NCBI GenBank assembly: GCA_033762255.1
Contig: JANRLT010000008.1
Span: forward strand, 1-64,000
Direction: 5' to 3'
Source: Pirellulales bacterium
GTDB lineage: Bacteria > Planctomycetota > Planctomycetia > Pirellulales > JALHPA01
Length of the DNA stretch: 64,000 nt
Shown: one piece after another, positions 1 to 64,000 of the stretch
Numbering within the stretch: the first letter of the stretch is position 1
How the letters are laid out: each line of letters starts with the position of its first letter
Made by a program: the position numbers and the translations under genes
Notes under the pieces: model-generated
What the model was told of the DNA's origin: nothing
The model's input: only the letters and a program-made list of their open reading frames with translations
Databases searched by the model: none

Positions 1-121
1 TTTTACAAACTTGTTGGAATGGTATTTGCGAGGTCACTACCCCTGTGGCTGGGAAGGTAGTTACCCTGACGGCAAGTGTATTGTGTATTGAGCATGTCGG
101 TGTTGACTCGGTACAAAAATT

Positions 122-830
122 TTGCAGCTGCGGCTGTATCAGTCGCAAGTGGGCGGAATTAGCGTGCCGGCGGTGACCTCCACGGCCACGACCGGGACGT
201 CGCTGGTGACGAAGCTGATCACCCAGTGGAACTACGACGTGGCGGGGAACACGTTGTCGATGATCGAGCGGCCGACAACCGGCCTGGCCCGGGCGGAGTT
301 TCACATCTATGACGACCTGAACCGCCACGTTGCGCAAATCTCCCCGCGGGAGGGGGTGACGTCGTTCACGTACGACGCCGCGGGGAACATGACCAGCCTC
401 CGCGATCCGGTGCAGAATGTGACCGAATGGACGTTCGACCGCCGCAATCGCTTGACCGCCGACACGATCACGCTGACGGAAACGGACTCCACCAACAACT
501 CGACGGGGGACATTATCCAGCGGCGGCGGCTGTTCGCCTATGATGACCTGGAGCGGGGTAGCCCAAGTAAAAAATCGGGTACCCAAGGAACTTGTTCCTT
601 GGCCGCGCAGCGGCAAGAAGCATTTCTTCAAATTTTTCCGCTACATCCAGTGGGCTACTTGTGCTGCGCACACTGGAACAAGTTCCAGTGCAAACCACTC
701 ACCACGCCACCGCCGGCGCGGCGCAAGATGTCTTTACCCCACGGTTAGAGTACGACGCGCTCGCGCGGGATACCAAACTCAGCGGCCAGCGCGAAAGTCA
801 GGCCGGCGCGCCCGTGGTGATGACACCGCG
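122..830 (+). pseudogene. RHS/YD-repeat protein fragment, interrupted
   Basis: Residues read from about 122 to 552 contain YD-type repeat motifs (WNYDVAGNT, FHIYDDLNR, FTYDAAGNMTSL, FAYDDLER), typical of the RHS core shell that encapsulates polymorphic toxins. The frame then runs into a palindrome-rich stretch (about 553-697). RHS-like coding resumes in a different frame, with LEYDALARDTKLSG at about 748-790. There is no proper start, signal region or toxin tip, so this is a decayed piece of a longer gene. The exact limits on both sides are uncertain, and nothing RHS-like is seen in 1-121. Confidence 0.7.
553..697. repeat. Palindromic element inserted in the RHS fragment
   Basis: This stretch separates two RHS-like coding segments in different frames. 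It holds two strong hairpins: CCAAGGAAC-tt-GTTCCTTGG near 588-607 and CACTGGAAC-aa-GTTCCAGTG near 672-691. A GTAGCCCA / TGGGCTAC inverted pair lies further out. The limits are set by where RHS coding stops and resumes, so they are approximate. It has no coding capacity of its own and is most likely a dispersed REP/MITE-like repeat. Confidence 0.5.
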
Positions 831-940
831 CTGCAAAATGAGCTGCGGCAGAACAGAGGGGAATTGCAGCGCCAGCAATTCCCTCGGCTAGCATTTTTCC
901 CAGCAAATTCACTGGTTACGATCAGTGCACGCATGTTAAG

Positions 941-1023
941 CGGAGGGCATGGGATTCGAACCCACAACCCATTGCTGGGCATCTGATTTCGAGTCAGACC
1001 GCTGGCCAATTCGCTTACCCTCC
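941..1023 (-). tRNA. tRNA-Ser(CGA)
   Basis: On the minus strand the sequence folds as a class II tRNA. The acceptor stem is GGAGGGT paired with GCCCTCC, followed by discriminator G. The anticodon stem TCTGA/TCAGA encloses loop CTCGAAA (anticodon CGA, codon UCG). The variable arm is a CCC/GGG stem and the T-arm is GTGGG-TTCGAAT-CCCAT. CCA is not encoded after the discriminator. Identity serine follows from the anticodon, the long variable arm and the discriminator G. Confidence 0.93.
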
Positions 1024-1253
1024 GGATATCTCCGTTATAATCGACGCGCCGCCGACTGGCAAGTTCACACAAATTGGCCATCGTCCGCCATTTTTGGAAA
1101 AAATCACACAAAATCGTCCGCTCTTTGGCCTAAGGGGAAATAAACAATTCCCCCCAGGAGTAAATCGATAAGCGGTGGTTCTGCGGTTGAAGATTTCGGG
1201 GGGGCCGTGTTTTGTCAAAGCGATCGACTCGAGTCAGGCCGATCACCTGCTGG

Positions 1254-1296
1254 GCGCTAGCCCACGGTTTTTGCCGCTCTAACCGTGGACTAGCGC
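1254..1296. repeat. Long palindrome downstream of small secreted protein gene
   Basis: Two 16-base arms (GCGCTAGCCCACGGTT and AACCGTGGACTAGCGC) pair with one mismatch around an 11-base loop. It sits just past the stop of the minus-strand gene ending at 1314, so it could act as a transcript terminator or stabiliser. There is no T-run after it on the minus strand, and the symmetry suits a dispersed REP-like palindrome equally well. Confidence 0.5.
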
Positions 1297-1313
1297 GAAA
1301 TCTTGACACAGCG

Positions 1314-1568
1314 TTAGTAACACACCTTGACCCATTGGACCACGGCCACGCGCTCGGCCCGATATTTGGTGGCATAATAATGGTAAGGCTGGCCGCAATG
1401 GTCATAGCCGACCATCCGCGCCTCGTAAGGGACTTGCTTGGTGACATAGCTCACCACTTTTTTGTAGTGGCACGGCGCACCGGCTTGGACGTTTGCCTGG
1501 CTGGCAAATAATGCCCCCACGGCAACCACGGCGGCACAACCCAATTGCAACAACTTTTGACGGAACAT
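1314..1568 (-). CDS. Small exported protein of unknown function
   Basis: An 84-residue protein starts at the ATG at 1568, with GAGGGAG about 8 bases upstream; a longer in-frame extension exists but has no such site. Residues 1-30 form a signal peptide (positive MFRQK, hydrophobic core, cleavage near QAGA). The mature part is rich in Tyr, Val, Lys and His, has three cysteines and ends in WVKVCY. The family is not recognised. It resembles the many short secreted proteins of planctomycetes, but no function can be assigned. Confidence 0.6.
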   Translation of the reverse strand: MFRQKLLQLGCAAVVAVGALFASQANVQAGAPCHYKKVVSYVTKQVPYEARMVGYDHCGQPYHYYATKYRAERVAVVQWVKVCY

Positions 1569-1947
1569 GACTTGACTCCCTCGGGTAAAAAACGAACTGG
1601 TTGGTGTGATTTGGGCCACGTTGCCGCGGCCAACACCAAGGAGAACGTCTTTCCCGCCCAATTCTTCCCCGAAGCCACCAAAATTTTTTTTTCTTTTGCC
1701 GCGTCCCGGCACGGGGTTTTTTGTTAATTGAGGCCGTTAATTTGAACTACCCGCTGGCTTTCGATTTTTTGCAATGGAATAGGGAAGAAGCCGCCGCGGC
1801 ACTCGTTTTCCGTAGTGTGTCCCGTTTTCCCCTTCCTCTGGACGAAGTATTTCTTGACGTTGGCAGCGTGGGAATCGAAAATCAAGTTTGTCGTTCCTAT
1901 GAATTCGCTGACCCGCGGATTTAATCGTTCGTGGCCAAAGGTGCATA

Positions 1948-4128
1948 ATGTTTAACATTTTCCAACTAAAAAAACTCGTTTTGCGGCTCCTCCTGCTATT
2001 GCCGGGTTGCTTATCGCTCACCGGCGACCTTGCCGCGCAAAATTCCCCGGCGGCGGGAACCGGCAAAAAGTACGCCATCCTCGTGGGTGTGGAGACTTAC
2101 GATCCCACGTTTTTTAATGCGCTCAATTATGCCGAGGAAGACGTGCGGGAACTGGCCAGCGCGCTGGAAAAACTGGAATTTGACGTCACCCTGATGACCG
2201 CCCAGGCCAAGCTGCCCGCCCACAAGCCCAACACGGCCAAAAAAATTCTGGCACAGATCGCGGAGCGATGTAAAAAGCTTGAAGCGGCGGACACGCTGGT
2301 GGTGGCGTTGTCGGGGCATGGGGTGCAATTTACCAAGCAGCCGAAGCTGGAGGATGGTTCGCGGGAGAGCTATTTTTGCCCGGAAGAAGCGGATTTGCGC
2401 GATCTGGACAGCCTGGTTCCCTTGAGTGGCGTGATGCAATTGATCGCTCAGTCGTCCGCGGAGCGAAAACTGCTGATCGTGGATGCCTGCCGCAACGAAG
2501 CGGAGTCCGAGTTATTTAAATCGAGCAAAGAGCAGGAATTAGAGCCGGTCGGGCTGGTGCCGCGAACCGTGCCGCGGGGCATGCTGACCCTCTATAGCTG
2601 CAGCGATAGCGAAAAAAGCGTTGAACACCCCGAGCTAAAGCACGGCGTGTTTACTTTTCATGTAGCGAAATATTTGCGCGGCGAGGCGACCAACTATCCG
2701 GGCGATCAAATTAGCCTGACAGGTCTGGCCGGTTATGCCACGCGGGAAACGAGCGACTTTGTCAAAAAGAAGCTCGACCGGGACCAGACCCCCGTCCTGG
2801 TTAGTCCCACGGGGATCAGCGACTGGCCCTTGGGGATGCTGACGACCGGCAAAAGCGCGCTAGACGCGGAGGAAATTGCCCTGCGCAAAGAATTCGCCGC
2901 AAAGTTATTGGAAAAAATCGGGGCTAAAATCGCCGACACGCAGCGCGCATCGGCAGACTCAAACCAGGAAGATGGCGTTTCGCCAAAAACCTACGACGTG
3001 GAGCTAGCCTGGTGTTATGCCCAACTAGGGAACGAGGCCGAGGTGTTGCGGCGGATTGATCGGGGCTTTCCCGCTCCCGCGGCAGAAACCCCGGCCAATA
3101 CTGCCGAGGAAAACGACGCTGCCCCGTTTAACGCCACGTTAGATCCTTCCCTGGAGGCCGCCGCCCGCGTCTTGGGCATCCTCAAGGCCCGCAAGCCAAC
3201 GGCCAAAACAGAGGAGCTACTGGCGCGGATCATGTTGCTGGCGGGCAAATACGCGGGGGAAGCGCGGCGGGCATTTTTTGCCGCGGATCAATTTCAAGAG
3301 CGGCGGGCCGCCACGGATTTAGACCAGTTTCGCCGCGAGTTTGAATACCTGGTTTCCAAATTAACCGCCCGGGAATTGGAAGATTTCACCATTATTGGGG
3401 ACTTTATCTCCCGCACGCCAACGACGGTGGAATTGCTCAAAAAAAATCCTCCCTTGGTTCAAAAACTGCGGGATGTTTACGCCCAGGCGGGAGGTGAATC
3501 GGACATCCCCACGAATCACTTGATCGTGGCAGCGCTATGCGGGGAGGTGGAGACGATGATTCGCCTGGTGGAAGAGCATCAGTTTTACTCCCATGGCTTT
3601 TGGTGCGTGTATCCGTTGGTGGAGCGACGGGAATTTGCCAACCTGAAGAAATTTCTGGCCGCTTCATCTAAAACTCAAAACACCACCGGGACCTTCAAAG
3701 GATTAAATGACTTGTTCCATGTGTTATGCGTGACCAATGCGATCCAAGCCTGCCTGGACGCCGGTCTGCGGCGCGAGGCGGCGGAACTGTATGAACAATT
3801 TGGCAAAAATCTGCCGTTGTTTGAGGGAGGCATGCTGGCGGATGGTTATCGCACGCGGGGGGGCATGGCTATCTCCCACGCGGCGAGTTCTTATATGCCT
3901 TTTTCCACCTCGCTATATGGACGCATGAATCTGCCCCAGGACTACGCGCGGGCGGAATTGAACCGCGAATTGCAGGCGAAACAGAAACTTAATCCGGATC
4001 TTGTCCCAGCGGCCCGGATCCGCGCGCTGGAGGCCCTCTTGGCGGGCCAGCCGGGTCTGGATGAACTAGACACGGAGGCCCAGATCGTGTTTATCGAAGG
4101 GTTGCTGCGGGATTGCTTTCCGCAATAG
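1948..4128 (+). CDS. Exported caspase-like (peptidase C14) protein with long C-terminal region
   Basis: The 726-residue protein has a signal peptide at 1-30 (cleavage near LAAQ) and a caspase/p20-like domain at about 40-310. The expected dyad is visible: His124 in LSGHGVQF and Cys181 in LLIVDACRNEA. The remaining 400 residues are helical and TPR-like in composition, with no recognised catalytic motif. Such proteases cut after basic or acidic residues, but the specificity cannot be told here. The caspase domain is closely related to that of the fusion protein at 31731-33425. Its last 38 bases overlap the convergent gene that follows. A secreted or periplasmic site is inferred from the signal peptide. 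Confidence 0.85.
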   Translation: MFNIFQLKKLVLRLLLLLPGCLSLTGDLAAQNSPAAGTGKKYAILVGVETYDPTFFNALNYAEEDVRELASALEKLEFDVTLMTAQAKLPAHKPNTAKKILAQIAERCKKLEAADTLVVALSGHGVQFTKQPKLEDGSRESYFCPEEADLRDLDSLVPLSGVMQLIAQSSAERKLLIVDACRNEAESELFKSSKEQELEPVGLVPRTVPRGMLTLYSCSDSEKSVEHPELKHGVFTFHVAKYLRGEATNYPGDQISLTGLAGYATRETSDFVKKKLDRDQTPVLVSPTGISDWPLGMLTTGKSALDAEEIALRKEFAAKLLEKIGAKIADTQRASADSNQEDGVSPKTYDVELAWCYAQLGNEAEVLRRIDRGFPAPAAETPANTAEENDAAPFNATLDPSLEAAARVLGILKARKPTAKTEELLARIMLLAGKYAGEARRAFFAADQFQERRAATDLDQFRREFEYLVSKLTARELEDFTIIGDFISRTPTTVELLKKNPPLVQKLRDVYAQAGGESDIPTNHLIVAALCGEVETMIRLVEEHQFYSHGFWCVYPLVERREFANLKKFLAASSKTQNTTGTFKGLNDLFHVLCVTNAIQACLDAGLRREAAELYEQFGKNLPLFEGGMLADGYRTRGGMAISHAASSYMPFSTSLYGRMNLPQDYARAELNRELQAKQKLNPDLVPAARIRALEALLAGQPGLDELDTEAQIVFIEGLLRDCFPQ

Positions 4129-5011
4129 CGGCCGCGGGAGGGGGGGCAAACAAATTTGCCGGAGTGTGCCGGGCCTGGGCCAGACTGGCGACGGCGCCCG
4201 CCTCATCCCCCGCCGCGCGTTGATACGCGGCCAACTGCTCAAATGCGGCCGGTAGCGGCTGGCGTTCCACCGCCTGGCGCTGAGCGAGAATGGCATCGGG
4301 CAGACGGTCGAGCGCGGCATAGGCGGCGGCCTCGCGCGTGAGCAACTCGGAAGTTTCCTCGCCGGGGGGATAGGTCTCGCGCAGGGTCCCCAGGACCGCC
4401 AATGCCCGCAGGGGGCGGTTGAGTTGACGGTGCACATCCGCCAACTCCAGCAAGAGCGTCGGATTGCGCGGGCTTAGCTGTAAAGCCCGCTCATAATCGG
4501 CGCGGGCGGATTCCCACTGACCGCTGGCCTGGTTCGCCCGCGCGCGGACCGTCCAGGCCGCGACGCACTGGGGACAAAGGTCGACCGCCTCGTCCGCCAG
4601 TTGTTTTGCTTCCGCCAGTTGCTCTAGTTCTAAATATTTTTCCGCCACATGCGCCAGCAATTGCGGATCCTCCGGGGCGAGCGCGCGGGCTTGTTCGGCG
4701 GCGGAAAGGGAGCCAATTTTGTCTCCTTGCATCCACAATAATTCACTATGGTAATGCTGCGCTTGGGGGTCGCGGGGATTGGTTTGCACCGCCCGCCGCA
4801 AGAACCGCTCCGCGACGTCAACATCCCCCTTTTGCAAGGCATACAGCCCCCGTTGGGATAATTGGCGGCAACTGGCGACATCCGCCGGTACCGGCGTGCG
4901 CTCGCGCCACAACAGGCACCCCGGCTGGCACAGTCCCAACAATAATAGCCCGCTCCCCCACAGCAGGGGGCAGACCAAAAACCGATTACGTGGGAATGAA
5001 TGCTCGGTCAT
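4091..5011 (-). CDS. TPR-repeat lipoprotein
   Basis: This 306-residue protein has an N-terminal hydrophobic segment ending in QPGC (about residues 12-32), which suggests a lipoprotein or a membrane anchor. It then carries successive 34-residue TPR-like helices (for example GLYALQKGDVDVAERFLRRA, QPLPAAFEQLAAYQRAAGD) to the end. TPR proteins act as scaffolds for protein contacts; the partner is unknown. Its 3' end overlaps the 3' end of the caspase-like gene on the other strand by 38 bases. No enzymatic motif is seen. Confidence 0.75.
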   Translation of the reverse strand: MTEHSFPRNRFLVCPLLWGSGLLLLGLCQPGCLLWRERTPVPADVASCRQLSQRGLYALQKGDVDVAERFLRRAVQTNPRDPQAQHYHSELLWMQGDKIGSLSAAEQARALAPEDPQLLAHVAEKYLELEQLAEAKQLADEAVDLCPQCVAAWTVRARANQASGQWESARADYERALQLSPRNPTLLLELADVHRQLNRPLRALAVLGTLRETYPPGEETSELLTREAAAYAALDRLPDAILAQRQAVERQPLPAAFEQLAAYQRAAGDEAGAVASLAQARHTPANLFAPPPAAAIAESNPAATLR

Positions 5012-5242
5012 GTGCCAAAGTTAAAGTTCAATTCCCCTGCGGCGCGGGCCTCGCTGCGGAAATTTTGGCAAAATGCTATCGCGGGGTGGAAAGTTTGACA
5101 AGACGCGTTCTCCGGCTATTTTTTCCAGGGGTCGCTCGGTTGACACGCGTTTTTTTGCAAAACGCCCTCGTGGGCGGCAATGACCTCTGGCTAAAATATG
5201 TTTCCGGTAACGAATTACCTGATATTCAGTGGGAAAGACGCG
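5012..5242. other. Divergent intergenic region
   Basis: This is the gap between the TPR lipoprotein gene (minus) and the small protein gene (plus), so it should hold both promoters. No convincing -35/-10 pair, repeat or RNA structure was found. Confidence 0.3.
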
Positions 5243-5731
5243 ATGCAAGCAAATTTTGAGCAACTCGGCGTGACGTTTCAGTATCCCGACGGCTGGACGC
5301 TGGATAGCCAGGCGATTTTGGCCGGAGGACGGGAATTAACCGTTTATAGCCCGGGGGGGGCATTTTGGTCATTGGCCATTCATGACCGTCAAACCGACCC
5401 CCGCGCGCTCGTCGACGAATTTGTTAACACGATGCGTGCCGAGTACCAAAATGTCGACCATGAACTGCTGGACGAAAACGCCCCGGCACCCGAGGCGCTT
5501 GCCTGCGAAGTCAATTTTTACTGCCTGGACCTGACGATCACCGCCATTGCTCGCGTCTTTTGCGGGGCATGGGCCAATTATCTGGTGCTGTATCAGGCCG
5601 AAGATCGCGAATTTGCCCAACTGGCGGACGTGTTTGATGCCATGACACACAGCTTTGTGCGGGAAAGCCTCATTGGCGACCCGCGGCAGTCACAACCACC
5701 GGATCATCTGGCGGATGCGCTCGAAGAGTGA
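5243..5731 (+). CDS. Conserved small cytoplasmic protein, PsbP/DcrB-like fold possible
   Basis: A protein of 162 residues if it starts at the ATG at 5243, which has GGGAAAG about 7 bases upstream; an in-frame ATG at 5198 gives 15 more residues with no good site. The sequence VTFQYPDGW near the start, followed by a beta-rich body with the pattern DPRALVDEFVNTMRAEY and a late DAMTHSFV, resembles small PsbP/DcrB-type proteins. No signal peptide or catalytic residue is evident. The assignment is by overall pattern only. Confidence 0.6.
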   Translation: MQANFEQLGVTFQYPDGWTLDSQAILAGGRELTVYSPGGAFWSLAIHDRQTDPRALVDEFVNTMRAEYQNVDHELLDENAPAPEALACEVNFYCLDLTITAIARVFCGAWANYLVLYQAEDREFAQLADVFDAMTHSFVRESLIGDPRQSQPPDHLADALEE

Positions 5732-5807
5732 GCTAGCATTGAGTTAGGAAAGCAACTTGTAAATCAAATAATTTAATGGCCGCCAGGGATAGTTTCTTTA
5801 ACGGACA

Positions 5808-8438
5808 TTATTCACTTGCCAAGGCGGTGGCCAACTCTAAACGGACCGCGTGCCGAATGGGCCAGATCGCCGCCACCACGCCAATTATGACCGCCAAGAG
5901 GCAACTCCAAATCAACAGCGGCCAATGCAGGCTGAAGGGGACGGAATATCCCAAGATGGGTTCCGAGGTGCGTTGCATGATATAGGCGGTGACAACCCCG
6001 GCAAATCCGCCGATCAGGGCGCTGGACATGCCGATAAGCGCGGCCTGGATCATAAACAAATTGCGGATCTGCCCGCGGGTCATGCCAATGATCCGCAACA
6101 GGCCAATCTCGTGGGTTTGCTCTAATATATTCATGGTCATCGTGTTCACGATCCCAAAGGCGGCCACCACAAAGCCCATGACCAAGAGCAACCAGTAGGC
6201 CCCCTGGATGCCGGTGAGGATGTTATCCAGAACCTGTTTCATCTCATTAAATGACTTGAGTGTCAGGCTTTGTTCCTTGGCAAAGGGAGCCAGGCTGATC
6301 CCCAGGGCTTCGGCCTGTCCCGGCTTGGCGGTGACCAGGTACATATCGATATCTTGCAGGTCAAATTGCTCCCGCGCCACCTGGTCGGAAAAATAGAGCG
6401 TCATACCCCCGGGATTATAATCGCGCGTCAGGGCGGCAATCCTTAGGCGGGACTTTTTATTGTTTAGCTCGACGGTGATCTCGTCCCCGATTGCCACATT
6501 TGCCCGGTGGGCAAAAACCGCGCTGGTGATTACTTCGCCCGCTTCAAATTTGGCCGCCACGGCCTGCTCGTCGCTGGGGGCCACATCCAGGGGAAATTTT
6601 GCCCCCGGCTCTTTGCTGCGCACGATGGCCGTGACCGGCAACTCCGCCGCGCGGCCCCGGGCAAACTGCATCGTTTCCACCTTTTGGACCAAGGGATTAG
6701 CCCGCAAGTCGCTGGCAATGGTCGCCTCGGGCGTGGAGAGCGCCGCGGCGTTTTCGATGCCGTGCAGCGTACGTAGCGAATAGTCCCCCGGTAACGCCCG
6801 CGCGTACCAGTCTTGAACATCGTTTAAGTGGGTAATGATCGTATTTCCCGAGCCTATGCCGCTATTGACCGCCACAATCAGCACCCCCACGGTCAACACA
6901 GTCCGGGTATGCCGCCGCAAGAGTTGTTGCCGGGCGAGATTTTTCTCCACATCGCCCCCCACCCACAACAGGCGTGATAATCCCCCCAACAGCGGTTTGA
7001 TAATCACCGGGACCATATACAAAAACGCCACGATCATCCCCAGTCCGCTGGGGATCGACCAAAAATGCGGCAACTGCCGCTGGATCACTAGCACTATCAC
7101 CAGTCCGCAAACACCAAAGATCAGCGCCGCGGTAATTGCGTGGCGCAAGGGAATCTGGTCCGGTTGGTCTACGGGATTGGCGGATAGCCCCTCGGCGGGA
7201 TGGATTTGGCTAGCGGAGCGGGCGGGGAGGTATGCTCCTAAAAGGGCGACCAGGGGGCCGGCGAGCGCGCCGATCACCAGTCCCGTCCAATCCAGCGGCA
7301 CCAGTTGGGGCTGCATCTGCGATATATTTTGCAGCGTGGCGCTCAGAAAACTGGCTCCCCACACGCCCAAAGGGACCCCGATGAGGGATCCAAACACCCC
7401 TAGCAAAAAGCCCTCGCTCAGCATGACGCGGAGGATCTGGGAGCGAGTGGCGCCAATAGCGCGCAAAATGGCCAGTTGTTTGCGTCGTTCGCTGACATTC
7501 ATCAAAAACGCGTTGAGAATCATAAAGCCCGCCATCCCCAGCGAGAGGGCCATGATAAAATCCATCCCCGAACTAACCGCTTTTAACGATTGGTCCCCCA
7601 TTTCGCCCAAGCGGACGGGTTTGCGTAATTCCCAAGATTCGGGAATAAGTTGACGGATTTTTTGCAGAACGTCGGCCGCAGTAAGTAGTTTTTCCGCTGG
7701 TGGAACTGCGGCTACGGCAGAAGCAGGCTTATTAGCGGAGTCGCCCGGGACTGGCTCATGATCAGTTTGCTCCGGCCCCCCTTTTGTCGCCGCGGCTTCG
7801 ATTTGGGCGGGAATTTCCAACCGCAACAGATCAATGTTTTCTCCACCGCCAAAAATCGCCTGATGATCCTCCAGGGTGAGCACCACGCTGGCGTTTTGCA
7901 GGGACATCAGGCTAAGATTGTGAAACACCCCCGCGCAGGTTAGCCGTTCTACTCCGCGACGGGTAAAGAGCAACACCTGCTCACCTGGTTTGGCTTCGAG
8001 GCTGGCAGCAATTTCTTCTTCTAGCCAGACGGGGGTCCCTTCCATATTTTCCGCCTGCCAATCCCCTTTGACCAGCTTCCAATAAGCGGAATCCCCCCCC
8101 TCCACCAGATCCACGCCGGAAATAATCGTGCGCAGCTTTTTGCCTTGCACGCGGATGGCCCCCTGCCCCTGGGCTATGGCAATCAAGCGCACGGGGAGTT
8201 GTTCGTACAGGGCATCTGTTTGATCCAGGGGAATTTTACCCCCGTCGCGATCCACGATCTCGTATTGCTCAACCCCGCCCGGCGGGGCCGATACCAAGGC
8301 ATAAGCCCGCCGCGCGGAAGATGTGCCGATCCAGACCGCCACAATCGACGCGACCGCCAGGACAATGCTGGCCAGTGTTAGCAGCGTGCGCGCCGGGCGG
8401 CGGTACATTTCTTGAAGACTAAGACGCAACAGTGCCAT
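5808..8438 (-). CDS. ABC transporter permease, two FtsX domains (MacB/LolC-E type)
   Basis: A protein of 876 residues if read from the ATG at 8438; an extra 33 residues upstream would overlap the ATPase gene and read like leader sequence. There is one N-terminal membrane helix, a periplasmic MacB-type domain, an FtsX unit with three helices (after DFIMALSLGMAGFMIL), then further helices, a second periplasmic domain and a second FtsX unit at the C-terminus. This duplicated layout fits the lipoprotein-release/antimicrobial exporter class that works by mechanotransmission. It follows the ATPase gene by 46 bases, so the two should form one transporter. The substrate is unknown. Confidence 0.88.
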   Translation of the reverse strand: MALLRLSLQEMYRRPARTLLTLASIVLAVASIVAVWIGTSSARRAYALVSAPPGGVEQYEIVDRDGGKIPLDQTDALYEQLPVRLIAIAQGQGAIRVQGKKLRTIISGVDLVEGGDSAYWKLVKGDWQAENMEGTPVWLEEEIAASLEAKPGEQVLLFTRRGVERLTCAGVFHNLSLMSLQNASVVLTLEDHQAIFGGGENIDLLRLEIPAQIEAAATKGGPEQTDHEPVPGDSANKPASAVAAVPPAEKLLTAADVLQKIRQLIPESWELRKPVRLGEMGDQSLKAVSSGMDFIMALSLGMAGFMILNAFLMNVSERRKQLAILRAIGATRSQILRVMLSEGFLLGVFGSLIGVPLGVWGASFLSATLQNISQMQPQLVPLDWTGLVIGALAGPLVALLGAYLPARSASQIHPAEGLSANPVDQPDQIPLRHAITAALIFGVCGLVIVLVIQRQLPHFWSIPSGLGMIVAFLYMVPVIIKPLLGGLSRLLWVGGDVEKNLARQQLLRRHTRTVLTVGVLIVAVNSGIGSGNTIITHLNDVQDWYARALPGDYSLRTLHGIENAAALSTPEATIASDLRANPLVQKVETMQFARGRAAELPVTAIVRSKEPGAKFPLDVAPSDEQAVAAKFEAGEVITSAVFAHRANVAIGDEITVELNNKKSRLRIAALTRDYNPGGMTLYFSDQVAREQFDLQDIDMYLVTAKPGQAEALGISLAPFAKEQSLTLKSFNEMKQVLDNILTGIQGAYWLLLVMGFVVAAFGIVNTMTMNILEQTHEIGLLRIIGMTRGQIRNLFMIQAALIGMSSALIGGFAGVVTAYIMQRTSEPILGYSVPFSLHWPLLIWSCLLAVIIGVVAAIWPIRHAVRLELATALASE

Positions 8439-8484
8439 GCTAGCAAACAGAAAAAGGTAAGAAGCGCGTCTGTCGCGAAAAAAA

Positions 8485-9201
8485 TTAGTGGGCGACCAGT
8501 TCGTAAGAGGCCTCGGCCAAATGGCCATCCCGCACATGGATAATCCGGTCCGCCTGGGCGGCGACTTGTGGATCGTGCGTTACCATGACAATCGTTTGTT
8601 GGCCGTCATCCACCAATTTGCGCAACAGTTCCACGATCTGCTGGCCATTAACGCTGTCTAGCGAGCCGGTCGGTTCATCGGCCAGCACAATCGCGGGTTC
8701 AATGACCAATGCCCGGGCAATAGCCACGCGTTGCTGTTCACCCCCCGACATGGCACTGGGTAAATGATGCCCCCGCGCGTCCATATTAACGGAATGCAGG
8801 GCTAATTCGGCCCGGGTCAGGGCCTGATTGCGGGGAACGCCGTCCAGTTGCAATGGCAATGCCACATTCTCGACAGCGGTCAGCGTGGGAAGCAAATGAA
8901 TGCGCTGAAAAATAAAACCGATTTTGCGGCGACGCAATAATGTTCGTTCATCATCGTTCATTTCCGCCATATTGGCGTCTTCCAAAAACACCTCCCCCGT
9001 GGTGGGGACATCAATAGCCCCCAACAAATTGAGAAGCGTGCTTTTGCCTGATCCGGAAGGCCCCATAATGGCGACAAATTCTCCGCGGTGAATCTTGACA
9101 TCAATTCCGCGAAGGGCCGCCACCGTGACTTCGCCGACAACATATTCGCGCACCGCCTGGCGTACTTCCAAAATTGGACGTGTTGGTGGTCGTTTTTGCA
9201 T
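8485..9201 (-). CDS. ABC transporter ATP-binding protein (LolD/MacB type)
   Basis: A 238-residue nucleotide-binding subunit. Walker A GPSGSGKST is at residues 47-55, the signature MSGGEQQRV near 150, Walker B IVLADEPTGSLDS near 170, and a late switch histidine in VTHDP. The length and the loop motif IGFIFQRIHLLPTLTA match the LolD/MacB/FtsE group. It is the first gene of the two-gene unit with the double FtsX permease and supplies ATP hydrolysis on the cytoplasmic face. Confidence 0.95.
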   Translation of the reverse strand: MQKRPPTRPILEVRQAVREYVVGEVTVAALRGIDVKIHRGEFVAIMGPSGSGKSTLLNLLGAIDVPTTGEVFLEDANMAEMNDDERTLLRRRKIGFIFQRIHLLPTLTAVENVALPLQLDGVPRNQALTRAELALHSVNMDARGHHLPSAMSGGEQQRVAIARALVIEPAIVLADEPTGSLDSVNGQQIVELLRKLVDDGQQTIVMVTHDPQVAAQADRIIHVRDGHLAEASYELVAH

Positions 9202-9722
9202 GCTGCAAACTCAAGTTTATTGATGAAATGACAAAATCTGAATGAAAGACTATGAGCAGATCACTAGTAAACCACATATTCTAATCCAAACCAGACTTGT
9301 CGCCTAGCGACCGTGAGTATGGCAAAACTAGCTAAAAAGGGTAATTTGCACTGAATTACCGGGTAAGGATTTACATTGAACTCATATCCTACTAAGCGTA
9401 TGCCAATCAGGACTGTTACCAGGTATTCAACGCAATAATGGAAGTAATTTACCCGAAAAAGCAAAAATTTTTTCGGCTTATTCCAGTTATGCCTGACATT
9501 TATCGTGCGCCGATGCTGTACTTTGGGCGGGCTGGATGAATCCCAAGAGACAAAAGGAACGTCCAGGCGCGCAGCGGGAAAAATTTAGTTGCTTAGATAA
9601 TTATTTTACTTGGCAAATCAGTGGATTGCCACACATTTTAGCTATAGAGTAAAATTGCAAGTCTGCGATTGGTATTTGCCAATTTGCGCCTTTTTCGTTT
9701 TCAACTGGATACAGGAGCTATT
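9202..9722. other. Divergent AT-rich intergenic region
   Basis: About 520 bases between the ABC ATPase gene (minus) and glutathione peroxidase (plus). A 66-codon minus-strand reading frame (9264-9464) is open but has no ribosome site or family resemblance and is not called. Nothing else was recognised. Confidence 0.4.
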
Positions 9723-10310
9723 ATGACTTGGTTCAAAATTGCCGGGGTGGCCTGTTTGTGCGCGGTGTTGTTTATGGGCACCGCCCCCGCGGCAGAAAAG
9801 CCCGAACAGGCTGCGGCGGCTGGTTGGGATCTCAAAATGAAAGCCCTGGACGGTTCCGATGTCAACTTCGCCGATTATTCCGGCAAGGTTTTGCTGATCG
9901 TCAATGTGGCCAGTAATTGTGGTTACACGGGACAGTATAAGGCCCTGCAAGCCTTGCATGAAAAATATGGCAAAGAAGGCCTGGTGATCATTGGCGTGCC
10001 CGCAAACGACTTTGGCGCACAAGAACCAGGCAGCGACGAGGAAATCGCTAAATTCTGCGCGGATAAATACAACGTGTCGTTTGTCATGCTCTCCAAGGTT
10101 CCCACCATCGTCGGCGAAAACAAGATCCCGTTGTACAAAATGCTGACGGATAAAACCGCCAACGCTAAAACAGCGGGCGAAGTTAAATGGAACTTTACCA
10201 AATTTTTAGTCGGGCGGAATGGCAAGGTTCTGGCTCGTTTTGAACCCGGGATCAAACCCGAATCCAACGAGGTCGTCAAGGCGATCGAAGCGGAGCTGGA
10301 CAATAAGTAG
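9723..10310 (+). CDS. Exported glutathione peroxidase family protein
   Basis: A protein of 195 residues from the ATG at 9723, preceded by AGGAG at a spacing of 6. Residues 1-23 form a signal peptide (cleavage near APAAE), so it acts outside the cytoplasm. The GPx fold motifs are present: NVASNCGYTGQ with the peroxidatic Cys66 (no selenocysteine), the VPANDFGAQEPG loop carrying the Gln position, and VKWNFTKFLV with the conserved Trp and Asn. Enzymes of this type reduce peroxides, often with thioredoxin rather than glutathione when bacterial. A hairpin terminator follows. Confidence 0.92.
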   Translation: MTWFKIAGVACLCAVLFMGTAPAAEKPEQAAAAGWDLKMKALDGSDVNFADYSGKVLLIVNVASNCGYTGQYKALQALHEKYGKEGLVIIGVPANDFGAQEPGSDEEIAKFCADKYNVSFVMLSKVPTIVGENKIPLYKMLTDKTANAKTAGEVKWNFTKFLVGRNGKVLARFEPGIKPESNEVVKAIEAELDNK

Positions 10311-10346
10311 TCGATAACACGCTATCGCTCAGTGGCTTTACACCTT

Positions 10347-10398
10347 TGGCCAATTTGCCCCTTAATCGTACAATAGACTATTAAGGGACAATTGGCCA
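10347..10398. terminator. Bidirectional hairpin between convergent genes
   Basis: Arms TGGCCAATTTGCCCCTTAAT and ATTAAGGGACAATTGGCCA pair almost completely, with a one-base bulge and a 13-base loop. It lies between glutathione peroxidase (plus) and the minus-strand gene ending at 10443. There is only a modest T-rich tail (TTAACTTTT), so it may act in both directions. Confidence 0.6.
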
Positions 10399-10442
10399 TT
10401 AACTTTTATATGGTAAATCCCATCCATTCTAGTTGATAACAC

Positions 10443-10925
10443 TTATGTCGCTTCTAAATCACTTATACTAAATGCTTGGACGGCCTCTTCGCGACTGGTA
10501 AAGACTTGCTCCGTGGTTAAACTTTGCGTATTCCAGACGCGCCAATCATTTTCGCCCAAGGAAACAAGGTACCAAGTCACTTGGCCGTCGATCAGCAAAA
10601 CTTCCGAAGTTTGAATCAATTCATCTAGGGTTTCATACCCGCATTCCTTGGCAAATTGGGACGCCCGGGCATGATTGATATTTAACGTCCCCATATCCGG
10701 GTCTACGCTAGCGGCTCCCCCAACCGGGGCTGATTGGATTTTCAGCTCGGACAGGGATTCGATCGCTTGGATGGCCCGCTCGGGAGAGCCGGAACTTTCT
10801 AATAGCACTTGCGCGTGTTTTTCAATCTGCGCATTTTGCTGATCCTGTTCCTGCCATGCTTTATCATTTGGGGCGTCCAAGCGGGTAGCTTCTCCTCCCA
10901 CCACCATTTCTTCAATCGTTTTCAT
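10443..10925 (-). CDS. Hypothetical acidic protein
   Basis: This 160-residue protein is acidic and Gln/Glu-rich, with no signal peptide or membrane helix. The first half is helical (KAWQEQDQQNAQIEKHAQV); the second half is compact with WYLVSLGENDWRVWNTQS and may be a small mixed alpha/beta domain. It has a GGTGAG-like ribosome site. It follows the gene at 10952 by 26 bases on the same strand, so the two are probably co-transcribed. The family is not recognised. Confidence 0.55.
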   Translation of the reverse strand: MKTIEEMVVGGEATRLDAPNDKAWQEQDQQNAQIEKHAQVLLESSGSPERAIQAIESLSELKIQSAPVGGAASVDPDMGTLNINHARASQFAKECGYETLDELIQTSEVLLIDGQVTWYLVSLGENDWRVWNTQSLTTEQVFTSREEAVQAFSISDLEAT

Positions 10926-10951
10926 GACTCACCCAGTACCTTGTAAAAAAA

Positions 10952-11503
10952 CTAATGTTGCTCGATAAACACGGGATTACAGTCGGCTTCTTGAAAAATT
11001 TTTTCCGCGCATTCCAATCTGGCAATGGTTTGATCGGGGGACGTTTGCCGGGCCTCGACCACCATCAGTAACTGTCCATTGGCCACGGCCTGCTCATAAT
11101 AGTCGGCGATTTCCTGGGGAAAGCCGCGATTTACCATGGCTCCCACCAACCCGCCCAAAATACCCCCCGTCCACAAACTGGTGCCGCCGGCAATGATCAA
11201 CCCGATCCCCCCCGTGGCCGCTCCGAGCGCGGTGATGGTTAGTCCAAACAAAGAGACTCCCACCAGGCCTCCTAGGCTAGCGGCCACGGGAACGGCTTCC
11301 GCGGCTGTAGATTTATGCTGATATTTGCCAAAGTAATCTTCCTTGGTTTTATCAGAACAAATGATCGTGATTTCTTCTTCTCCAAAGCCCTTCTCCCTCA
11401 ACTGTTCAATTATTTTTTGGGCAAGTGCCACATCCGATGCCACAGCGGTGCAGTAAACTTGACATTCTTGCCGCCGAATTTTCTCCGCCAATGTTGCCAA
11501 CAT
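10952..11503 (-). CDS. Glycine-zipper stress-type membrane protein
   Basis: A protein of 183 residues from the ATG at 11503, with GAGAGG upstream; an alternative start at 11563 adds 20 hydrophobic residues. Residues about 12-50 look like a small alpha/beta domain of the kind found in general-stress proteins (YCTAVASDVALAQKIIEQL, then GFGEEEITIIC). A Gly/Ala-rich hydrophobic stretch follows (residues about 75-125; LGGLVGVSLFGLTITALGAA, WTGGILGGLVGAMVN). The C-terminal part repeats the alpha/beta style. The pattern resembles DUF1269/general stress protein families. The role, possibly in membrane or osmotic stress, is an inference. Confidence 0.65.
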   Translation of the reverse strand: MLATLAEKIRRQECQVYCTAVASDVALAQKIIEQLREKGFGEEEITIICSDKTKEDYFGKYQHKSTAAEAVPVAASLGGLVGVSLFGLTITALGAATGGIGLIIAGGTSLWTGGILGGLVGAMVNRGFPQEIADYYEQAVANGQLLMVVEARQTSPDQTIARLECAEKIFQEADCNPVFIEQH

Positions 11504-11596
11504 AAATGCCTCTCGCGCGCGGGATAAAATTGCCTTTAGTATCAATAGCAAACCATATACCAAAATATCCCCACCGATCAGTTGTTGTTTGATGAC

Positions 11597-11803
11597 CTAA
11601 TTAACTTCTCGATCTAGATATCCGCCCGTGTTACGCCGCATGAAACGCCAATCTGGATTAAAACCTGCCATGATGTCCAATAAATTACTAACCCGCGGAT
11701 TAAGCTGGCTAACTTCAAAGCAGACAAGCTTTCCAGTTAATTTTAGCTCAATGAAATATCCACCATTCACGTGAAATCTTTCTCTATCAGGAATTTCATC
11801 CAC
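11597..11803 (-). CDS. Possible small protein, unknown
   Basis: A 68-residue frame opening with GTG, with no clear ribosome site. The sequence is of ordinary composition, with a striking aromatic, basic C-terminus (FNPDWRFMRRNTGGYL). It lies upstream of the DUF4142 gene on the opposite strand. It may be a real small cytoplasmic protein or chance. Confidence 0.3.
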   Translation of the reverse strand: MDEIPDRERFHVNGGYFIELKLTGKLVCFEVSQLNPRVSNLLDIMAGFNPDWRFMRRNTGGYLDREVN

Positions 11804-11871
11804 AGGATGGAATGGGAATTGCCGTCTGATATGTGAGGGGCATCACAATATATATTTTTGGAGATTCTGTC

Positions 11872-12864
11872 ATGCGTAGGAAACTTTCACAATTAATATG
11901 CCTCAGTATGCTGGGCGTTTTGCCCGTTACTGTACTGGCACAAAATGCCACCCAACAACAACCTGCCGCCCAACCCGGCGCATTTCAACCAGGCGGGAAT
12001 CAACCCGGTGGTCTACCCGGCGCGCCAGGGCGGCAACGCACCACTGCCAACAAACCGGTCCTCGGCGACCAAACCAATAATCGCGATCAGCAAATCGCCA
12101 GCTATTTGTTGATTTGCAATCATAAAGAAGTTCGGATGAGTGAATTGGCAAAAGCCCACGCCAAAAATAAGGAAGTTAAGGAATTCGCGGACAAAATGGT
12201 CCAAGAACACACCCAAATGGTAAGCACACTGCAAAGGCTGGGTGGCCAAGCGGGAGCCGGTGGAAGTAATTCTCAATCCGGCGTCAGTAGTGGCGGAAGC
12301 GACAGTGGCGGCAACTCTGGTAGCGGTAACTCCGGCACTGGAAGTTCAAATGGTGGAGCCGCGGGTGTCGGGGGCAATACACAAAACGGAACTCAGATAG
12401 GCGTCAGCGGAGGTTTGCCTAACGCCAATCAACCTGGCGGTTTACAAGTCCAAATCAATCGTGACCCGAATGAACGTCGCGAAGCGCGCGCCGAACGACG
12501 CGCTGATCGGGCTGGCGAAGCGGACGCTTTGGGGACGTCGGGAGGAGCCGCTGGTGGAGCCGCGGGTCAACAATTTGATTTCGTCTCCATCCAACGGGAA
12601 ATTGCCGATCGATGCGTGGCGGAGGCCGAACGCGAATGGAGTTCCAAGAAAGCCGAGGAATGCGACATGGCTTATATTGGGGCCCAAATTATCGCCCACA
12701 AGGATATGATTCAGACCGGCAAGGTGCTCCGACAGTACGCTGGTCCGGAATTGCAAACGGAAATTGACAAGGGTGTGCAAACAGCGGAACGGCACCTGGA
12801 ACATGCGATGAAAGTGATTGAAACACTTTCCGAAGAAGAAAAGTCCGATAAGAAATCTTCGTAG
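11872..12864 (+). CDS. Exported DUF4142 protein with Gly/Ser-rich insert
   Basis: A protein of 330 residues from the ATG at 11872 with GGAG 8 bases upstream. There is a signal peptide at 1-23 (cleavage near LAQ), then a Gln/Pro/Gly-rich stretch. A DUF4142 ferritin-like helical domain follows; its first helices (MSELAKAHAKNKEVKEFADK, VQEHTQMVSTLQRLGG) are at about 85-130. A glycine/serine-rich linker with basic NERREARAERRADR interrupts it, and the second half (QREIADRCVAEAER to HLEHAMKVIETL) closes the bundle. DUF4142 proteins are exported, of unknown role, and often linked to stress. The split domain is unusual. Confidence 0.8.
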   Translation: MRRKLSQLICLSMLGVLPVTVLAQNATQQQPAAQPGAFQPGGNQPGGLPGAPGRQRTTANKPVLGDQTNNRDQQIASYLLICNHKEVRMSELAKAHAKNKEVKEFADKMVQEHTQMVSTLQRLGGQAGAGGSNSQSGVSSGGSDSGGNSGSGNSGTGSSNGGAAGVGGNTQNGTQIGVSGGLPNANQPGGLQVQINRDPNERREARAERRADRAGEADALGTSGGAAGGAAGQQFDFVSIQREIADRCVAEAEREWSSKKAEECDMAYIGAQIIAHKDMIQTGKVLRQYAGPELQTEIDKGVQTAERHLEHAMKVIETLSEEEKSDKKSS

Positions 12865-12893
12865 TTGAAGTTTTCTTTCTTGTGATTGCTCAG

Positions 12894-12956
12894 CCCGCGG
12901 TTGTCTCCAGTGATCTCACCATAGTGACATCAACTGGGATGACCGCGGGTTTTTTT
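12894..12956. terminator. Strong hairpin terminator after DUF4142 gene
   Basis: CCCGCGGTTGTCTCCAGT pairs with ACTGGGATGACCGCGGG and is followed by a run of seven T on the plus strand. It is a classic intrinsic terminator for the plus-strand gene. Its T-run overlaps the stop codon of the convergent minus-strand amidohydrolase. Confidence 0.85.
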
Positions 12957-13824
12957 ATGATAGAGTCAGTCCCGTATAGCATTCCGGTCGGCGATCACGA
13001 TAAAACTGCCAAGTCTGGCGCGCTTCGCGAATGGCGTCCATGTTTAGTTCGGCGGTGATCAAGGCGTCGGCGTCGCGCGCGCCGGTGACTAAAATTTGTC
13101 CCCGGGGATCGGCAAAATAACTCGAACCATAAAACTCGCCGATCCGCCACGGTTCTTCCCACCCGGGTCGATTAATCGCCCCGACATAATACAGGTTATT
13201 CGCCGCCGCCGCGGGTTGTTCCAGTTTCCACAGATATTCCGACAAGCCAGCGACCGTGGCGGAGGGATTAAAAACGATTTCCGCCCCTCCCAGGCCTAAA
13301 GCCCGCCAACCTTCGGGAAAATGGCGATCATAACACAAATAGACGCCAATTCGCCCGGCGCGCGTGCTAAATACCGGCAAGCCCAGATTACCCGGTCGAA
13401 AGTAAAATTTTTCCCAAAAACCTGGTTCGCAATGCGGAAGATGCAACTTACGAAATTTGCCCAGGTATTCTCCCGTGGCGTCAATCACCGCCGCGGTGTT
13501 GTAATACAGACCGGTAAGGTCTTCTTCCATGACAGGCAGGATTAGCACAATTTTTAACCGACGGGCCAAATCGGAAAATAACCGCGTTGTGGGTCCATCG
13601 GGAACGCGCTCGGCTAGTTCAAACCAGCGGGCGTTTTGCTCCGCGGGAAAATAAGGACCGTAAAAAAGTTCCTGCAGGCAGGCAATTTGCGCTCCTTGCG
13701 CGGCGATTTGCTCCACCAGCGCCACATGCTTGTCGATCATCCCTTGTTTGATTTGGGCCAGGGGAGCGGTGGCCGGATGACTCAAAGTGGCTTGGATTAA
13801 ACCAGCGGTTACGAATTGGGACAT
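12955..13824 (-). CDS. Carbon-nitrogen hydrolase, probable beta-ureidopropionase
   Basis: A 289-residue nitrilase-superfamily protein with the full catalytic triad: Glu52 (CLQELF), Lys126 (FRKLHLP) and Cys164 (YLCYDRHFPEG). The sequence resembles N-carbamoylputrescine amidase and beta-ureidopropionase. Because a PreA-like dehydrogenase and a dihydropyrimidinase lie next to it on the same strand, the third step of reductive pyrimidine breakdown is the best guess (N-carbamoyl-beta-alanine to beta-alanine, CO2 and ammonia). N-carbamoylputrescine amidase remains possible. Cytoplasmic. Confidence 0.85.
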   Translation of the reverse strand: MSQFVTAGLIQATLSHPATAPLAQIKQGMIDKHVALVEQIAAQGAQIACLQELFYGPYFPAEQNARWFELAERVPDGPTTRLFSDLARRLKIVLILPVMEEDLTGLYYNTAAVIDATGEYLGKFRKLHLPHCEPGFWEKFYFRPGNLGLPVFSTRAGRIGVYLCYDRHFPEGWRALGLGGAEIVFNPSATVAGLSEYLWKLEQPAAAANNLYYVGAINRPGWEEPWRIGEFYGSSYFADPRGQILVTGARDADALITAELNMDAIREARQTWQFYRDRRPECYTGLTLS

Positions 13825-13908
13825 ATCAACGTCGGAGATTGTTGGGAGAATGGAATAAATCTTTAGGTGTCGTCAAACCGGCAAATCGCCCCCGCCAACA
13901 TGGATAAA

Positions 13909-15261
13909 CTAGCTTGGCGGAGGCTGTTGTGCCTGGTATTGCCGCCAATTGAGCGGCGGTTGATTGCCGGGAAGTTCCTTCATCGTGATGCAACCTTCGA
14001 TCGGACATACCAAAGCGCACATATTGCAGCCCACGCATGCCGACTTATTGACGGTAAAGACATCAACGAACCCCTGTCCCTGTTCCAAGGCTAAATTGGG
14101 GGCGGCTTCGCCCCGTAATTTGCGCGGTTCCACCCCAAACCGCTCTAGGTACGCCTCCCGGGGAAGCTTTTCCCAGTGGATCGCCTGAAAACAGCCGTCT
14201 TCGCAACTGGCGTAGCAAATTCCGCAATGAATACAGGCCGCTTCATTAATATGGGCCAGCACCCGATAATTGAGGTCCAATTCGCTCCAGCTTTTGATCC
14301 GGGGCACCGAGCGCCCCACCGCTTCGGATAAATGGTCAAACCCTTTTTCGTCCAGCCATTTCCCCAGGCCGGCCAGCATTCCTTTGATAATTCCAAAACC
14401 GCGATGCATCACCGCGGCGCAGATCTGGACGCAACTCGCCCCCAACAGCAAAAATTCGGCGGCATCTTCCCATTTGCGAATTCCTCCTATTCCGCAAACT
14501 GGCGTCCGCAAATCCGGATCCGTGGTAAGCTGGCTCAACAGATGCAAGGCGATGGGCTTGATGGCCGGACCCGCATATCCGCCGTGCGAACCGTATCCAC
14601 CCACGTTGGGCCGGGGGGCAAAAGTATGCACATCCACGCCAATCAATGAGTTCACGGTATTGATCAGACTAATTCCGTCCGCCCCCCCCGCCTGGCAAGC
14701 CCGCGCAATAGCGCGGATATCGGTCACATTGGGCGTAAGTTTGGCAATAACCGGGACCGTGGCGACTTCCTTGACCCATTCACATATCATTTGTGAATAT
14801 TCGGGGACTTGGCCGACGGCGGAACCCATGCCCCGTTCATTCATACCGTGCGGGCAACCGAAATTCAGCTCGATTCCATCGACGCCGGCCTCCTGCGCTT
14901 GCCGGACGATCGCATGCCAAGAGTCGCGCCTGGTGGCCACCATGAGCGACGCCACGAGCGCGTGCCCAGGGTGGGTGCGCTTGACTTCCGCCAGTTCCCG
15001 CAAATTGTCAGCCAAGGGGCGATCACTGATAAGCTCTAAATTATTGAGGCCCATCAGTTTTTGGCTTTTGAGCGCGATCCCCCCATAGCGGCTGGAGACG
15101 TTTTTGATTGTTTCGTCGGTGAGGGTTTTCCAAATGGCGCCCCCCCACCCCTGATCAAAGGCCCGTTGGACCTGCGCGGCGGTATTTGTCGGTGGTCCGC
15201 TGGCCAGCCAAAACGGGTTGGGAGCCTGAATACCGGCAAAATTACAACGAAGGTCGGGCAT
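13909..15261 (-). CDS. preA: Dihydropyrimidine dehydrogenase subunit PreA-like
   Basis: A 450-residue protein. An FMN-binding TIM barrel (residues about 1-320) carries the segments NTVNSLIGVDVHTF and GGYAGPAIKPIAL, characteristic of the uracil-reducing subunit. Two ferredoxin-type 4Fe-4S sites are at the C-terminus: CIHCGICYASCEDGC near 340 and CVGCNMCALVCP near 410. In Escherichia coli PreA pairs with PreT (FAD/NADPH); no PreT is visible in this window. It is part of a three-gene minus-strand block, with 84 bases to the amidohydrolase. It should reduce uracil and thymine to dihydro forms. Confidence 0.9.
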   Translation of the reverse strand: MPDLRCNFAGIQAPNPFWLASGPPTNTAAQVQRAFDQGWGGAIWKTLTDETIKNVSSRYGGIALKSQKLMGLNNLELISDRPLADNLRELAEVKRTHPGHALVASLMVATRRDSWHAIVRQAQEAGVDGIELNFGCPHGMNERGMGSAVGQVPEYSQMICEWVKEVATVPVIAKLTPNVTDIRAIARACQAGGADGISLINTVNSLIGVDVHTFAPRPNVGGYGSHGGYAGPAIKPIALHLLSQLTTDPDLRTPVCGIGGIRKWEDAAEFLLLGASCVQICAAVMHRGFGIIKGMLAGLGKWLDEKGFDHLSEAVGRSVPRIKSWSELDLNYRVLAHINEAACIHCGICYASCEDGCFQAIHWEKLPREAYLERFGVEPRKLRGEAAPNLALEQGQGFVDVFTVNKSACVGCNMCALVCPIEGCITMKELPGNQPPLNWRQYQAQQPPPS

Positions 15262-15330
15262 GCTGGGGATATTCTGTGTTGATGACCGCTAGGTGGACAA
15301 TCGGGGGGGTGGACGGCGTATAAGCCATTA

Positions 15331-16734
15331 TCAACTAAAATGCGTTGGTTGTCGTGCCAGGTATTTTCCCCGGCCAAATTGGCCAACAAACTGGCCATCC
15401 CGCACGGCAAGTTCCCCCCGGACCGTCACGGTCACGGGCCGACCAGTCACCGTTAACCCCTCAAAACCATTATAATCTACGGCGGAGGCGTGGCTGGCGG
15501 CGGAAATCGTCCATTTTTGATGTGGATCATAAATCACCAAATCCGCATCGCTACCCGGTTGGATAGTCCCTTTTTGCGGGTAAAGTCCAAACAGCCGCGC
15601 CGCCTGGGTGCTAGCGCAATCCACAAATCGATGGTAAGAAAGCCTGCCGGTTAATACCCCCGCCGAATGCAACAGCGTCACGCGATCTTGTAGGCTAGGG
15701 ATCCCGTTGGGGATTTTTGTAAAATCGCTCCGACCTAGCTCTTTTTGCCCCAAAAAATCGAACGGCGCGTGATCGGTCGCCACGGTGCTGATATTGCCAT
15801 TTGCCAGATTATGCCACAAATATGGCTGATGCCGCCGGTCGCGCAGCGGGGGGGACATGACATATTTAGCCCCTTCAAAGTTGGGCCGCTCGGCAGCGCT
15901 TTTGTCTAGCAGCAAATATTGGATCAGCGTTTCTATCCAAACCGAGATTCCCCCCGCGCGGGCCTCAAGCGCTGCCTCCACCGCTCCCCGGCAACTGGTA
16001 TGCACGATATAGCAATGCGCCCCGGTCAATTCCGCAAAAGCCAGCAAGTGCCGCACACCCAACGTTTCCACTTGTTCCGGGCGCGACGGCTCGTGCCATT
16101 CGGGGCCGGTCTTACCCTCGGACAAGAGTTTTTGTTGCAATTGCGCGATCAACTCCGCGTTTTCGCAATGGGCGGTGACGATCACGCCCAACTCATTCGC
16201 TAGTCGTAGTGTCTGAAACAGTTCGGCATCATCAATGCCCAGGGCCCCTTTATAAGCCAAAAAAACTTTAAAAGAGGCTGTCCCGCGCTCGACGATCTCT
16301 CGTAACTGGCTGGCGGCCAGGGGATCAAATCGGGTAACACCCATGTGAAAGGTGTAGTCGCAGGCGCTTTGCTCGGCGGCGTTTTTTTGCCAGATTTCCC
16401 AGCCGGCCAGGGGTTCGGTTTGGCGGTTGGGGCAGATCATTTCGATGAGCGTGGTCGTCCCCCCCAGCAGCGCCGCTCGGGAGGCTGTTTGGTAGTTGTC
16501 CTTGGCATACGTGCCCATGAAAGAGAGGTAAATATGCACATGGGGATCAATAAAGCCCGGAAAGACCAGCATCCCGGCGGCATCGATAACGGTGGCGGCG
16601 GCGATTTCCTCCGGTTGTAACTGTTCCTGGAGGCGGGGACCGATGCGGGTAATGGTTTCGCCCGCGCACCATATATCAGCCAAAAAATCGTCCGTGGCGG
16701 TGATCACCCGGCCATTTTTTACTAGTAATCCCAT
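15331..16734 (-). CDS. hydA: Dihydropyrimidinase/hydantoinase
   Basis: A protein of 467 residues from the ATG at 16734 (MGLLVKNGRVITA), where the family normally begins; the frame is open for a further 26 codons. Metal ligands of the cyclic amidohydrolase superfamily are seen: His-x-His in FIDPHVHIYL, the carboxylated-Lys segment FKVFLAYKG, His in VTAHCENA, His in CYIVHTSC and Asp in TVATDHAPFD. It opens dihydrouracil/dihydrothymine rings. It is the promoter-proximal gene of the pyrimidine block, 69 bases before PreA. It could also act on hydantoins. Confidence 0.88.
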   Translation of the reverse strand: MGLLVKNGRVITATDDFLADIWCAGETITRIGPRLQEQLQPEEIAAATVIDAAGMLVFPGFIDPHVHIYLSFMGTYAKDNYQTASRAALLGGTTTLIEMICPNRQTEPLAGWEIWQKNAAEQSACDYTFHMGVTRFDPLAASQLREIVERGTASFKVFLAYKGALGIDDAELFQTLRLANELGVIVTAHCENAELIAQLQQKLLSEGKTGPEWHEPSRPEQVETLGVRHLLAFAELTGAHCYIVHTSCRGAVEAALEARAGGISVWIETLIQYLLLDKSAAERPNFEGAKYVMSPPLRDRRHQPYLWHNLANGNISTVATDHAPFDFLGQKELGRSDFTKIPNGIPSLQDRVTLLHSAGVLTGRLSYHRFVDCASTQAARLFGLYPQKGTIQPGSDADLVIYDPHQKWTISAASHASAVDYNGFEGLTVTGRPVTVTVRGELAVRDGQFVGQFGRGKYLARQPTHFS

Positions 16735-17201
16735 GACGGCGGTTTTATCAAAGCGTATGTATTGGCAGACTAAAAAAGCACTCTGGGGACAAAATACTGT
16801 ATTTTCCTGCAATTTCCCAGTTCCGCAGCTAGGGGACGTTCAATGCCCCAACCAGCGACTAAAGATAAAAATTTAACCAAAAGCACATTTTCAGGCTAAA
16901 AGCTTGCGGGAATTGTTAGAATATTGTTAGGATATAATGAGCATCACCCTTGCTAATGGAGGGGTCTGGCTTTGTTAGGAAGTGGCAAGAAAACCCTAAC
17001 ATAACCGCGGGCAGACGACATAAATTGTCAAACCCACTTACCCACGGGTAACAGTTGAAGCCTTGTAGGTAGTTGGCCGCCACTTGCATCGCGTATTCAT
17101 CGGGAGTGAGTACCCGGTGGGGGAGAGCGTAGAACGGGAACAGGGGAGCGAATTGGCATTTCTAAAAGGACTGCGCAACTACTTCGCGCGCAGAGAGTTA
17201 C
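16735..17201. promoter_or_regulatory. Divergent promoter region upstream of giant surface protein
   Basis: This 467-base gap separates the dihydropyrimidinase gene (minus) from the 2508-residue gene (plus). A perfect TATAAT lies at 16933-16938, without a good -35 at 16-18 bases. A GAGAG near 17193 sits before the ATG at 17202. No RNA motif was recognised. Confidence 0.3.
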
Positions 17202-20200
17202 ATGGCATTACGGAATTGGGTGAACAGGCAATCGGGGAATCATGCTGCGCGTACCCTTCGACGTAAAAAATCACACGGGGCACGGGCGCGGCAATTCGCG
17301 ATTGAAACTCTCGAAGCCCGCCACGTGATGGCGACGGTTGTGATTAGCGAATTTTTGGCCTCTAGCAGCGGAGGCCTGCTTGATCAAGATGGCGAGTCCA
17401 GCGACTGGATCGAATTGTATAATACAACTTCCAGTCCGGTGAATTTGCAAAATTGGTCCTTGACTGATAATGCGGCCAATTTAACAAAATGGCGTTTTCC
17501 CAGCACGATCATTCCCGCCAATAGTTTTTTGGTGGTTTTTGCCTCTGACAAAAATCGGGCGGTGGCGGGTCAGCAATTGCACACAAATTTTAAGCTGGGA
17601 GCGGACGGCGAGTATTTGGCGTTGGTGGAAGCGAATGGCACCACCAAAGCCAGCGAATTTACGCCCGCTTTCCCCTTACAAAGCACCAATATCAGTTATG
17701 GCGGCGCCTTTGGCAGCACCAATTCGACGCTTATCGGACCAAATGCCCCGGCCAAAGTCCTTATCCCGCCCAATAATTCGCTCAATCTGACCTGGACCAA
17801 CCCCGGGTTTAATGATGCTGGTTGGCTCTCGGGCGCGACCGGCATCGGCTATGAAAATGATCCTGGCTCCGGCACGAGTTACTCGGGACTGATCAGCCTG
17901 AATGTCGCCAACCAGATGTACAACACGCGCAGCACGGCTTATATTCGCGTGCCATTTACCGTGGCTAATCCGGCAACGGTCAATCAACTGACCTTGCGGA
18001 TGAAATACGATGATGGCTTTGTGGCGTATTTGAATGGCAATTCCACGGCGATAGCCTCTCGCCAAGCCCCCGCCACGTTGCAGTATGATTCGGCGGCCAC
18101 GGCAAACCGAGACGAAAGTTTGGCCCTCCAATATGAAGATATCGTGATCCCCGTCACGCCCGGCATGCTAACGGCGGGGACGAATATGCTGGCCATTCAT
18201 GGGCTAAATTTTACCAGCTCGAGTTCTGATTTTGTGATTCAACCCGAATTAGTCAGCCAAAGCCTGACTTATAACGGCACAACGCTCAACTACTACACCA
18301 CGCCCACCCCCGGCGCGGCCAACAGCGGCGGGACGACCCAGGGGAGCGTGGCGGATACATCCTTTAGCGTGGATCGGGGATTTTTTAGTTCTCCCTTTAG
18401 TTTGGTTATCTCCTCTCCCACGGTTGACGCCACCATCCGCTACACGGTGGACGGCAGCACGCCGACGGCCACGACAGGGTTGGTGTATACCGCGCCGATC
18501 ACGATTTCAGGCACAACCACGGTCCGGGCCGCGGCATTTAAGACAGGATTTGTCCCCAGCAATGTCGATACGCAAACATACATCTTTGTGGCGGACGTTG
18601 TGAATCAATCACCCACGGGAAGTCCCCCGGCGGGCTGGCCCGCGGATCGGGCTATCAATAACCACAAATTTGATTATGGGATCGATCCCGATATTAAAAA
18701 TAGCGCGTTGTATGGACCCCAGTTGCAGTCGGCGCTGCAAGCCATTCCGTCGATTTCACTGGTGACGGATTTGCCGAACCTGTTTGATCCGGCGACGGGC
18801 ATTTATGTGAATCCCGGCAACGAAGGTATCGCCTGGGAGCGCGCCGCTTCCGTGGAATTGCTTAACCCCGACGGAAGCGACGGCTTTCAAGCCAACGCGG
18901 GCCTGCGGATACGAGGGGGATTTAGCCGCACGCCGGATAATCCCAAACATGCCTTTCGCCTGTTTTTCCGCTCCGAGTATGGGGATGCCAAGCTCAAGTT
19001 TCCCTTGTTTGGCACGGCGGGAGCCGCTGAATTTGATTCCATCGACCTGCGCACCGCGCAAAACTACTCCTGGGCATTTCAAAATGACGGGCGAATGACC
19101 TTAACCCGGGATGCTTACTCGCGTCTGGCCATGCGGGATTTAGGCCAGCCCTACACCCGCGGCGAGTACTACCACTTGTACATTAATGGCGTGTATTGGG
19201 GATTGTTTCAAACGGAGGAGCGTCCGGAGGCGAATTTTGGAGCGACCTATTTTGGCGGGGATGAGTCGGACTATGACGTGGTGAAGGCCGAAGCCGGGCC
19301 TTATTCAACCGTGGCGACGGACGGGGACTTGGTGGCGTGGCAGGATTTATGGACCAAGGTTAATCAAATTGCCGCCGAGCCTAACGCCACCAACCGCTTT
19401 AACCTGTATCAGGAAATCCAGGGATTGTTTCCCAATTACACCCCGGATCCCTCCAAGCCGGTCTTATTGGATGTGGATAATCTGATCGACTACATGCTGG
19501 TGATTTTTTATGGCGGGAATTTGGATGCCCCCATTTCGGCGTTTTTGGGAAATACAGCGGTTAATAACTGGTTTGGCATCCGCAGCCGCGATCCCGCGGC
19601 CCGCCAGGGTTTTCAGTTTTTAGTGCATGATTCCGAACATACCCTGCTCAATGTCAATGAATCCCGCATCGGTCCGTATCCCGCGGGACAAACCTTTGAC
19701 AAAAGCAATCCGCAGTGGCTGCATCAACAACTGATGGCCGAGCCCGCCTATCGCGAAGCATTTAACCTGCGCGCACAGCAAACTTTGCGCAACAACGGCG
19801 TGCTAACCACCGCCGCCAACCAAGCGCGGCATGCCGAATTGGTGAACGATTTGCAACTGGCCATTATCGGCGAATCCGCCCGTTGGGGCGATGTTTGGAA
19901 AGGCGCCGGCGAATCACCTTTTACCCAGGCTAATTTCAATTCCGCTGTCAGTGAAATCATCAACAACTTTATACCCGGTCGCACGGGCGTGCTCCTTTCG
20001 CAATTGCAAGGCGCGGGCTTGTACAATTCCTCGGCTCCCCTGGCCCCGGTTGCCAGTCTTCCCCAAGGAATCGTGGCGGCGGGGACTTCGTTGTCGTTGT
20101 CCAATCCCAGTTTTGGTGGGACGATCTATTACACGCTCAACGGAACCGACCCGCGAAATCCCGACGGCAGCTTGAATCCCGCGGCGCTGGTCTATTCGGG

Positions 20201-23200
20201 GCCGTTGATCATTAATGACACTATTCAGCTATTTAGCCGGACCCGTAACGGTTCGCTCTGGAGCGGCTATACCGCGCGGACATACGCGACGGATACGTCA
20301 GCCCTGCGGATTACCGAAATCCACTACAATCCCCCAGCCCCCTCCCTAGGCAGTCCCTACACCGCGGACGATTTTGAATTTATCGAGCTGCAAAACACCG
20401 GGGTGACTCCCATCGATTTGCAGGGGGTAACCATTCGCGGCGATGTAAGCTATGATTTTGCGGCGCAAACCTTGGCCCCCGGGCAATTCGCCGTCCTGGT
20501 CAAAAACCCCGCCGCTTTTGCCACTTTATATCCCTCGATTACTCCCTGGGGAACATTCACCGGCGTTTTGACCAATGGCGACGGCACGGTCGATCTCAAG
20601 AATGCCCTGGGCAATCAAATTGTCGCCGCCGGTTATCAAGATTCATGGTACACGCATACCGATGGGGGTGGATTTTCGCTGGTAATTAATAGCGTCGCCA
20701 CCGCCGTGGATTCGGCCGCCAAGCGGATTTACTGGCGTCCCAGCCAACTGGTCAATGGCAATCCAGGCGCGGTGGATGCCGGATTACCACTGGACGCGGT
20801 GGTCATTAACGAAGTTTTAACAAACACCACCGCCGCCAGCGGCGATTATATCGAGCTTTACAACACCACCAATGCGGCGATTAACATCGGCGGTTGGTAC
20901 CTGAGCGACGCCAAAACCAACCTGACAAAGTTTCGCATTCCCGCGGGGACCATTATTCCCGCCAACGATTATTTGTTATATACCCAGCAAACCCATTTTG
21001 GAAATTCCGGCAACCCCAACGCGCTGGACACCTTTAGCTTTACACCGGTCAGCGGAGCGGCGTATTTGACCTCCGTGGATGGTTCTGGCAATTTGGCCGG
21101 CTATCGAGAGGATAAGGATTTTGCCGGCGCGGCGGCGGAAGTTTCCTTTGGCCGATATGTAAAAACCTCCGGGAATTCCGACTTTGTCCAGCAATCCGCC
21201 AAAACCCCGGGCGCGGTTAATAGTGGTCCGATCATCGGCCCGATTGTCATTAATGAATTTTTATCCCGTCCCGCCCCCACCCAGGACGAGTATATCGAGC
21301 TGCGCAATATTTCCGCCCAAACGGTTCTGCTGTACGATGCCGCGGCCCCGGCCAATGTGTGGACCATTTCCAATGCGATTAACTTTTCTTTTCCGGTAAA
21401 TTCCAGCATTCCCGCTGGAGCCTACGCCCTGGTCGTGCCCATCGACCCGGCCACGTTTCGCGCGAAATATTCCATTCCGTTATCAGTCCAAATATTTGGG
21501 CCTTATACCGGCGGGCTGAATGGCTCGGGTGAATTGATTCGGCTGAATCGCCCCGGCGCGGCGTTTGGTCCGGATATTCCTCGAATTAGCGTGGACCACG
21601 TCGATTATGATGACAACGCGCCTTGGCCGACCGAGCCGGCTAACGGAGCGGGAAAAACTTATTCCCGCGTCACCGCGAACGCCTATGCCAACGATTACGC
21701 CAACTGGGGAACCAGCCGCTTGATTTTTGGCAGCCCCGGCGCGGCTAATACTTTTTCCGATTTATCCCCGCCCACAATCCCCGCCAATCTGCAGGCAGTG
21801 GTGGGGGGCTTTGGCGTCGGGGTGACGTTGACCTGGAACACCGCGCGCGACTTTGACAGCGGGGTTTCCGGTTATCTGGTCTATCGCAATGGGGTCTTAA
21901 TAGGAAATACTCCCTATGCGACATACATCGATCAGACGGTATTACCGGGAGTAAATTACTCCTATACGGTGGCGGCATTTAACGCCGATCAATACGCCAG
22001 CGCTCCCAGTAGCGCGGTGGTGGTCAAACTGTTGGGAATTACTGGCATCGCCGAAACCACCAGCACGACGCTGGTGGTAACATTTAGCGAGAGCTTGACT
22101 AACGCAGCGGCGACCACGGCGGCGAATTATTCCCTTGCGCCATCGATTAATATAACCAGCGCCACGCTGGGCGGGGACCAACGGACGGTGACCTTGACCC
22201 TGGCCAGCCCATTGACCACGGGGACAAGCTATCAACTCATGATTTCCAATGTCACCGCCATTAGCGGCAACATCCTGCCATCCGGCACCAGGGTGGGCTT
22301 TACCCCCAACCTGAGCGGCGGCGGTCTGCGGGGCGCCTACTATGATGAATTGAATTTCATCAACTTTTTTGCCAACCGCAACGATCCCACCATCAATTTT
22401 AGTTGGGGGGGAATCGCGCCGATCGCGGGGATGGGCACGGATAATTTCTCGGTCCGGTGGACAGGCGCGGTGCAACCACGGTTCAGCGGCACCTACACGT
22501 TCTATACCCTGTCCGACGACGGTGTGCGGCTAAGCATTGACAATCAATCGTTGGTGGATAATTGGACGTATCATGGCGACACGGAAAATAGCGGCTCCAT
22601 TTACCTGCAAGCGGGCCAATTATACGAAGTAAAACTGGAGTTTTTTCAAGGGGGCGGGGGAGCCACCATGGCGCTCTCTTGGGCGGGCCCTAACGTTGGT
22701 AAACAATTAATTGCCAGCAATCGGATGTTCACGGTCCCGGCGGTTCCCGCCTCCGCCAGCGGCTTGACAGCCATGGCAGCCTCCACGAGTAGCGTTCGGT
22801 TGGATTGGATGGACAATTCGAATGGCGAATCCCAATTTCTAATCGAACGCTCGACAAATAATCTGACCTTTGCCCAGATAGGCGTTACCGCCAAAAACAC
22901 CACCACCTATTTGGATACGACGGTCACGAACGGCGCAACCTACTATTACCGTGTGCGGTCCGCGAATGTCACGGGCAGTTCAGCGCCGTCAAATACCGCG
23001 ACGCATACCGTAAATTATCTCGCGCCGGTGACCCCGGGCAATTTGTCCGCCACTCCTTCCAGCACGACTAGCATTAGCCTTAACTGGCTGGATCTGTCGA
23101 CTAATGAGACATTATTCAAACTGCAACGTTCCGTGGACAATATAAATTTTGTCCATTTAGTCAATGTCGCGCCGAATAACACCACTTTTGAAGACACCGG

Positions 23201-24728
23201 CTTAACCACCGGCACCACCTATTACTATCGGTTGGCCACCGAGAACGCGTCCGGCGTGTCCACTTATACCGCGACGGCATCGGCCACGCCCGACTTGCCT
23301 CCCCTGATAACCCCCTCCGGCCTGCAGGCGGTGATCCAATCACCCGCGCAAATTTTTCTCTCCTGGATTGATAACAACACAACCGAAACCGGCTACCTGG
23401 TAGAGCGCTCCACCGATGGTGTTAATTTTAACCCGCTGGTTACCCTGCCAGCCAATTCCACCAGTCATCTTGACGGCCAGTTGCAGTCATTTGTTACGTA
23501 CACCTATCGCGTGCGCGCCGTGCGCAATGCCAGCCAGTCGTCCCCGAGCGGCGCGGCCGGCGGCACGCCGACATTAAGCCAGGTTACCGGAACCGCCGTC
23601 GCGGATCTCATCCATATTCGTCGCGCGGGTTCATTGCTGCAGGTATTTGTGAATAGTTCGCTGGCGGGATCACCAACTTATTTCGCCGCTTTGGCCGACG
23701 TACCAGTGTTGCAAATTTTTAGTCTTGGCGGCAATGACATTCTCGAATTGGATGGCGGGGGTCAAGCCCTGTCCACGAATTTTATTTTTGACGGCGGCGC
23801 CGATGCCAATACCCTGGCCGTGTTGACGGGTAGCGTCTCGTTAAACGGGACCGCCAGCGGGGGAATGCTAAACGTGGCGATCTCCGCCAATGCCACGATG
23901 ATCACGGATGGATTGCGGGGGACAACGTTGTCTATCTTGTCGGGCGGAAAGCTGCAAGTTCGTCCCCATGGCGGAGCCGCGGGATTAGTGGTGCTAAATA
24001 ACACGGCTCTCGGCGCCCCCGCGCTCAGCTTGGCCGCGGATGCCATCCTCGATTTAAATGACAATGACCTGGTAGTCTATTACTCGCCCGCCGAAACGCA
24101 AACCTTGGCCACTATCACGGCGGCGTTGGATAATTTTTACAGTTTTGGCCTGGAGGCGGGTCAATCCGTGCCAATTCTGGGCAGCACCACGGTGACAAAC
24201 TCGGGCGGTGGAAGAATCTTGGCCGCGGTGGACAACGTTAATAGCCAATTTGGCGACACGGGAAATCCCTTTTATGATTTAACGCTCGGCAATTCATCCC
24301 TGGGGACCGGCTTTAACCAGGTTGTGGTCCGATTTACCTATCCCGGTGATTACAATCTGGATGGCCAAGTCGATGGCAGTGATTATATTGTGGTGGATTC
24401 GAATCTAGGCGCGGTCACTCCCGGTTTATCCGCCGGGTGGACCCTGGGTGACGGGGACTTTGACGGTATTGTTTCCGCCGCGGATTACTTGCCTATCGAT
24501 TCCAATTTTGGTTCTGGCGTGGGAAACCCCTTGGCGGGTTATCACGCCCATATCGAATCATCAACGTTACCCCCTAGCACGGAGGACGAGGCGAATGAGC
24601 TGCGAAACGAGCTATTTGCCGCAGAGCATGATTGGCTTTATGATCCACGGATTGCCGCCGCATGGGAGCAGTCGGCTGGATTTACAGGAATCAAAAAGCG
24701 GCCGGTCCCCCAACTCTGGGCCATCTAA
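17202..24728 (+). CDS. Giant exported multidomain protein: lamin-tail, CotH-like, PA14, FN3, dockerin
   Basis: 2508 residues. N-terminus: basic leader and LEARHVMA, the planctomycete LEPR-type start of giant exported proteins. Approximate order of domains: lamin-tail (45-165); galactose-binding-like (185-350); chitobiase C-terminal-like (398-467); CotH-kinase-like (510-930, including LRIRGGFSRTPDNPKHAFRL); a second chitobiase-like domain (950-1033); three more lamin-tail domains (from 1034, 1197 and 1346, each opening ITEIHYNP / INEVLT / INEFLS); FN3-like (1523-1610); an Ig-like unit; PA14 (1707-1843); three FN3 (1850-2123); then a C-terminal module with dockerin-like calcium loops (YNLDGQVDGSDY, DGDFDGIVSAADY; about 2381-2443). 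It probably sits on the cell surface and binds or modifies glycans or proteins. CotH kinases phosphorylate spore-coat proteins; activity here is unproven. Confidence 0.85.
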   Translation: MALRNWVNRQSGNHAARTLRRKKSHGARARQFAIETLEARHVMATVVISEFLASSSGGLLDQDGESSDWIELYNTTSSPVNLQNWSLTDNAANLTKWRFPSTIIPANSFLVVFASDKNRAVAGQQLHTNFKLGADGEYLALVEANGTTKASEFTPAFPLQSTNISYGGAFGSTNSTLIGPNAPAKVLIPPNNSLNLTWTNPGFNDAGWLSGATGIGYENDPGSGTSYSGLISLNVANQMYNTRSTAYIRVPFTVANPATVNQLTLRMKYDDGFVAYLNGNSTAIASRQAPATLQYDSAATANRDESLALQYEDIVIPVTPGMLTAGTNMLAIHGLNFTSSSSDFVIQPELVSQSLTYNGTTLNYYTTPTPGAANSGGTTQGSVADTSFSVDRGFFSSPFSLVISSPTVDATIRYTVDGSTPTATTGLVYTAPITISGTTTVRAAAFKTGFVPSNVDTQTYIFVADVVNQSPTGSPPAGWPADRAINNHKFDYGIDPDIKNSALYGPQLQSALQAIPSISLVTDLPNLFDPATGIYVNPGNEGIAWERAASVELLNPDGSDGFQANAGLRIRGGFSRTPDNPKHAFRLFFRSEYGDAKLKFPLFGTAGAAEFDSIDLRTAQNYSWAFQNDGRMTLTRDAYSRLAMRDLGQPYTRGEYYHLYINGVYWGLFQTEERPEANFGATYFGGDESDYDVVKAEAGPYSTVATDGDLVAWQDLWTKVNQIAAEPNATNRFNLYQEIQGLFPNYTPDPSKPVLLDVDNLIDYMLVIFYGGNLDAPISAFLGNTAVNNWFGIRSRDPAARQGFQFLVHDSEHTLLNVNESRIGPYPAGQTFDKSNPQWLHQQLMAEPAYREAFNLRAQQTLRNNGVLTTAANQARHAELVNDLQLAIIGESARWGDVWKGAGESPFTQANFNSAVSEIINNFIPGRTGVLLSQLQGAGLYNSSAPLAPVASLPQGIVAAGTSLSLSNPSFGGTIYYTLNGTDPRNPDGSLNPAALVYSGPLIINDTIQLFSRTRNGSLWSGYTARTYATDTSALRITEIHYNPPAPSLGSPYTADDFEFIELQNTGVTPIDLQGVTIRGDVSYDFAAQTLAPGQFAVLVKNPAAFATLYPSITPWGTFTGVLTNGDGTVDLKNALGNQIVAAGYQDSWYTHTDGGGFSLVINSVATAVDSAAKRIYWRPSQLVNGNPGAVDAGLPLDAVVINEVLTNTTAASGDYIELYNTTNAAINIGGWYLSDAKTNLTKFRIPAGTIIPANDYLLYTQQTHFGNSGNPNALDTFSFTPVSGAAYLTSVDGSGNLAGYREDKDFAGAAAEVSFGRYVKTSGNSDFVQQSAKTPGAVNSGPIIGPIVINEFLSRPAPTQDEYIELRNISAQTVLLYDAAAPANVWTISNAINFSFPVNSSIPAGAYALVVPIDPATFRAKYSIPLSVQIFGPYTGGLNGSGELIRLNRPGAAFGPDIPRISVDHVDYDDNAPWPTEPANGAGKTYSRVTANAYANDYANWGTSRLIFGSPGAANTFSDLSPPTIPANLQAVVGGFGVGVTLTWNTARDFDSGVSGYLVYRNGVLIGNTPYATYIDQTVLPGVNYSYTVAAFNADQYASAPSSAVVVKLLGITGIAETTSTTLVVTFSESLTNAAATTAANYSLAPSINITSATLGGDQRTVTLTLASPLTTGTSYQLMISNVTAISGNILPSGTRVGFTPNLSGGGLRGAYYDELNFINFFANRNDPTINFSWGGIAPIAGMGTDNFSVRWTGAVQPRFSGTYTFYTLSDDGVRLSIDNQSLVDNWTYHGDTENSGSIYLQAGQLYEVKLEFFQGGGGATMALSWAGPNVGKQLIASNRMFTVPAVPASASGLTAMAASTSSVRLDWMDNSNGESQFLIERSTNNLTFAQIGVTAKNTTTYLDTTVTNGATYYYRVRSANVTGSSAPSNTATHTVNYLAPVTPGNLSATPSSTTSISLNWLDLSTNETLFKLQRSVDNINFVHLVNVAPNNTTFEDTGLTTGTTYYYRLATENASGVSTYTATASATPDLPPLITPSGLQAVIQSPAQIFLSWIDNNTTETGYLVERSTDGVNFNPLVTLPANSTSHLDGQLQSFVTYTYRVRAVRNASQSSPSGAAGGTPTLSQVTGTAVADLIHIRRAGSLLQVFVNSSLAGSPTYFAALADVPVLQIFSLGGNDILELDGGGQALSTNFIFDGGADANTLAVLTGSVSLNGTASGGMLNVAISANATMITDGLRGTTLSILSGGKLQVRPHGGAAGLVVLNNTALGAPALSLAADAILDLNDNDLVVYYSPAETQTLATITAALDNFYSFGLEAGQSVPILGSTTVTNSGGGRILAAVDNVNSQFGDTGNPFYDLTLGNSSLGTGFNQVVVRFTYPGDYNLDGQVDGSDYIVVDSNLGAVTPGLSAGWTLGDGDFDGIVSAADYLPIDSNFGSGVGNPLAGYHAHIESSTLPPSTEDEANELRNELFAAEHDWLYDPRIAAAWEQSAGFTGIKKRPVPQLWAI

Positions 24729-24781
24729 GGCGTCCTTGCGGCGTGGCTAGTGGGTGATAGCAAAGGTACGTCGATCCCCGC

Positions 24782-26242
24782 TTAGATAAACAACCCCGCC
24801 ACCGCCGCGTTGAGCAAGGTCGCCACAAAACCGACGAACAAAGCCCGCATCCCCAGCCGGGCCAGATCGCCGCGGCGTTCAGGGGCCATGGCGCCAATCC
24901 CGCCGATTTGGATGCCCACCGAGGCAAAGTTGGCAAACCCGGTCAGGGCAAACGCGGCCAGTTGGTACGAACGCTGTGAAATCTCAATCTCCGGATCGGC
25001 CTTCCAGGCTTTCATTTGCAGGTAGGCCACATGCTCGTTCAGGGCCAGCTTGGTCCCCAATAACTGCCCGATGCGCGCCTGGTCGGCTTCTTCGATTCCC
25101 ATGAGAAACGCCACCGGGCTAAAAACCTGCGCAAAGATCCATTCCAGGGAGAGCGGGGGCACGTCCCAGCCGGTCCACGCCGCAAGCTGCGACCCCAGCC
25201 CGCCCAGAACGCCATTGATCATCGCCACAAACGCCACAAACACGATCAACATGGCCGCCACGTTAAGCGCCAGTCGCAACCCTTCGCCCGTACCGCTGGC
25301 AATCGCGTCCACGCCGTTGGCATAGGGGGATTTTTCACGCTTTTGCTGGATGGTGCCGCTGGTCTCGGGTGTGCTGACTTCCGGCATATACAGCTTTGCC
25401 AAATACATGCTGCAGGGACAGGCCATGATGCAGGTCGTTAACACCGCCACCGGATCGGCCCCGTACTTGATATAAATGGCCATCAACCCCCCGGAAATAT
25501 GGGCCATGCCGCTGGTCATCAGGGTAAATAGTTCCGACTGGGTCATCCGGGGGACGTACGGTTTGACAATCAACGGCGCCTCGGTCTGGCCCATAAATAC
25601 ATTGGCCGCGACTGAAAGCGTTTCGGCCCCGCTGGTCCCCATAAAATAGACCATCACATGCGCGAGCTGGCGGACCAGCCACTGCAAAATGCCATAATGG
25701 TAAAGCAGGGTAAAGAGCGCCGAGACAAACAAGATCGGCGGGAGGGCGTTAAAGGCAAATACAAACGCGTTATCATCCCCCAGGACGGGGGCGATGGCGC
25801 CCGGCTTGGCCAAAAAGCCAAACACAAATTGCGCGCCGGCGTTGGAGTACTCAATCAGTTGCTTGATCCCCTCCCCCGCTTGTTGAAATGCCCCATAGAC
25901 CGAATATTGATAGCCATTGATTTCAAATTTTGCCTGTAGCACCAATAACGCTAGCACCACCTGCAGGACGATTCCCCAGCCTATCGTGCGCCAGTTGACC
26001 GCCCGCAAGTTGGCCGACATCGCCGCCACCAGGCCAAAAAAGAATACAATCCCCACCGCGGCTTGCCCTTTTAGCCCGATCGACTGCCGCAGGGCATAGG
26101 CCGCCACGCCCAAAATGATAATTCCCGCCAAGATGCCGGCCCGCCAGTGCCAGGGGGTGGAGGGGAAATACTGAGTGGGCGGCAAGGGGATCTCTGCGGC
26201 GGCAGCCGACGTGACGGACGCTGCGGGGGGGGATTCTTTCAT
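24782..26242 (-). CDS. Concentrative nucleoside transporter (NupC/CNT family)
   Basis: A protein of 486 residues from the ATG at 26242; the frame also opens at a TTG five codons earlier. It has about ten membrane helices. The CNT signature is clear: FMGTSGAETLSVAANVFMGQ, followed by TEAPLIVKPY and the helix hairpin around MTSGMAHISGGLMAIY. Such symporters take up nucleosides with Na+ or H+. With pyrimidine breakdown genes 8 kb away on the same strand, a nucleoside-salvage role is plausible. It is convergent with the giant surface gene, with a 53-base gap. Confidence 0.92.
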   Translation of the reverse strand: MKESPPAASVTSAAAAEIPLPPTQYFPSTPWHWRAGILAGIIILGVAAYALRQSIGLKGQAAVGIVFFFGLVAAMSANLRAVNWRTIGWGIVLQVVLALLVLQAKFEINGYQYSVYGAFQQAGEGIKQLIEYSNAGAQFVFGFLAKPGAIAPVLGDDNAFVFAFNALPPILFVSALFTLLYHYGILQWLVRQLAHVMVYFMGTSGAETLSVAANVFMGQTEAPLIVKPYVPRMTQSELFTLMTSGMAHISGGLMAIYIKYGADPVAVLTTCIMACPCSMYLAKLYMPEVSTPETSGTIQQKREKSPYANGVDAIASGTGEGLRLALNVAAMLIVFVAFVAMINGVLGGLGSQLAAWTGWDVPPLSLEWIFAQVFSPVAFLMGIEEADQARIGQLLGTKLALNEHVAYLQMKAWKADPEIEISQRSYQLAAFALTGFANFASVGIQIGGIGAMAPERRGDLARLGMRALFVGFVATLLNAAVAGLFI

Positions 26243-26502
26243 AAAAGTAGTTGACAAGTCGCCTCTGGCGGGCGCATAAAATGACTTTGGGAAACAGTAG
26301 CGTCAACTTTCATCCCGTCTGCCACCAAGAGGGGGATGGCAATTTTTGCCAACCTGCTCACAATAGCCTAATCAATGCGTTCTTCCTAGAATCGAATCGC
26401 AAAAATTGCGTGAAAACTTTGCCGCGTAACGGGCATAATTGCCATGTGGCGGTGGGAATTTTTGTGCAACCACGCCATATCAACTTATTCGCCCCTTCTC
26501 CC

Positions 26503-26772
26503 ATGCCGCGCGTCACCTTTACCCCGAACCTGCGGCGACATATTGATTGCCCGGAGTTAACATTGCCGGGAGATACCGTCCGCGCGGTGCTGCAAGAGCT
26601 GCAGCGTGAAAATCCCCGTTTGGCCCATTATGTGTTGGACGAACAGGGGAATGTGCGCAAGCATATTATGCTGTTTCATAATGGACAGCCATTGCAAGAT
26701 CGACGTGAACAATCCGACCCCATCGAACCACATGACGAATTGTGCATCATGCAAGCGCTTTCCGGCGGTTGA
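26503..26772 (+). CDS. MoaD/ThiS-like ubiquitin-fold protein
   Basis: An 89-residue protein from the ATG at 26503. It has a beta-grasp pattern (MPRVTFTPNLRRHI, then LPGDTVRAVLQELQ) and ends in SGG, the C-terminal Gly-Gly needed for adenylation and thiocarboxylate formation in MoaD/ThiS proteins. It precedes the BNR-repeat gene by 95 bases on the same strand. No MoeB/ThiF activator or molybdopterin gene is nearby, so its role is not the standard MoaD one on context alone. Confidence 0.8.
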   Translation: MPRVTFTPNLRRHIDCPELTLPGDTVRAVLQELQRENPRLAHYVLDEQGNVRKHIMLFHNGQPLQDRREQSDPIEPHDELCIMQALSGG

Positions 26773-26867
26773 ACGGCTTTTCCCCGGGGGGATAGGCCAA
26801 AATAGGCGTTTCCCCGTAAATCTTTGTCATCACCCACGCCTCGCCCCGCTCCTTTTACCCTTTATTT

Positions 26868-27971
26868 ATGCAGCCCATTTATCTTGGCACCCGCAAAGGC
26901 TTGTTTCAACTTTTACCGGACGGCGACCGCTGGCGCATCCACAAATTCTGGTTCCCTGGCGAGCATGTGTCGATGCTCGTATCAGACCCGCGGGACGGCG
27001 CGCTGTATGCCGCGCTTAATTTGGGGCACTTTGGGGTCAAGCTGCATCGCTCGCGCGACGGGGGTGAATCCTGGCAGGAAGTCGCCGCGCCCGCCTATCC
27101 TCCCAAGCCCGAGGGTTATGAGGAACTGGACATGTGGGGCAAGCCTCTTCCCTGGAGCACGCAAATGATCTGGGCGCTCGAGCCTGGTCCGGCGGAAAAA
27201 CCGGGTGAGTTGTGGTGCGGCACGCTGCCGGGGGGGCTGTTTCATTCCACTGACGCCGGTGATAGCTGGCAAATTGTCGAGTCGTTGTGGTATCTGCCGG
27301 AACGCCGCCAATGGATGGGGGGAGGCGCCGATTATCCGGGGATTCACTCGATCTGTTTACATCCCCACCATCCCTCCAGTCTGATCATAGGCGTTTCCAG
27401 CGGCGGCGCCTGGCAAACCAACGACGCCGCCCAAACCTGGGCCGTGCGCAGCCAGGGGATGCGGGCCGAATTCTTGCCGCCGGAGCAACAATACAACCCC
27501 ATCACGCAGGACCCGCACTTGATCGTCCGCTGTCCGGCCGAGCCGCACAAGCTGTGGGCCCAGCACCACAACGGGATTTTTCGCAGCGTGGACGAAGGGG
27601 CCAGTTGGACCGAGATCACCAATGCCGTCCCCTCGGTCTTTGGCTTTGCCGTGGCGGTCCACCCGCGGCACGGTGACACGGCGTGGTTTGTGCCGGGTGT
27701 CAAGGACGAGCAGCGGATCCCCGTGGGGGGCAAACTGGTCGTCAGCCGCACCCGCGACGGGGGAGAATCGTTTGAAGTGTTGACCAGGGGCCTGCCCCAA
27801 GAGCATGCGTATGACATTGTCTATCGCCATGCCCTGGCGATTGACGGGACCGGGCGGAATTTGGTCTTGGGCACGACGACCGGCTCGGTCTATACCACCC
27901 GCGACGAAGGAGAAAGCTGGCAATGCGTCAGCGAACACCTGCCGCCGGTGTATTGCGTCAAGTTTGGATAG
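26868..27971 (+). CDS. BNR/WD40-like beta-propeller protein
   Basis: A 367-residue protein built from BNR (Asp-box) repeats: SRDGGESWQEV, STDAGDSWQIV, TNDAAQTWAV, SVDEGASWTEI, TRDGGESFEVL and TRDEGESWQCV. No signal peptide is seen. Asp-box propellers occur in sialidases and photosystem-assembly (Ycf48-type) proteins, but catalytic sialidase residues were not recognised. It follows the MoaD-like gene, a pair also met in other bacteria as far as I recall. The function is unknown. Confidence 0.8.
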   Translation: MQPIYLGTRKGLFQLLPDGDRWRIHKFWFPGEHVSMLVSDPRDGALYAALNLGHFGVKLHRSRDGGESWQEVAAPAYPPKPEGYEELDMWGKPLPWSTQMIWALEPGPAEKPGELWCGTLPGGLFHSTDAGDSWQIVESLWYLPERRQWMGGGADYPGIHSICLHPHHPSSLIIGVSSGGAWQTNDAAQTWAVRSQGMRAEFLPPEQQYNPITQDPHLIVRCPAEPHKLWAQHHNGIFRSVDEGASWTEITNAVPSVFGFAVAVHPRHGDTAWFVPGVKDEQRIPVGGKLVVSRTRDGGESFEVLTRGLPQEHAYDIVYRHALAIDGTGRNLVLGTTTGSVYTTRDEGESWQCVSEHLPPVYCVKFG

Positions 27972-28079
27972 TGCGGCAAGTAGTTGTTGGCCACATAAAC
28001 TGCATGATGGCGAAAAAGGTCTTGCCGCAAAAATTGCAAGAAAGCGCAAAGAAGGAGCGAGGAACAATAGAGATACTTC

Positions 28080-28175
28080 CTCAATTCTTCTTGTGGGTCA
28101 TAGGCCTAGCCTATCCCAGCCGTGCATATTTCAATTGCGGCAATCGCAGCGTCCCCTCTAGGAAGGGTAAAACTA
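28080..28175 (+). repeat. Dispersed repeat, copy 1 (diverged)
   Basis: The stretch containing TAGCCTATCCCAGCCG and GGCAATCGCAGCGTC resembles the better conserved copy at 43108-43240. It sits in the gap between the BNR gene and the minus-strand cluster. The limits are approximate. Confidence 0.5.
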
Positions 28176-28208
28176 TGCATGCGAAGGGCTGAAAGCCGGA
28201 TTTACACC

Positions 28209-29822
28209 CTACTTCCAACTCGTCGGCACTTCCACCCATGTAGGGGGAGGGGGTTCAACTATTTTTCCATTGGCGTCCACGTTTTCTGGGAATTGTATTC
28301 TGCTAAAGCCCGACAATTTAAGGGAATTCTTGCGACGATCTTCGACCCGCACGATCTCATCTTTAGTCGCATAAGGAATGGTCATCGCCACTAGGATTGT
28401 CCCGCTAGGTTGGACTTTCACTTGCTTTAAGGGACTAGGCTGGGGTTTTTTACCGCCCATTGCGATTTCATAAGCAGCGGACTTTTGCACGTATATGGGG
28501 TATCCTTCAAAAAACCTGACCTTACCCGACTGCTCATCGTAACTCGCTACTTGCTCATAAATATTGTTATCACCATAGGGCTTAATTTGTTGGCGTTGGG
28601 GATAGCCTTCATTAAAAAACACCAATGTGATCGTGCCCACGCGTTCCGTTTCGCCTAACTTTCCGGCCACGGAATCCTCATAACGTTTGATGACAAAAGG
28701 CTCCACTTGTTCTGTTCCAGACGGTCCAGAATACCAACCACTGAACGTACCAGTCACTCCTTTTTCCAATGCCCAGACTTGACAATACTCATCCGGCAAT
28801 TCGCGTCGCTTTCCCAGGATATTGATCCCATCCACAAAAATCGCCACCATCACCCGTTTTGGCGAATCGTTGCGGATACGAATTTTCAAACCTTCGCCAG
28901 GATTGATGGGCAAATAAATAGAGGTGGAATCAAGCGGATTTCCTTTTGCGATAATTGATACTGGCGATTCATTGCTACTGCTTTCATCGCGAATATTTGT
29001 AGCCATTTCAATGGATTGGGGCATAACGCCGACCATCAGTTTTTGAATTTGCCGGTCAACTTCAAATTGAACTTTGTAGGGGCAGTTTGGATTTAAGATC
29101 GCAAAATCCTGGACAGGACTAGCTTTATCGGCATATAGGCCGTATAGCACCAGTGGATCGCTGGGCTTGAGCGCTGTACTTGATGGACCTTTGAAGTGTT
29201 TTCCAAATCCAATCGGTCGCAACACATTCTTATCCCAGCGAAAAAATTCCTGGCTCCGGCCTTGGTAGACTTCCGCCGCTAAGGAATATGGATCCTCGCG
29301 AGAAACTTGGGAAAGCACGCTTTTATTCTTTATCGAAATAGTCTTCCAAATAATATCACGGGTTTGAAATCCCGATCCTGGCTCAAGCGGACGATCCCGG
29401 AATGTGCCAATGACGATTGCTTCCAAGCCCCCCTCAACATGTTTGGCAAGCGCCGTGATTTCCTGGGAAGTCCCAGTGAGGGATTTAATGTCAATCCGTG
29501 CCGATTTTAACGCCACCGCAAGATCTGCCAAATCCACCACTTCAAAATCACCCTGGCTTTGGTTTAGAAGCGATTCTTGCATGTTTTGGCAATAGAGTTC
29601 TCCCAGTTGGCTGGATTTTGCCGTAATTGTGTTTGTCTCTTGCCAAGGGTTGATTTCCTGCTCCAAAACAATTGGCAAGACGCCAATCCGCGTTAACCCT
29701 CTTTCACGCAAGCTTGCCGCAATCTTACCCGCGGATTCCTCTAGCGGCTTTTCTTGGCCATAAGCAACCTGGATGAATACAAAGATAACTACCAAGCTAA
29801 AAATACGAACACAAACAAACAT
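28209..29822 (-). CDS. Exported CsgG/FlgO-like protein with VDG-type C-terminal domain
   Basis: A protein of 537 residues from the ATG at 29822 with AAGAGG upstream; the frame is open 12 codons further. Signal peptide at about 1-24. Residues 40-190 resemble a CsgG/FlgO-like fold (GVLPIVLEQ, GGLEAIVIGTFRD). A domain at about 300-430 contains PGEGLKIRIRNDSP, FVDGINILG, GTFSGWYSG and RVGTITLVFFNEG, shared with the next two exported proteins. It ends in WVEVPTSWK. It is the last gene of the minus-strand cluster, 57 bases after its paralogue. The function is unknown; a cell-envelope role is inferred from the signal peptide. Confidence 0.75.
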   Translation of the reverse strand: MFVCVRIFSLVVIFVFIQVAYGQEKPLEESAGKIAASLRERGLTRIGVLPIVLEQEINPWQETNTITAKSSQLGELYCQNMQESLLNQSQGDFEVVDLADLAVALKSARIDIKSLTGTSQEITALAKHVEGGLEAIVIGTFRDRPLEPGSGFQTRDIIWKTISIKNKSVLSQVSREDPYSLAAEVYQGRSQEFFRWDKNVLRPIGFGKHFKGPSSTALKPSDPLVLYGLYADKASPVQDFAILNPNCPYKVQFEVDRQIQKLMVGVMPQSIEMATNIRDESSSNESPVSIIAKGNPLDSTSIYLPINPGEGLKIRIRNDSPKRVMVAIFVDGINILGKRRELPDEYCQVWALEKGVTGTFSGWYSGPSGTEQVEPFVIKRYEDSVAGKLGETERVGTITLVFFNEGYPQRQQIKPYGDNNIYEQVASYDEQSGKVRFFEGYPIYVQKSAAYEIAMGGKKPQPSPLKQVKVQPSGTILVAMTIPYATKDEIVRVEDRRKNSLKLSGFSRIQFPENVDANGKIVEPPPPTWVEVPTSWK

Positions 29823-29879
29823 GACTGAACCTCTTGTTTGAAAGATTGAATTTGGCACCGATTGATAAAATCACCCACC

Positions 29880-31526
29880 CTACTTCCAACTCGTCGGCAC
29901 TTCCACCCATTCGGTTGACGGCGGAGGAGGAGGCGGGGTTGCCTTTCCATCGGCACCCACCTCCGCCGGAGGAAGGGGAGTTCCAAACCCCGCAAACTGA
30001 TTCAAATTCTTGCGGCGTTCCTCCACTTGCACAATCTCCTCCTTCGTGGCGTAGTTGATCGTCATCGCCGCCAGGATCGTGCCGCTGGCCTGTACTTTTT
30101 GTAACCGGCCCAATGGGCTGGCGACGGGTTTCTTTCCGCCAATGCCCAGTCCCGGATCGCCTGGCTGTGCGCTGGTGGTAATATCCCGCGGTTCGGGAAC
30201 CTCCCCTTCATAGACATGAATTTGCTTGCTTCGGGGATCAAAATAGCTTTCAACCATGTATTGGCGCTCATACGGCGCTATTTGCCGACGCTGGGGCAAC
30301 CCTTCGTTAAAGAAGACCACCGTGATCGTCCCCACCCGGTCCGTCACGCCCAGCTTGGCCGCGATGGAATTTTCAAATCGTGTCACGACAAAGTTTTCAC
30401 GCTGCTCTTTGCCCGCTTCGCCCGTATACCAGCCGCGAAAGCGCCCTTCCTTGCCAGCGTCCAGCGTCCAGATTTTGCACGATTCGTCGGGAATTTCCTT
30501 GTTCTTGCCCAAAATGTTCACGCCATCTACTAGGACTGCCACCAGGACGCGCCGAGGGCTGGTGTTTTTCACATGGATATAAAATTCTTCCCCGGGATTC
30601 AACCGCACATACACGTTGTCCGATCGCAAGCTTTGCCCCAACGGCAACGCGGCTCTTTGGGCTTCGGTTAGTTGCCCTTCCCAGACCCCCACTTTTCCGG
30701 TCATGCGCTGTGGCTCGGGAGAGAGGGGCACGTACAACCCCCGCGGCTGGTCGTCGACCACAATTTCAACCTTATAGGGACAACGGGGATTAAAAATCGG
30801 ATGCGGCTGCGAGTTGTTTTTATCCTCCCGCATCAGGCCGTACAGATCCAAGGGATCGCTGGGCTTGAGGCCAATATCCTTTATCGGAGGCATCGCGTAT
30901 CCAAAGCCAATCGGCCGCAAGACGTTCCCTTCCCAGCGAAAAAACTCGCGACTTAGGCCTTGATACACTTCATCCGCGATGGTGTAGGGCTTTTCCACCA
31001 CATCCTGGGCGACCACGCTATTGTCGGCCGTTTTATACAACTTCCAAATGATATCCCGCGCCTGGTAAAAATTGCGGAAATCATTGGGGTCCATCGGTCG
31101 GTAGCGTATGGTTCCCACGACGAGGCCATCCAGCCCGCCATCAATCCGCTTTACCAATGGTTGAAATTCCCGCGCGCTTCCTTTGAGTTGGCTGACATCC
31201 AATTTCGAATCCGCTAGCCCCGCGGCCATGTCCAAGGTATCCACCACCTGATAATTGCCGCCGCTCGTGTCGAGTAGCAGCCCCTGTAACTGTTCGGTAT
31301 ACAGTTCGCTATGGGGCGTGCGAACAAACTTGGCCGATGTTACGCCAGAAGAATCAGATTCCTGCTGCAGCAAGCAAGGGAACACGCCCACGCGCTGCAA
31401 GTTGGCTTTGAGAATTCCAGCGTTGATTTTGCGTGCTCCGTCGGCGATTTCGGGTTCGGCGGCATGGGTAAGAGCCGGCCAGATGATAACTAAAGCCAAA
31501 CTCATGGACAAAAATCTTGTTGACAT
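29880..31526 (-). CDS. Exported paralogue of the preceding protein
   Basis: A 548-residue protein with AAGGGG before the ATG at 31526 and a signal peptide at 1-22 (cleavage THAAE). It has the same architecture as the protein at 28209-29822: CsgG/FlgO-like N-terminal half (RVGVFPCLLQQES, GGLDGLVVGTIRYRP), DIIWKLY, PCCPYKV-like segment NPRCPYKVEIVVD, then the VDG domain (FYIHVKNTSP, LVDGVNILG, RFRGWYTG, GTITVVFFNEG). The C-terminus VEERRKNLNQF...WVEVPTSWK is near identical to the paralogue. A proline run precedes the tail. It arose by tandem duplication. Confidence 0.75.
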   Translation of the reverse strand: MSTRFLSMSLALVIIWPALTHAAEPEIADGARKINAGILKANLQRVGVFPCLLQQESDSSGVTSAKFVRTPHSELYTEQLQGLLLDTSGGNYQVVDTLDMAAGLADSKLDVSQLKGSAREFQPLVKRIDGGLDGLVVGTIRYRPMDPNDFRNFYQARDIIWKLYKTADNSVVAQDVVEKPYTIADEVYQGLSREFFRWEGNVLRPIGFGYAMPPIKDIGLKPSDPLDLYGLMREDKNNSQPHPIFNPRCPYKVEIVVDDQPRGLYVPLSPEPQRMTGKVGVWEGQLTEAQRAALPLGQSLRSDNVYVRLNPGEEFYIHVKNTSPRRVLVAVLVDGVNILGKNKEIPDESCKIWTLDAGKEGRFRGWYTGEAGKEQRENFVVTRFENSIAAKLGVTDRVGTITVVFFNEGLPQRRQIAPYERQYMVESYFDPRSKQIHVYEGEVPEPRDITTSAQPGDPGLGIGGKKPVASPLGRLQKVQASGTILAAMTINYATKEEIVQVEERRKNLNQFAGFGTPLPPAEVGADGKATPPPPPPSTEWVEVPTSWK

Positions 31527-31730
31527 GCCGACCCCTTTCGAGACTATGATAGCAAGAGTTCAACAGGCACAATGAACAATTCATTCGCGCGCAAGGACTC
31601 TGAGTTAAATTCTCGTTATGTTGATTCGCTATTCGTTTCCTTCCCACACGACCCTTTATTACCGGCGGAATTACATCCACCGCTCGCTTGACCCCTATCC
31701 CCTGACCCCTGTTCTCTCGCCCCTTAGACT

Positions 31731-33425
31731 CTATTCCGCCACTTGATTTTCCATATTCCCCCGCGCCGGCACCGGGCCTAGGCAGACCCGCAGGCCATGA
31801 ATGTTGTACCGCTTGTCCACCGGGGCCGAGGCCACCCGCCCCGCATCACAAAACTCCGCGCTGTCCGTAAACGCCCCGCCCCGGTGAATCCGCTGGTTCG
31901 GCTGATTGGGAGCTTCGTCCAGACACCATTCCGTCACGTTACCCAGCATGTCATAAATCCCCAGCGAACTCCCCCGTAATCGCGCGACCGGCTGGGCGTG
32001 ATAGTCCGCGTTATCGGCAAACCAGGCGATTGGCTCGAGTTGCCGCTCGGTTAACTCCACTCCTCCCCGCTCCAGGCTAATCATCGCCGCGTGGTCCCAT
32101 TCCACGGCCAGGGGCAGGCGATAGGCGTACCCCGCGGGAATTTTCCCTTCCGCTTGCTCAAGCTCCGTCAGCTTCTTGCAAAACGCATCCGCCTCTTCCC
32201 AGGTCACATTTTCCACCGGCAACAATTCCGCGGGATCATCCAGGCCCAATTTTGCCAGTCTGGCGGCCCCTTCGCCACTCGTGGCCCAGTAGCTCGGGTT
32301 TTTGCCAGTCACTTTTTTATACTGAGCCTGGGTGACTTCGGTTTTTCCCAGATAGTATGGCTGGGAAACCCCTTTCCCCGGAGGAATTAGCACCAGCTCC
32401 AAGCCCTGCGTGGTTTTCTCTGTGCGTTGACGTCCTAAATAGCGTGCCCAAGCAGCCTGGGCCTGTTGGACTTTGGTAGGGTTGTAAGGAGCGTCGAGGT
32501 TCGCGGGGCGGGGTGCGCTTTTGCCCAGAACCCAGGGGGTGATTGTGCCGTAGGCGATCGGAATCTGATCCTTGCCATCTTTTTTCCAGACGTAATCCTT
32601 GGTCTCGCGGGCGACGTAATGTGTTAGCTCTGACAGAGTTAGTTGATTTTCAGGATAAAACGCCGCGTCGGCTTCTCCCCGCAAATACTTCAGCACATGG
32701 GCGGTAAAAACACCATGCTGGAGTTCGGGGTATTCGCGGCTGGATTCGGCCTGAGAACAGCTAAACAGAGCGAGCATTCCGCGAGGGACCGTGCGAACGG
32801 CGCGGCCCACCGGCTCTAGCTCGACTTCCTTTCCGCGGCGCTTGGCCTGGGGCTGGGGATCATTGCGGCAAGCATCAACGATCAGCAGCTTACGACCGGC
32901 GGCGCTGGCTTCCAGCACCTTATGCACTAACGAAAGGGATAATAGCGTGTCGCGCTCTTGCAGGCGGGCTTCCTCGGGGCAGAAATAAAGTTCCTGAATG
33001 TCGGAGTCTTGGTCATTATCCGGGGCGGGCTGTTTTTTATCGGCGGCAAATTGAACGCCGTGCCCCATGAATGCCAGTAACAGGGTGTCCTCCGCCGTCA
33101 GGCCCGCGGCGCGATTCTTTAGCACGTCGATGATTTTTTCGGCGGTGTTGGGTTTGAGTTGGGGGAGTTTGGCGTTTTCGGTCATAACAGTTACGTCAAA
33201 CTGCAAGCGGGTCAGTTCCGCGGCCAGGGCTTCGGCATCGTCCACGGCATAGCTAAGCTGGTTAAGCTCGTCGGGGTCGTACTTTTCCACGCCAATGATC
33301 ACGGCGTATTTTTTGCCCAGTTCCTGGGCGGGAAGGGATTCAGTAATTACCCAGCCGTGCGAGAGAAAAACCACCAGTAAAGAGGCGATTTTCCAGGACA
33401 ATAATTTTTGGGGCAGTATTCGCAT
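31731..33425 (-). CDS. Exported caspase-like domain fused to FGE-like domain
   Basis: A protein of 564 residues from the ATG at 33425 (MRILPQKLLSW); the 104 codons upstream in frame look non-coding. Signal peptide at 1-34. The caspase-like domain at about 36-310 has His122 (FMGHGVQF) and Cys186 (LLIVDACRND). From about 322 there is a formylglycine-generating-enzyme-like domain (LIPPGKGVSQ, KTEVTQAQYKKVTGKNPSYW, VENVTWEEADAFC, DMLGNVTEWCLDEAP, HRGGAF). In true FGE two cysteines bind copper; here only the second is kept (SAEFCDAGR), so the domain is probably a binding module. The caspase part is a paralogue of the one at 1948-4128. Confidence 0.88.
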   Translation of the reverse strand: MRILPQKLLSWKIASLLVVFLSHGWVITESLPAQELGKKYAVIIGVEKYDPDELNQLSYAVDDAEALAAELTRLQFDVTVMTENAKLPQLKPNTAEKIIDVLKNRAAGLTAEDTLLLAFMGHGVQFAADKKQPAPDNDQDSDIQELYFCPEEARLQERDTLLSLSLVHKVLEASAAGRKLLIVDACRNDPQPQAKRRGKEVELEPVGRAVRTVPRGMLALFSCSQAESSREYPELQHGVFTAHVLKYLRGEADAAFYPENQLTLSELTHYVARETKDYVWKKDGKDQIPIAYGTITPWVLGKSAPRPANLDAPYNPTKVQQAQAAWARYLGRQRTEKTTQGLELVLIPPGKGVSQPYYLGKTEVTQAQYKKVTGKNPSYWATSGEGAARLAKLGLDDPAELLPVENVTWEEADAFCKKLTELEQAEGKIPAGYAYRLPLAVEWDHAAMISLERGGVELTERQLEPIAWFADNADYHAQPVARLRGSSLGIYDMLGNVTEWCLDEAPNQPNQRIHRGGAFTDSAEFCDAGRVASAPVDKRYNIHGLRVCLGPVPARGNMENQVAE

Positions 33426-33540
33426 GGAATGAAGCGGAATTATTAAACGGATCACTGCCAACGGTAGTTCGCAGTATAAAGTCTGTTCATAATCTTGGCT
33501 AGAAAATCTTTTCCGGAATATTGCCAAAGATTGCCCGCCT

Positions 33541-34662
33541 TTACTCTCCTGGCCGGTTGTACCGTACGCTGACGACGCTGCGGGGACGGCCGATGACCCG
33601 CTTGACGGGCACCCAGTTTTGGCCAGTTTTTTCGCCGATACCGGTCGCGGTGTCCGCGCCGCGGGTGCTTGTCTCATCGCCGGGGGCCTGGTCCTCGGGC
33701 TTCCAGGTCGCCGCAAACGTGGCGGTGATGACGCCAATGCTGCTCGTGGGGATCCCTTTTTTACCCGCCGCGCTGTCGGGGTAACTGGTCAATAAGAACG
33801 CCCTGGTGTCGTTATCGTCAAAGTACCAGCCGGTCACATCCACATGCTTGCCGGGGGGGACGATGACCTGGCTGCCAAAATTTCCTTTGCTGCTAAAGCT
33901 AAACATCGACAGCCCGTCCACCGTGACCAGGACGGCGGCTTCGTGGGGACTCCGATTGTACAACCGTACAATGTACTCTTCCCCTTTGTGCAGGGGGACA
34001 AACGCCCGCCCACTGGTTAATGTCGGCTGGCGGGAAGAGAGATCCGCCCCATCTTTGGTGAGGATTTCGATCCCAAATTCGCTCCCGGGAGCCGCCCGTA
34101 CTTCGTTTTTGACAATGGTGGCCGCGGGGTTTTTTAGGGCGTTATTTTGCTTTTCACGACGCTCGTCGGCATTGGCGTTGGCGGGAAGATCAACCGTGCC
34201 GCCGGTAATCTGCAACGCCGCCGCGCCAAACACGCTGATATTGAACTTATCCAGATCGCGGTCGTTTTCATCCAAAAGCTGTGCTTTGACCAACAGGCCT
34301 ATTTCTCCCTCAAACCGCTGTTCTTGGTCGGAGTTGGCAAACGAGCCAATCAATTGCAGTTTTGCATCATCGCGCACGTCGATTTTTTGGCTTTTGAGCG
34401 CGTTAATGACCAGTTGCCGCACGCCGGTTCCGCCGCTGGTCTTGAGCCGCGGAGGGGCCGTAAAATCCCCCACGATAACCGCGGTCTCGTTGTATTCCGT
34501 CAGTAGTTTCCCGACGTGTTTGGCGATCCGCTGGGCCGCTTCCTCCAACCGGTTAAAGCCGATATCCTCAACCTCGGCCGCCGCGACGGGTTGCCATTGC
34601 ATTCCGTATGCCAAGCACGCGCTGCAAACCAGCATGAGCAATTGTTTGAATGATGGGGACAT
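33541..34662 (-). CDS. Exported protein with CsgG/FlgO-like and VDG-type domains
   Basis: A 373-residue protein with CAAGG upstream and a signal peptide at 1-28 (cleavage near VAAAE). The N-terminal part (AVIVGDFTAPPRLKTSGG, LQLIGSFANSDQEQRF) resembles CsgG/FlgO-like envelope proteins. The C-terminal domain (EEYIVRLYNRSP, VTVDGLSMFSF, VTGWYFDDNDTRAF, SSIGVITATFA) matches the VDG domain of the two tandem paralogues nearby. It stands 115 bases upstream of the caspase-FGE gene and is probably in the same transcription unit. Confidence 0.72.
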   Translation of the reverse strand: MSPSFKQLLMLVCSACLAYGMQWQPVAAAEVEDIGFNRLEEAAQRIAKHVGKLLTEYNETAVIVGDFTAPPRLKTSGGTGVRQLVINALKSQKIDVRDDAKLQLIGSFANSDQEQRFEGEIGLLVKAQLLDENDRDLDKFNISVFGAAALQITGGTVDLPANANADERREKQNNALKNPAATIVKNEVRAAPGSEFGIEILTKDGADLSSRQPTLTSGRAFVPLHKGEEYIVRLYNRSPHEAAVLVTVDGLSMFSFSSKGNFGSQVIVPPGKHVDVTGWYFDDNDTRAFLLTSYPDSAAGKKGIPTSSIGVITATFAATWKPEDQAPGDETSTRGADTATGIGEKTGQNWVPVKRVIGRPRSVVSVRYNRPGE

Positions 34663-34864
34663 GGGAAACCTTGTTTGTGATGAATCAGTTATCGGTGGCA
34701 GTGTGAAGTCGTTCAGTTTTCAGATTGAAGTGACAGTTGTGCGGACATGTCTATGATGGAAAACGCACGTTCAACATAAATCTTCCATCTTGCATTTCTT
34801 ACTCTTTTTGCTTTTTTTGTTGTTCTTGCGGCTAAACTCCCAACATGCTTTCCTGATGGCATCC

Positions 34865-36649
34865 TCAATTTCCAAAGTGGACCGGCACGCCCAATCGCAG
34901 CACCCGCGCGGTGCGATGATAGGCTTTTTCCCACATCGAGCGGGGAACAACTTCGCCGCGGGTGATTGGTTCCAAACCGGCGTTCTGCAAGGCCGCGTTC
35001 AGTTTTAATTGCGATTTTAGATCCGCGACCGTGGGAATGTTGTGTTCCGCGGCGGTCGCGTCATCGGCGGGAAGCAATAACTCGCGGGCGATGTCGTCAA
35101 ATGTCAACTTGCGGTCGTAATGGCGGCTGACATGCGTGATCGGTTCGGGAAAGTCGATCGCCGAGCGTTTATCCTCGGGTGATGTCCGCAAAAACTGCAA
35201 GGTCGCCTTATCGAGTCCCAGTTGGTACCGTTCGCTATCCTCCCGGCGATAGCGTTCCATCACCTCGGCCACGGGAAAGATTTTGAGCACCTTATCGGCC
35301 ACGGATTCTCCCTGGCGATTGACATATCCTTCCCGCAACGTGTCGGTAAAGGGGATAAAACCCTGGCGGTGGCAGCCAAAGCAGGAGATGCCATTGAGGA
35401 TTTTATTTGATCCAGAAAACTGCTGGGGATCGCGGACGATATTGATCGGCCCCTCGTTTAAAACCGCCCCCTGGTCCGTGGCCAAATAAAAAGCCAGCAG
35501 GCCATTCGGCAGATGAAAAATCACCTCGCCCCCATCGTGCTTAAACGCCGCGCGGGAGGGTTTTTCCGGGTCGATTGGCCCTAACGGCTTGATAAAAAAG
35601 TCCACATCCCCCCCATCGGTTGCATTGTCAAAGCTGTCCCAATACGCGCCGTACTTGGCTTCTTGCCGCTGCACCATCCGCGAGTTATCGCTGACGCCGC
35701 TTTCGCGAAACGCCGCCCGGGCGGTGCGGTCGCGCTCCAGATTCTCCCGGGCATTTACCCCCAGCTCTTCTTCCAGGGCTTTTTGGCTTTGCGGTAAACC
35801 CAAAAGGGCATAGTACAGCGCGGGACGGGCGGCGTTGTAGACAAACCAATCGGCCCGCACATAGGGCAGGTCGGACTGTGCCAGGTCATACACTTTTTTG
35901 GCGGCGGGACTGCCGCGACTCAGTCCATAAGGGTAGCCCCCGGTGGTGTCGTCACCGCCGATCAGCAAGTTCCAGCGGTTCCCCTTGTCCCAGCCATAAT
36001 CACGCAAGTCAATCGCCAAAAGCAACCCATCCGCATCGACCACGCGGGGGGGAGTGATCCGGACTTGTTTTGACAGGCTATTGATCAGTTTGCTTACCGC
36101 GGCGCGGACCAAGCGCAAATCATGGTCGCTGGCCGCGGGATTATTCCACAGATGCAAGAGGGTAAAATAGCGAGTAAATTGCCGATGCTCGGCGGGAACT
36201 TTTTCCAGGTCGGCGGCCAACGCTGCTAAAATCGTATCTTCCCCTTTGTAGGGACGGGCGGGACGATCCGCCGCTGGAAATTCCGCCCCCGCAGCGATCC
36301 ATTTGCCAATCAGTTCTTTCTCCGCGGCGGTTGGCTGGGGCTGGTCCTCGGGAGGCATCCGCTCGGCGCTATCGGTGGCGGTCAGCCGCTGAAAAATCCG
36401 CGATGCCGCCGCGTCCCCCGGAACCAAAAACGGCTTTTCATCTTTGCTTTTAGGTTCAATCAGCGTCGCCCGGTCTAAAATATCCAAGCTAGGATAGGCA
36501 AAATCGGTCCCATGGCATTCGTAGCAATACTTACGCAAGAGCGCCGTGGCTTGCTCCGCCTCTCCGGCGTTCAGGGGATTGGCCAGGACAACGATGGCAA
36601 CAAACGCCATACCCAGGGCAACAAGCGTTTTCATGATCCGCTTTCTCAT
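34865..36649 (-). CDS. PSCyt1-type exported cytochrome c
   Basis: About 594 residues; start candidates are the ATGs at 36673, 36661, 36649 and 36634, and 36649 gives the best signal peptide (MRKRIMKTLVALG). Two haem-binding CxxCH motifs are seen: CYECHG near residue 40 in a planctomycete PSCyt1 domain (MPPEDQPQPTAAEKELIGKW), and CFGCHRQGF near residue 400. The middle region is helical, with no catalytic motif recognised. In planctomycetes such cytochromes often belong to large PSD1/PSCyt gene pairs; here the PSD1-like partner is not present. It is the first gene of the minus-strand block. Confidence 0.82.
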   Translation of the reverse strand: MRKRIMKTLVALGMAFVAIVVLANPLNAGEAEQATALLRKYCYECHGTDFAYPSLDILDRATLIEPKSKDEKPFLVPGDAAASRIFQRLTATDSAERMPPEDQPQPTAAEKELIGKWIAAGAEFPAADRPARPYKGEDTILAALAADLEKVPAEHRQFTRYFTLLHLWNNPAASDHDLRLVRAAVSKLINSLSKQVRITPPRVVDADGLLLAIDLRDYGWDKGNRWNLLIGGDDTTGGYPYGLSRGSPAAKKVYDLAQSDLPYVRADWFVYNAARPALYYALLGLPQSQKALEEELGVNARENLERDRTARAAFRESGVSDNSRMVQRQEAKYGAYWDSFDNATDGGDVDFFIKPLGPIDPEKPSRAAFKHDGGEVIFHLPNGLLAFYLATDQGAVLNEGPINIVRDPQQFSGSNKILNGISCFGCHRQGFIPFTDTLREGYVNRQGESVADKVLKIFPVAEVMERYRREDSERYQLGLDKATLQFLRTSPEDKRSAIDFPEPITHVSRHYDRKLTFDDIARELLLPADDATAAEHNIPTVADLKSQLKLNAALQNAGLEPITRGEVVPRSMWEKAYHRTARVLRLGVPVHFGN

Positions 36650-36673
36650 GGAGGTAAACATGATTTGTCTCAA

Positions 36674-36981
36674 GTCACGGCAAAATGGGAGGTGTCTCGC
36701 CTGTGTGGCTTATTTTAACCAGCAAGCGGGGGATACTCCAAGATTTCTTCAGGGGAGACCTGTCCAAAAACCCTGGAGTCCTAAAAAACGCATAAAATTG
36801 CGTTCACATTGGCAAACGGAGGCGTCCGCCAATTCTTCCCCCGGTGGCGTAAAAAATTAATTGGAATTGAGGGGGAAGAATGGCTTCCCCCGTTCGTTGA
36901 CACTACTGGATAGCCAGTTTGTTACCGATTCACCGTAAAAGTCACTTGACTCCCCGCGTGGAATGGCGACAAACTGGTGTC
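36674..36981. promoter_or_regulatory. Divergent promoter region with hairpin, cytochrome / sigma factor
   Basis: A perfect hairpin GGGGGAAG-aatgg-CTTCCCCC at 36871-36891 is followed directly by TTGACA at 36897-36902. The best -10 at a 17-base spacing, TGTTAC (36920-36925), is weak. It could serve the sigma-factor gene. The whole gap is 300 bases between genes read in opposite directions. Confidence 0.3.
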
Positions 36982-37503
36982 ATGCACGCCGAAACACCAA
37001 ATTGGGAAAGCCTTTACGACGAACACGCCCCTTCCCTGCTGCGCTGGCTGGGGTCAAAGGTCGGCCGTGACCAGGCGGAGGACTGTTTGCAGGAAATATG
37101 GCTGAAGGCCGTGGAAAAAGGATTTCCGGGGGGCCATTTTCGCGGTTGGATTTTTACCTTGGCGCGAAATTTTGTAATCGATCGCTCCCGTAGCGCCGCC
37201 TACAAATTATCGCGGATGACCACGCCCGGCAGTCATCCAGGAGAGGATGGCAAACCGTGGGAACCCCCAGATCAATCCGAATCGTCAGAGGATAGCTCTG
37301 ATCTACTGGAATTGCTGTCGCGGTTGCGCGGATGCCTGGAAAAGCTGGACACGGATAAGGCCGCCGTGGTGCGGGGCTGGTTGAATGACTTGCCCTACAA
37401 ACAATTGGCCCTGGAATTACAAATGGAAGCGTCGCAGATTTCAAAACGCTTTGACACCGCCAAAAACCAACTGCGGCGCTGCCTGCGGGAGGAAACCCCA
37501 TGA
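36982..37503 (+). CDS. RNA polymerase sigma factor, ECF-type
   Basis: A protein of 173 residues from the ATG at 36982. Region 2 motifs are DQAEDCLQEIWLKAVEK and FRGWIFTLARNFVIDR; region 4 has LPYKQLALELQMEASQISKR with a helix-turn-helix. The linker is acidic. The stop overlaps the start of the next gene (ATGA), so the two are translationally coupled. This is typical of a sigma factor and its antagonist. The targets are unknown; the divergent caspase cluster is a candidate. Confidence 0.9.
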   Translation: MHAETPNWESLYDEHAPSLLRWLGSKVGRDQAEDCLQEIWLKAVEKGFPGGHFRGWIFTLARNFVIDRSRSAAYKLSRMTTPGSHPGEDGKPWEPPDQSESSEDSSDLLELLSRLRGCLEKLDTDKAAVVRGWLNDLPYKQLALELQMEASQISKRFDTAKNQLRRCLREETP

Positions 37504-38507
37504 ACGCCCGTATTTTAGAGATCCCCAGCGAACCAGCGGACATTGCCGACTGGTTGGCCCGGGAACTAGTCGGCCCCGGACTGCCGCAACTGGCGCGGGA
37601 ACTGCAAACAATTCACGGCGGGACAACTACCACCGCCACCGACGAAGAACTTTATCAATGGCTGGGCGGGGACAAAGCGATCCTGTTGGAACAAGGACTT
37701 ACCGCTGTTTCGACGGATAAACAGAAACAACTTTTAGGCAGGCCGGAACTATTGGTCCCGCTCCAGGAATTGATTTTAATTGAAGGGGGCCAAATTTGGG
37801 AAAGACTGTTAGCCGCCGAACCGGACGTCGCTAGCGCTAGCCAGCGAGTTAAGAAAAAACTACAACTTCACAATCCCTTGTTTGCCGCGGGTAATTCCGG
37901 ATCAACAGATATCCAGCGCCCCTCTTCCCTCCCCCCCCATATCAATTGGCGCTACTTGTGGACGGCGGTGGCGGTGGCGGCGTCGATTTTGGTGCTAAGC
38001 TTGTGGATTCCCCAGGGAAACCCTCCCCTCCCCCAACCGACCTGGGGCTGGCATGGCCCGGATTTGCTTTCGCAAAAATTGCCTCCGGCGGAATACTTGC
38101 AAACCTTGGCCAAGGCGGGTGACGCCTGGTTTAACAAGCGGCCCGACTCGACCGTCACGCTTAAGCAGCGAATTGTAGAAATGCGCAGCGGCTGCGACCG
38201 GCTCATTGTCGCCGAACATCCGCAATTGCCCCCTGTCGAGCGGGATTGGTTGCGGGAAAAATGTAAACTCTGGCGGGATAAATTTGACGCTCAACTGGCC
38301 GCGTTAGATAAAGGGACGGCCAGGGAAAAAGTCCAAGCGGAAATGGACGACATTGTTAAAAAGCTGGTGACCGCCCTGAATTCACGGGCGGAGGAATATA
38401 AAATGCGCGCGGGCATTTCAGCACGGCAGCCGGAATCGCCCGCAGGATATTTCCCGGGCAACGCGGTAGCGCGTATCAAACGATCACCAACGGGGATGAC
38501 CGGTTAA
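37500..38507 (+). CDS. Putative membrane-anchored anti-sigma factor
   Basis: A 335-residue protein with a cytoplasmic N-terminal part (residues 1-145), one membrane helix at about 150-168 (YLWTAVAVAASILVLSLWI) and a large outer domain rich in charged helices (EKVQAEMDDIVKKLVTAL). There is no visible zinc-binding HxxxCxxC motif. The assignment rests on coupling to the sigma gene (ATGA overlap), the single membrane pass and the inside-outside layout. It may sense an envelope signal. The sequence itself matches no family I recognise. Confidence 0.55.
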   Translation: MNARILEIPSEPADIADWLARELVGPGLPQLARELQTIHGGTTTTATDEELYQWLGGDKAILLEQGLTAVSTDKQKQLLGRPELLVPLQELILIEGGQIWERLLAAEPDVASASQRVKKKLQLHNPLFAAGNSGSTDIQRPSSLPPHINWRYLWTAVAVAASILVLSLWIPQGNPPLPQPTWGWHGPDLLSQKLPPAEYLQTLAKAGDAWFNKRPDSTVTLKQRIVEMRSGCDRLIVAEHPQLPPVERDWLREKCKLWRDKFDAQLAALDKGTAREKVQAEMDDIVKKLVTALNSRAEEYKMRAGISARQPESPAGYFPGNAVARIKRSPTGMTG

Positions 38508-38514
38508 TCACCGG

Positions 38515-40893
38515 TTATACTACAACCGGCATCCAGGCCAAAACCACCTTATTCACGGTAATGTCGGCTTTCTTGGGCGTTAGGCACAGTTCCTCCAGCG
38601 GTAGCTTATCCGCCTGCACGGTATTTTCAATCTTCTCGCATTCAAGCTTAAATTCTTGATTCATTTCCTCAAACCGGGCGTTTAGCGCTTCTACCGTTTC
38701 TTCGGCATGGCCCACGTCGGCCTGCTGGCTGAGTGCCCGGCTGGCGGCCCGCGCGCCCGTGGCGGCGCGGCCAACATTCGCCGAGCTGGCTAGTTTGCGG
38801 CCAAAGACCGACCCGATCACCGAGGAACCAATCGTGATCACTGATTGAATGACCGTGCCGCGGGCTTGTTCTTTTTCCTTGGCCACTTTTTGTTCGGCCT
38901 TGCGAATCTGCTCCTTGAGCGCGGTCATCTTGGGGGAGTACTTTTGGCGCAGCTTTTCCAGTTCGGTGTCGCGCAGTTCGCGCGCGGCCTGGGACAAGCG
39001 GATGCGAAACTCCGCTTGCGATTCCCCCGGTTGGGAGACAATTTTCAGTTTGGCATATTTCCACAGGGGGAGCCGTTTGGTTCGATACAGGGAATCGCGC
39101 AGATCGCTGGCAAAACCCTCGTAGGCTTTCGCTTTGCAAAGCGCGGCGGGAAGCGTGGCAAACCGCGCGCCATCCTCAGGTCCGCTATCTAGATCGACTC
39201 CTGCCTCGGTCATATCCTCGGCGGAGGTCCAAACTTCGTCGGTCAACTTGCCATCCACCGGAACCAGGAATGTCACGTTTTCACTATGGTCAATCCCCTG
39301 CGCCGCATTTTGATAATGAACCTTGGCCGTGCCATACAGCGCCGGGCGATACTCCACGCCCTTCCCGGCTGGCTTTGCGGCGCGGCGGGCGATAAAGACT
39401 TCTTCGATTCCAGGGGGAAGAACCGGGCGACTGGCGGAATCCGCCATTTTTTGCACGGTCTCGGTCGCGGCCGCGCCATCCCGCAAGGGAGCCATCAACG
39501 TGCGGATCTGCTCGCTGGAAATTGGCCCCCGCAAGTACGACAACGCCCAGCGTGTTTGCAGCACGACCGGGGCATCCTCGTGCACGTTATTCATCAGGAA
39601 CACTCTATTCCCTAGGCTAGAAAGCGTTTTTTCCAGCTCCGCCCGGTCAAACGCTGCTCCCGCGGCGGTCGAGGCCCCCTCCAATCCGTCTAGCACCCGC
39701 AGCTTGTCCCGCTCGGTCTGCAATCTGCCCAGAAACCACGTCCCGCAGTTGGATAACCCCTTGTAATCCAAATCCACCGGGTTTTGCGTCGCCAACACCA
39801 CGCCCAGGCCGAACGCGCGGGCCTGCTTTAGCAGCGTCAGCATGGGCGTCTTGCTAGGTGGATTGGCGGTAGGGGGAAAATAGCCAAAAACCTCATCCAT
39901 GTACAAAATCGCCCGCAGGCTGGTGGTACCGGTCTGGGCTCGCATCCAGGCGATGACCGCGTTGAGGACGATCGTGACAAAAAACATCCGTTCCGCGTCG
40001 CTCAGATGCGCGATGGATAAAATGACATGCCGCGGCTTGCCCGTGGAGGTGTAGAGCAACTTTTGGATATCCAAGGGAGCGCCGGTCAGCCAAGTCTGAA
40101 AGCCGGGTGACGCCAGCAAATTATTGAGCGCCATGGCCAGGGTAAAGCGGTCCTTTTGCGGGAAGAAGCTTTCCAGGTCTAAAAAGCCAAGCTTGTCAAA
40201 CGGCGGGGTTTGAATCTCGCGAATAAGTTCGCCTAATGCGACATCCTTGCCCTCTTGCCAAGCCCGCTCGAGCAACGTGGCCAACAAGATAAATTCGCGG
40301 CTGCGCAGGGGATCCCCTTCGATTTGCAAGAGCGCCAACAACCCCGCCACGGCGCTGTTAATTTGTTCGCGCAAGGCGTCCGGTTGTTCGCGGATAGCGG
40401 CGGCGGGGGCGGCAAACGACTTCAGCACAGTGAGCGGCAGTCCCGCGTTACTGCCCGGGGTATAAATCGCTACTTCCACCGCGTCGCGGAATTTTTGAAT
40501 GCGCTCGGGAGGTTGGTCCCAGTCCCCCAAGCCTTTTTTCCATCGCGCCGCGACATCCGTGGCGTATTCCTCGACTGATTTTCCCTGCCGCGTCGCTTCG
40601 CCCGGATCGATCCAGGGTTGAAAATCAGTGGGGCGAAGCTGGGGAAACGTCAGACACAAGTTGGCAATATCTCCCTTTGGATCGATGATGATCGCCGGGA
40701 TTCCGTCAATGGCCGCTTCTTCGAGTAATGCCAGGCACAGCCCCGTTTTACCGCTGCCGGTCATACCCACGCAGAGTGCGTGCGTGACCAAATCCTTGGC
40801 GTCATAGAGCAGGTATTCGGACCGTGTTTTACCGCTGGCCAGATCGTAGGGCTTGCCCAAATAAAATTGGCCGAGGACTTCGTAGTCGGACAT
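38515..40893 (-). CDS. HerA/FtsK-like ATPase (helicase HerA-like, DUF87 type)
   Basis: A 792-residue protein with Walker A GMTGSGKT at residues 43-50, IIIDPKGDIANL just after, Walker B AILYMDEVFGYFP near 330 and the sensor segment VVLATQNPVDLDYKGLSNCG. The C-terminal part has a coiled coil (about 630-690; LEKLRQKYSPKMTALKEQIR) and a Gly/Ala-rich stretch. HerA-like ATPases translocate DNA, sometimes with NurA; no nuclease gene is adjacent. It ends seven bases from the sigma/anti-sigma pair, convergently. No membrane helix is seen. Confidence 0.85.
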   Translation of the reverse strand: MSDYEVLGQFYLGKPYDLASGKTRSEYLLYDAKDLVTHALCVGMTGSGKTGLCLALLEEAAIDGIPAIIIDPKGDIANLCLTFPQLRPTDFQPWIDPGEATRQGKSVEEYATDVAARWKKGLGDWDQPPERIQKFRDAVEVAIYTPGSNAGLPLTVLKSFAAPAAAIREQPDALREQINSAVAGLLALLQIEGDPLRSREFILLATLLERAWQEGKDVALGELIREIQTPPFDKLGFLDLESFFPQKDRFTLAMALNNLLASPGFQTWLTGAPLDIQKLLYTSTGKPRHVILSIAHLSDAERMFFVTIVLNAVIAWMRAQTGTTSLRAILYMDEVFGYFPPTANPPSKTPMLTLLKQARAFGLGVVLATQNPVDLDYKGLSNCGTWFLGRLQTERDKLRVLDGLEGASTAAGAAFDRAELEKTLSSLGNRVFLMNNVHEDAPVVLQTRWALSYLRGPISSEQIRTLMAPLRDGAAATETVQKMADSASRPVLPPGIEEVFIARRAAKPAGKGVEYRPALYGTAKVHYQNAAQGIDHSENVTFLVPVDGKLTDEVWTSAEDMTEAGVDLDSGPEDGARFATLPAALCKAKAYEGFASDLRDSLYRTKRLPLWKYAKLKIVSQPGESQAEFRIRLSQAARELRDTELEKLRQKYSPKMTALKEQIRKAEQKVAKEKEQARGTVIQSVITIGSSVIGSVFGRKLASSANVGRAATGARAASRALSQQADVGHAEETVEALNARFEEMNQEFKLECEKIENTVQADKLPLEELCLTPKKADITVNKVVLAWMPVVV

Positions 40894-41061
40894 AAATGAG
40901 AGCGGCTAAGAGTGAAGGAAATGGATGTTCCCAGCTAATCGCTGGAAGTCAACGTATATTATGCAATGCCCCGTAAAAATCCGAAATAGCGTCGTTTGTC
41001 ATGCCCCCTGTTCCCCGATCCCCTGCACCTCCGCATCCCTGCTTCTCCCCTCCCTAGAATT

Positions 41062-41087
41062 CCGCCGATGCCATCGGCGGCTTTGTG
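41062..41087 (-). repeat. 26-base palindromic repeat, copy 1
   Basis: The unit reads CACAAAGCCGCCGATGGCAT followed by CGGCGG on the minus strand; the core CCGCCGATGCCATCGGCGG is a palindrome. Pyrimidine-rich runs flank it on both sides. Related copies are at 42940, 43012 and 44523. Confidence 0.65.
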
Positions 41088-41098
41088 ATCCCTGTTCC

Positions 41099-42724
41099 CT
41101 ATTCCCCGTTCAAAGCATACACGGCGAACATTTTGTTTTGGTACAAGGCTGGCTCCGTCAGACGCGGTGTGTCGTCAAAATAAACCACAATCGCATAATC
41201 CGCCCCGTATTTCTTGCCCAATTCCTGGAGCCGTGGCAGCCCGTGGTGCGCGAGTGAATCATGCCAACGGTCCAGCGGATTGGCGGGGTTATCTTCCCCA
41301 TGCAAATCGCGCAACCTTTGCCACCACGCCACCAGACTGGCGGCGTCCTGGGGCATATCCTTCCAGTTGACGACTTCTCCGCGCTGGGCGTACCACTTGA
41401 ACGTGGCCGATAAGCGTGGCGTCAAAAAACGGGCTGATGAAGAGGTGTTTTCCCGTGCCCAGCGGCAGACATCTCGCCATTCCGTCAGGATATAGTTGCG
41501 GCGTTGATCGGGCCGGGCATCGACGCTGGCGGTATGCAGCCCCGGCACAGTAAATGGCCAATGAGGCATTTGTGCAGCGGTATCCCAGATGACCGCCGCG
41601 AGCAAAATCCCCCCCAGGCCCCAGGCCCGCCAATTGCCGCGCGAGGCAAATAACTCAACAACCCGCCACGCGGCAAAGCCCGCTAAGAGCGGAACAAACG
41701 CATCGCTACTGCGAAACCAGTAGTAACGCAACAGCGCATGCAGGCGGACAGGGTTGTCATGCCATAATATTTGAATGGTCAGACCCGCCATGAGTATGAG
41801 CACGCTCCCCACACACCATAGGACAAAAATATCCCAACGCCGCGGTAGCTCGGTTTGGTCACAAGGGACAGGATTTTTCCCGTTTGGCAGATTGTCGCGA
41901 TCTTCCAGCAGCCAGATTCCCGTCAACAGGGTTAGCGTAAACGCCAACAATCCCAAAAAACGCACAAAATGCCGGTTGGGAAAGCGTTCTGGCAACAGAT
42001 GATGGGAAAGCCGCTCGACCACATAGATTTCATTCGCTTGGGCGACAATATCCGCCTCTTGCCCGCGCGTCAGTTCCACTCCCCACCAAATCGACGGTGC
42101 TGCCAAAAGTCCCCCCACCACCCACGCGGGCCAGACTTTTGCCAGGGGGCAAGCGCTGCGGCCTAACACGAGCCACGCAATAAACGCGGCAATGGTGGAC
42201 CACCCCCCCGCCAAAACATGAAATGCGCTCGCCGCGCCAAACAGCACAAACGCGCTACGCCAATGATCACACACTGCGCGGGCGACCGCGAATAAAATCA
42301 AAATATACGCAAAACCTTTGGCCTCGATGCCCCCTACCACCCATTCACCCGCCAGGTGATAGCGCTCATTCAGACCCACAAAGAGCGCGGCCGCCAGTGG
42401 GCCTCCGGCCGGATAGCGTAGTAATTTTCCCGCTAAATATTGCCACGCCGCCGCCAAACCCGCCCAAGTCAACAGTCGCCCCAGCCAGGCCGACCACTCC
42501 AATGGCATCACACGCGTGGTCCAGCCCCAGGTCCAATAAAACACTTGATGGGCGTCGGCGGATTCTAAAAAGAGTTCACCCTGGCCAAAATCAGGCTGCC
42601 AATAATGCCGCGCTTTGGTCAGATAATGGGTTTCGTTGGAGTCGGGTGTGGGCCAGGCTCCGTGCAAAAAAAACAGACTAAAAGTCGCCAGCCAACAGAG
42701 AAAATGTGTGATACGCAAGGGCAT
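41099..42724 (-). CDS. Multi-pass membrane protein of DUF6798 type
   Basis: A protein of 541 residues from the ATG at 42724 (MPLRITHFLCWLATF). The frame is open well upstream only because of a stop-free minisatellite. About ten hydrophobic segments alternate with loops, followed by a soluble C-terminal domain (about 390-541) ending in YALNGE. The sequence resembles large planctomycete integral membrane proteins annotated DUF6798, with a glycosyltransferase-C-like overall look. No catalytic residues could be identified, so the function is unknown. Confidence 0.7.
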   Translation of the reverse strand: MPLRITHFLCWLATFSLFFLHGAWPTPDSNETHYLTKARHYWQPDFGQGELFLESADAHQVFYWTWGWTTRVMPLEWSAWLGRLLTWAGLAAAWQYLAGKLLRYPAGGPLAAALFVGLNERYHLAGEWVVGGIEAKGFAYILILFAVARAVCDHWRSAFVLFGAASAFHVLAGGWSTIAAFIAWLVLGRSACPLAKVWPAWVVGGLLAAPSIWWGVELTRGQEADIVAQANEIYVVERLSHHLLPERFPNRHFVRFLGLLAFTLTLLTGIWLLEDRDNLPNGKNPVPCDQTELPRRWDIFVLWCVGSVLILMAGLTIQILWHDNPVRLHALLRYYWFRSSDAFVPLLAGFAAWRVVELFASRGNWRAWGLGGILLAAVIWDTAAQMPHWPFTVPGLHTASVDARPDQRRNYILTEWRDVCRWARENTSSSARFLTPRLSATFKWYAQRGEVVNWKDMPQDAASLVAWWQRLRDLHGEDNPANPLDRWHDSLAHHGLPRLQELGKKYGADYAIVVYFDDTPRLTEPALYQNKMFAVYALNGE

Positions 42725-42752
42725 GGCGGGATGTTGCAGGGGCGAGGGGGTG

Positions 42753-42935
42753 GTGGATAGTGGGTAGGGGATAGTGGGTAGGGGATAGTGGTTGGTGGGT
42801 AGTGGTTGGTGGGTAGTGGTTGGTGGGTAGTGGTTGGTGGGTAGTGGTTGGTGGGTAGTGGTTGGTGGGTAGTGGTTGGTGGGTAGTGGGTAGTGGGTAG
42901 TGGGTAGTGGGTAGTGGGTAGTGGGTAGTGGGTAG
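42753..42935 (+). repeat. 7/14-base G-rich minisatellite
   Basis: About seven copies of the 14-base unit GGTTGGTGGGTAGT are followed by about eight copies of the 7-base unit GGGTAGT. A few irregular units (GGGTAGGGGATAGT) lie on the left. The unit is not a multiple of three and lacks stops on the minus strand, so several frames stay open through it. The G clusters could form quadruplexes. It begins just upstream of the start codon at 42724. Confidence 0.9.
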
Positions 42936-42939
42936 GGAA

Positions 42940-42965
42940 CACAAAGCTGCCGATGGCAATGGTGG
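42940..42965 (+). repeat. 26-base palindromic repeat, copy 2
   Basis: CACAAAGCTGCCGATGGCAA then TGGTGG, a diverged copy of the repeat at 41062. A G-rich stretch (GTGCGGGGGAGCAGGGGAAC) follows. Confidence 0.55.
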
Positions 42966-43011
42966 AACTGTTGGTGCAGAGGTGCGGGGGAGCAGGGGAA
43001 CAGGGTGAGGG

Positions 43012-43037
43012 GACAAAACCGCCGATGGCATTGGTGG
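43012..43037 (+). repeat. 26-base palindromic repeat, copy 3
   Basis: GACAAAACCGCCGATGGCAT then TGGTGG, 72 bases after copy 2 and preceded by GGTGAGGG. Confidence 0.55.
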
Positions 43038-43107
43038 GTTAAAACGCTGTATTCTGTGTCTAAGCAAATATTTTTAGTTGGTAAACCGGTTGCTGGTCCA
43101 AGTCTTT

Positions 43108-43240
43108 TGATCCTCGTGGGCCGAAGGCCCGACCTATCCCAGCCGCGCCTAAGGAGTTGTGGCAAGCGCAGTGTCGCCCTAGGTAAATGGACAGGACCAA
43201 CGGCCCGATTCATCATCGCTGACAATCATGTTGTTACCAC
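43108..43240 (+). repeat. Dispersed repeat, copy 2
   Basis: This is the best copy. GTGGGCCGAAGGCCCGACCT is followed by ATCCCAGCCG, GGCAAGCGCAGTGTCGCCCT and AGGTAAATGG, ending in CGGCCCGATTCATCATC. It shares these blocks in the same order with 49195-49330 (reverse strand) and partly with 28080-28175. Confidence 0.65.
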
Positions 43241-43381
43241 TTTCGCATATCATAGCCCAAAAACAAACTTACGAACAACGCAATTGCCCACGTCCACTGC
43301 CATTGTCATATTCGAAAACGGCCAAATGCGGTAAACTATATACAGCTTGCATCCCGCAAATGATTCCCTCGTATAACTCCT

Positions 43382-44251
43382 ATGACCTCCACCGGACATA
43401 CTTTTCGCAAACTTCTATCCACCGGCCCTGTCCCGTTACCCGGGGCCTTTAATCCCCTAGTGGGGCGGATGATCGCCGCTAGCGGGTTTCAGGCGGCCTA
43501 TCTGTCCGGGGCCGCTTTTTCCGCCGGGCAGTTGGCCCTCCCCGATGTCGGCCTGTTTGGCCTGGCCGAACTGGCGGAAGAGACCCGGCGGCTCACCCGC
43601 GCTTGTGATTTGCCCATTTTGGTCGATGCGGATACCGGTTTTGGCGAGGCCCTGGCCGTGGAGCGGACCATGCGCGAACTGGAAGACGCTGGCGCGGCGG
43701 CCATCCAAATCGAGGATCAAGAACTCCCCAAGCGCTGTGGTCATCTAAGCGGTAAAAGTCTCATTTCCACGGATGCCATGTGCGCAAAAATTCGGGCGGC
43801 CGTGGCCGCGCGGCGAGATCCAGCGACCATGCTTGTTGCCCGGACCGATGCCCGCGGCGTGACCAACCTGGAGGAAGCCATTTTGCGGGCGCGAGCGTAT
43901 GTGGCGGCGGGGGCGGACGCGATTTTTCCCGAGGCGCTAACCACCCGCGAGGAATATGTCCGGTTTCGCCAGGAGATCCAGACACCCCTCATTGCCAATA
44001 TGACCGAATTTGGCAAATCGCCGCTCCTTTCGCTGCAGGAATGGGGCTCCTTGGGTTATAACGGAGTCCTCTTTCCCGTAACTCTCTTGCGTGTGGCCCT
44101 GCGAGGCGTTCAGGCCGCGTTGCGGGAATTGCGGGCCACGGGCACACAAGCAGGTTTTTTATCCCAGCTACAAACCCGCCAAGAACTGTATGACCTATTA
44201 GGTTACCAAGATTATGAAACGCGGGACCAAGCCTATTTTGGCAATTTGTAA
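43382..44251 (+). CDS. prpB: Methylisocitrate lyase / isocitrate lyase-PEP mutase family
   Basis: A 289-residue TIM-barrel enzyme. The motif ELPKRCGHLSGK carries the catalytic Cys of the lyase group; DADTGFGEA is the metal site; and LVARTDAR and MTEFGKSPLLS match 2-methylisocitrate lyase. It cleaves 2-methylisocitrate to pyruvate and succinate in propionate breakdown. No methylcitrate synthase or dehydratase is nearby, so another C-C lyase of the same family is possible. The ribosome site is weak. Confidence 0.82.
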   Translation: MTSTGHTFRKLLSTGPVPLPGAFNPLVGRMIAASGFQAAYLSGAAFSAGQLALPDVGLFGLAELAEETRRLTRACDLPILVDADTGFGEALAVERTMRELEDAGAAAIQIEDQELPKRCGHLSGKSLISTDAMCAKIRAAVAARRDPATMLVARTDARGVTNLEEAILRARAYVAAGADAIFPEALTTREEYVRFRQEIQTPLIANMTEFGKSPLLSLQEWGSLGYNGVLFPVTLLRVALRGVQAALRELRATGTQAGFLSQLQTRQELYDLLGYQDYETRDQAYFGNL

Positions 44252-44291
44252 CATAACCTGGTACGAGTTAATACAAATCCGTCACCGATTT

Positions 44292-44382
44292 CCCCGTAGC
44301 GGCGACGTTTCGTCGCCGAAGGTCAGTACCGACGAGTTTTACTCGCCGATCTGCCCGTAGCGGCGAGTTTCACTCGCCGAAT
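44292..44382. repeat. Cluster of GTAGCGGCGA hairpin repeats
   Basis: Three short inverted repeats in a row: GGCGACGTTTCGTCGCC, CGAGTTTTACTCG and GGCGAGTTTCACTCGCC. The first and third are each introduced by CCCGTAGC. They look like units of a REP-like family. Confidence 0.6.
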
Positions 44383-44522
44383 TAGTTTTTAGTTACTGGT
44401 TTTTGGTTTTTGGTTCAAAAGTCTTTCTACCGCAAATCGGTTACAGCCCCTAGCCCCGGGTTGGAGCGCAACGACCACCCGAGGGACGCAAAACAACCCC
44501 TCCCCAATTTTGCCGCGACGCC

Positions 44523-44548
44523 CACAAAGCCGCCGCTGGCATCGGCGG
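44523..44548 (+). repeat. 26-base palindromic repeat, copy 4
   Basis: CACAAAGCCGCCGCTGGCAT then CGGCGG, with the palindrome CCGCCG/CGGCGG intact. It is followed by GGGGGTGCGTGGGAAGAGGG. Confidence 0.6.
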
Positions 44549-44838
44549 TGGGGGTGCGTGGGAAGAGGGATGCGGGGTGAGAATTGCGTGGAAAAATGTA
44601 GGAGGCAACTCCGTTGCCGAATTCCGCCGTGCAGCCGAAATCCACGCCAGAGTATCGTAAACCCGCTTACCAGCAAGATTTTTCGCGTAAATCCCCCTTC
44701 TGCATTTTTAATCGTAATTTTTTGATTTAAACCATCAAATCCTAACAATCTCTTTGCTAAAATTGAAACTACCCCCCACAGGCAATCTCCCATAAAATTG
44801 ACAACATTCGGGGCAGACTATTTCATTCGGGGCAAACC

Positions 44839-47800
44839 ATGTCCAGCGCACGCGATTTCTTTGGCGGTTCCCGACCAGTTCAAAATTCACCTTCCGCCCG
44901 GCTCTTTTCCGCCGCGCGCCGTCGCCGCGCGGGCTTTGAGCAATTAGAACCCCGCCTCCCCTTAGCGGGGGATTTGGAGTTGGTGAAGGATATTAATCCA
45001 TTTCCTTTATCTTCTGCACCTAAAGAGTATATCGACCTCGGCGGGACTGTTTACTTCACAGCAAATGACGGTGTTAGTGGCATAGAGCTTTGGAAGAGTG
45101 ATGGTACGGCGGCGGGAACTGTCCGCGTCAAGGATATCAAGCCTGGTGTAGATTCATCAAACCCACGCAATCTAACGGTCGTCGGCGGTACACTCTTTTT
45201 CATAGCCGATGAACTTGCCACTGGAATTGAGCTTTGGAAGAGTGACGGGACCGAGACCGGAACCGTGCGTGTCAAGGATATCCGTCCAGGTAATTTTTCT
45301 TCATTTTCCTCGTTTTATACCAATTACTTGTCAAACATAAATGGTACTCTATATTTTAGTGCTAACGATGGTATAAACGGATATGAATTGTGGAAGAGCG
45401 ATGGGAGCGAGGCTGGCACCGTCCGCGTTAAGGATATCCGTCCAGGTACAAATTCGTCTAGCCCTCGCGCCATGACAAACGTTGCAGGTAAGCTATTTTT
45501 CATTGCCAACGACGGCATTAGTGGAAACGAATTGTGGAAAAGTGATGGAACCGCGACGGGCACCGTGCGCATCAAAGATATTAATTCTGGTACATTGTCC
45601 GCTTTTTTAACTACTTCAAATCCTTTACGCAATATTGGCGGAACGCTGTACTTTCAGGCTAACAACGGGATAAGTGGATATGATCTGTGGAAGAGCGACG
45701 GGACCGAAGCCGGCACTGTGCGCGTCAAGGATATCCGGCCCACTACTGGTTCCAGCAGGATTAGCAATCTGTCGAATGTCGGTGAAACCCTCTTTTTCAC
45801 CACCAATGACGGCAACAGTGGTATTGAACTCTGGAAAAGTGATGGAACCGAGATTGGCACCGTTCGTGTCAAAGATATCCGTCCGGGTGCAAATTCATCT
45901 AATCCCAGCAACCTAACGAACTTCGGCGGAACGCTATTTTTCTTTGCCGATGACGGGTTCAGCGGCATTGAACTCTGGCAGAGCGACGGGACCGAGACCG
46001 GAACAGTACTCGTCAAAGATATACGGCCAGTTACAAATGACTTTTCTCCAAGTAACCTAACTGTAATAGGCGGGATGCTCTTTTTCACCGCGAATAATGG
46101 GGTCAGTGGCTACGAACTATGGAAGAGCGACGGGACCGAGACCGGAACAGTACTCGTCAAAGATATACGTCCGGGCACAATTTCTTCTAGCACTCACAAT
46201 CTGTTGAATGTTGGAGGCATTCTCTTTTTCACAGCCAATGATGGGGTAACTGGTAATGAGCTGTGGAAGAGCGATGGAACTGAGGCGGGGACACAACTTG
46301 TAAAAGACATTCAACCGGGTGAGAGTTCGTCTAACATACGCAATCTGACGGACGTCGGCGGGACTCTTTTCTTTAGAGCAAATATTGGCGCTAGCGGCAC
46401 TGAGCTATGGAAAAGCGATGGGACTGAAGCGGGTACCGTCCTTGTTAAGGATATTTGGTCGGGCACTATCGGTGCTTCCCCAAGCAATTTTACAGAAGTC
46501 GGCGGAATTCTCTTTTTTACCGCCGCTGACGGAGACAGCGGCACTGAGCTATGGAAAAGCGACGGGACCGAAGCCGGTACCATCTTGGTCAAAGATATAC
46601 TACCGGGTTCTCGCAACTCCTACCCTCAAAACTTAATAAACGTCGACGGTACCCTCTTCTTTTCTGCCAATGACGGTGTGAGCGGTAGGGAATTGTGGAA
46701 GAGCGACGGGACCGAGGCGGGGACCATCCTTGTCAAGGATATCCGTGCTGGGGCTAATTCCTCTAACCCTTTTTACTTTACAGACGTGGGAGGGACGCTT
46801 TTTTTCAGGGCCGATGACGGCGTGAACGGACGAGAACTCTGGAAGAGTGATGGAACTGAAGAGGGTACTGTTCTTGTCAAAGATATACGCTCCGGTACAA
46901 ACTCCTCAACCCTAAGTGAGTTGACGAACGTCGACGGTACCCTCTTCTTTTCTGCCGATGACGGTGTGAGCGGTAGGGAATTGTGGAAGAGCGACGGGAC
47001 CGAGGCGGGCACCTTTCTGTTCAAAGATATTCGGCCGGGTTCTGGCAACGCCTACCCTAGCGACCTCATAAATATTGATGGGACGCTGTACTTTAGGGCC
47101 AATGATGGTTCCAGCGGTACTGAGTTATGGAAGAGTGACGGGACCGAAGTGGAGACCGTCCGCGTCAAGGATATTTGGCAAGGTGCAAATTCCTCTTTCC
47201 CTAATGCCCTTACAAATGTCGGCGGGATTTTCTATTTCTGGGCTAACGATGGCATGAGTGGATTTGAACTCTGGAAGAGTGACGGGACCGATGCTGGCAC
47301 CGTACTAGTTAAGGATATAAGGGCGGGTTCTGCAAATTCCTCAGCGAGTTACCTGACAAATGTCAACGGCACGCTCTATTTCTTTGCAGATGATGGTGTT
47401 AACGGCTCTGAACTCTGGAAAAGTGACGGGACCGAGGTGGGAACTGTCCCGGTCCGGTTACCAGGGAATGTGCCGCTGCTTAATCCGACCTCACTGGTCG
47501 TTGCCGGAGACCGCCTATTTGTGGCGGGCAGTCGACCAGAAGTCGGAGAGGAATTATTTTCGATTCAGCTTGATCCTGCCACTCCATCAAATTTGCAGGC
47601 CACGCCCACGGGGGCTAATAAAATCCAGCTTTCCTGGGCGGACAACGCCACCAGCGAGACCGACTATCGTGTCGAACGCTCCATCAATGGCCCGGCGGGC
47701 CCCTTTACGACGATTGCCACGCTCCCCCCCAATGCGACCAGCTACACGAACACACAGTTGCCGTCGTATGTGAACTACACATACCGCGTCGTAGCGACCA

Positions 47801-49140
47801 GCACAGTGGGGGAGTCTGACCCATCGAACATCGCCACCGCCAGCGCGACGCTGGAACTGATCACCGGCACGAGCGCCGCCGACACCTATCGTGTCCGCCG
47901 CAATGGCACAACGCTCGAAATCTACGAAAACACGCTCCCCGGCCCAGGTGTCAATCCCGACTACGTGGCGGAACTGGCGGCAATGACGACCGGGGTGCTC
48001 ACGTTCAATACGCTTGCCGGCAACGACGCGCTCGTGATCGACGCCAACGGCGCGGCGGATTTCGGCGCGCTGCGGTTCGTCTATAATGCTGGCGCGGATG
48101 AAAACACGTTGCAGATTACCGCGGGCGTGGCGCGTGTCGATAGCACAGCCAGCGGCGGGACGCTCGATACGACCGTCGCCGCGGGGGCCACACTGTTGAC
48201 CGCGGGCCTGCGACAGCGGGATCTCACGCTGGCCGGGGCGAACTCGGTTGTTCGCGTGTTGCCAAGTGGCGCGGCGGCGGGGCTGGTCGTCCTTTCCCGC
48301 AATCTATCGATTGCCAATGGCGCTGTCCTGGACCTCAACGATAACGATCTGGTCCTGCACTACGACCCGCAAGCAGTCAGTCCACTCGCGGCCATCACCA
48401 CCCTCGTGGACAACTTTTACACGTTTGGTCCGCTTCCCGGCGGCGGCGTCCCCCTCATCGGCAGCACTACAGTCGACAACTCCGGCGGCACACGCGTCAT
48501 CATTCCCGTCGATAACGCCAATAGCCAGTTTGGCGACGTCGGCAACCCGTTTTATGACCTGACGCTGGGCGACAGCGGTGCGGGAACAGGCTTTAGCCAG
48601 ATAATCGTCCGGTTCACTTATCCCGGAGATTACAACCTGGATGGGCAGGTGGATGGCGCGGATTATATCGTCGTCGATTCCCTTCCCGGCACCGTGACGC
48701 CCGGACTATCCGGCGGCTGGACCTTGGGTGACGGCAATTTTGACGGCACGATCACTGGCGCTGATTATTTGCCCATTGATAGCAACTTTGGCTCGGGCGT
48801 CGGCAGTCCGCTGGCGGTGCTGGACCTACGACCGCTGGGCGTATCCCCGGTCCCGATCGCGCCGGCAGTGACCAAAGAGCGGGTGATCAAAGAGCGGGGC
48901 GAGCCACGGACGACGCCCACGCTAGCCGCGCTCTTTGCCGATGATTGGCTCTTTGCCAACGAAGATGATTGGTGGGACGGTTTCGCCGGGGACGGTTACA
49001 ATTTGGAAGGTGATAATTGGGATGGGGATGCGGACGCGCTTCTGGCGGGGGCCGTGTGGGAACTAGCGACCGGTAAACACGGCAAGTCCCGGCAAACCAC
49101 ATCGGCCCGGGACACGCTGTTTAACGCGGTTGGGGATTGA
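44839..49140 (+). CDS. Giant exported ELWxxDGT-repeat protein with dockerin
   Basis: 1433 residues. The N-terminus is a basic leader followed by FEQLEPRLPLAGD, the planctomycete LEPR motif. From about 68 to 870 I count 17 copies of a 47-residue repeat with the core GxELWKSDGTEAGT, each beginning LFFxANDGxSG and ending LVKDIRPG. An FN3 unit follows at about 914-1004, then a C-terminal module nearly the same as that of the 2508-residue protein, including the dockerin loops YNLDGQVDGADY and DGNFDGTITGADY (about 1261-1320). ELWxxDGT repeats form beta-propeller or solenoid surfaces on secreted proteins. The role is unknown, possibly surface attachment. Confidence 0.88.
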   Translation: MSSARDFFGGSRPVQNSPSARLFSAARRRRAGFEQLEPRLPLAGDLELVKDINPFPLSSAPKEYIDLGGTVYFTANDGVSGIELWKSDGTAAGTVRVKDIKPGVDSSNPRNLTVVGGTLFFIADELATGIELWKSDGTETGTVRVKDIRPGNFSSFSSFYTNYLSNINGTLYFSANDGINGYELWKSDGSEAGTVRVKDIRPGTNSSSPRAMTNVAGKLFFIANDGISGNELWKSDGTATGTVRIKDINSGTLSAFLTTSNPLRNIGGTLYFQANNGISGYDLWKSDGTEAGTVRVKDIRPTTGSSRISNLSNVGETLFFTTNDGNSGIELWKSDGTEIGTVRVKDIRPGANSSNPSNLTNFGGTLFFFADDGFSGIELWQSDGTETGTVLVKDIRPVTNDFSPSNLTVIGGMLFFTANNGVSGYELWKSDGTETGTVLVKDIRPGTISSSTHNLLNVGGILFFTANDGVTGNELWKSDGTEAGTQLVKDIQPGESSSNIRNLTDVGGTLFFRANIGASGTELWKSDGTEAGTVLVKDIWSGTIGASPSNFTEVGGILFFTAADGDSGTELWKSDGTEAGTILVKDILPGSRNSYPQNLINVDGTLFFSANDGVSGRELWKSDGTEAGTILVKDIRAGANSSNPFYFTDVGGTLFFRADDGVNGRELWKSDGTEEGTVLVKDIRSGTNSSTLSELTNVDGTLFFSADDGVSGRELWKSDGTEAGTFLFKDIRPGSGNAYPSDLINIDGTLYFRANDGSSGTELWKSDGTEVETVRVKDIWQGANSSFPNALTNVGGIFYFWANDGMSGFELWKSDGTDAGTVLVKDIRAGSANSSASYLTNVNGTLYFFADDGVNGSELWKSDGTEVGTVPVRLPGNVPLLNPTSLVVAGDRLFVAGSRPEVGEELFSIQLDPATPSNLQATPTGANKIQLSWADNATSETDYRVERSINGPAGPFTTIATLPPNATSYTNTQLPSYVNYTYRVVATSTVGESDPSNIATASATLELITGTSAADTYRVRRNGTTLEIYENTLPGPGVNPDYVAELAAMTTGVLTFNTLAGNDALVIDANGAADFGALRFVYNAGADENTLQITAGVARVDSTASGGTLDTTVAAGATLLTAGLRQRDLTLAGANSVVRVLPSGAAAGLVVLSRNLSIANGAVLDLNDNDLVLHYDPQAVSPLAAITTLVDNFYTFGPLPGGGVPLIGSTTVDNSGGTRVIIPVDNANSQFGDVGNPFYDLTLGDSGAGTGFSQIIVRFTYPGDYNLDGQVDGADYIVVDSLPGTVTPGLSGGWTLGDGNFDGTITGADYLPIDSNFGSGVGSPLAVLDLRPLGVSPVPIAPAVTKERVIKERGEPRTTPTLAALFADDWLFANEDDWWDGFAGDGYNLEGDNWDGDADALLAGAVWELATGKHGKSRQTTSARDTLFNAVGD

Positions 49141-49194
49141 CCGTGCCTTGGGCCTTCGCCCGCCAACCGAGTAATTTTTTGCAAATGCCAAGCT

Positions 49195-49330
49195 GCGTCA
49201 TGAATCGGGCCTTTGGCCCTTACCTCATATTGCGTTAACCTACCTAGGGCGACGCTGGGCTTGCCACAGTTCAAAAAACAACAGCTGGAATAGAAGGCCT
49301 TTGGCCCACAACGGATCAAACGCCACTGGC
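49195..49330 (-). repeat. Dispersed repeat, copy 3
   Basis: Read on the minus strand it has GTGGGCCAAAGGCCT, then GTGGCAAGCCCAGCGTCGCC, CTAGGT and finally GGGCCAAAGGCCCGATTCAT. The blocks are in the same order as at 43108-43240. Confidence 0.6.
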
Positions 49331-49381
49331 CCGTAAGTGTAGAAACCTTGTAGAAGTCGCGAAAATCACGAGAAATTAACG

Positions 49382-49831
49382 ATGAGTCGCGCTGGTAGCC
49401 AAGCACAGCTAATGTTCATCAGCGCGTGTGTATCCTGGCTCACGGAGGGTTTCCGTTCCGCCCAAACTGCCCCGTCACGAAAGAGAAATCCTGCTAAACC
49501 GAACCCCGACAAAAGAAAACCCACCAAACAAAAAAACCCCACAAATTGTGGGGTATCGGACTCTACTGGATACTATACAAACGTGCAGGTACCCCTACGG
49601 GGGGTAAACGAAGAAATCCTAACTATCTTTTGTGACAAGCACTTACGTCAAATAGCACAGGCATTTTGTGCATTTTCTGACGAACTCAAAGCTGAGCTGG
49701 CTGATTTGGTATCGCTCTGGTCCAAGCTCGCTATCGAATCTCGCGAGCAGGCTAAGGATTTAGTACTGGAAGCTTTGACTGTGCACCCTGGCGGAAGTGA
49801 ATTCCAGAACTTATTGCACGGTGACAAGTGA
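49382..49831 (+). CDS. Possible remnant of a mobile-element protein
   Basis: A 149-codon frame. The N-terminal third is basic and low in complexity (RKRNPAKPNPDKRKPTKQK); the rest is a helical segment (LADLVSLWSKLAIES, REQAKDLVLEALTV) resembling the C-terminal tail of planctomycete tyrosine recombinases by my recollection. There is no ribosome site, and a hairpin lies inside it. Treat it as a fragment or chance frame. Confidence 0.25.
   Translation: MSRAGSQAQLMFISACVSWLTEGFRSAQTAPSRKRNPAKPNPDKRKPTKQKNPTNCGVSDSTGYYTNVQVPLRGVNEEILTIFCDKHLRQIAQAFCAFSDELKAELADLVSLWSKLAIESREQAKDLVLEALTVHPGGSEFQNLLHGDK
49530..49553 (-). terminator. Possible minus-strand intrinsic terminator
   Basis: CCCCACAAATTGTGGGG is preceded on the plus strand by seven A, giving on the minus strand a hairpin followed by a T-run. 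No clear minus-strand gene ends just before it, so it may be a leftover. Confidence 0.45.
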
Positions 49832-50397
49832 CAGAACCCTGCAAATCGTCGGAGTTACGGGGGTTGTGTCACTCAGACCCTAGCTTCCCGTTGAGGAAAC
49901 GGCATCCGCTAGCTCCATTGGGTGAAGGTAAAATCTTCTAACCGATGGCCAAAAAGCTGGGAGGATAGGCGGGTGGTATGGCCGGGGAGGTAACCAACGC
50001 CCATAGGTCGGATTTTGATCTAGCCCGTAGGTGTAGTCTCATTCGGTCCCCTTGAAACCAAAAGGAACTCACTGAAACTAGTGTGGTGGCTCACACTATT
50101 GGATACTTTTAGAATCTGGAATTTGTGGTACCACTGCTCAGTAAAATCCGATATCGCCTGACAATTTTGGTTCCTACAATTCAGAGACACTACACTAGCT
50201 AGCATTAGCAGTATCACAATCCGGGTTTTTTTTTCGAGCGATCCTTCGGTAGTTGGCGTTGCATTTGCCTAACTTATTTGCTCCACTGAGGTGGATGCGA
50301 GAGTGCAGGCCAACAGCAAACTGTCCCTTGTTTTAGATTACTGTTATTGTTAAAATAATAAATATTTTGGAACTTTGGTTTAAATTTGAAACTTTGT
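49832..50397. other. AT-rich gap without recognised genes
   Basis: A 566-base stretch. A 65-codon minus-strand frame starting GTG at 50217 (MILLMLASVVSLNC, lipoprotein-like) is open but weak. The start of the next gene is near the right end. Base use is more AT-rich than the flanking genes. Confidence 0.4.
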
Positions 50398-50826
50398 ATG
50401 TTTCGATGCATTTACGTGCTGTTGACGATCACTGGCATTTTGGCTTGTCCGTTCAACTGCGCGCTCAAAGCGGCGCACTACTACGATTGCACCACCGTTA
50501 GCGAACACGCTTGCCAATGTTGTACTTGCCAGTCCCCACCCGGCAGTGATTACTGCAACACGACGAATTCCGAGAGTCGACCTCACGATTCGACACCCAG
50601 TGACGAGGATTGTACAGATTGCATTTGTAACATGCCCGCTATCACGGTCATGCAGCGGATTGTGCTACCGGAATTCGCTGGCGTCCCAGAGTTACTTGTA
50701 TTTGGTAATGATCAGTTTGCAATAGTGGGGATTGTTCGAGGGAATTTATCAGAACAGTTTTTATTTGAGCTAAAGCCACTTTCTGGTCTTAAATTGCGCA
50801 TTTTCTTGCAATCATTTTTAATTTAA
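50398..50826 (+). CDS. Small exported Cys-rich protein
   Basis: A protein of 142 residues from the ATG at 50398 (MFRCIYVLL). Hydrophobic signal segment at 1-16, then ILACPFNC and a cluster HACQCCTCQSPPGSDYC plus CTDCICNMP, giving about a dozen cysteines in the first half. The second half is hydrophobic without cysteines. Similar short Cys-rich exported proteins precede metal efflux or exporter genes in planctomycetes as far as I recall; metal binding is inferred. It precedes the ABC operon by 183 bases. Confidence 0.5.
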   Translation: MFRCIYVLLTITGILACPFNCALKAAHYYDCTTVSEHACQCCTCQSPPGSDYCNTTNSESRPHDSTPSDEDCTDCICNMPAITVMQRIVLPEFAGVPELLVFGNDQFAIVGIVRGNLSEQFLFELKPLSGLKLRIFLQSFLI

Positions 50827-51009
50827 ACGATACTATTGCCGCTGGTCGCGGTCCGCGACATACATTTTTGCGTACTTGCACAGCCAATTGGGCGTTTGGC
50901 CAATCAAGAATTAGGTAGCTCCGCGTTTGCACGTTCTGTGAATTGCCAAACAGGCCACTGAACATGAAAAGCGATTCTAGTTTGCTTTTCTTTTTCTCGT
51001 AACCGATTC

Positions 51010-52176
51010 ATGAACCTGCATTTATTACCCTGGGAATACGGCATCCGCAACGTCTTCCGTCGCCCGACGCGCAGTCTCTTAACGCTGCTCGGGTTGACGA
51101 CAGTCGTCCTTTTGGTGTTTGTCGTAGTGGCGTTTATTCGCGGATTGGAAGCGTCCTTAGCCGTGAGCGGCGATCCGAGCGTAGTGTTAGTGTATTCTGT
51201 CGGCGCGGCGGCGGATATTGAAAACTCCGCCATCCCCGCGCGTACTGCAAGTTTATTAGCAGCCAGCCTAGAAGGCGTGGATCACCGGTTTGACGTAAGC
51301 TACGTTTCGCCCGAGTTGTACATCGGCACCCGCGTCACCGTGGATCAATCCCGCCCACCCTCATTAGGAATCGTGCGCGGCGTGACGACCGCGGCGCCGC
51401 TGCTCCGACGACAAGTCCAAATGATTGTAGGTAAGTGGCCCGCAACGGGCGAAGTGTTGGTCGGTCGCTTGCTGGCTGCAAAGTTGGGCTGTTCGTCGCA
51501 GGACTTGGCAGTGGGCGACACAATCAAATTCGACGGCAGAGATTGGCGAATCAGCGGCCGTTTTACCGCAGGGGGAGCCGCCTTTGAATCGGAAATCTGG
51601 TGCGGACTGGAAGACTTGCAACAAACGCTCAAGCGGCAGGATTTGAGCCTGGTCGCACTGGGCATGGCGAATAGCGCCGCTGCTTCGGATGTCGAATTGT
51701 TCTGCAAAGAACGAGTCGATTTGGAATTGCAGGCTGTTGGTGAGACGAAGTACTACGCTTCCCTCCAAGCCCATTATCAGCCGGTGCGGATGCTCGGTTG
51801 GTTGGTGGTGTTCTTAGTTGCTGGGGCGGGGGTTTTTGCCGGCTTGAACACGATGTATGGGGCGGTCGTGGGACGGGTGCGGGAACTTTCGACGCTGCAA
51901 GCGATTGGCTTTCGTCGTCGCGCAGTAGCGGCAAGTTTGATCCAAGAGGCGTTGTTGTTGGCAATGGCCGCGTCGCTGCTCGCTGCGGTACTGGCCTTAG
52001 TGTTGGTCAACGGCACTGCGGTTCGCTTCACGATGGGGGCTTTTGCCTTACGCGTTGATAGCGTGGGAATTTTGATCGGATGTGGAACTGGTTTTTTGTT
52101 AGGTCTGCTGGGAGCCATTCCCCCGGCTATCAAGGCGCTCCGTTTTTCCATCGTGGAAGGCCTCAAAGCGGCTTGA
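51010..52176 (+). CDS. ABC transporter permease, FtsX type
   Basis: A 388-residue protein with one N-terminal membrane helix (about 20-45, [20 protein letters not shown]), an outer MacB-type domain (about 50-255) and three C-terminal helices starting at [18 protein letters not shown]. It is the first of five tightly packed genes that together make a MacB-like tripartite exporter with two separate permeases. Substrate unknown; the ribosome site is weak. Confidence 0.85.
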
Positions 52177-52207
52177 TTTTCGACGACTTTACTAAGGAGA
52201 ATTTGTC

Positions 52208-52723
52208 ATGTTGCATCTAATCCGTCCGGCTGCATTGTTAACTCTCGCGCTTTTCTGCTGCACCGGCTGCGGCAGCAATAGCAACGCTCCCAACAGTCAA
52301 GCGCCGACCGCCGCGGGAGCGGCTTACGTTTTGAAAGCGGAACCGACTGGCGCGCAAGGGATCAAGCTGGCGCGCGAAGCAGCCAAAGATAATGACCAGA
52401 TCGTGGTCGTCGGCCGGATCGGCGGATCACCCAATCCCTGGGTGGATGGTCAAGCCGCGTTCACGCTCGTTGACATGGAAATGAAACCCTGCGCCGAGAG
52501 CGAAGGCTGCCCCACTCCATGGGACTATTGCTGCGAAGTTGATCTGCTCCCAAAGGCGATGGTAATGGTCAAGCTGGTCGATCCCAAGGGTAAGACGGTT
52601 ACCCAGAACGCGAAAACGCTGCTTGGGGTCAAGGAATCGCAAACCTTAGTCGTTCGCGGCCTCGCCAAACGGGACGAAATGGGTAATCTGTCCATCTTGG
52701 CCGACGGCGTCTTCGTCAAATAA
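52208..52723 (+). CDS. Exported lipoprotein of the ABC operon
   Basis: A 171-residue protein with AAGGAG before the ATG. The signal ends in the lipobox TGCG (LALFCCTGCGSNSN). The mature part is beta-rich with a Cys-rich stretch (CAESEGCPTPWDYCC) and ends VRGLAKRDEMGNLSILADG, an OB-fold-like pattern. It sits between permease and membrane-fusion genes and is probably an accessory periplasmic component. The family is not recognised. Confidence 0.7.
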   Translation: MLHLIRPAALLTLALFCCTGCGSNSNAPNSQAPTAAGAAYVLKAEPTGAQGIKLAREAAKDNDQIVVVGRIGGSPNPWVDGQAAFTLVDMEMKPCAESEGCPTPWDYCCEVDLLPKAMVMVKLVDPKGKTVTQNAKTLLGVKESQTLVVRGLAKRDEMGNLSILADGVFVK

Positions 52724-52756
52724 TGAGCCTGTCAAAAGATTGTGGGGGCTGATTTC

Positions 52757-54352
52757 ATGGCAACTTCCGTCGATCTCCGACAACTCGCAGTGGATCGTGG
52801 CGACGCGCGCGCGGGCTTGCCCGCGCGCCGCCGTCCTTGGGTGTCACGTTACGGCATCCCGTTCGTCATCGTGCTGGGTTTTGCCATAGTCGTCACATGG
52901 TCGTTTTCGGAACAATTCTTGCCGGCGAAATCCGTCACGGTCACGCCGGTTCTTGTTAGCCGTGCTGAAATCCAACAATCGGGAACTCCGCTCTTTCAAG
53001 CGGCGGGCTGGGTCGAGCCTCGTCCCACTGCCGTGATGGCTTCGGCGATGGTCGAAGGGATCGTCGATAAGTTGCTCGTGGTGGAAGGACAAGCGGTGGA
53101 GAAAGATCAACCGTTGGCAAAACTCGTCGATCAGGATTCGCGGTTGGCATTAGCTGAAGCACAAGCCCTCTTGCAATTGCGCGAAGCGGAATTAGCCGAA
53201 GTTGAGGCTGCGCAAAAAGCGGCGGCAAGCAAGTTTGAGCAACCGTTGCAATTGCAAGCCGCCTACGCAGAAGCGGAAGCGGCACTAGCCAAGTTGCAAA
53301 CTGAGATGATGAATTTGCCGTTTGCGATTCGTTCGGCAAAATCGCGGCAGGCCTTGGCGCAACAAGATTATGACGGTAAATCGAGCCTCACCGACTCCAT
53401 TGCCGGTCGGGTGATCCAACGTGCGAAAAATGAATTGGATACAAGCACCGCCTTAGTGGAAGAATTGGAAAACCGCGCTCCTAGTTTGGAAAAAGAAGCG
53501 CAAGCTTGGCAACGCAAATGCGAAGCTCTGAAACTGCAACTAGAGGCGAAAACCGACGAGACGCGCAAACTCGGCGAAACTCAAGCTCAAGTTAAAGCGG
53601 CCCAAGCGAGATTGCAACAAGCCAAGTTGGCTGTTGATTCAGCCGGGTTGCGTCTCCAGAGAATGACGGTCGTCTCCCCCATCGCGGGGCGTGTGCTTTC
53701 GCTCAACGCCCAGCCCGGTCGTCGTTTGATGGGCATCAACGCCGCCTCGGAACGCGACGCCAGTACGGTGGCCAGTCTCTATGACCCGGCAAGACTGCAG
53801 GTCCGTGCCGATGTTCGCCTGGAAGACGTATCCCGAATCCAATCGGGACAACCGGTGCAAATTTCTTCTGCCGCCCTCAAAACAGCCCTTGCCGGCGAGG
53901 TGATCACGGCGACTTCCTTTGCTGATATTCAAAAGAACACGTTACAGGTGAAGGTAGCGATTCACGATCCGCCCGATGTCATCAAGCCGGAAATGTTGGT
54001 GCAAGTGACATTCCTGGCCCCTCCGCAAACCAGTGCGGCATTGGAACTGGCCCAAGAGACCGTCCGTTTATTGATTCCCACGGCACTGGTTGAAAAATCG
54101 GAATCCGGCGCACAAGTCTGGATCGCGGATCGCGCCAAGAATGTGGCCCGCAAACAATCGGTTCGCTTGGGTACGGCCAGCACCCAGGAACTGACGGAGG
54201 TCGTGGAAGGGTTAACTCCCTTGGACAAACTTGTCGTGGGAGGTCGCGAAGGTTTGACTGAGGGAGAACGAATCAAAATCAGCGGTGATGATACCTCGTT
54301 GGGGTCGCATAACAGTGCGGTTCCTTCAAAGCCGACAAACAAAAGCAAATAA
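52757..54352 (+). CDS. HlyD/MacA-type membrane-fusion protein
   Basis: A protein of 531 residues from the ATG at 52757, preceded by GGGGG; a GTG five codons upstream is in frame. There is one N-terminal membrane helix (about 33-55), a lipoyl/hairpin pair ([20 protein letters not shown] and [19 protein letters not shown]), a long coiled coil (about 135-300) between them, and a beta-barrel end. It links the permeases to the outer membrane in a tripartite exporter. Confidence 0.88.
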
Positions 54353-54384
54353 CGACGCTACCTCAAACGCCTGGGAATCAGCAT

Positions 54385-55107
54385 ATGGCCCTCATAGAAA
54401 TCCGCAAGCTCACCAAACAGTTTCGCAAAGGCGAAGAAACGATCACTCCCTTGCGCGAAGTCGATCTCGATATCGAGCGGGGTGATTTCGTCTCGTTGAT
54501 GGGAGCCAGCGGAACTGGCAAGAGTACGCTGCTCAACGCTCTGGCCGGGATCGACCACCCAACTGACGGGAGGATCGTCGTGAACGGCGTCGATATTACC
54601 CGCCTCTCGCGCGGCAAGTTGGCCGATTGGCGCGCCGCGAACATCGGCTACATCTTTCAGATGCACAATCTGATCCCCGTTCTGACGGCCTACGAAAATA
54701 TCGAACTGCCGTTATTGCTACTCCCTTTCACCGGAGCCGAACGGCGCAAACGGGTAGAATTGGCGCTCGATGCTGTCGATCTCCGCGATCGGGCCAATCA
54801 TTACCCACGGCAACTCTCCGGTGGACAGGAGCAACGCGTCGGCATCGCCCGCGCGATTGTCGCCAACCCGACGATCATTGTCGGCGACGAGCCGACGGGC
54901 GATCTCGATGCGGTCACGACCGAGCAAACCCTGGATTTGGTCGAGCGATTGAATACCGAGTTGGGGATGACGCTGCTGCTCGTGACGCATGATCCCAAGG
55001 TCGCCGCAATCGCCGGACGGCAATTGCGATTAGAGCAAGGGAAGTTGCTGGAAAAAGGCAAGGAAGTGGCGTTGGTCGGTGCGGACCTTGAACAACGGAG
55101 CGCCTGA
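54385..55107 (+). CDS. ABC transporter ATP-binding protein (MacB/LolD type)
   Basis: A 240-residue protein with Walker [10 protein letters not shown] at residues 40-48, signature [14 protein letters not shown], Walker [14 protein letters not shown] and switch His in VTHDPK. It lies 32 bases after the fusion protein gene and 2 bases before the second permease. It powers the exporter encoded by its neighbours. The C-terminal [14 protein letters not shown] replaces the usual short end. Confidence 0.95.
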
Positions 55108-55109
55108 CC

Positions 55110-56252
55110 ATGTTTCGCTTCGCCGGTTATGTCCTGAAAAGCCTCTGGCGGCATCGCGGCCGAACAATGCTGACCGTCAGCGGTTCGGCCGTGGCGCTCT
55201 TCGTCTTTTGCTGCGTGGGAGCGGTGCAACAAGGCTTGGAGCAACTCACCAAAAACCGCCAAGCCGAGCGCACCTTGATCGTCTTTCAAGAAAACCGCTT
55301 CTGCCCCGCCAGCAGCAAACTACCGGAAGACTACACCCGTGTGGTTGGCAAACTTCCGGGAGTGAAAGAGGTTGTCCCAATCAAGGTTTTCACAAACAAT
55401 TGCCGAGCCAGTTTGGATGTGATCGTCTTCAACGGAATGCCCCCTGAAAAGCTTCGTGCCGCGCGGGATTTGACGCTACTCAAGGGAAGTTGGGGTGATT
55501 TCGACGTCCGGACCGATGCGGCCATTGTCGGGCAAGCTGTCGCCGAGCGGCGCGGGCTCAAGGCAGGACAGAAGTTTTCCATCGGCGAGGTAACGGTTTC
55601 CGTCGTCGGGACATTCCGTTCGACGGTGCCTGCGGAAGAGAATTTCATCTATACCCATTTGGATTTTTTGCAACGCGCCAAAGGGAAGAACGCGGTCGGC
55701 ACAATTACGCAGTTGGAAGTCTTGCTGACCGATTCGGCAAATCCCGATGAATTGGCGACCAGGATCGATGCGGAGTTTCACAATGGTCCGGTCGCCACGA
55801 CGACGCGCTCCAAAGGTGTTTTTCAAGCCGACACCTTGGCCGATTTGGCCGAGTTGATCGGTTTCGCCCACTGGCTCGGTTACGCGTGCGTGGGCTTGGT
55901 TCTGGCTCTTGTGGCAACGACCACAGTCATGGCCGTGCAGGACCGAATACAAGAGCATGCGATTCTGCAAACCATTGGTCTGCGACCGTGGCGAATCTTT
56001 CGGTTGGTCGTGACGGAAAGCTTGTTGCAAAGCCTGGCCGGCGGATTGCTGGGCATCGGTTTCGGAATGCTGTTGCTGGCCTGGGGCGATTTTGCCGTGG
56101 GAGCCGAAGGTGTCATGATCGCGTTTCGACCCTCGGCGCAATTGGCAGTGGTTGGTGCGATTGTTTCCGCGGTTGTCGGCATCTTGGCTGGCATCGCACC
56201 CGGTTGGCAAGCCGCACGGGCTGAAATTGTCACCGCTCTACGGCAAGCATAA
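55110..56252 (+). CDS. ABC transporter permease, FtsX type
   Basis: A 380-residue protein with the same layout as the first permease (N-terminal helix [20 protein letters not shown], outer domain, three C-terminal helices with AIQTIGL-like [14 protein letters not shown]). It starts two bases after the ATPase stop. The two permeases of the operon probably pair as a heterodimer. Last gene of the operon. Confidence 0.85.
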
Positions 56253-57022
56253 TGCATTATTGATTTTTTAGCGAGTTATAGATGTCACCACATTTGAAGC
56301 GTGGCTTGAGCTAACACGCCTTGAATTCGCTAAAAAGTTAGGGCGCGGTGATTGCCTGTAGACTATTAGTGAGCAACAAGCCTTCGATTTCGGCGGTGAC
56401 TATTAGCAACGGCCTTGTTGAATATTACCACTAATTGTGCTTGCACACCCAAAAAATGGCCACGCTAGCAGCCTGTTGAAGTAGTATTTGCAGCCACAAG
56501 ATGTTGTGGTTTTGACCAACACAAAACAACTGCTGTTTGTGCATGCACTTTGTTTTTCAGCAGGCAGCTAGCACGGGATGTGGTATGAAAAATCCAATTA
56601 GTCAACAAGGCCATTTGCAACTCTTAAAACGCGGCCAGTTTCTGTTCCATCACTTTTCCAGTGTTCTTGGCCCTTCACTCTGAACAAACATCCAGTTATG
56701 GTTGCACCAGGGTTGCACCTGCGACAGGGCAACTATGTTCCAATCTTACAACCGCTTTCAAATTGACAGTCTGACCATTGGCACCGATAACACAATAGAG
56801 AACGCTGGAAGTGGCACTGCAGTCAACGAGACACGACCATAGTCACAATATTGACAGCGACCGTTACTAATTCGGAATGACAAGACACCATCAGATTTTT
56901 TCTACCGGGCCGTTCGGGAAATGCTAATTCATGAAGTGTCAAAATGGCATTAGTAGCTTAAGTCGCTGAGGCGGTTACCAATCTGAAACCGTGATGCCCA
57001 CATAGAATTGTACTAATGCTTG
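56253..57022. other. Intergenic region with MITE-like element
   Basis: A 770-base gap. An inverted pair TTTTTAGCGA / TCGCTAAAAA lies at about 56268-56335 (possible terminator for the ABC operon). A MITE-like element at 56411-56612 is listed separately. The last 400 bases show no gene or clear signal. Confidence 0.5.
56411..56612. mobile_element. MITE-like element with IS903-type ends
   Basis: A 202-base segment with perfect 11-base inverted ends GGCCTTGTTGA / TCAACAAGGCC. These are very like the GGCTTTGTTGA ends of IS903/IS5-family elements. The flanks ATTAGCAAC (56402-56410) and ATTTGCAAC (56613-56621) form a 9-base direct repeat with one mismatch, the target length known for IS903. It has no transposase. 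An inner imperfect 14-base inverted pair (AGCAGCCTGTTGAA / TTCAGCAGGCAGCT) lies within. Confidence 0.7.
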
Positions 57023-57367
57023 TCATTCAGCGGACATGAAAGCAAACCAACACCCAATTGTTAGCGAGGATAATACAATTCCAGCGGCAATTGCTGGCCA
57101 GAATCCCAGCCCTAATCGAGTTGCAAAAGCCAACGGTAGAAAAAACGGCAATCCGAGTGGAACAAGTACCAGCGTTTCGCGGGCCATTTTAGAAATTGCG
57201 GGCAAGTCGCGATGCTGATTCCAACTCAAGACAAATGCCAAGACGCTGACGATTGGCAACGACAGGAGTAACGCGCCATAGCGGGGATATCGCTTGGATA
57301 GCTCCGCCACGGCGACGATGATGATCGCAGTGATACTTACGCGGACAACATTCCACAGAATTCCCAT
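57023..57367 (-). CDS. Small membrane protein, DUF3147 family
   Basis: A 114-residue protein with AAGGAG 6 bases before the ATG. It has four hydrophobic helices, with LLSLPIVSVLAFVLSW and VPLGLPFFLPLAFA matching the DUF3147 pattern. Function unknown. It is the last gene of the minus-strand metal-efflux locus and often travels with RND efflux genes in my recollection. Confidence 0.75.
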   Translation of the reverse strand: MGILWNVVRVSITAIIIVAVAELSKRYPRYGALLLSLPIVSVLAFVLSWNQHRDLPAISKMARETLVLVPLGLPFFLPLAFATRLGLGFWPAIAAGIVLSSLTIGCWFAFMSAE

Positions 57368-57460
57368 ACGATTCTCCTTCCATTTTGCTTTCCCACTGGC
57401 GGGTGCAAGTTATTGCAACCATTCGCCAGGGGGAATCATGCTCACTGGATCGGTTAATAA

Positions 57461-57937
57461 CTATTCCTTAAATTCACCCGTCGCCGGTTTCCCGTCGATT
57501 TCGCCGGAGACAGTTCCCTGGAAATCGGCCACGTTGCCGATACCAGGATCGGTGCCGACAAACTTAGCCGCTTTGCCATCAGCCGTATCGACGGGCGACA
57601 GCGTAACGGTCATGGGGGCGACGACGGTTCCGTCTTTGGTTTTCGTCTCTTTGGTACTCAAGACAAATTCCTTGGCCGCGATGGCGGATGGTGTTTTTTC
57701 GTCACTGCCAAGGAACAGCACCGTACATTCCTTTTTGCCGTGATCCACGGTAAATTCCGCATGATGACTCCCCAGATCAAACACCACCCCGCCGTTCGGC
57801 CCAGTACCATGTGCATGTTCAGGCGTGACAGGCAACCCCTTCTTGGCGTCAGGCTTGGGGGCTTTGGAATCCGAGCAACCCGTCAACGCCAGGGCCGCGA
57901 AAAAGAAACCCGCACTCAGCAACTTCAAGTATCTCAT
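57461..57937 (-). CDS. Exported lipoprotein of the efflux locus
   Basis: A 158-residue protein with a signal peptide and lipobox LTGC (residues about 18-21). The mature domain is beta-rich, begins HAHGTGPNGGVVFDLG and carries histidines that could bind metal. It follows the CusA-like gene by 52 bases on the same strand. A periplasmic metal-related role is inferred from position; the family is otherwise unknown. Confidence 0.65.
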   Translation of the reverse strand: MRYLKLLSAGFFFAALALTGCSDSKAPKPDAKKGLPVTPEHAHGTGPNGGVVFDLGSHHAEFTVDHGKKECTVLFLGSDEKTPSAIAAKEFVLSTKETKTKDGTVVAPMTVTLSPVDTADGKAAKFVGTDPGIGNVADFQGTVSGEIDGKPATGEFKE

Positions 57938-57989
57938 GACATCAATCCTCTCGTAAAAAATGAAACAAATCGGAACGTCATACGCACCA

Positions 57990-59138
57990 CTAAACGCCTT
58001 CCAGAAGTTCTTCTTCAGAACTCCCGCCGTGGACCAACCGTTCGGCGTCCTTGCCGCTAAATTTCCAAAACAAACCGGGGTGAAGCAGGAACTCGCAAAA
58101 TGTGGAAGTCATCAGACCGCCCAAAATGACAGTGGCAACCGGATAAAGAATTTCCAAACCCGGCTTTTTTCCGCCAATCACCAACGGCACTAACCCGATC
58201 CCCGCAGTAAGCGCCGTCATGAGGACGGGAGCCAGTCGTTCCAAGCTTCCTCGCAATACCGTCGCTTCCGAGAAAGCTTGACCTTCTTCTTTCATCAAAT
58301 GGAAATAATGCGTCACCAGCAAGATGCCGTTTCGCACGGCGATACCTCCCAATGAAACAAATCCGACCAAACTCGCAACCGTCAGCGATTGATTGCTCAC
58401 CATCAACGCCCAAACTCCGCCGATAAAAGCCGTGGGAATCGCGTTGAGGATTTGAAAGGTGATGCGTGGCGAGGGATACAACATCATCAGCACGACGAAG
58501 ATTCCCGCCAGCGACACACCGGCTAAGCCCGAAATCATCAGCGTGGCCGAGCGTTGGGCTTCGAATTGTCCGCCGAACTCGATGAAGTACCCCGCCGGGA
58601 GTTGCACTCGTTGCCGCACATTCCGTTCGATCTCTTCAATGGCTCCCGCCAAATCTCGTCCGGTCACGTTGCAGCGAACGACCTGCTTGCGGCGAACGTT
58701 CTCACGATTGACCAAGTTCGGACCGCTTGCTGCTTCGGGAAAATCCGCCAAATCTTTCAAGCGCACTTGTCCACGGCCATTAGGCAATTCAATCCGGAGT
58801 TCCTTCATAAAATCTGGGTTCGAGCGATAGGGTTCTTGGAGCTTTATTACCAGATCAAATCGCCGTTGACCTTCCAGGATTTTCGAGACAACTTCGCCTT
58901 TCAAGGCGGTCTGAACGAAGTCTGCGACAAATTCACGGCTAACGCCGTAGAGCGCGAGTTCACTCGTTCGCAAGACAACATGCAATTCGTCAACTCGTTC
59001 TTGGGGATCGACGATGGGCGGCGTCACACCTTCCACTTCGGCGAGCACGGTCCGAACTTCTCCGGCAAGTTGCCGAATCTTGTCCAGATCGTCACCGTAG
59101 ATTTTGACCGCGACTTGGGCATTCACGCCGGATAGCAT
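57990..59138 (-). pseudogene. CusA/CzcA-type RND efflux pump, 3' part after frameshift
   Basis: 382 codons covering the C-terminal third of an RND pump, from MLSGVNAQVAVKIYGDDLD to the end, with helices such as ISGLAGVSLAGIFVVLMMLY and VSLGGIAVRNGILLVTHYF. It reads on from the preceding fragment after removal of one base. Its first methionine lies within conserved sequence, not at a true gene start, and has no ribosome site. It would contain the last helices and half of the periplasmic pore domain. Confidence 0.85.
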
Positions 59139-59142
59139 GTGA

Positions 59143-61416
59143 CTAATTAAGTGCGAGAGAGGGCTGTTCCGCTTCGATCTCGACCCCCGGCACTTCAGCC
59201 CGCAAATCTGAGAGGACGGTTTTCAAGAATTCATCGCGGTGTGTCCCGGCGTTGGGGTTAATCGTCAAAATGTATTCGCCCACATTCACCGGCTGAGCAT
59301 GTTCGTCGAGTTCCGCTCGCCCCGTACGGCGGGCGAAATGAAGAATGGCCCCGTCGGGGTTGTCCTTGGATTTTTGCATCGTCTTTAGCTTCCGATCAAT
59401 TACATGAGAGACTTCATTCGAAGCCTTCAACGACGAACCGCCGGGCAACGCGACATTGATTTGCACGCTTCCTTCATCGAACTTAGGCAAAAAGTCGGCT
59501 CCCATGCGCGTCAACTGCCACGCACTTAAACCGACGAGCGCCCAGGTCAACAGCAAGAGGATACCGGCATGTTGCATACTAAAGCGAATCAAATAACTCG
59601 CTCCCCATTTCAGCCATTGCAGCAACTTGCTGTCATGTTGCCGGTGGGTCGCTTTCGATTGCGGCAAAAGGTAATAGGACAATACCGGCGTGACGGTGAG
59701 CGAAACGACTAATGAAGCCAGGATCGAGACGATATAGGCGATTCCGAGCGGAATAAATAAACGACCTTCGACCCCCGATAACGCGAACAACGGGAGAAAC
59801 GCCAGAATCACCACCGCCGTACCGAAGACAATCGCCGAACGGATTTCGCGACTGGCTTCATACACGACCAAGAGCGCGGGCTTGGGTTCGGCTAGCGCAT
59901 TATTTTCCGAAAGCCGCCGAAAGATATTTTCCACATCCACGATGGCGTCGTCCACGAGTTCACCCATCGCCACCGCGATTCCTCCCAACGTCATCATGTT
60001 GATCGACAATTCCGTGCCCGTGAGCGTGCCGATGAAGCGGAACACCAAGGTCGTGATGACTAACGACAGGGGAATTGCCGTTAAGGTAATAAATGTCGTA
60101 CGGATGTTGAGCAGAAAGAGGAACAACACAATGACGACGAGAACGGCCCCAATGACGAGCGCCTCTTCGACGTAGTAAATCCCCCGGTCGATAAATCCCT
60201 TGAGCTGAAACAACTCGGTATTGATCACCAAGTCGGCGGGGAGTGTGGCCTCCACTTTCCGCAACGCGGACTTCACTTGCTCAGTAAGCCTCCGGGTATC
60301 TGCGTGCGGTTGCTTCACAATCGTGATCACCACGCCCGGATTGCCGTCAATGCTCGCATCGCCCCGTTTGGGAGCCGGACCTTCTTGGACGGTGGTAACA
60401 TGCTTGAGTAACAAGGTCCGCTCGGAGATGAACTTGATGGGCACTTCCAGCAGATCATCGACCACTTGCTGTGGAAGCGGCCCTAGCCGACCAATGATGC
60501 GAACAGGGCGCTCGTTTTGTCCTTCTTCCAAAAAGCCGCCGCTCGTATTGAGATTGTTGGCTTTGAGTGCAGCTTCAATCTCGGTCAGAGAAATATTGAA
60601 TTCTTGCAGTTTGGTCGGATCGACGAGGACTTGATATTGTTTGATCTCGCCCCCCATGATAATCACTTCGGCGATGCCGGGCAGCTTGATCAATCGTGGC
60701 CGGATAACCCAATCCGAGATGGTTCGCAGATTCATCCGTTCTTGTAACGGTGTCCGAAACGTTACCGTTTGAGGATTGCCGTCGAGTTTGAATGTTGCAG
60801 TTAGCTGTGGTGTAGCTCCTTCCCATTGCACGTCTCCCGCGATGACTTTCACCCACGTCTCGGGATCATTTCGCTCGCGTGGTTTCCAAACGGTGATATC
60901 GGAATTGTCAGCGAGCACAATTCGTTCGGCCAATAATCCTGTGTCCCCGATCGAGGCGAGTTCGCCTCCCTGTGGACCCTTGCGGCGATGCAAACCGATA
61001 TGCAAAATTTGCCCCATAATCGAGGCCGGAGGTGTCATCTGCGGGCGAATCCCATCTGGCATTGGCACGACTGCAAGTCGCTCCATGACCACTTGTCGGG
61101 CATAGCGAATCTCCGTGCGCCAATCGAACTCCACGTAGATCACGTTCATGCCCTGACTCGACTGGCTTCGGACGGCTTCCACTCCCGAAGCGCCCAGCAG
61201 TGCCGTCTCAATCGGAATGGTGACCAAGGTCTCGACTTCTTCCGGCGACAGTCCGGGACATTCCGTGAGGATAACCACACAGGGTCGGTCTAGGTCGGGG
61301 AATACGTCAATCGGGATCGCTGTCGTTAAGTAACCGCCATAGACCAACACAACCAGGCAGGCAGCTAGAACTAGCGTCCGGTATCGCAAGGCAAGACGAA
61401 TCACGGCGTTTAGCAT
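59143..61416 (-). pseudogene. CusA/CzcA-type RND efflux pump, 5' part before frameshift
   Basis: 757 codons with the ATG at 61416, nine bases after the stop of the CusB-like frame. It contains the N-terminal helix, FPDLDRPCVVILTECPGLSP, the helix-4 segment VAMGELVDDAIVDVENIFRR with the proton-relay aspartates, and helices to about 700. It ends AEQPSLALN and stops. One extra C on the coding strand (GGG at 59161-59163 on the plus strand) shifts the frame; without it the text reads AEQPLSHLISHMLSG and joins the next fragment. The intact pump would be about 1140 residues. The metal substrate cannot be read from the motif. Confidence 0.88.
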
Positions 61417-61424
61417 GGAGTTAC

Positions 61425-62351
61425 CTATTGCTTCCCTTCGTCTTCATTTTTATGGAGACTTCCATCCGCGTGGATGTGGAAGCCCTTAGGAACTCCACTC
61501 GCGCCCCCCTTGGTCATGCGGTTCAACTGGGCCGCGGCGGTGCGGACCACTACGGCAATCGTCCAATGCTCCTTACCCTTCAAATAGGTTGGTAAGGAAA
61601 CGTCATTCGCAATCACCATCTGCTCATGATCGCGGTGAAGCACATGCACGCTTTTCCGCTCGAACGTGTTGACGTTTTGCGTTAAGACAAAAGCTTCCGG
61701 ACCTTCGAAGACAACCGCGTCGGCAGGCAGCACAAAAACGTCTTTAAGTTGTTCCACTTTGACTAGCACGCGAACTTTTTGCCCCGGACGGAATCTCCAG
61801 AGCAGTTGCGTCTTGTCTCCTTGGATAATTGATTTGGATTGATTCTCTAAAGGGATCAGAAATGTAAATGTCCGGGAGACAGGATCAATCGTGTTGGCGA
61901 GGTAGCGGATGGGGAACGTCCGTTCGAGTATGGGCCAATCGGCGTCCGGAGCTTCCTGAAAATCGACTTGGACCGACCAACCTTCTTCGACGCTTCGTTC
62001 CAGGATGGGCGTTTCGTCGCGGAATGCCCGGCCCTCAATGGCCAACATTCGGTGATTCGAGAGGTGACAAAGCGTTTGTCCCGCTTGTACTTGCTCGCCT
62101 AATTCAACCTTGAGTTCTTGAACCTCGAATGCCAACCCCGACTCATCAGGAGCCTGTGGACCGGCGCTGGAATTCTCTGTCGTGTTAAGTCCCTGTTGAC
62201 CGGAAATCGGCGCGGGGACAACGACGGAAATCTCGTTCACTAATTTCCCCGTGGCAATTCCATCAAGGTCGTATTTCGATAAGCCTCGATTGAGTAGTTC
62301 CAGCCGATAGGCTTTGACCGCCGCTTCCAAGCGCGCAATTTCGTTTTCCAC
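61425..62351 (-). pseudogene. CusB-type membrane-fusion protein, 3' part
   Basis: 308 codons opening with GTG at 62351, directly preceded in frame by TAG. It has the periplasmic hairpin (LEAAVKAYRLELLNRGLSKY), lipoyl-like QELKVELGEQVQAGQTLCHL and the beta-barrel domain. It ends with a His-containing tail (GFHIHADGSLHKNEDEG). The sequence VENEIARLE before it matches where an intact fusion protein continues, so this is the back half of a split gene. Confidence 0.8.
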
Positions 62352-62356
62352 CTAAA

Positions 62357-62860
62357 TCAATTTGGCTGGAGCGATTCCTTCGCCGCCATTCGCTTTCGCC
62401 GGGCAGTGGCGAGTTCGATATTTTGGCTCGCATTGAACAATTCCGTTTGCGTTTGCTGGAATGACTCACTGGCCAGTTTGAGCGTGAATAGCAGATCGCC
62501 ACGCCGAACCGTATCGCCAGGGAGATGCGCAATGTGACTGATCGTGCCGATAGCCGGGGCAACGATCTCCCGGTCGCTCACCCCCGGCCGATCCACAACC
62601 ATGCCGGGGACTGTCATCGATTTCCAAAACGGCTCGCCCATGACCTGCTTGGCGGTCAACTTCAAGTTCTTCTGCGCTTGATCACCGACAATAATTTTGG
62701 TTGCGGTTACTGAGGATTCATCCGTAGGAACGGCGGAATTCGCCTCATCACGTGGGCCAGTCTGCGGCAGCCAGTAAGCCCGCGAAAAGTAGCCCGCAAT
62801 CGCTATCCCGATGATGAGGGGAGCGAGCGCATACGGATTAAGAAATCGAAACGGCTTCAT
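62357..62860 (-). pseudogene. CusB-type membrane-fusion protein, 5' part
   Basis: 167 codons from the ATG at 62860 with GGAG upstream. N-terminal membrane helix (about 10-30), then the barrel and first half of the lipoyl hairpin (VAPAIGTISHIAHLPGDTVRR), ending LQPN and TGA at 62357. The continuation is in another frame and also crosses a TAG. Two lesions, a missing base and a nonsense codon, make pseudogenisation likely. Confidence 0.82.
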
Positions 62861-63024
62861 AGGAAATCTTCTCCGGCTTTCCGGCGGTAATAGCGCATCA
62901 TGCGCAATGTGTTCGAGTGCGGATGGGATCTATTAGCTGCGGGAACGCTAGGCATATAGCGTAAGTCACGCGAGCTACGTTACAGTGGCGCAGAAGAGCG
63001 CAAACTCAAGCAAGCTTGCCCAAA

Positions 63025-63555
63025 TTAAATGCGGAGAGTCCGCAATTCTAAGAAGCGCGCGCAGTGGTGCTCGCGATTTTTCGGCATCGTTTTACAATCG
63101 CGATTATGCCATTGGTTAGTCGCCGGAATAAATATCGCGGATTGCATCAACAATCCTGCGCTGGCAAGTGGCGATTGGGAAACCAACTCACTGCCCCGAC
63201 CAGTCGGCTCGCAGGTCGTTGTCACTGAGGTTAAGTAAATCGCGTCCGCGCCGTGATGCTCAACATGATCGATGGCCGTGTCGGGAACCGTAGATTCTTC
63301 CTGATGGGTCGAATATCCGTATTTATCCTGATGCTCACCATGCCCATTCGTGGCGTGGCGATGTTCATGCTGTCCGTGACAATGACCATGGTCTGCGTGA
63401 TGTTCATGGTTCTCACCCATCAGCCAGGAGATATGGACATGCGGCATAGCGCTATGATCCGCGGATTGCATTCCTGCATGCGCATGAGAAATCGCGGCCC
63501 ATTGGCCGAGGATAAATCCCACGAGTGCGAGGATCGCAACCAAGCATCGGAACAT
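63025..63555 (-). CDS. Exported His-rich, probably metal-binding protein
   Basis: A protein of 176 residues from the ATG at 63555 with AAGG upstream; the frame is open 30 codons further. Signal peptide at 1-25 (cleavage near SHAHA). The middle is extremely His-rich (NHEHHADHGHCHGQHEHRHA). It should bind soft or transition metal ions in the periplasm. It precedes the CusB-like gene on the same strand by 164 bases. The C-terminal part has no recognised domain. Confidence 0.7.
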   Translation of the reverse strand: MFRCLVAILALVGFILGQWAAISHAHAGMQSADHSAMPHVHISWLMGENHEHHADHGHCHGQHEHRHATNGHGEHQDKYGYSTHQEESTVPDTAIDHVEHHGADAIYLTSVTTTCEPTGRGSELVSQSPLASAGLLMQSAIFIPATNQWHNRDCKTMPKNREHHCARFLELRTLRI

Positions 63556-63901
63556 AGATTTACCTTGGTTCTCCTGTAAGCAAACCATCGCAATCTGGAA
63601 ACTATGCCTTTCGACCGAGCCCCGATGGCTGGCTGTTTTCGGCACTCTGGCAGTATACTATGTTTTTCCAGTGCGATATAGACTGAAGTCAAAAACGACT
63701 TCAATTTGTTCACAAATTCGCTCTAACTGTAGTTCACCAGTACCTTAACCACAGTTGGAGAGGGCATTCAAACGCTCAATTTACGAATCCAGATAAAGGT
63801 CATTGACTTCCTTCAGGGGCAGTATCTACTAGAATTCTAACGCCAGCCGGTAGGTATCGAAAGTCATGGCCATCGCATTATAACGACGACTGGATGATTT
63901 T
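63556..63901. other. Intergenic region before truncated gene
   Basis: About 350 bases. No gene or repeat recognised. An ATG at 63866 opens a five-codon frame closed by TAA at 63881, in line with the coding frame that follows. Confidence 0.4.
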
Positions 63902-64000
63902 GTGAAGCTTCGTGACAGTGGAATGCCTGATGAAGCATATTGGGAAACGCTTTTCGACATTCCGCATACTCTCGACGCACTGGGGGTTTGCCGGGCGTTG
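63902..64000 (+). CDS. Probable SAM-dependent methyltransferase, N-terminus, truncated by window end
   Basis: The open frame reads VKLRDSGMPDEAYWETLFD and continues to the end of the window. This opening (GMPxEAYWExLFD) resembles that of class I methyltransferases. It begins at GTG 63902 or elsewhere; a TAA lies in frame at 63881. No catalytic motif is inside the window, so the call is tentative. Confidence 0.4.
   Translation, partial: MKLRDSGMPDEAYWETLFDIPHTLDALGVCRAL

Follow-up and report, generated by a model that had tools for sequence, protein, structure and literature searches.

The window analysed here comprises the first 64 kb of the 188.7-kb contig C8, part of a draft genome of 5.47 Mb. 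The seven-gene layout put forward in a preliminary description was recovered in full (Table 1): five genes on the minus strand, read in the order E, D, caspase–FGE, B and A, face a plus-strand pair that codes for an ECF-type sigma factor and a membrane protein, referred to below as TM. Four starts were corrected by inspection: (i) A begins at the ATG that follows the listed GTG; (ii) the start of the caspase–FGE gene was moved to an ATG because the listed start at 33737 overlaps D; (iii) E is placed at 34865–36649; (iv) the sigma gene probably begins at its ATG rather than at the listed TTG. The five minus-strand products appear to be exported, as had been proposed: a hydrophobic, signal-like N-terminal segment is found in all five, with Kyte–Doolittle maxima over 12 residues of 2.2–2.9, compared to −0.3 for the sigma factor and 0.3 for a neighbouring ATPase, export being judged here from hydrophobicity and not from a trained predictor. 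The coupling proposed for the sigma and TM genes is borne out by their 4-bp overlap. Scanning positions 28000–38700 for promoters and terminators gave no more sites than in shuffled sequences. A Pfam scan of the window proteins left A, B, D and TM without a match, and searches of Pfam, NCBIfam and PDB sequences with these four proteins returned nothing usable.

Table 1. Genes and features of the locus, in window coordinates unless residues are given.
Feature	Position	Strand	Description
A	28209–29822	−	Predicted exported V-family paralogue; putative CsgG-like N-terminal half, Ig-like VDG half, C-terminal extension with end WVEVPTSWK
B	29880–31526	−	Predicted exported V-family paralogue; tandem duplicate of A
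Caspase–FGE	31731–33425	−	Predicted exported Peptidase_C14 with intact His-Cys dyad (GHG/DACRN) and FGE/C-type-lectin-like domain
D (core adaptor V)	33541–34662	−	Predicted signal peptide; LpoB/TolB-N/CsgG-like residues 37–146; Ig-like VDG residues 185–373
E	34865–36649	−	Predicted exported diheme c-type cytochrome; class I cytochrome c/PSCyt1 domain, residues 23–125 of P0005
Second haem domain of E	about residues 282–464, CxxCH 420–424		Resembles cytochrome c'-beta/P460 (modest match)
E/sigma divergent intergenic region	36650–36981		Expected promoter site, from the layout
ECF-type sigma factor	36982–37503	+	Listed ORF start 36919 (TTG)
TM	37500–38507	+	Putative anti-sigma factor; predicted single-pass membrane protein, translationally coupled to sigma

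The adaptor family, V, is represented by D and by the paralogues A and B. The latter two share 45% identity along their length; D is shorter, and the part that it has in common with A and B by BLAST is the second half only. A profile comparison between the VDG half of D and those of A and B gave an hhalign probability of 99.4%, which substantiates the proposal that the three proteins have a homologous C-terminal VDG domain. That this domain is a form of DUF4384 was rejected on the same kind of comparison, the hhalign probability being 4.7% against seven DUF4384-region sequences. In an AlphaFold2 model of D (mean pLDDT 85.3, from a 33-sequence alignment), the C-terminal half is an Ig-like sandwich whose structural matches are unspecific, around Z 6, and the N-terminal half is closest to the C-terminal domain of LpoB (Z 11.0, 2.5 Å, 99 residues; VIA-align), followed by LptE, PelC, TolB and CsgG. 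The CsgG/FlgO-like half formerly attributed to all three proteins thus holds for D as far as the predicted fold is concerned; for A and B it comes down to weak profile matches (hhalign probabilities of 60% for CsgG and 40% for LpoB), and profile comparison found no match between their N-terminal halves and that of D. According to the predicted structure, D would have the fold of the LpoB/CsgG/TolB-N periplasmic superfamily, from which it differs in adding the Ig-like VDG domain, in lacking a sequence-profile match of its N-terminal half to LpoB or CsgG, and in a signal that resembles the signal peptidase I type and not that of a lipoprotein.

E contains a PSCyt1 domain (Pfam, 1.1e-9), a class I cytochrome c domain that is FoxE-related by sequence (2.9e-13), and a second CxxCH haem motif that had been overlooked in the preliminary description. 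Both motifs are invariant across 42 E homologues, the alphaproteobacterial ones included. In the model of E (pLDDT 92.8), the second haem domain lies within a beta-rich region, and its CxxCH is near the C-terminal end of the domain, inside the structural alignment with proteins of the cytochrome c'-beta/P460 type, whose scores are modest: 7ead (Z 6.0, 3.3 Å over 102), 7s5o (Z 5.5) and 6amg (Z 4.4). What it would share with that group is a beta-sheet haem domain carrying CxxCH; it differs from the group in its position behind a class I cytochrome domain. An attempt to establish P460 identity by sequence failed, since hhalign against Pfam P460 members aligned only 12 columns around CxxCH. Because Foldseek gave no significant c'-beta/P460 match for this domain and the profiles share only CxxCH, we treat the resemblance as a lead. 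Known members of the P460/c'-beta group are enzymes or NO binders.

In some loci, E takes on a form that bears on its role. The E of L043 and L145 follows a Ser/Thr kinase domain in one protein (Pfam), with a hydrophobic segment between kinase and E in the L043 sequence, and the E protein of L045, similar in size to those of L043 and L145, is probably kinase-fused as well; no match to the TM family was found near any of these three genes. Elsewhere, in Afipia and Gemmatales loci, E occurs without V or caspase, and Rhizobium-type loci combine E with a DUF4384 protein, an OmpA protein and two caspases, no V being found there. One could argue that E serves as an enzyme or in electron transfer, acting in NO/hydroxylamine or peroxide turnover or in FoxE-like iron oxidation, and that the caspase and V serve its maturation or quality control with no signalling output. 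The FoxE relationship of the class I domain, the possible P460/c'-beta fold and the E genes that stand without V or caspase agree with such a role, yet the kinase fusions and a sigma/TM pair inherited together with E look more sensor-like, and E stays while the type of protease changes. We hold this explanation to be rather unlikely and read E as the likely haem sensor of the set.

The window holds one instance of a conserved set whose core differs from the one first envisaged. The caspase–FGE protein with three VDG partners had been taken as the defining core and E as an incidental gene; neither view is supported, since tandem A and B were found in their own genome only, the FGE domain is one of several partner domains, and within the class Planctomycetia no gene accompanies the VDG protein more constantly than that of the diheme cytochrome E. 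The conserved unit consists of the two-heme PSCyt1 cytochrome E, the adaptor V and an exported clan-CD protease, often accompanied by an ECF sigma/one-TM pair; in the window copies, E, V and the protease all carry export-like signals by sequence. The set is found again in several orders and families of Planctomycetota; the outcome by which the preliminary description was to be refuted, co-occurrence confined to close relatives, thus did not arise. The nearest genome with E, V and caspase–FGE side by side is G274, of the same order, on a 4,709-bp contig.

A scan of GTDB contigs for E loci gave 80 loci with organism names. V directly follows E on the same strand for 36 of 87 E genes, and a caspase then follows on that strand in 23 of these 36 (local profile searches), counts that are not fully independent because some loci are the same or near-identical (L018/L038, L061/L062). 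Loci selected through E over-represent E, a bias from which counts anchored on V or TM are free. The profile of D matches at least 16 of 392 planctomycete genomes, a lower bound since scoring was limited to the four best candidates of each genome (the genome surveys with profiles in general scored the best three to five); some of the loci behind the V profile had themselves been found through A/B homology. Caspase genes adjoin nearly all full-length D homologues, and E is often present. More specifically, a caspase lies within 10 kb in 8 of 10 full-length V loci, with 0.11 of 10 expected from the Pfam caspase counts per genome, raised by one wherever the local profile found a caspase that Pfam had missed; this expectation and the one given below for TM indicate a scale only, because they assume random gene placement and independent genomes, neither of which is true. 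The genomes are mostly drafts, and contig ends cut several loci. Within the sequence examined, no caspase was found in the V loci L015, L019–L021, L042, L053, L058, L094 and L154–L156, and V outside Planctomycetia often occurs without E (L149–L151); the module is therefore modular and not obligate.

The protease of the window combines Peptidase_C14 (5e-21) and FGE-sulfatase (1.5e-23) domains in one protein (Pfam). Its C14 domain scores 75.9 bits against a cut-off of 21.4, and GHG and DACRN align with their counterparts in homologues, so that by sequence the protein is classed as a Peptidase C14 (orthocaspase) with the His/Cys pair. In catalytic FGE, the active-site cysteine pair lies in an RGG(S)...CxxxxC motif (SUMF1). 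The corresponding segment in the window, RGGAFTDSAEFC, contains just one of these two cysteines, and the solved structures nearest to the domain belong to TvpA and PorK/GldK and not to a catalytic FGE; the domain was accordingly not assigned to the catalytic enzymes. Of 61 caspase matches in V loci, 55 retain the His-Cys dyad, and several of the remaining six are fragments; for planctomycete metacaspases, an intact dyad has been reported in 64% (PMC3501461).

The domains that accompany the protease vary between loci. FGE-fused caspases are found in the window and in L041, L077, L147, L148, L151 and L230, an ankyrin-fused one in L150, and WD40-fused ones in L043 and L152 (both domains by Pfam) as well as in L016, L050, L145 and L146 (WD40 Pfam hits or repeats together with the local caspase profile). 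Two of these loci come from culturable species, L043 from Singulisphaera acidiphila DSM 18658 and L077 from Neorhodopirellula pilleata Pla100. L222, L224 and L228 encode TPR-CHAT proteins, and no caspase hit was obtained there; CHAT, like the caspases, is a clan-CD peptidase family. The protease slot is thus exchangeable within clan CD, being filled by caspase–FGE, caspase–WD40, caspase–ankyrin or TPR-CHAT proteins.

The sigma factor matches TIGR02937 with 55.4 bits (cut-off 42.9) over residues 30–189, sigma70-ECF with 5.5e-15 and Pfam Sigma70_r2 with 37.5 bits; with its region 2 and its two-domain architecture, it is assigned to the ECF type on sequence grounds. An alignment of five TM orthologues predicts a cytosolic N-terminal half, a transmembrane segment at about residues 157–175 and an extracytoplasmic C-terminal half. 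Pfam detects no anti-sigma domain in the TM protein, which we regard as a putative anti-sigma factor. The TM family, searched with a profile drawn from five module loci, is rare, occurring in 12 of 392 planctomycete genomes (best candidates per genome scored). Where TM and a full-length E are both present, they lie within 7 kb of each other in seven of eight genomes (0.02 expected), which upholds the proposed link between the sigma/TM pair and the rest of the set; the exception is G274, whose TM gene lies on a different contig, 4.2 kb long. Sequences from G000, G121 and G362, three of these eight, went into the TM profile, so that independent support comes from G351, G238, G334 and G291. A sigma gene directly precedes TM in L063, L088, L146, L152, L222–L224 and L227–L230. 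L231 has a partial TM match, with no sigma, E, V or caspase hit.

The arrangement of these genes also bears on whether the sigma/TM pair and the exported protease cluster are simply two independent units that abut each other and are regulated separately. In the window, the pair is indeed divergent from the E cluster, and V–protease pairs occur without sigma/TM in L147–L151. Against this stand the proximity of TM to E in nearly all genomes that have both, the codirectional arrangement of TM with E, V and caspase in L146 and L152, and the L230 locus, in which sigma, TM and caspase–FGE follow in this order on one strand; two separate units are thus very unlikely in our view.

From the co-conservation of E, V and a clan-CD protease, often with sigma/TM, we infer a module for extracytoplasmic sensing and proteolysis, an interpretation to which we give about even chances. 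E would be the sensor, V the adaptor, the protease the effector and the sigma/TM pair the transcription switch. E would sense a periplasmic redox or haem-ligand signal, such as electron flow, NO or peroxide; V, as an LpoB/CsgG-like and Ig-like adaptor, would keep the protease at the envelope and present targets to it, and its FGE (C-type-lectin-like) or WD40 domain would lend the protease binding specificity. The signal would cross the membrane via the membrane Ser/Thr kinase fused to E, or via TM acting as an anti-sigma factor; the three fusion loci make the membrane output appear interchangeable between an E-fused kinase and a separate sigma/TM pair. If TM is an anti-sigma factor, the sigma factor would turn on the E, V and protease genes, and probably others. 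The protease may cleave envelope or extracellular proteins, possibly including the TM protein itself, either in response to stress or in a death response that limits itself. A more specific version, which we find distinctly improbable, is that the c-type cytochrome directly controls the caspase: a change in the haem or redox state of E would be passed on by V and, in many species, by a WD40 propeller on the protease, leading to activation of the exported caspase, with the anti-sigma protein among its substrates. If true, this would parallel in function the activation of caspases that cytochrome c triggers.

The parallel with the animal apoptosome (cytochrome c, Apaf-1 WD40, caspase) is that the module also encodes a c-type cytochrome, WD40 domains (in many loci) and a caspase side by side. 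Unlike in the apoptosome, the WD40 domain is fused directly to the caspase, and is absent from the window copy, and the location differs. An apoptosome-like STAND/AP-ATPase switch was looked for and rejected, as Pfam finds no NTPase in the seven window proteins or in module proteins of other loci. The likeness is likely to be one of analogy and not of homology.

Several elements of the module have precedents. Caspase–FGE and caspase–WD40 proteins are already known, as are sigma factors in metacaspase operons, including sigma-70 factors in those of Myxococcus (PMC3501461). The metacaspase (orthocaspase) operons share with the module the caspase His-Cys dyad, an FGE or WD40 partner and a nearby sigma factor; in contrast, the text of that survey mentions neither cytochrome nor CsgG (PMC3501461), and in the module the sigma factor has a membrane protein as its partner, and protease, cytochrome and adaptor all seem to be exported. 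ECF sigma factors are likewise known to accompany caspase conflict systems (PMC8195603). The EACC1/EACC2 systems (PMC7159879, PMC8195603) have in common with the module a caspase that stays the same beside sensor or effector domains that vary, an FGE-type domain and an ECF sigma factor in the neighbourhood; they differ from it in that no TRADD-N/EACC2 or NTPase is seen here, and in the exported-looking proteins and diheme cytochrome of the module. Assignment of the window caspase to the EACC1-associated subfamily was rejected, with 73.3 bits against a cut-off of 140.

These parallels raise the question of whether the module is a regulated cell death or anti-phage conflict module, in which a stress or invader signal would lead the exported caspase to kill or lyse the cell. 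Caspase, CHAT, WD40 and FGE domains, all represented among the module proteins, are characteristic of predicted conflict systems (PMC7159879, PMC8195603), and caspase genes are multiplied beside the module in L061, L073 and L100. However, PADLOC gives single generic caspase/HerA hits and no system, the module proteins look exported whereas publications on caspase conflict systems do not present these as secreted, and the NTPase switch is missing from the module; such a function seems unlikely to us.

No joint mention of PSCyt1 and caspase was found in the mostly non-subscription literature searched, nor was there a description of the system as a whole, in keeping with the view that it had not been described. 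Given this scope of the search, an earlier description may exist, but the widespread gene set is apparently undescribed so far. It adds two families that have no Pfam or NCBIfam model, namely V, with its predicted LpoB-like and Ig-like halves, and the region of E beyond the PSCyt1 domain. Little is known of what bacterial caspases cleave and of what activates them, and the module offers testable partners, a likely type of signal and a transcription read-out in culturable planctomycetes.

The closest solved relative of the C-terminal FGE domain of the window caspase-FGE protein, a fusion with Peptidase_C14, is the Treponema variable protein TvpA (2.7e-15). The window encodes a second exported caspase-type protein, whose C14 domain is 52% identical to the caspase-FGE protein across 290 residues; its gene lies 30 kb away, and neither the diheme PSCyt1 cytochrome (E) nor the LpoB/CsgG-like, Ig-like adaptor (V) is encoded beside it. 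Two further caspase-FGE-like genes are found on other contigs of the same genome (C21 and C46).

Features of the window and of two loci from other genomes
Feature	Locus	Position	Strand
Second exported caspase-type protein, 726 aa	window	1948-4128	+
2508-aa protein: lamin-tail domains, CotH kinase, PA14, fn3 domains	window	17202-24728	+
Caspase-FGE	window	31731-33425	-
HerA/FtsK-like ATPase, adjoins gene of the putative anti-sigma factor	window	38515-40893	-
Tandem array, unit TGGTGGGTAGTGGT (14 bp), 12.9 copies, 95% matches	window	42751-42931	
CHAT protein with TPR repeats	L222	3570-7715	-
CHAT protein with TPR repeats	L228	2110-6195	-

The HerA/FtsK-like ATPase gives weak PADLOC matches to the mad8 and HerA models, and no additional defence genes were recognised next to it. 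The tandem array occupies the 5' end of the DUF6798 ORF; since the listed ORF runs through it as PTTHYPLPT repeats, the real start probably lies downstream of the array.

In L222 and L228, where a CHAT protein takes the protease slot, Pfam gives two CHAT stretches per protein, and the TPR repeats appear to sit inside the CHAT domain, between the motifs STHGFF and SACETG. At two other module loci the caspase gene itself is multiplied locally, with six copies around the module in L100 and four in L061, mostly FGE-fused, which looks as if the effector had been amplified.
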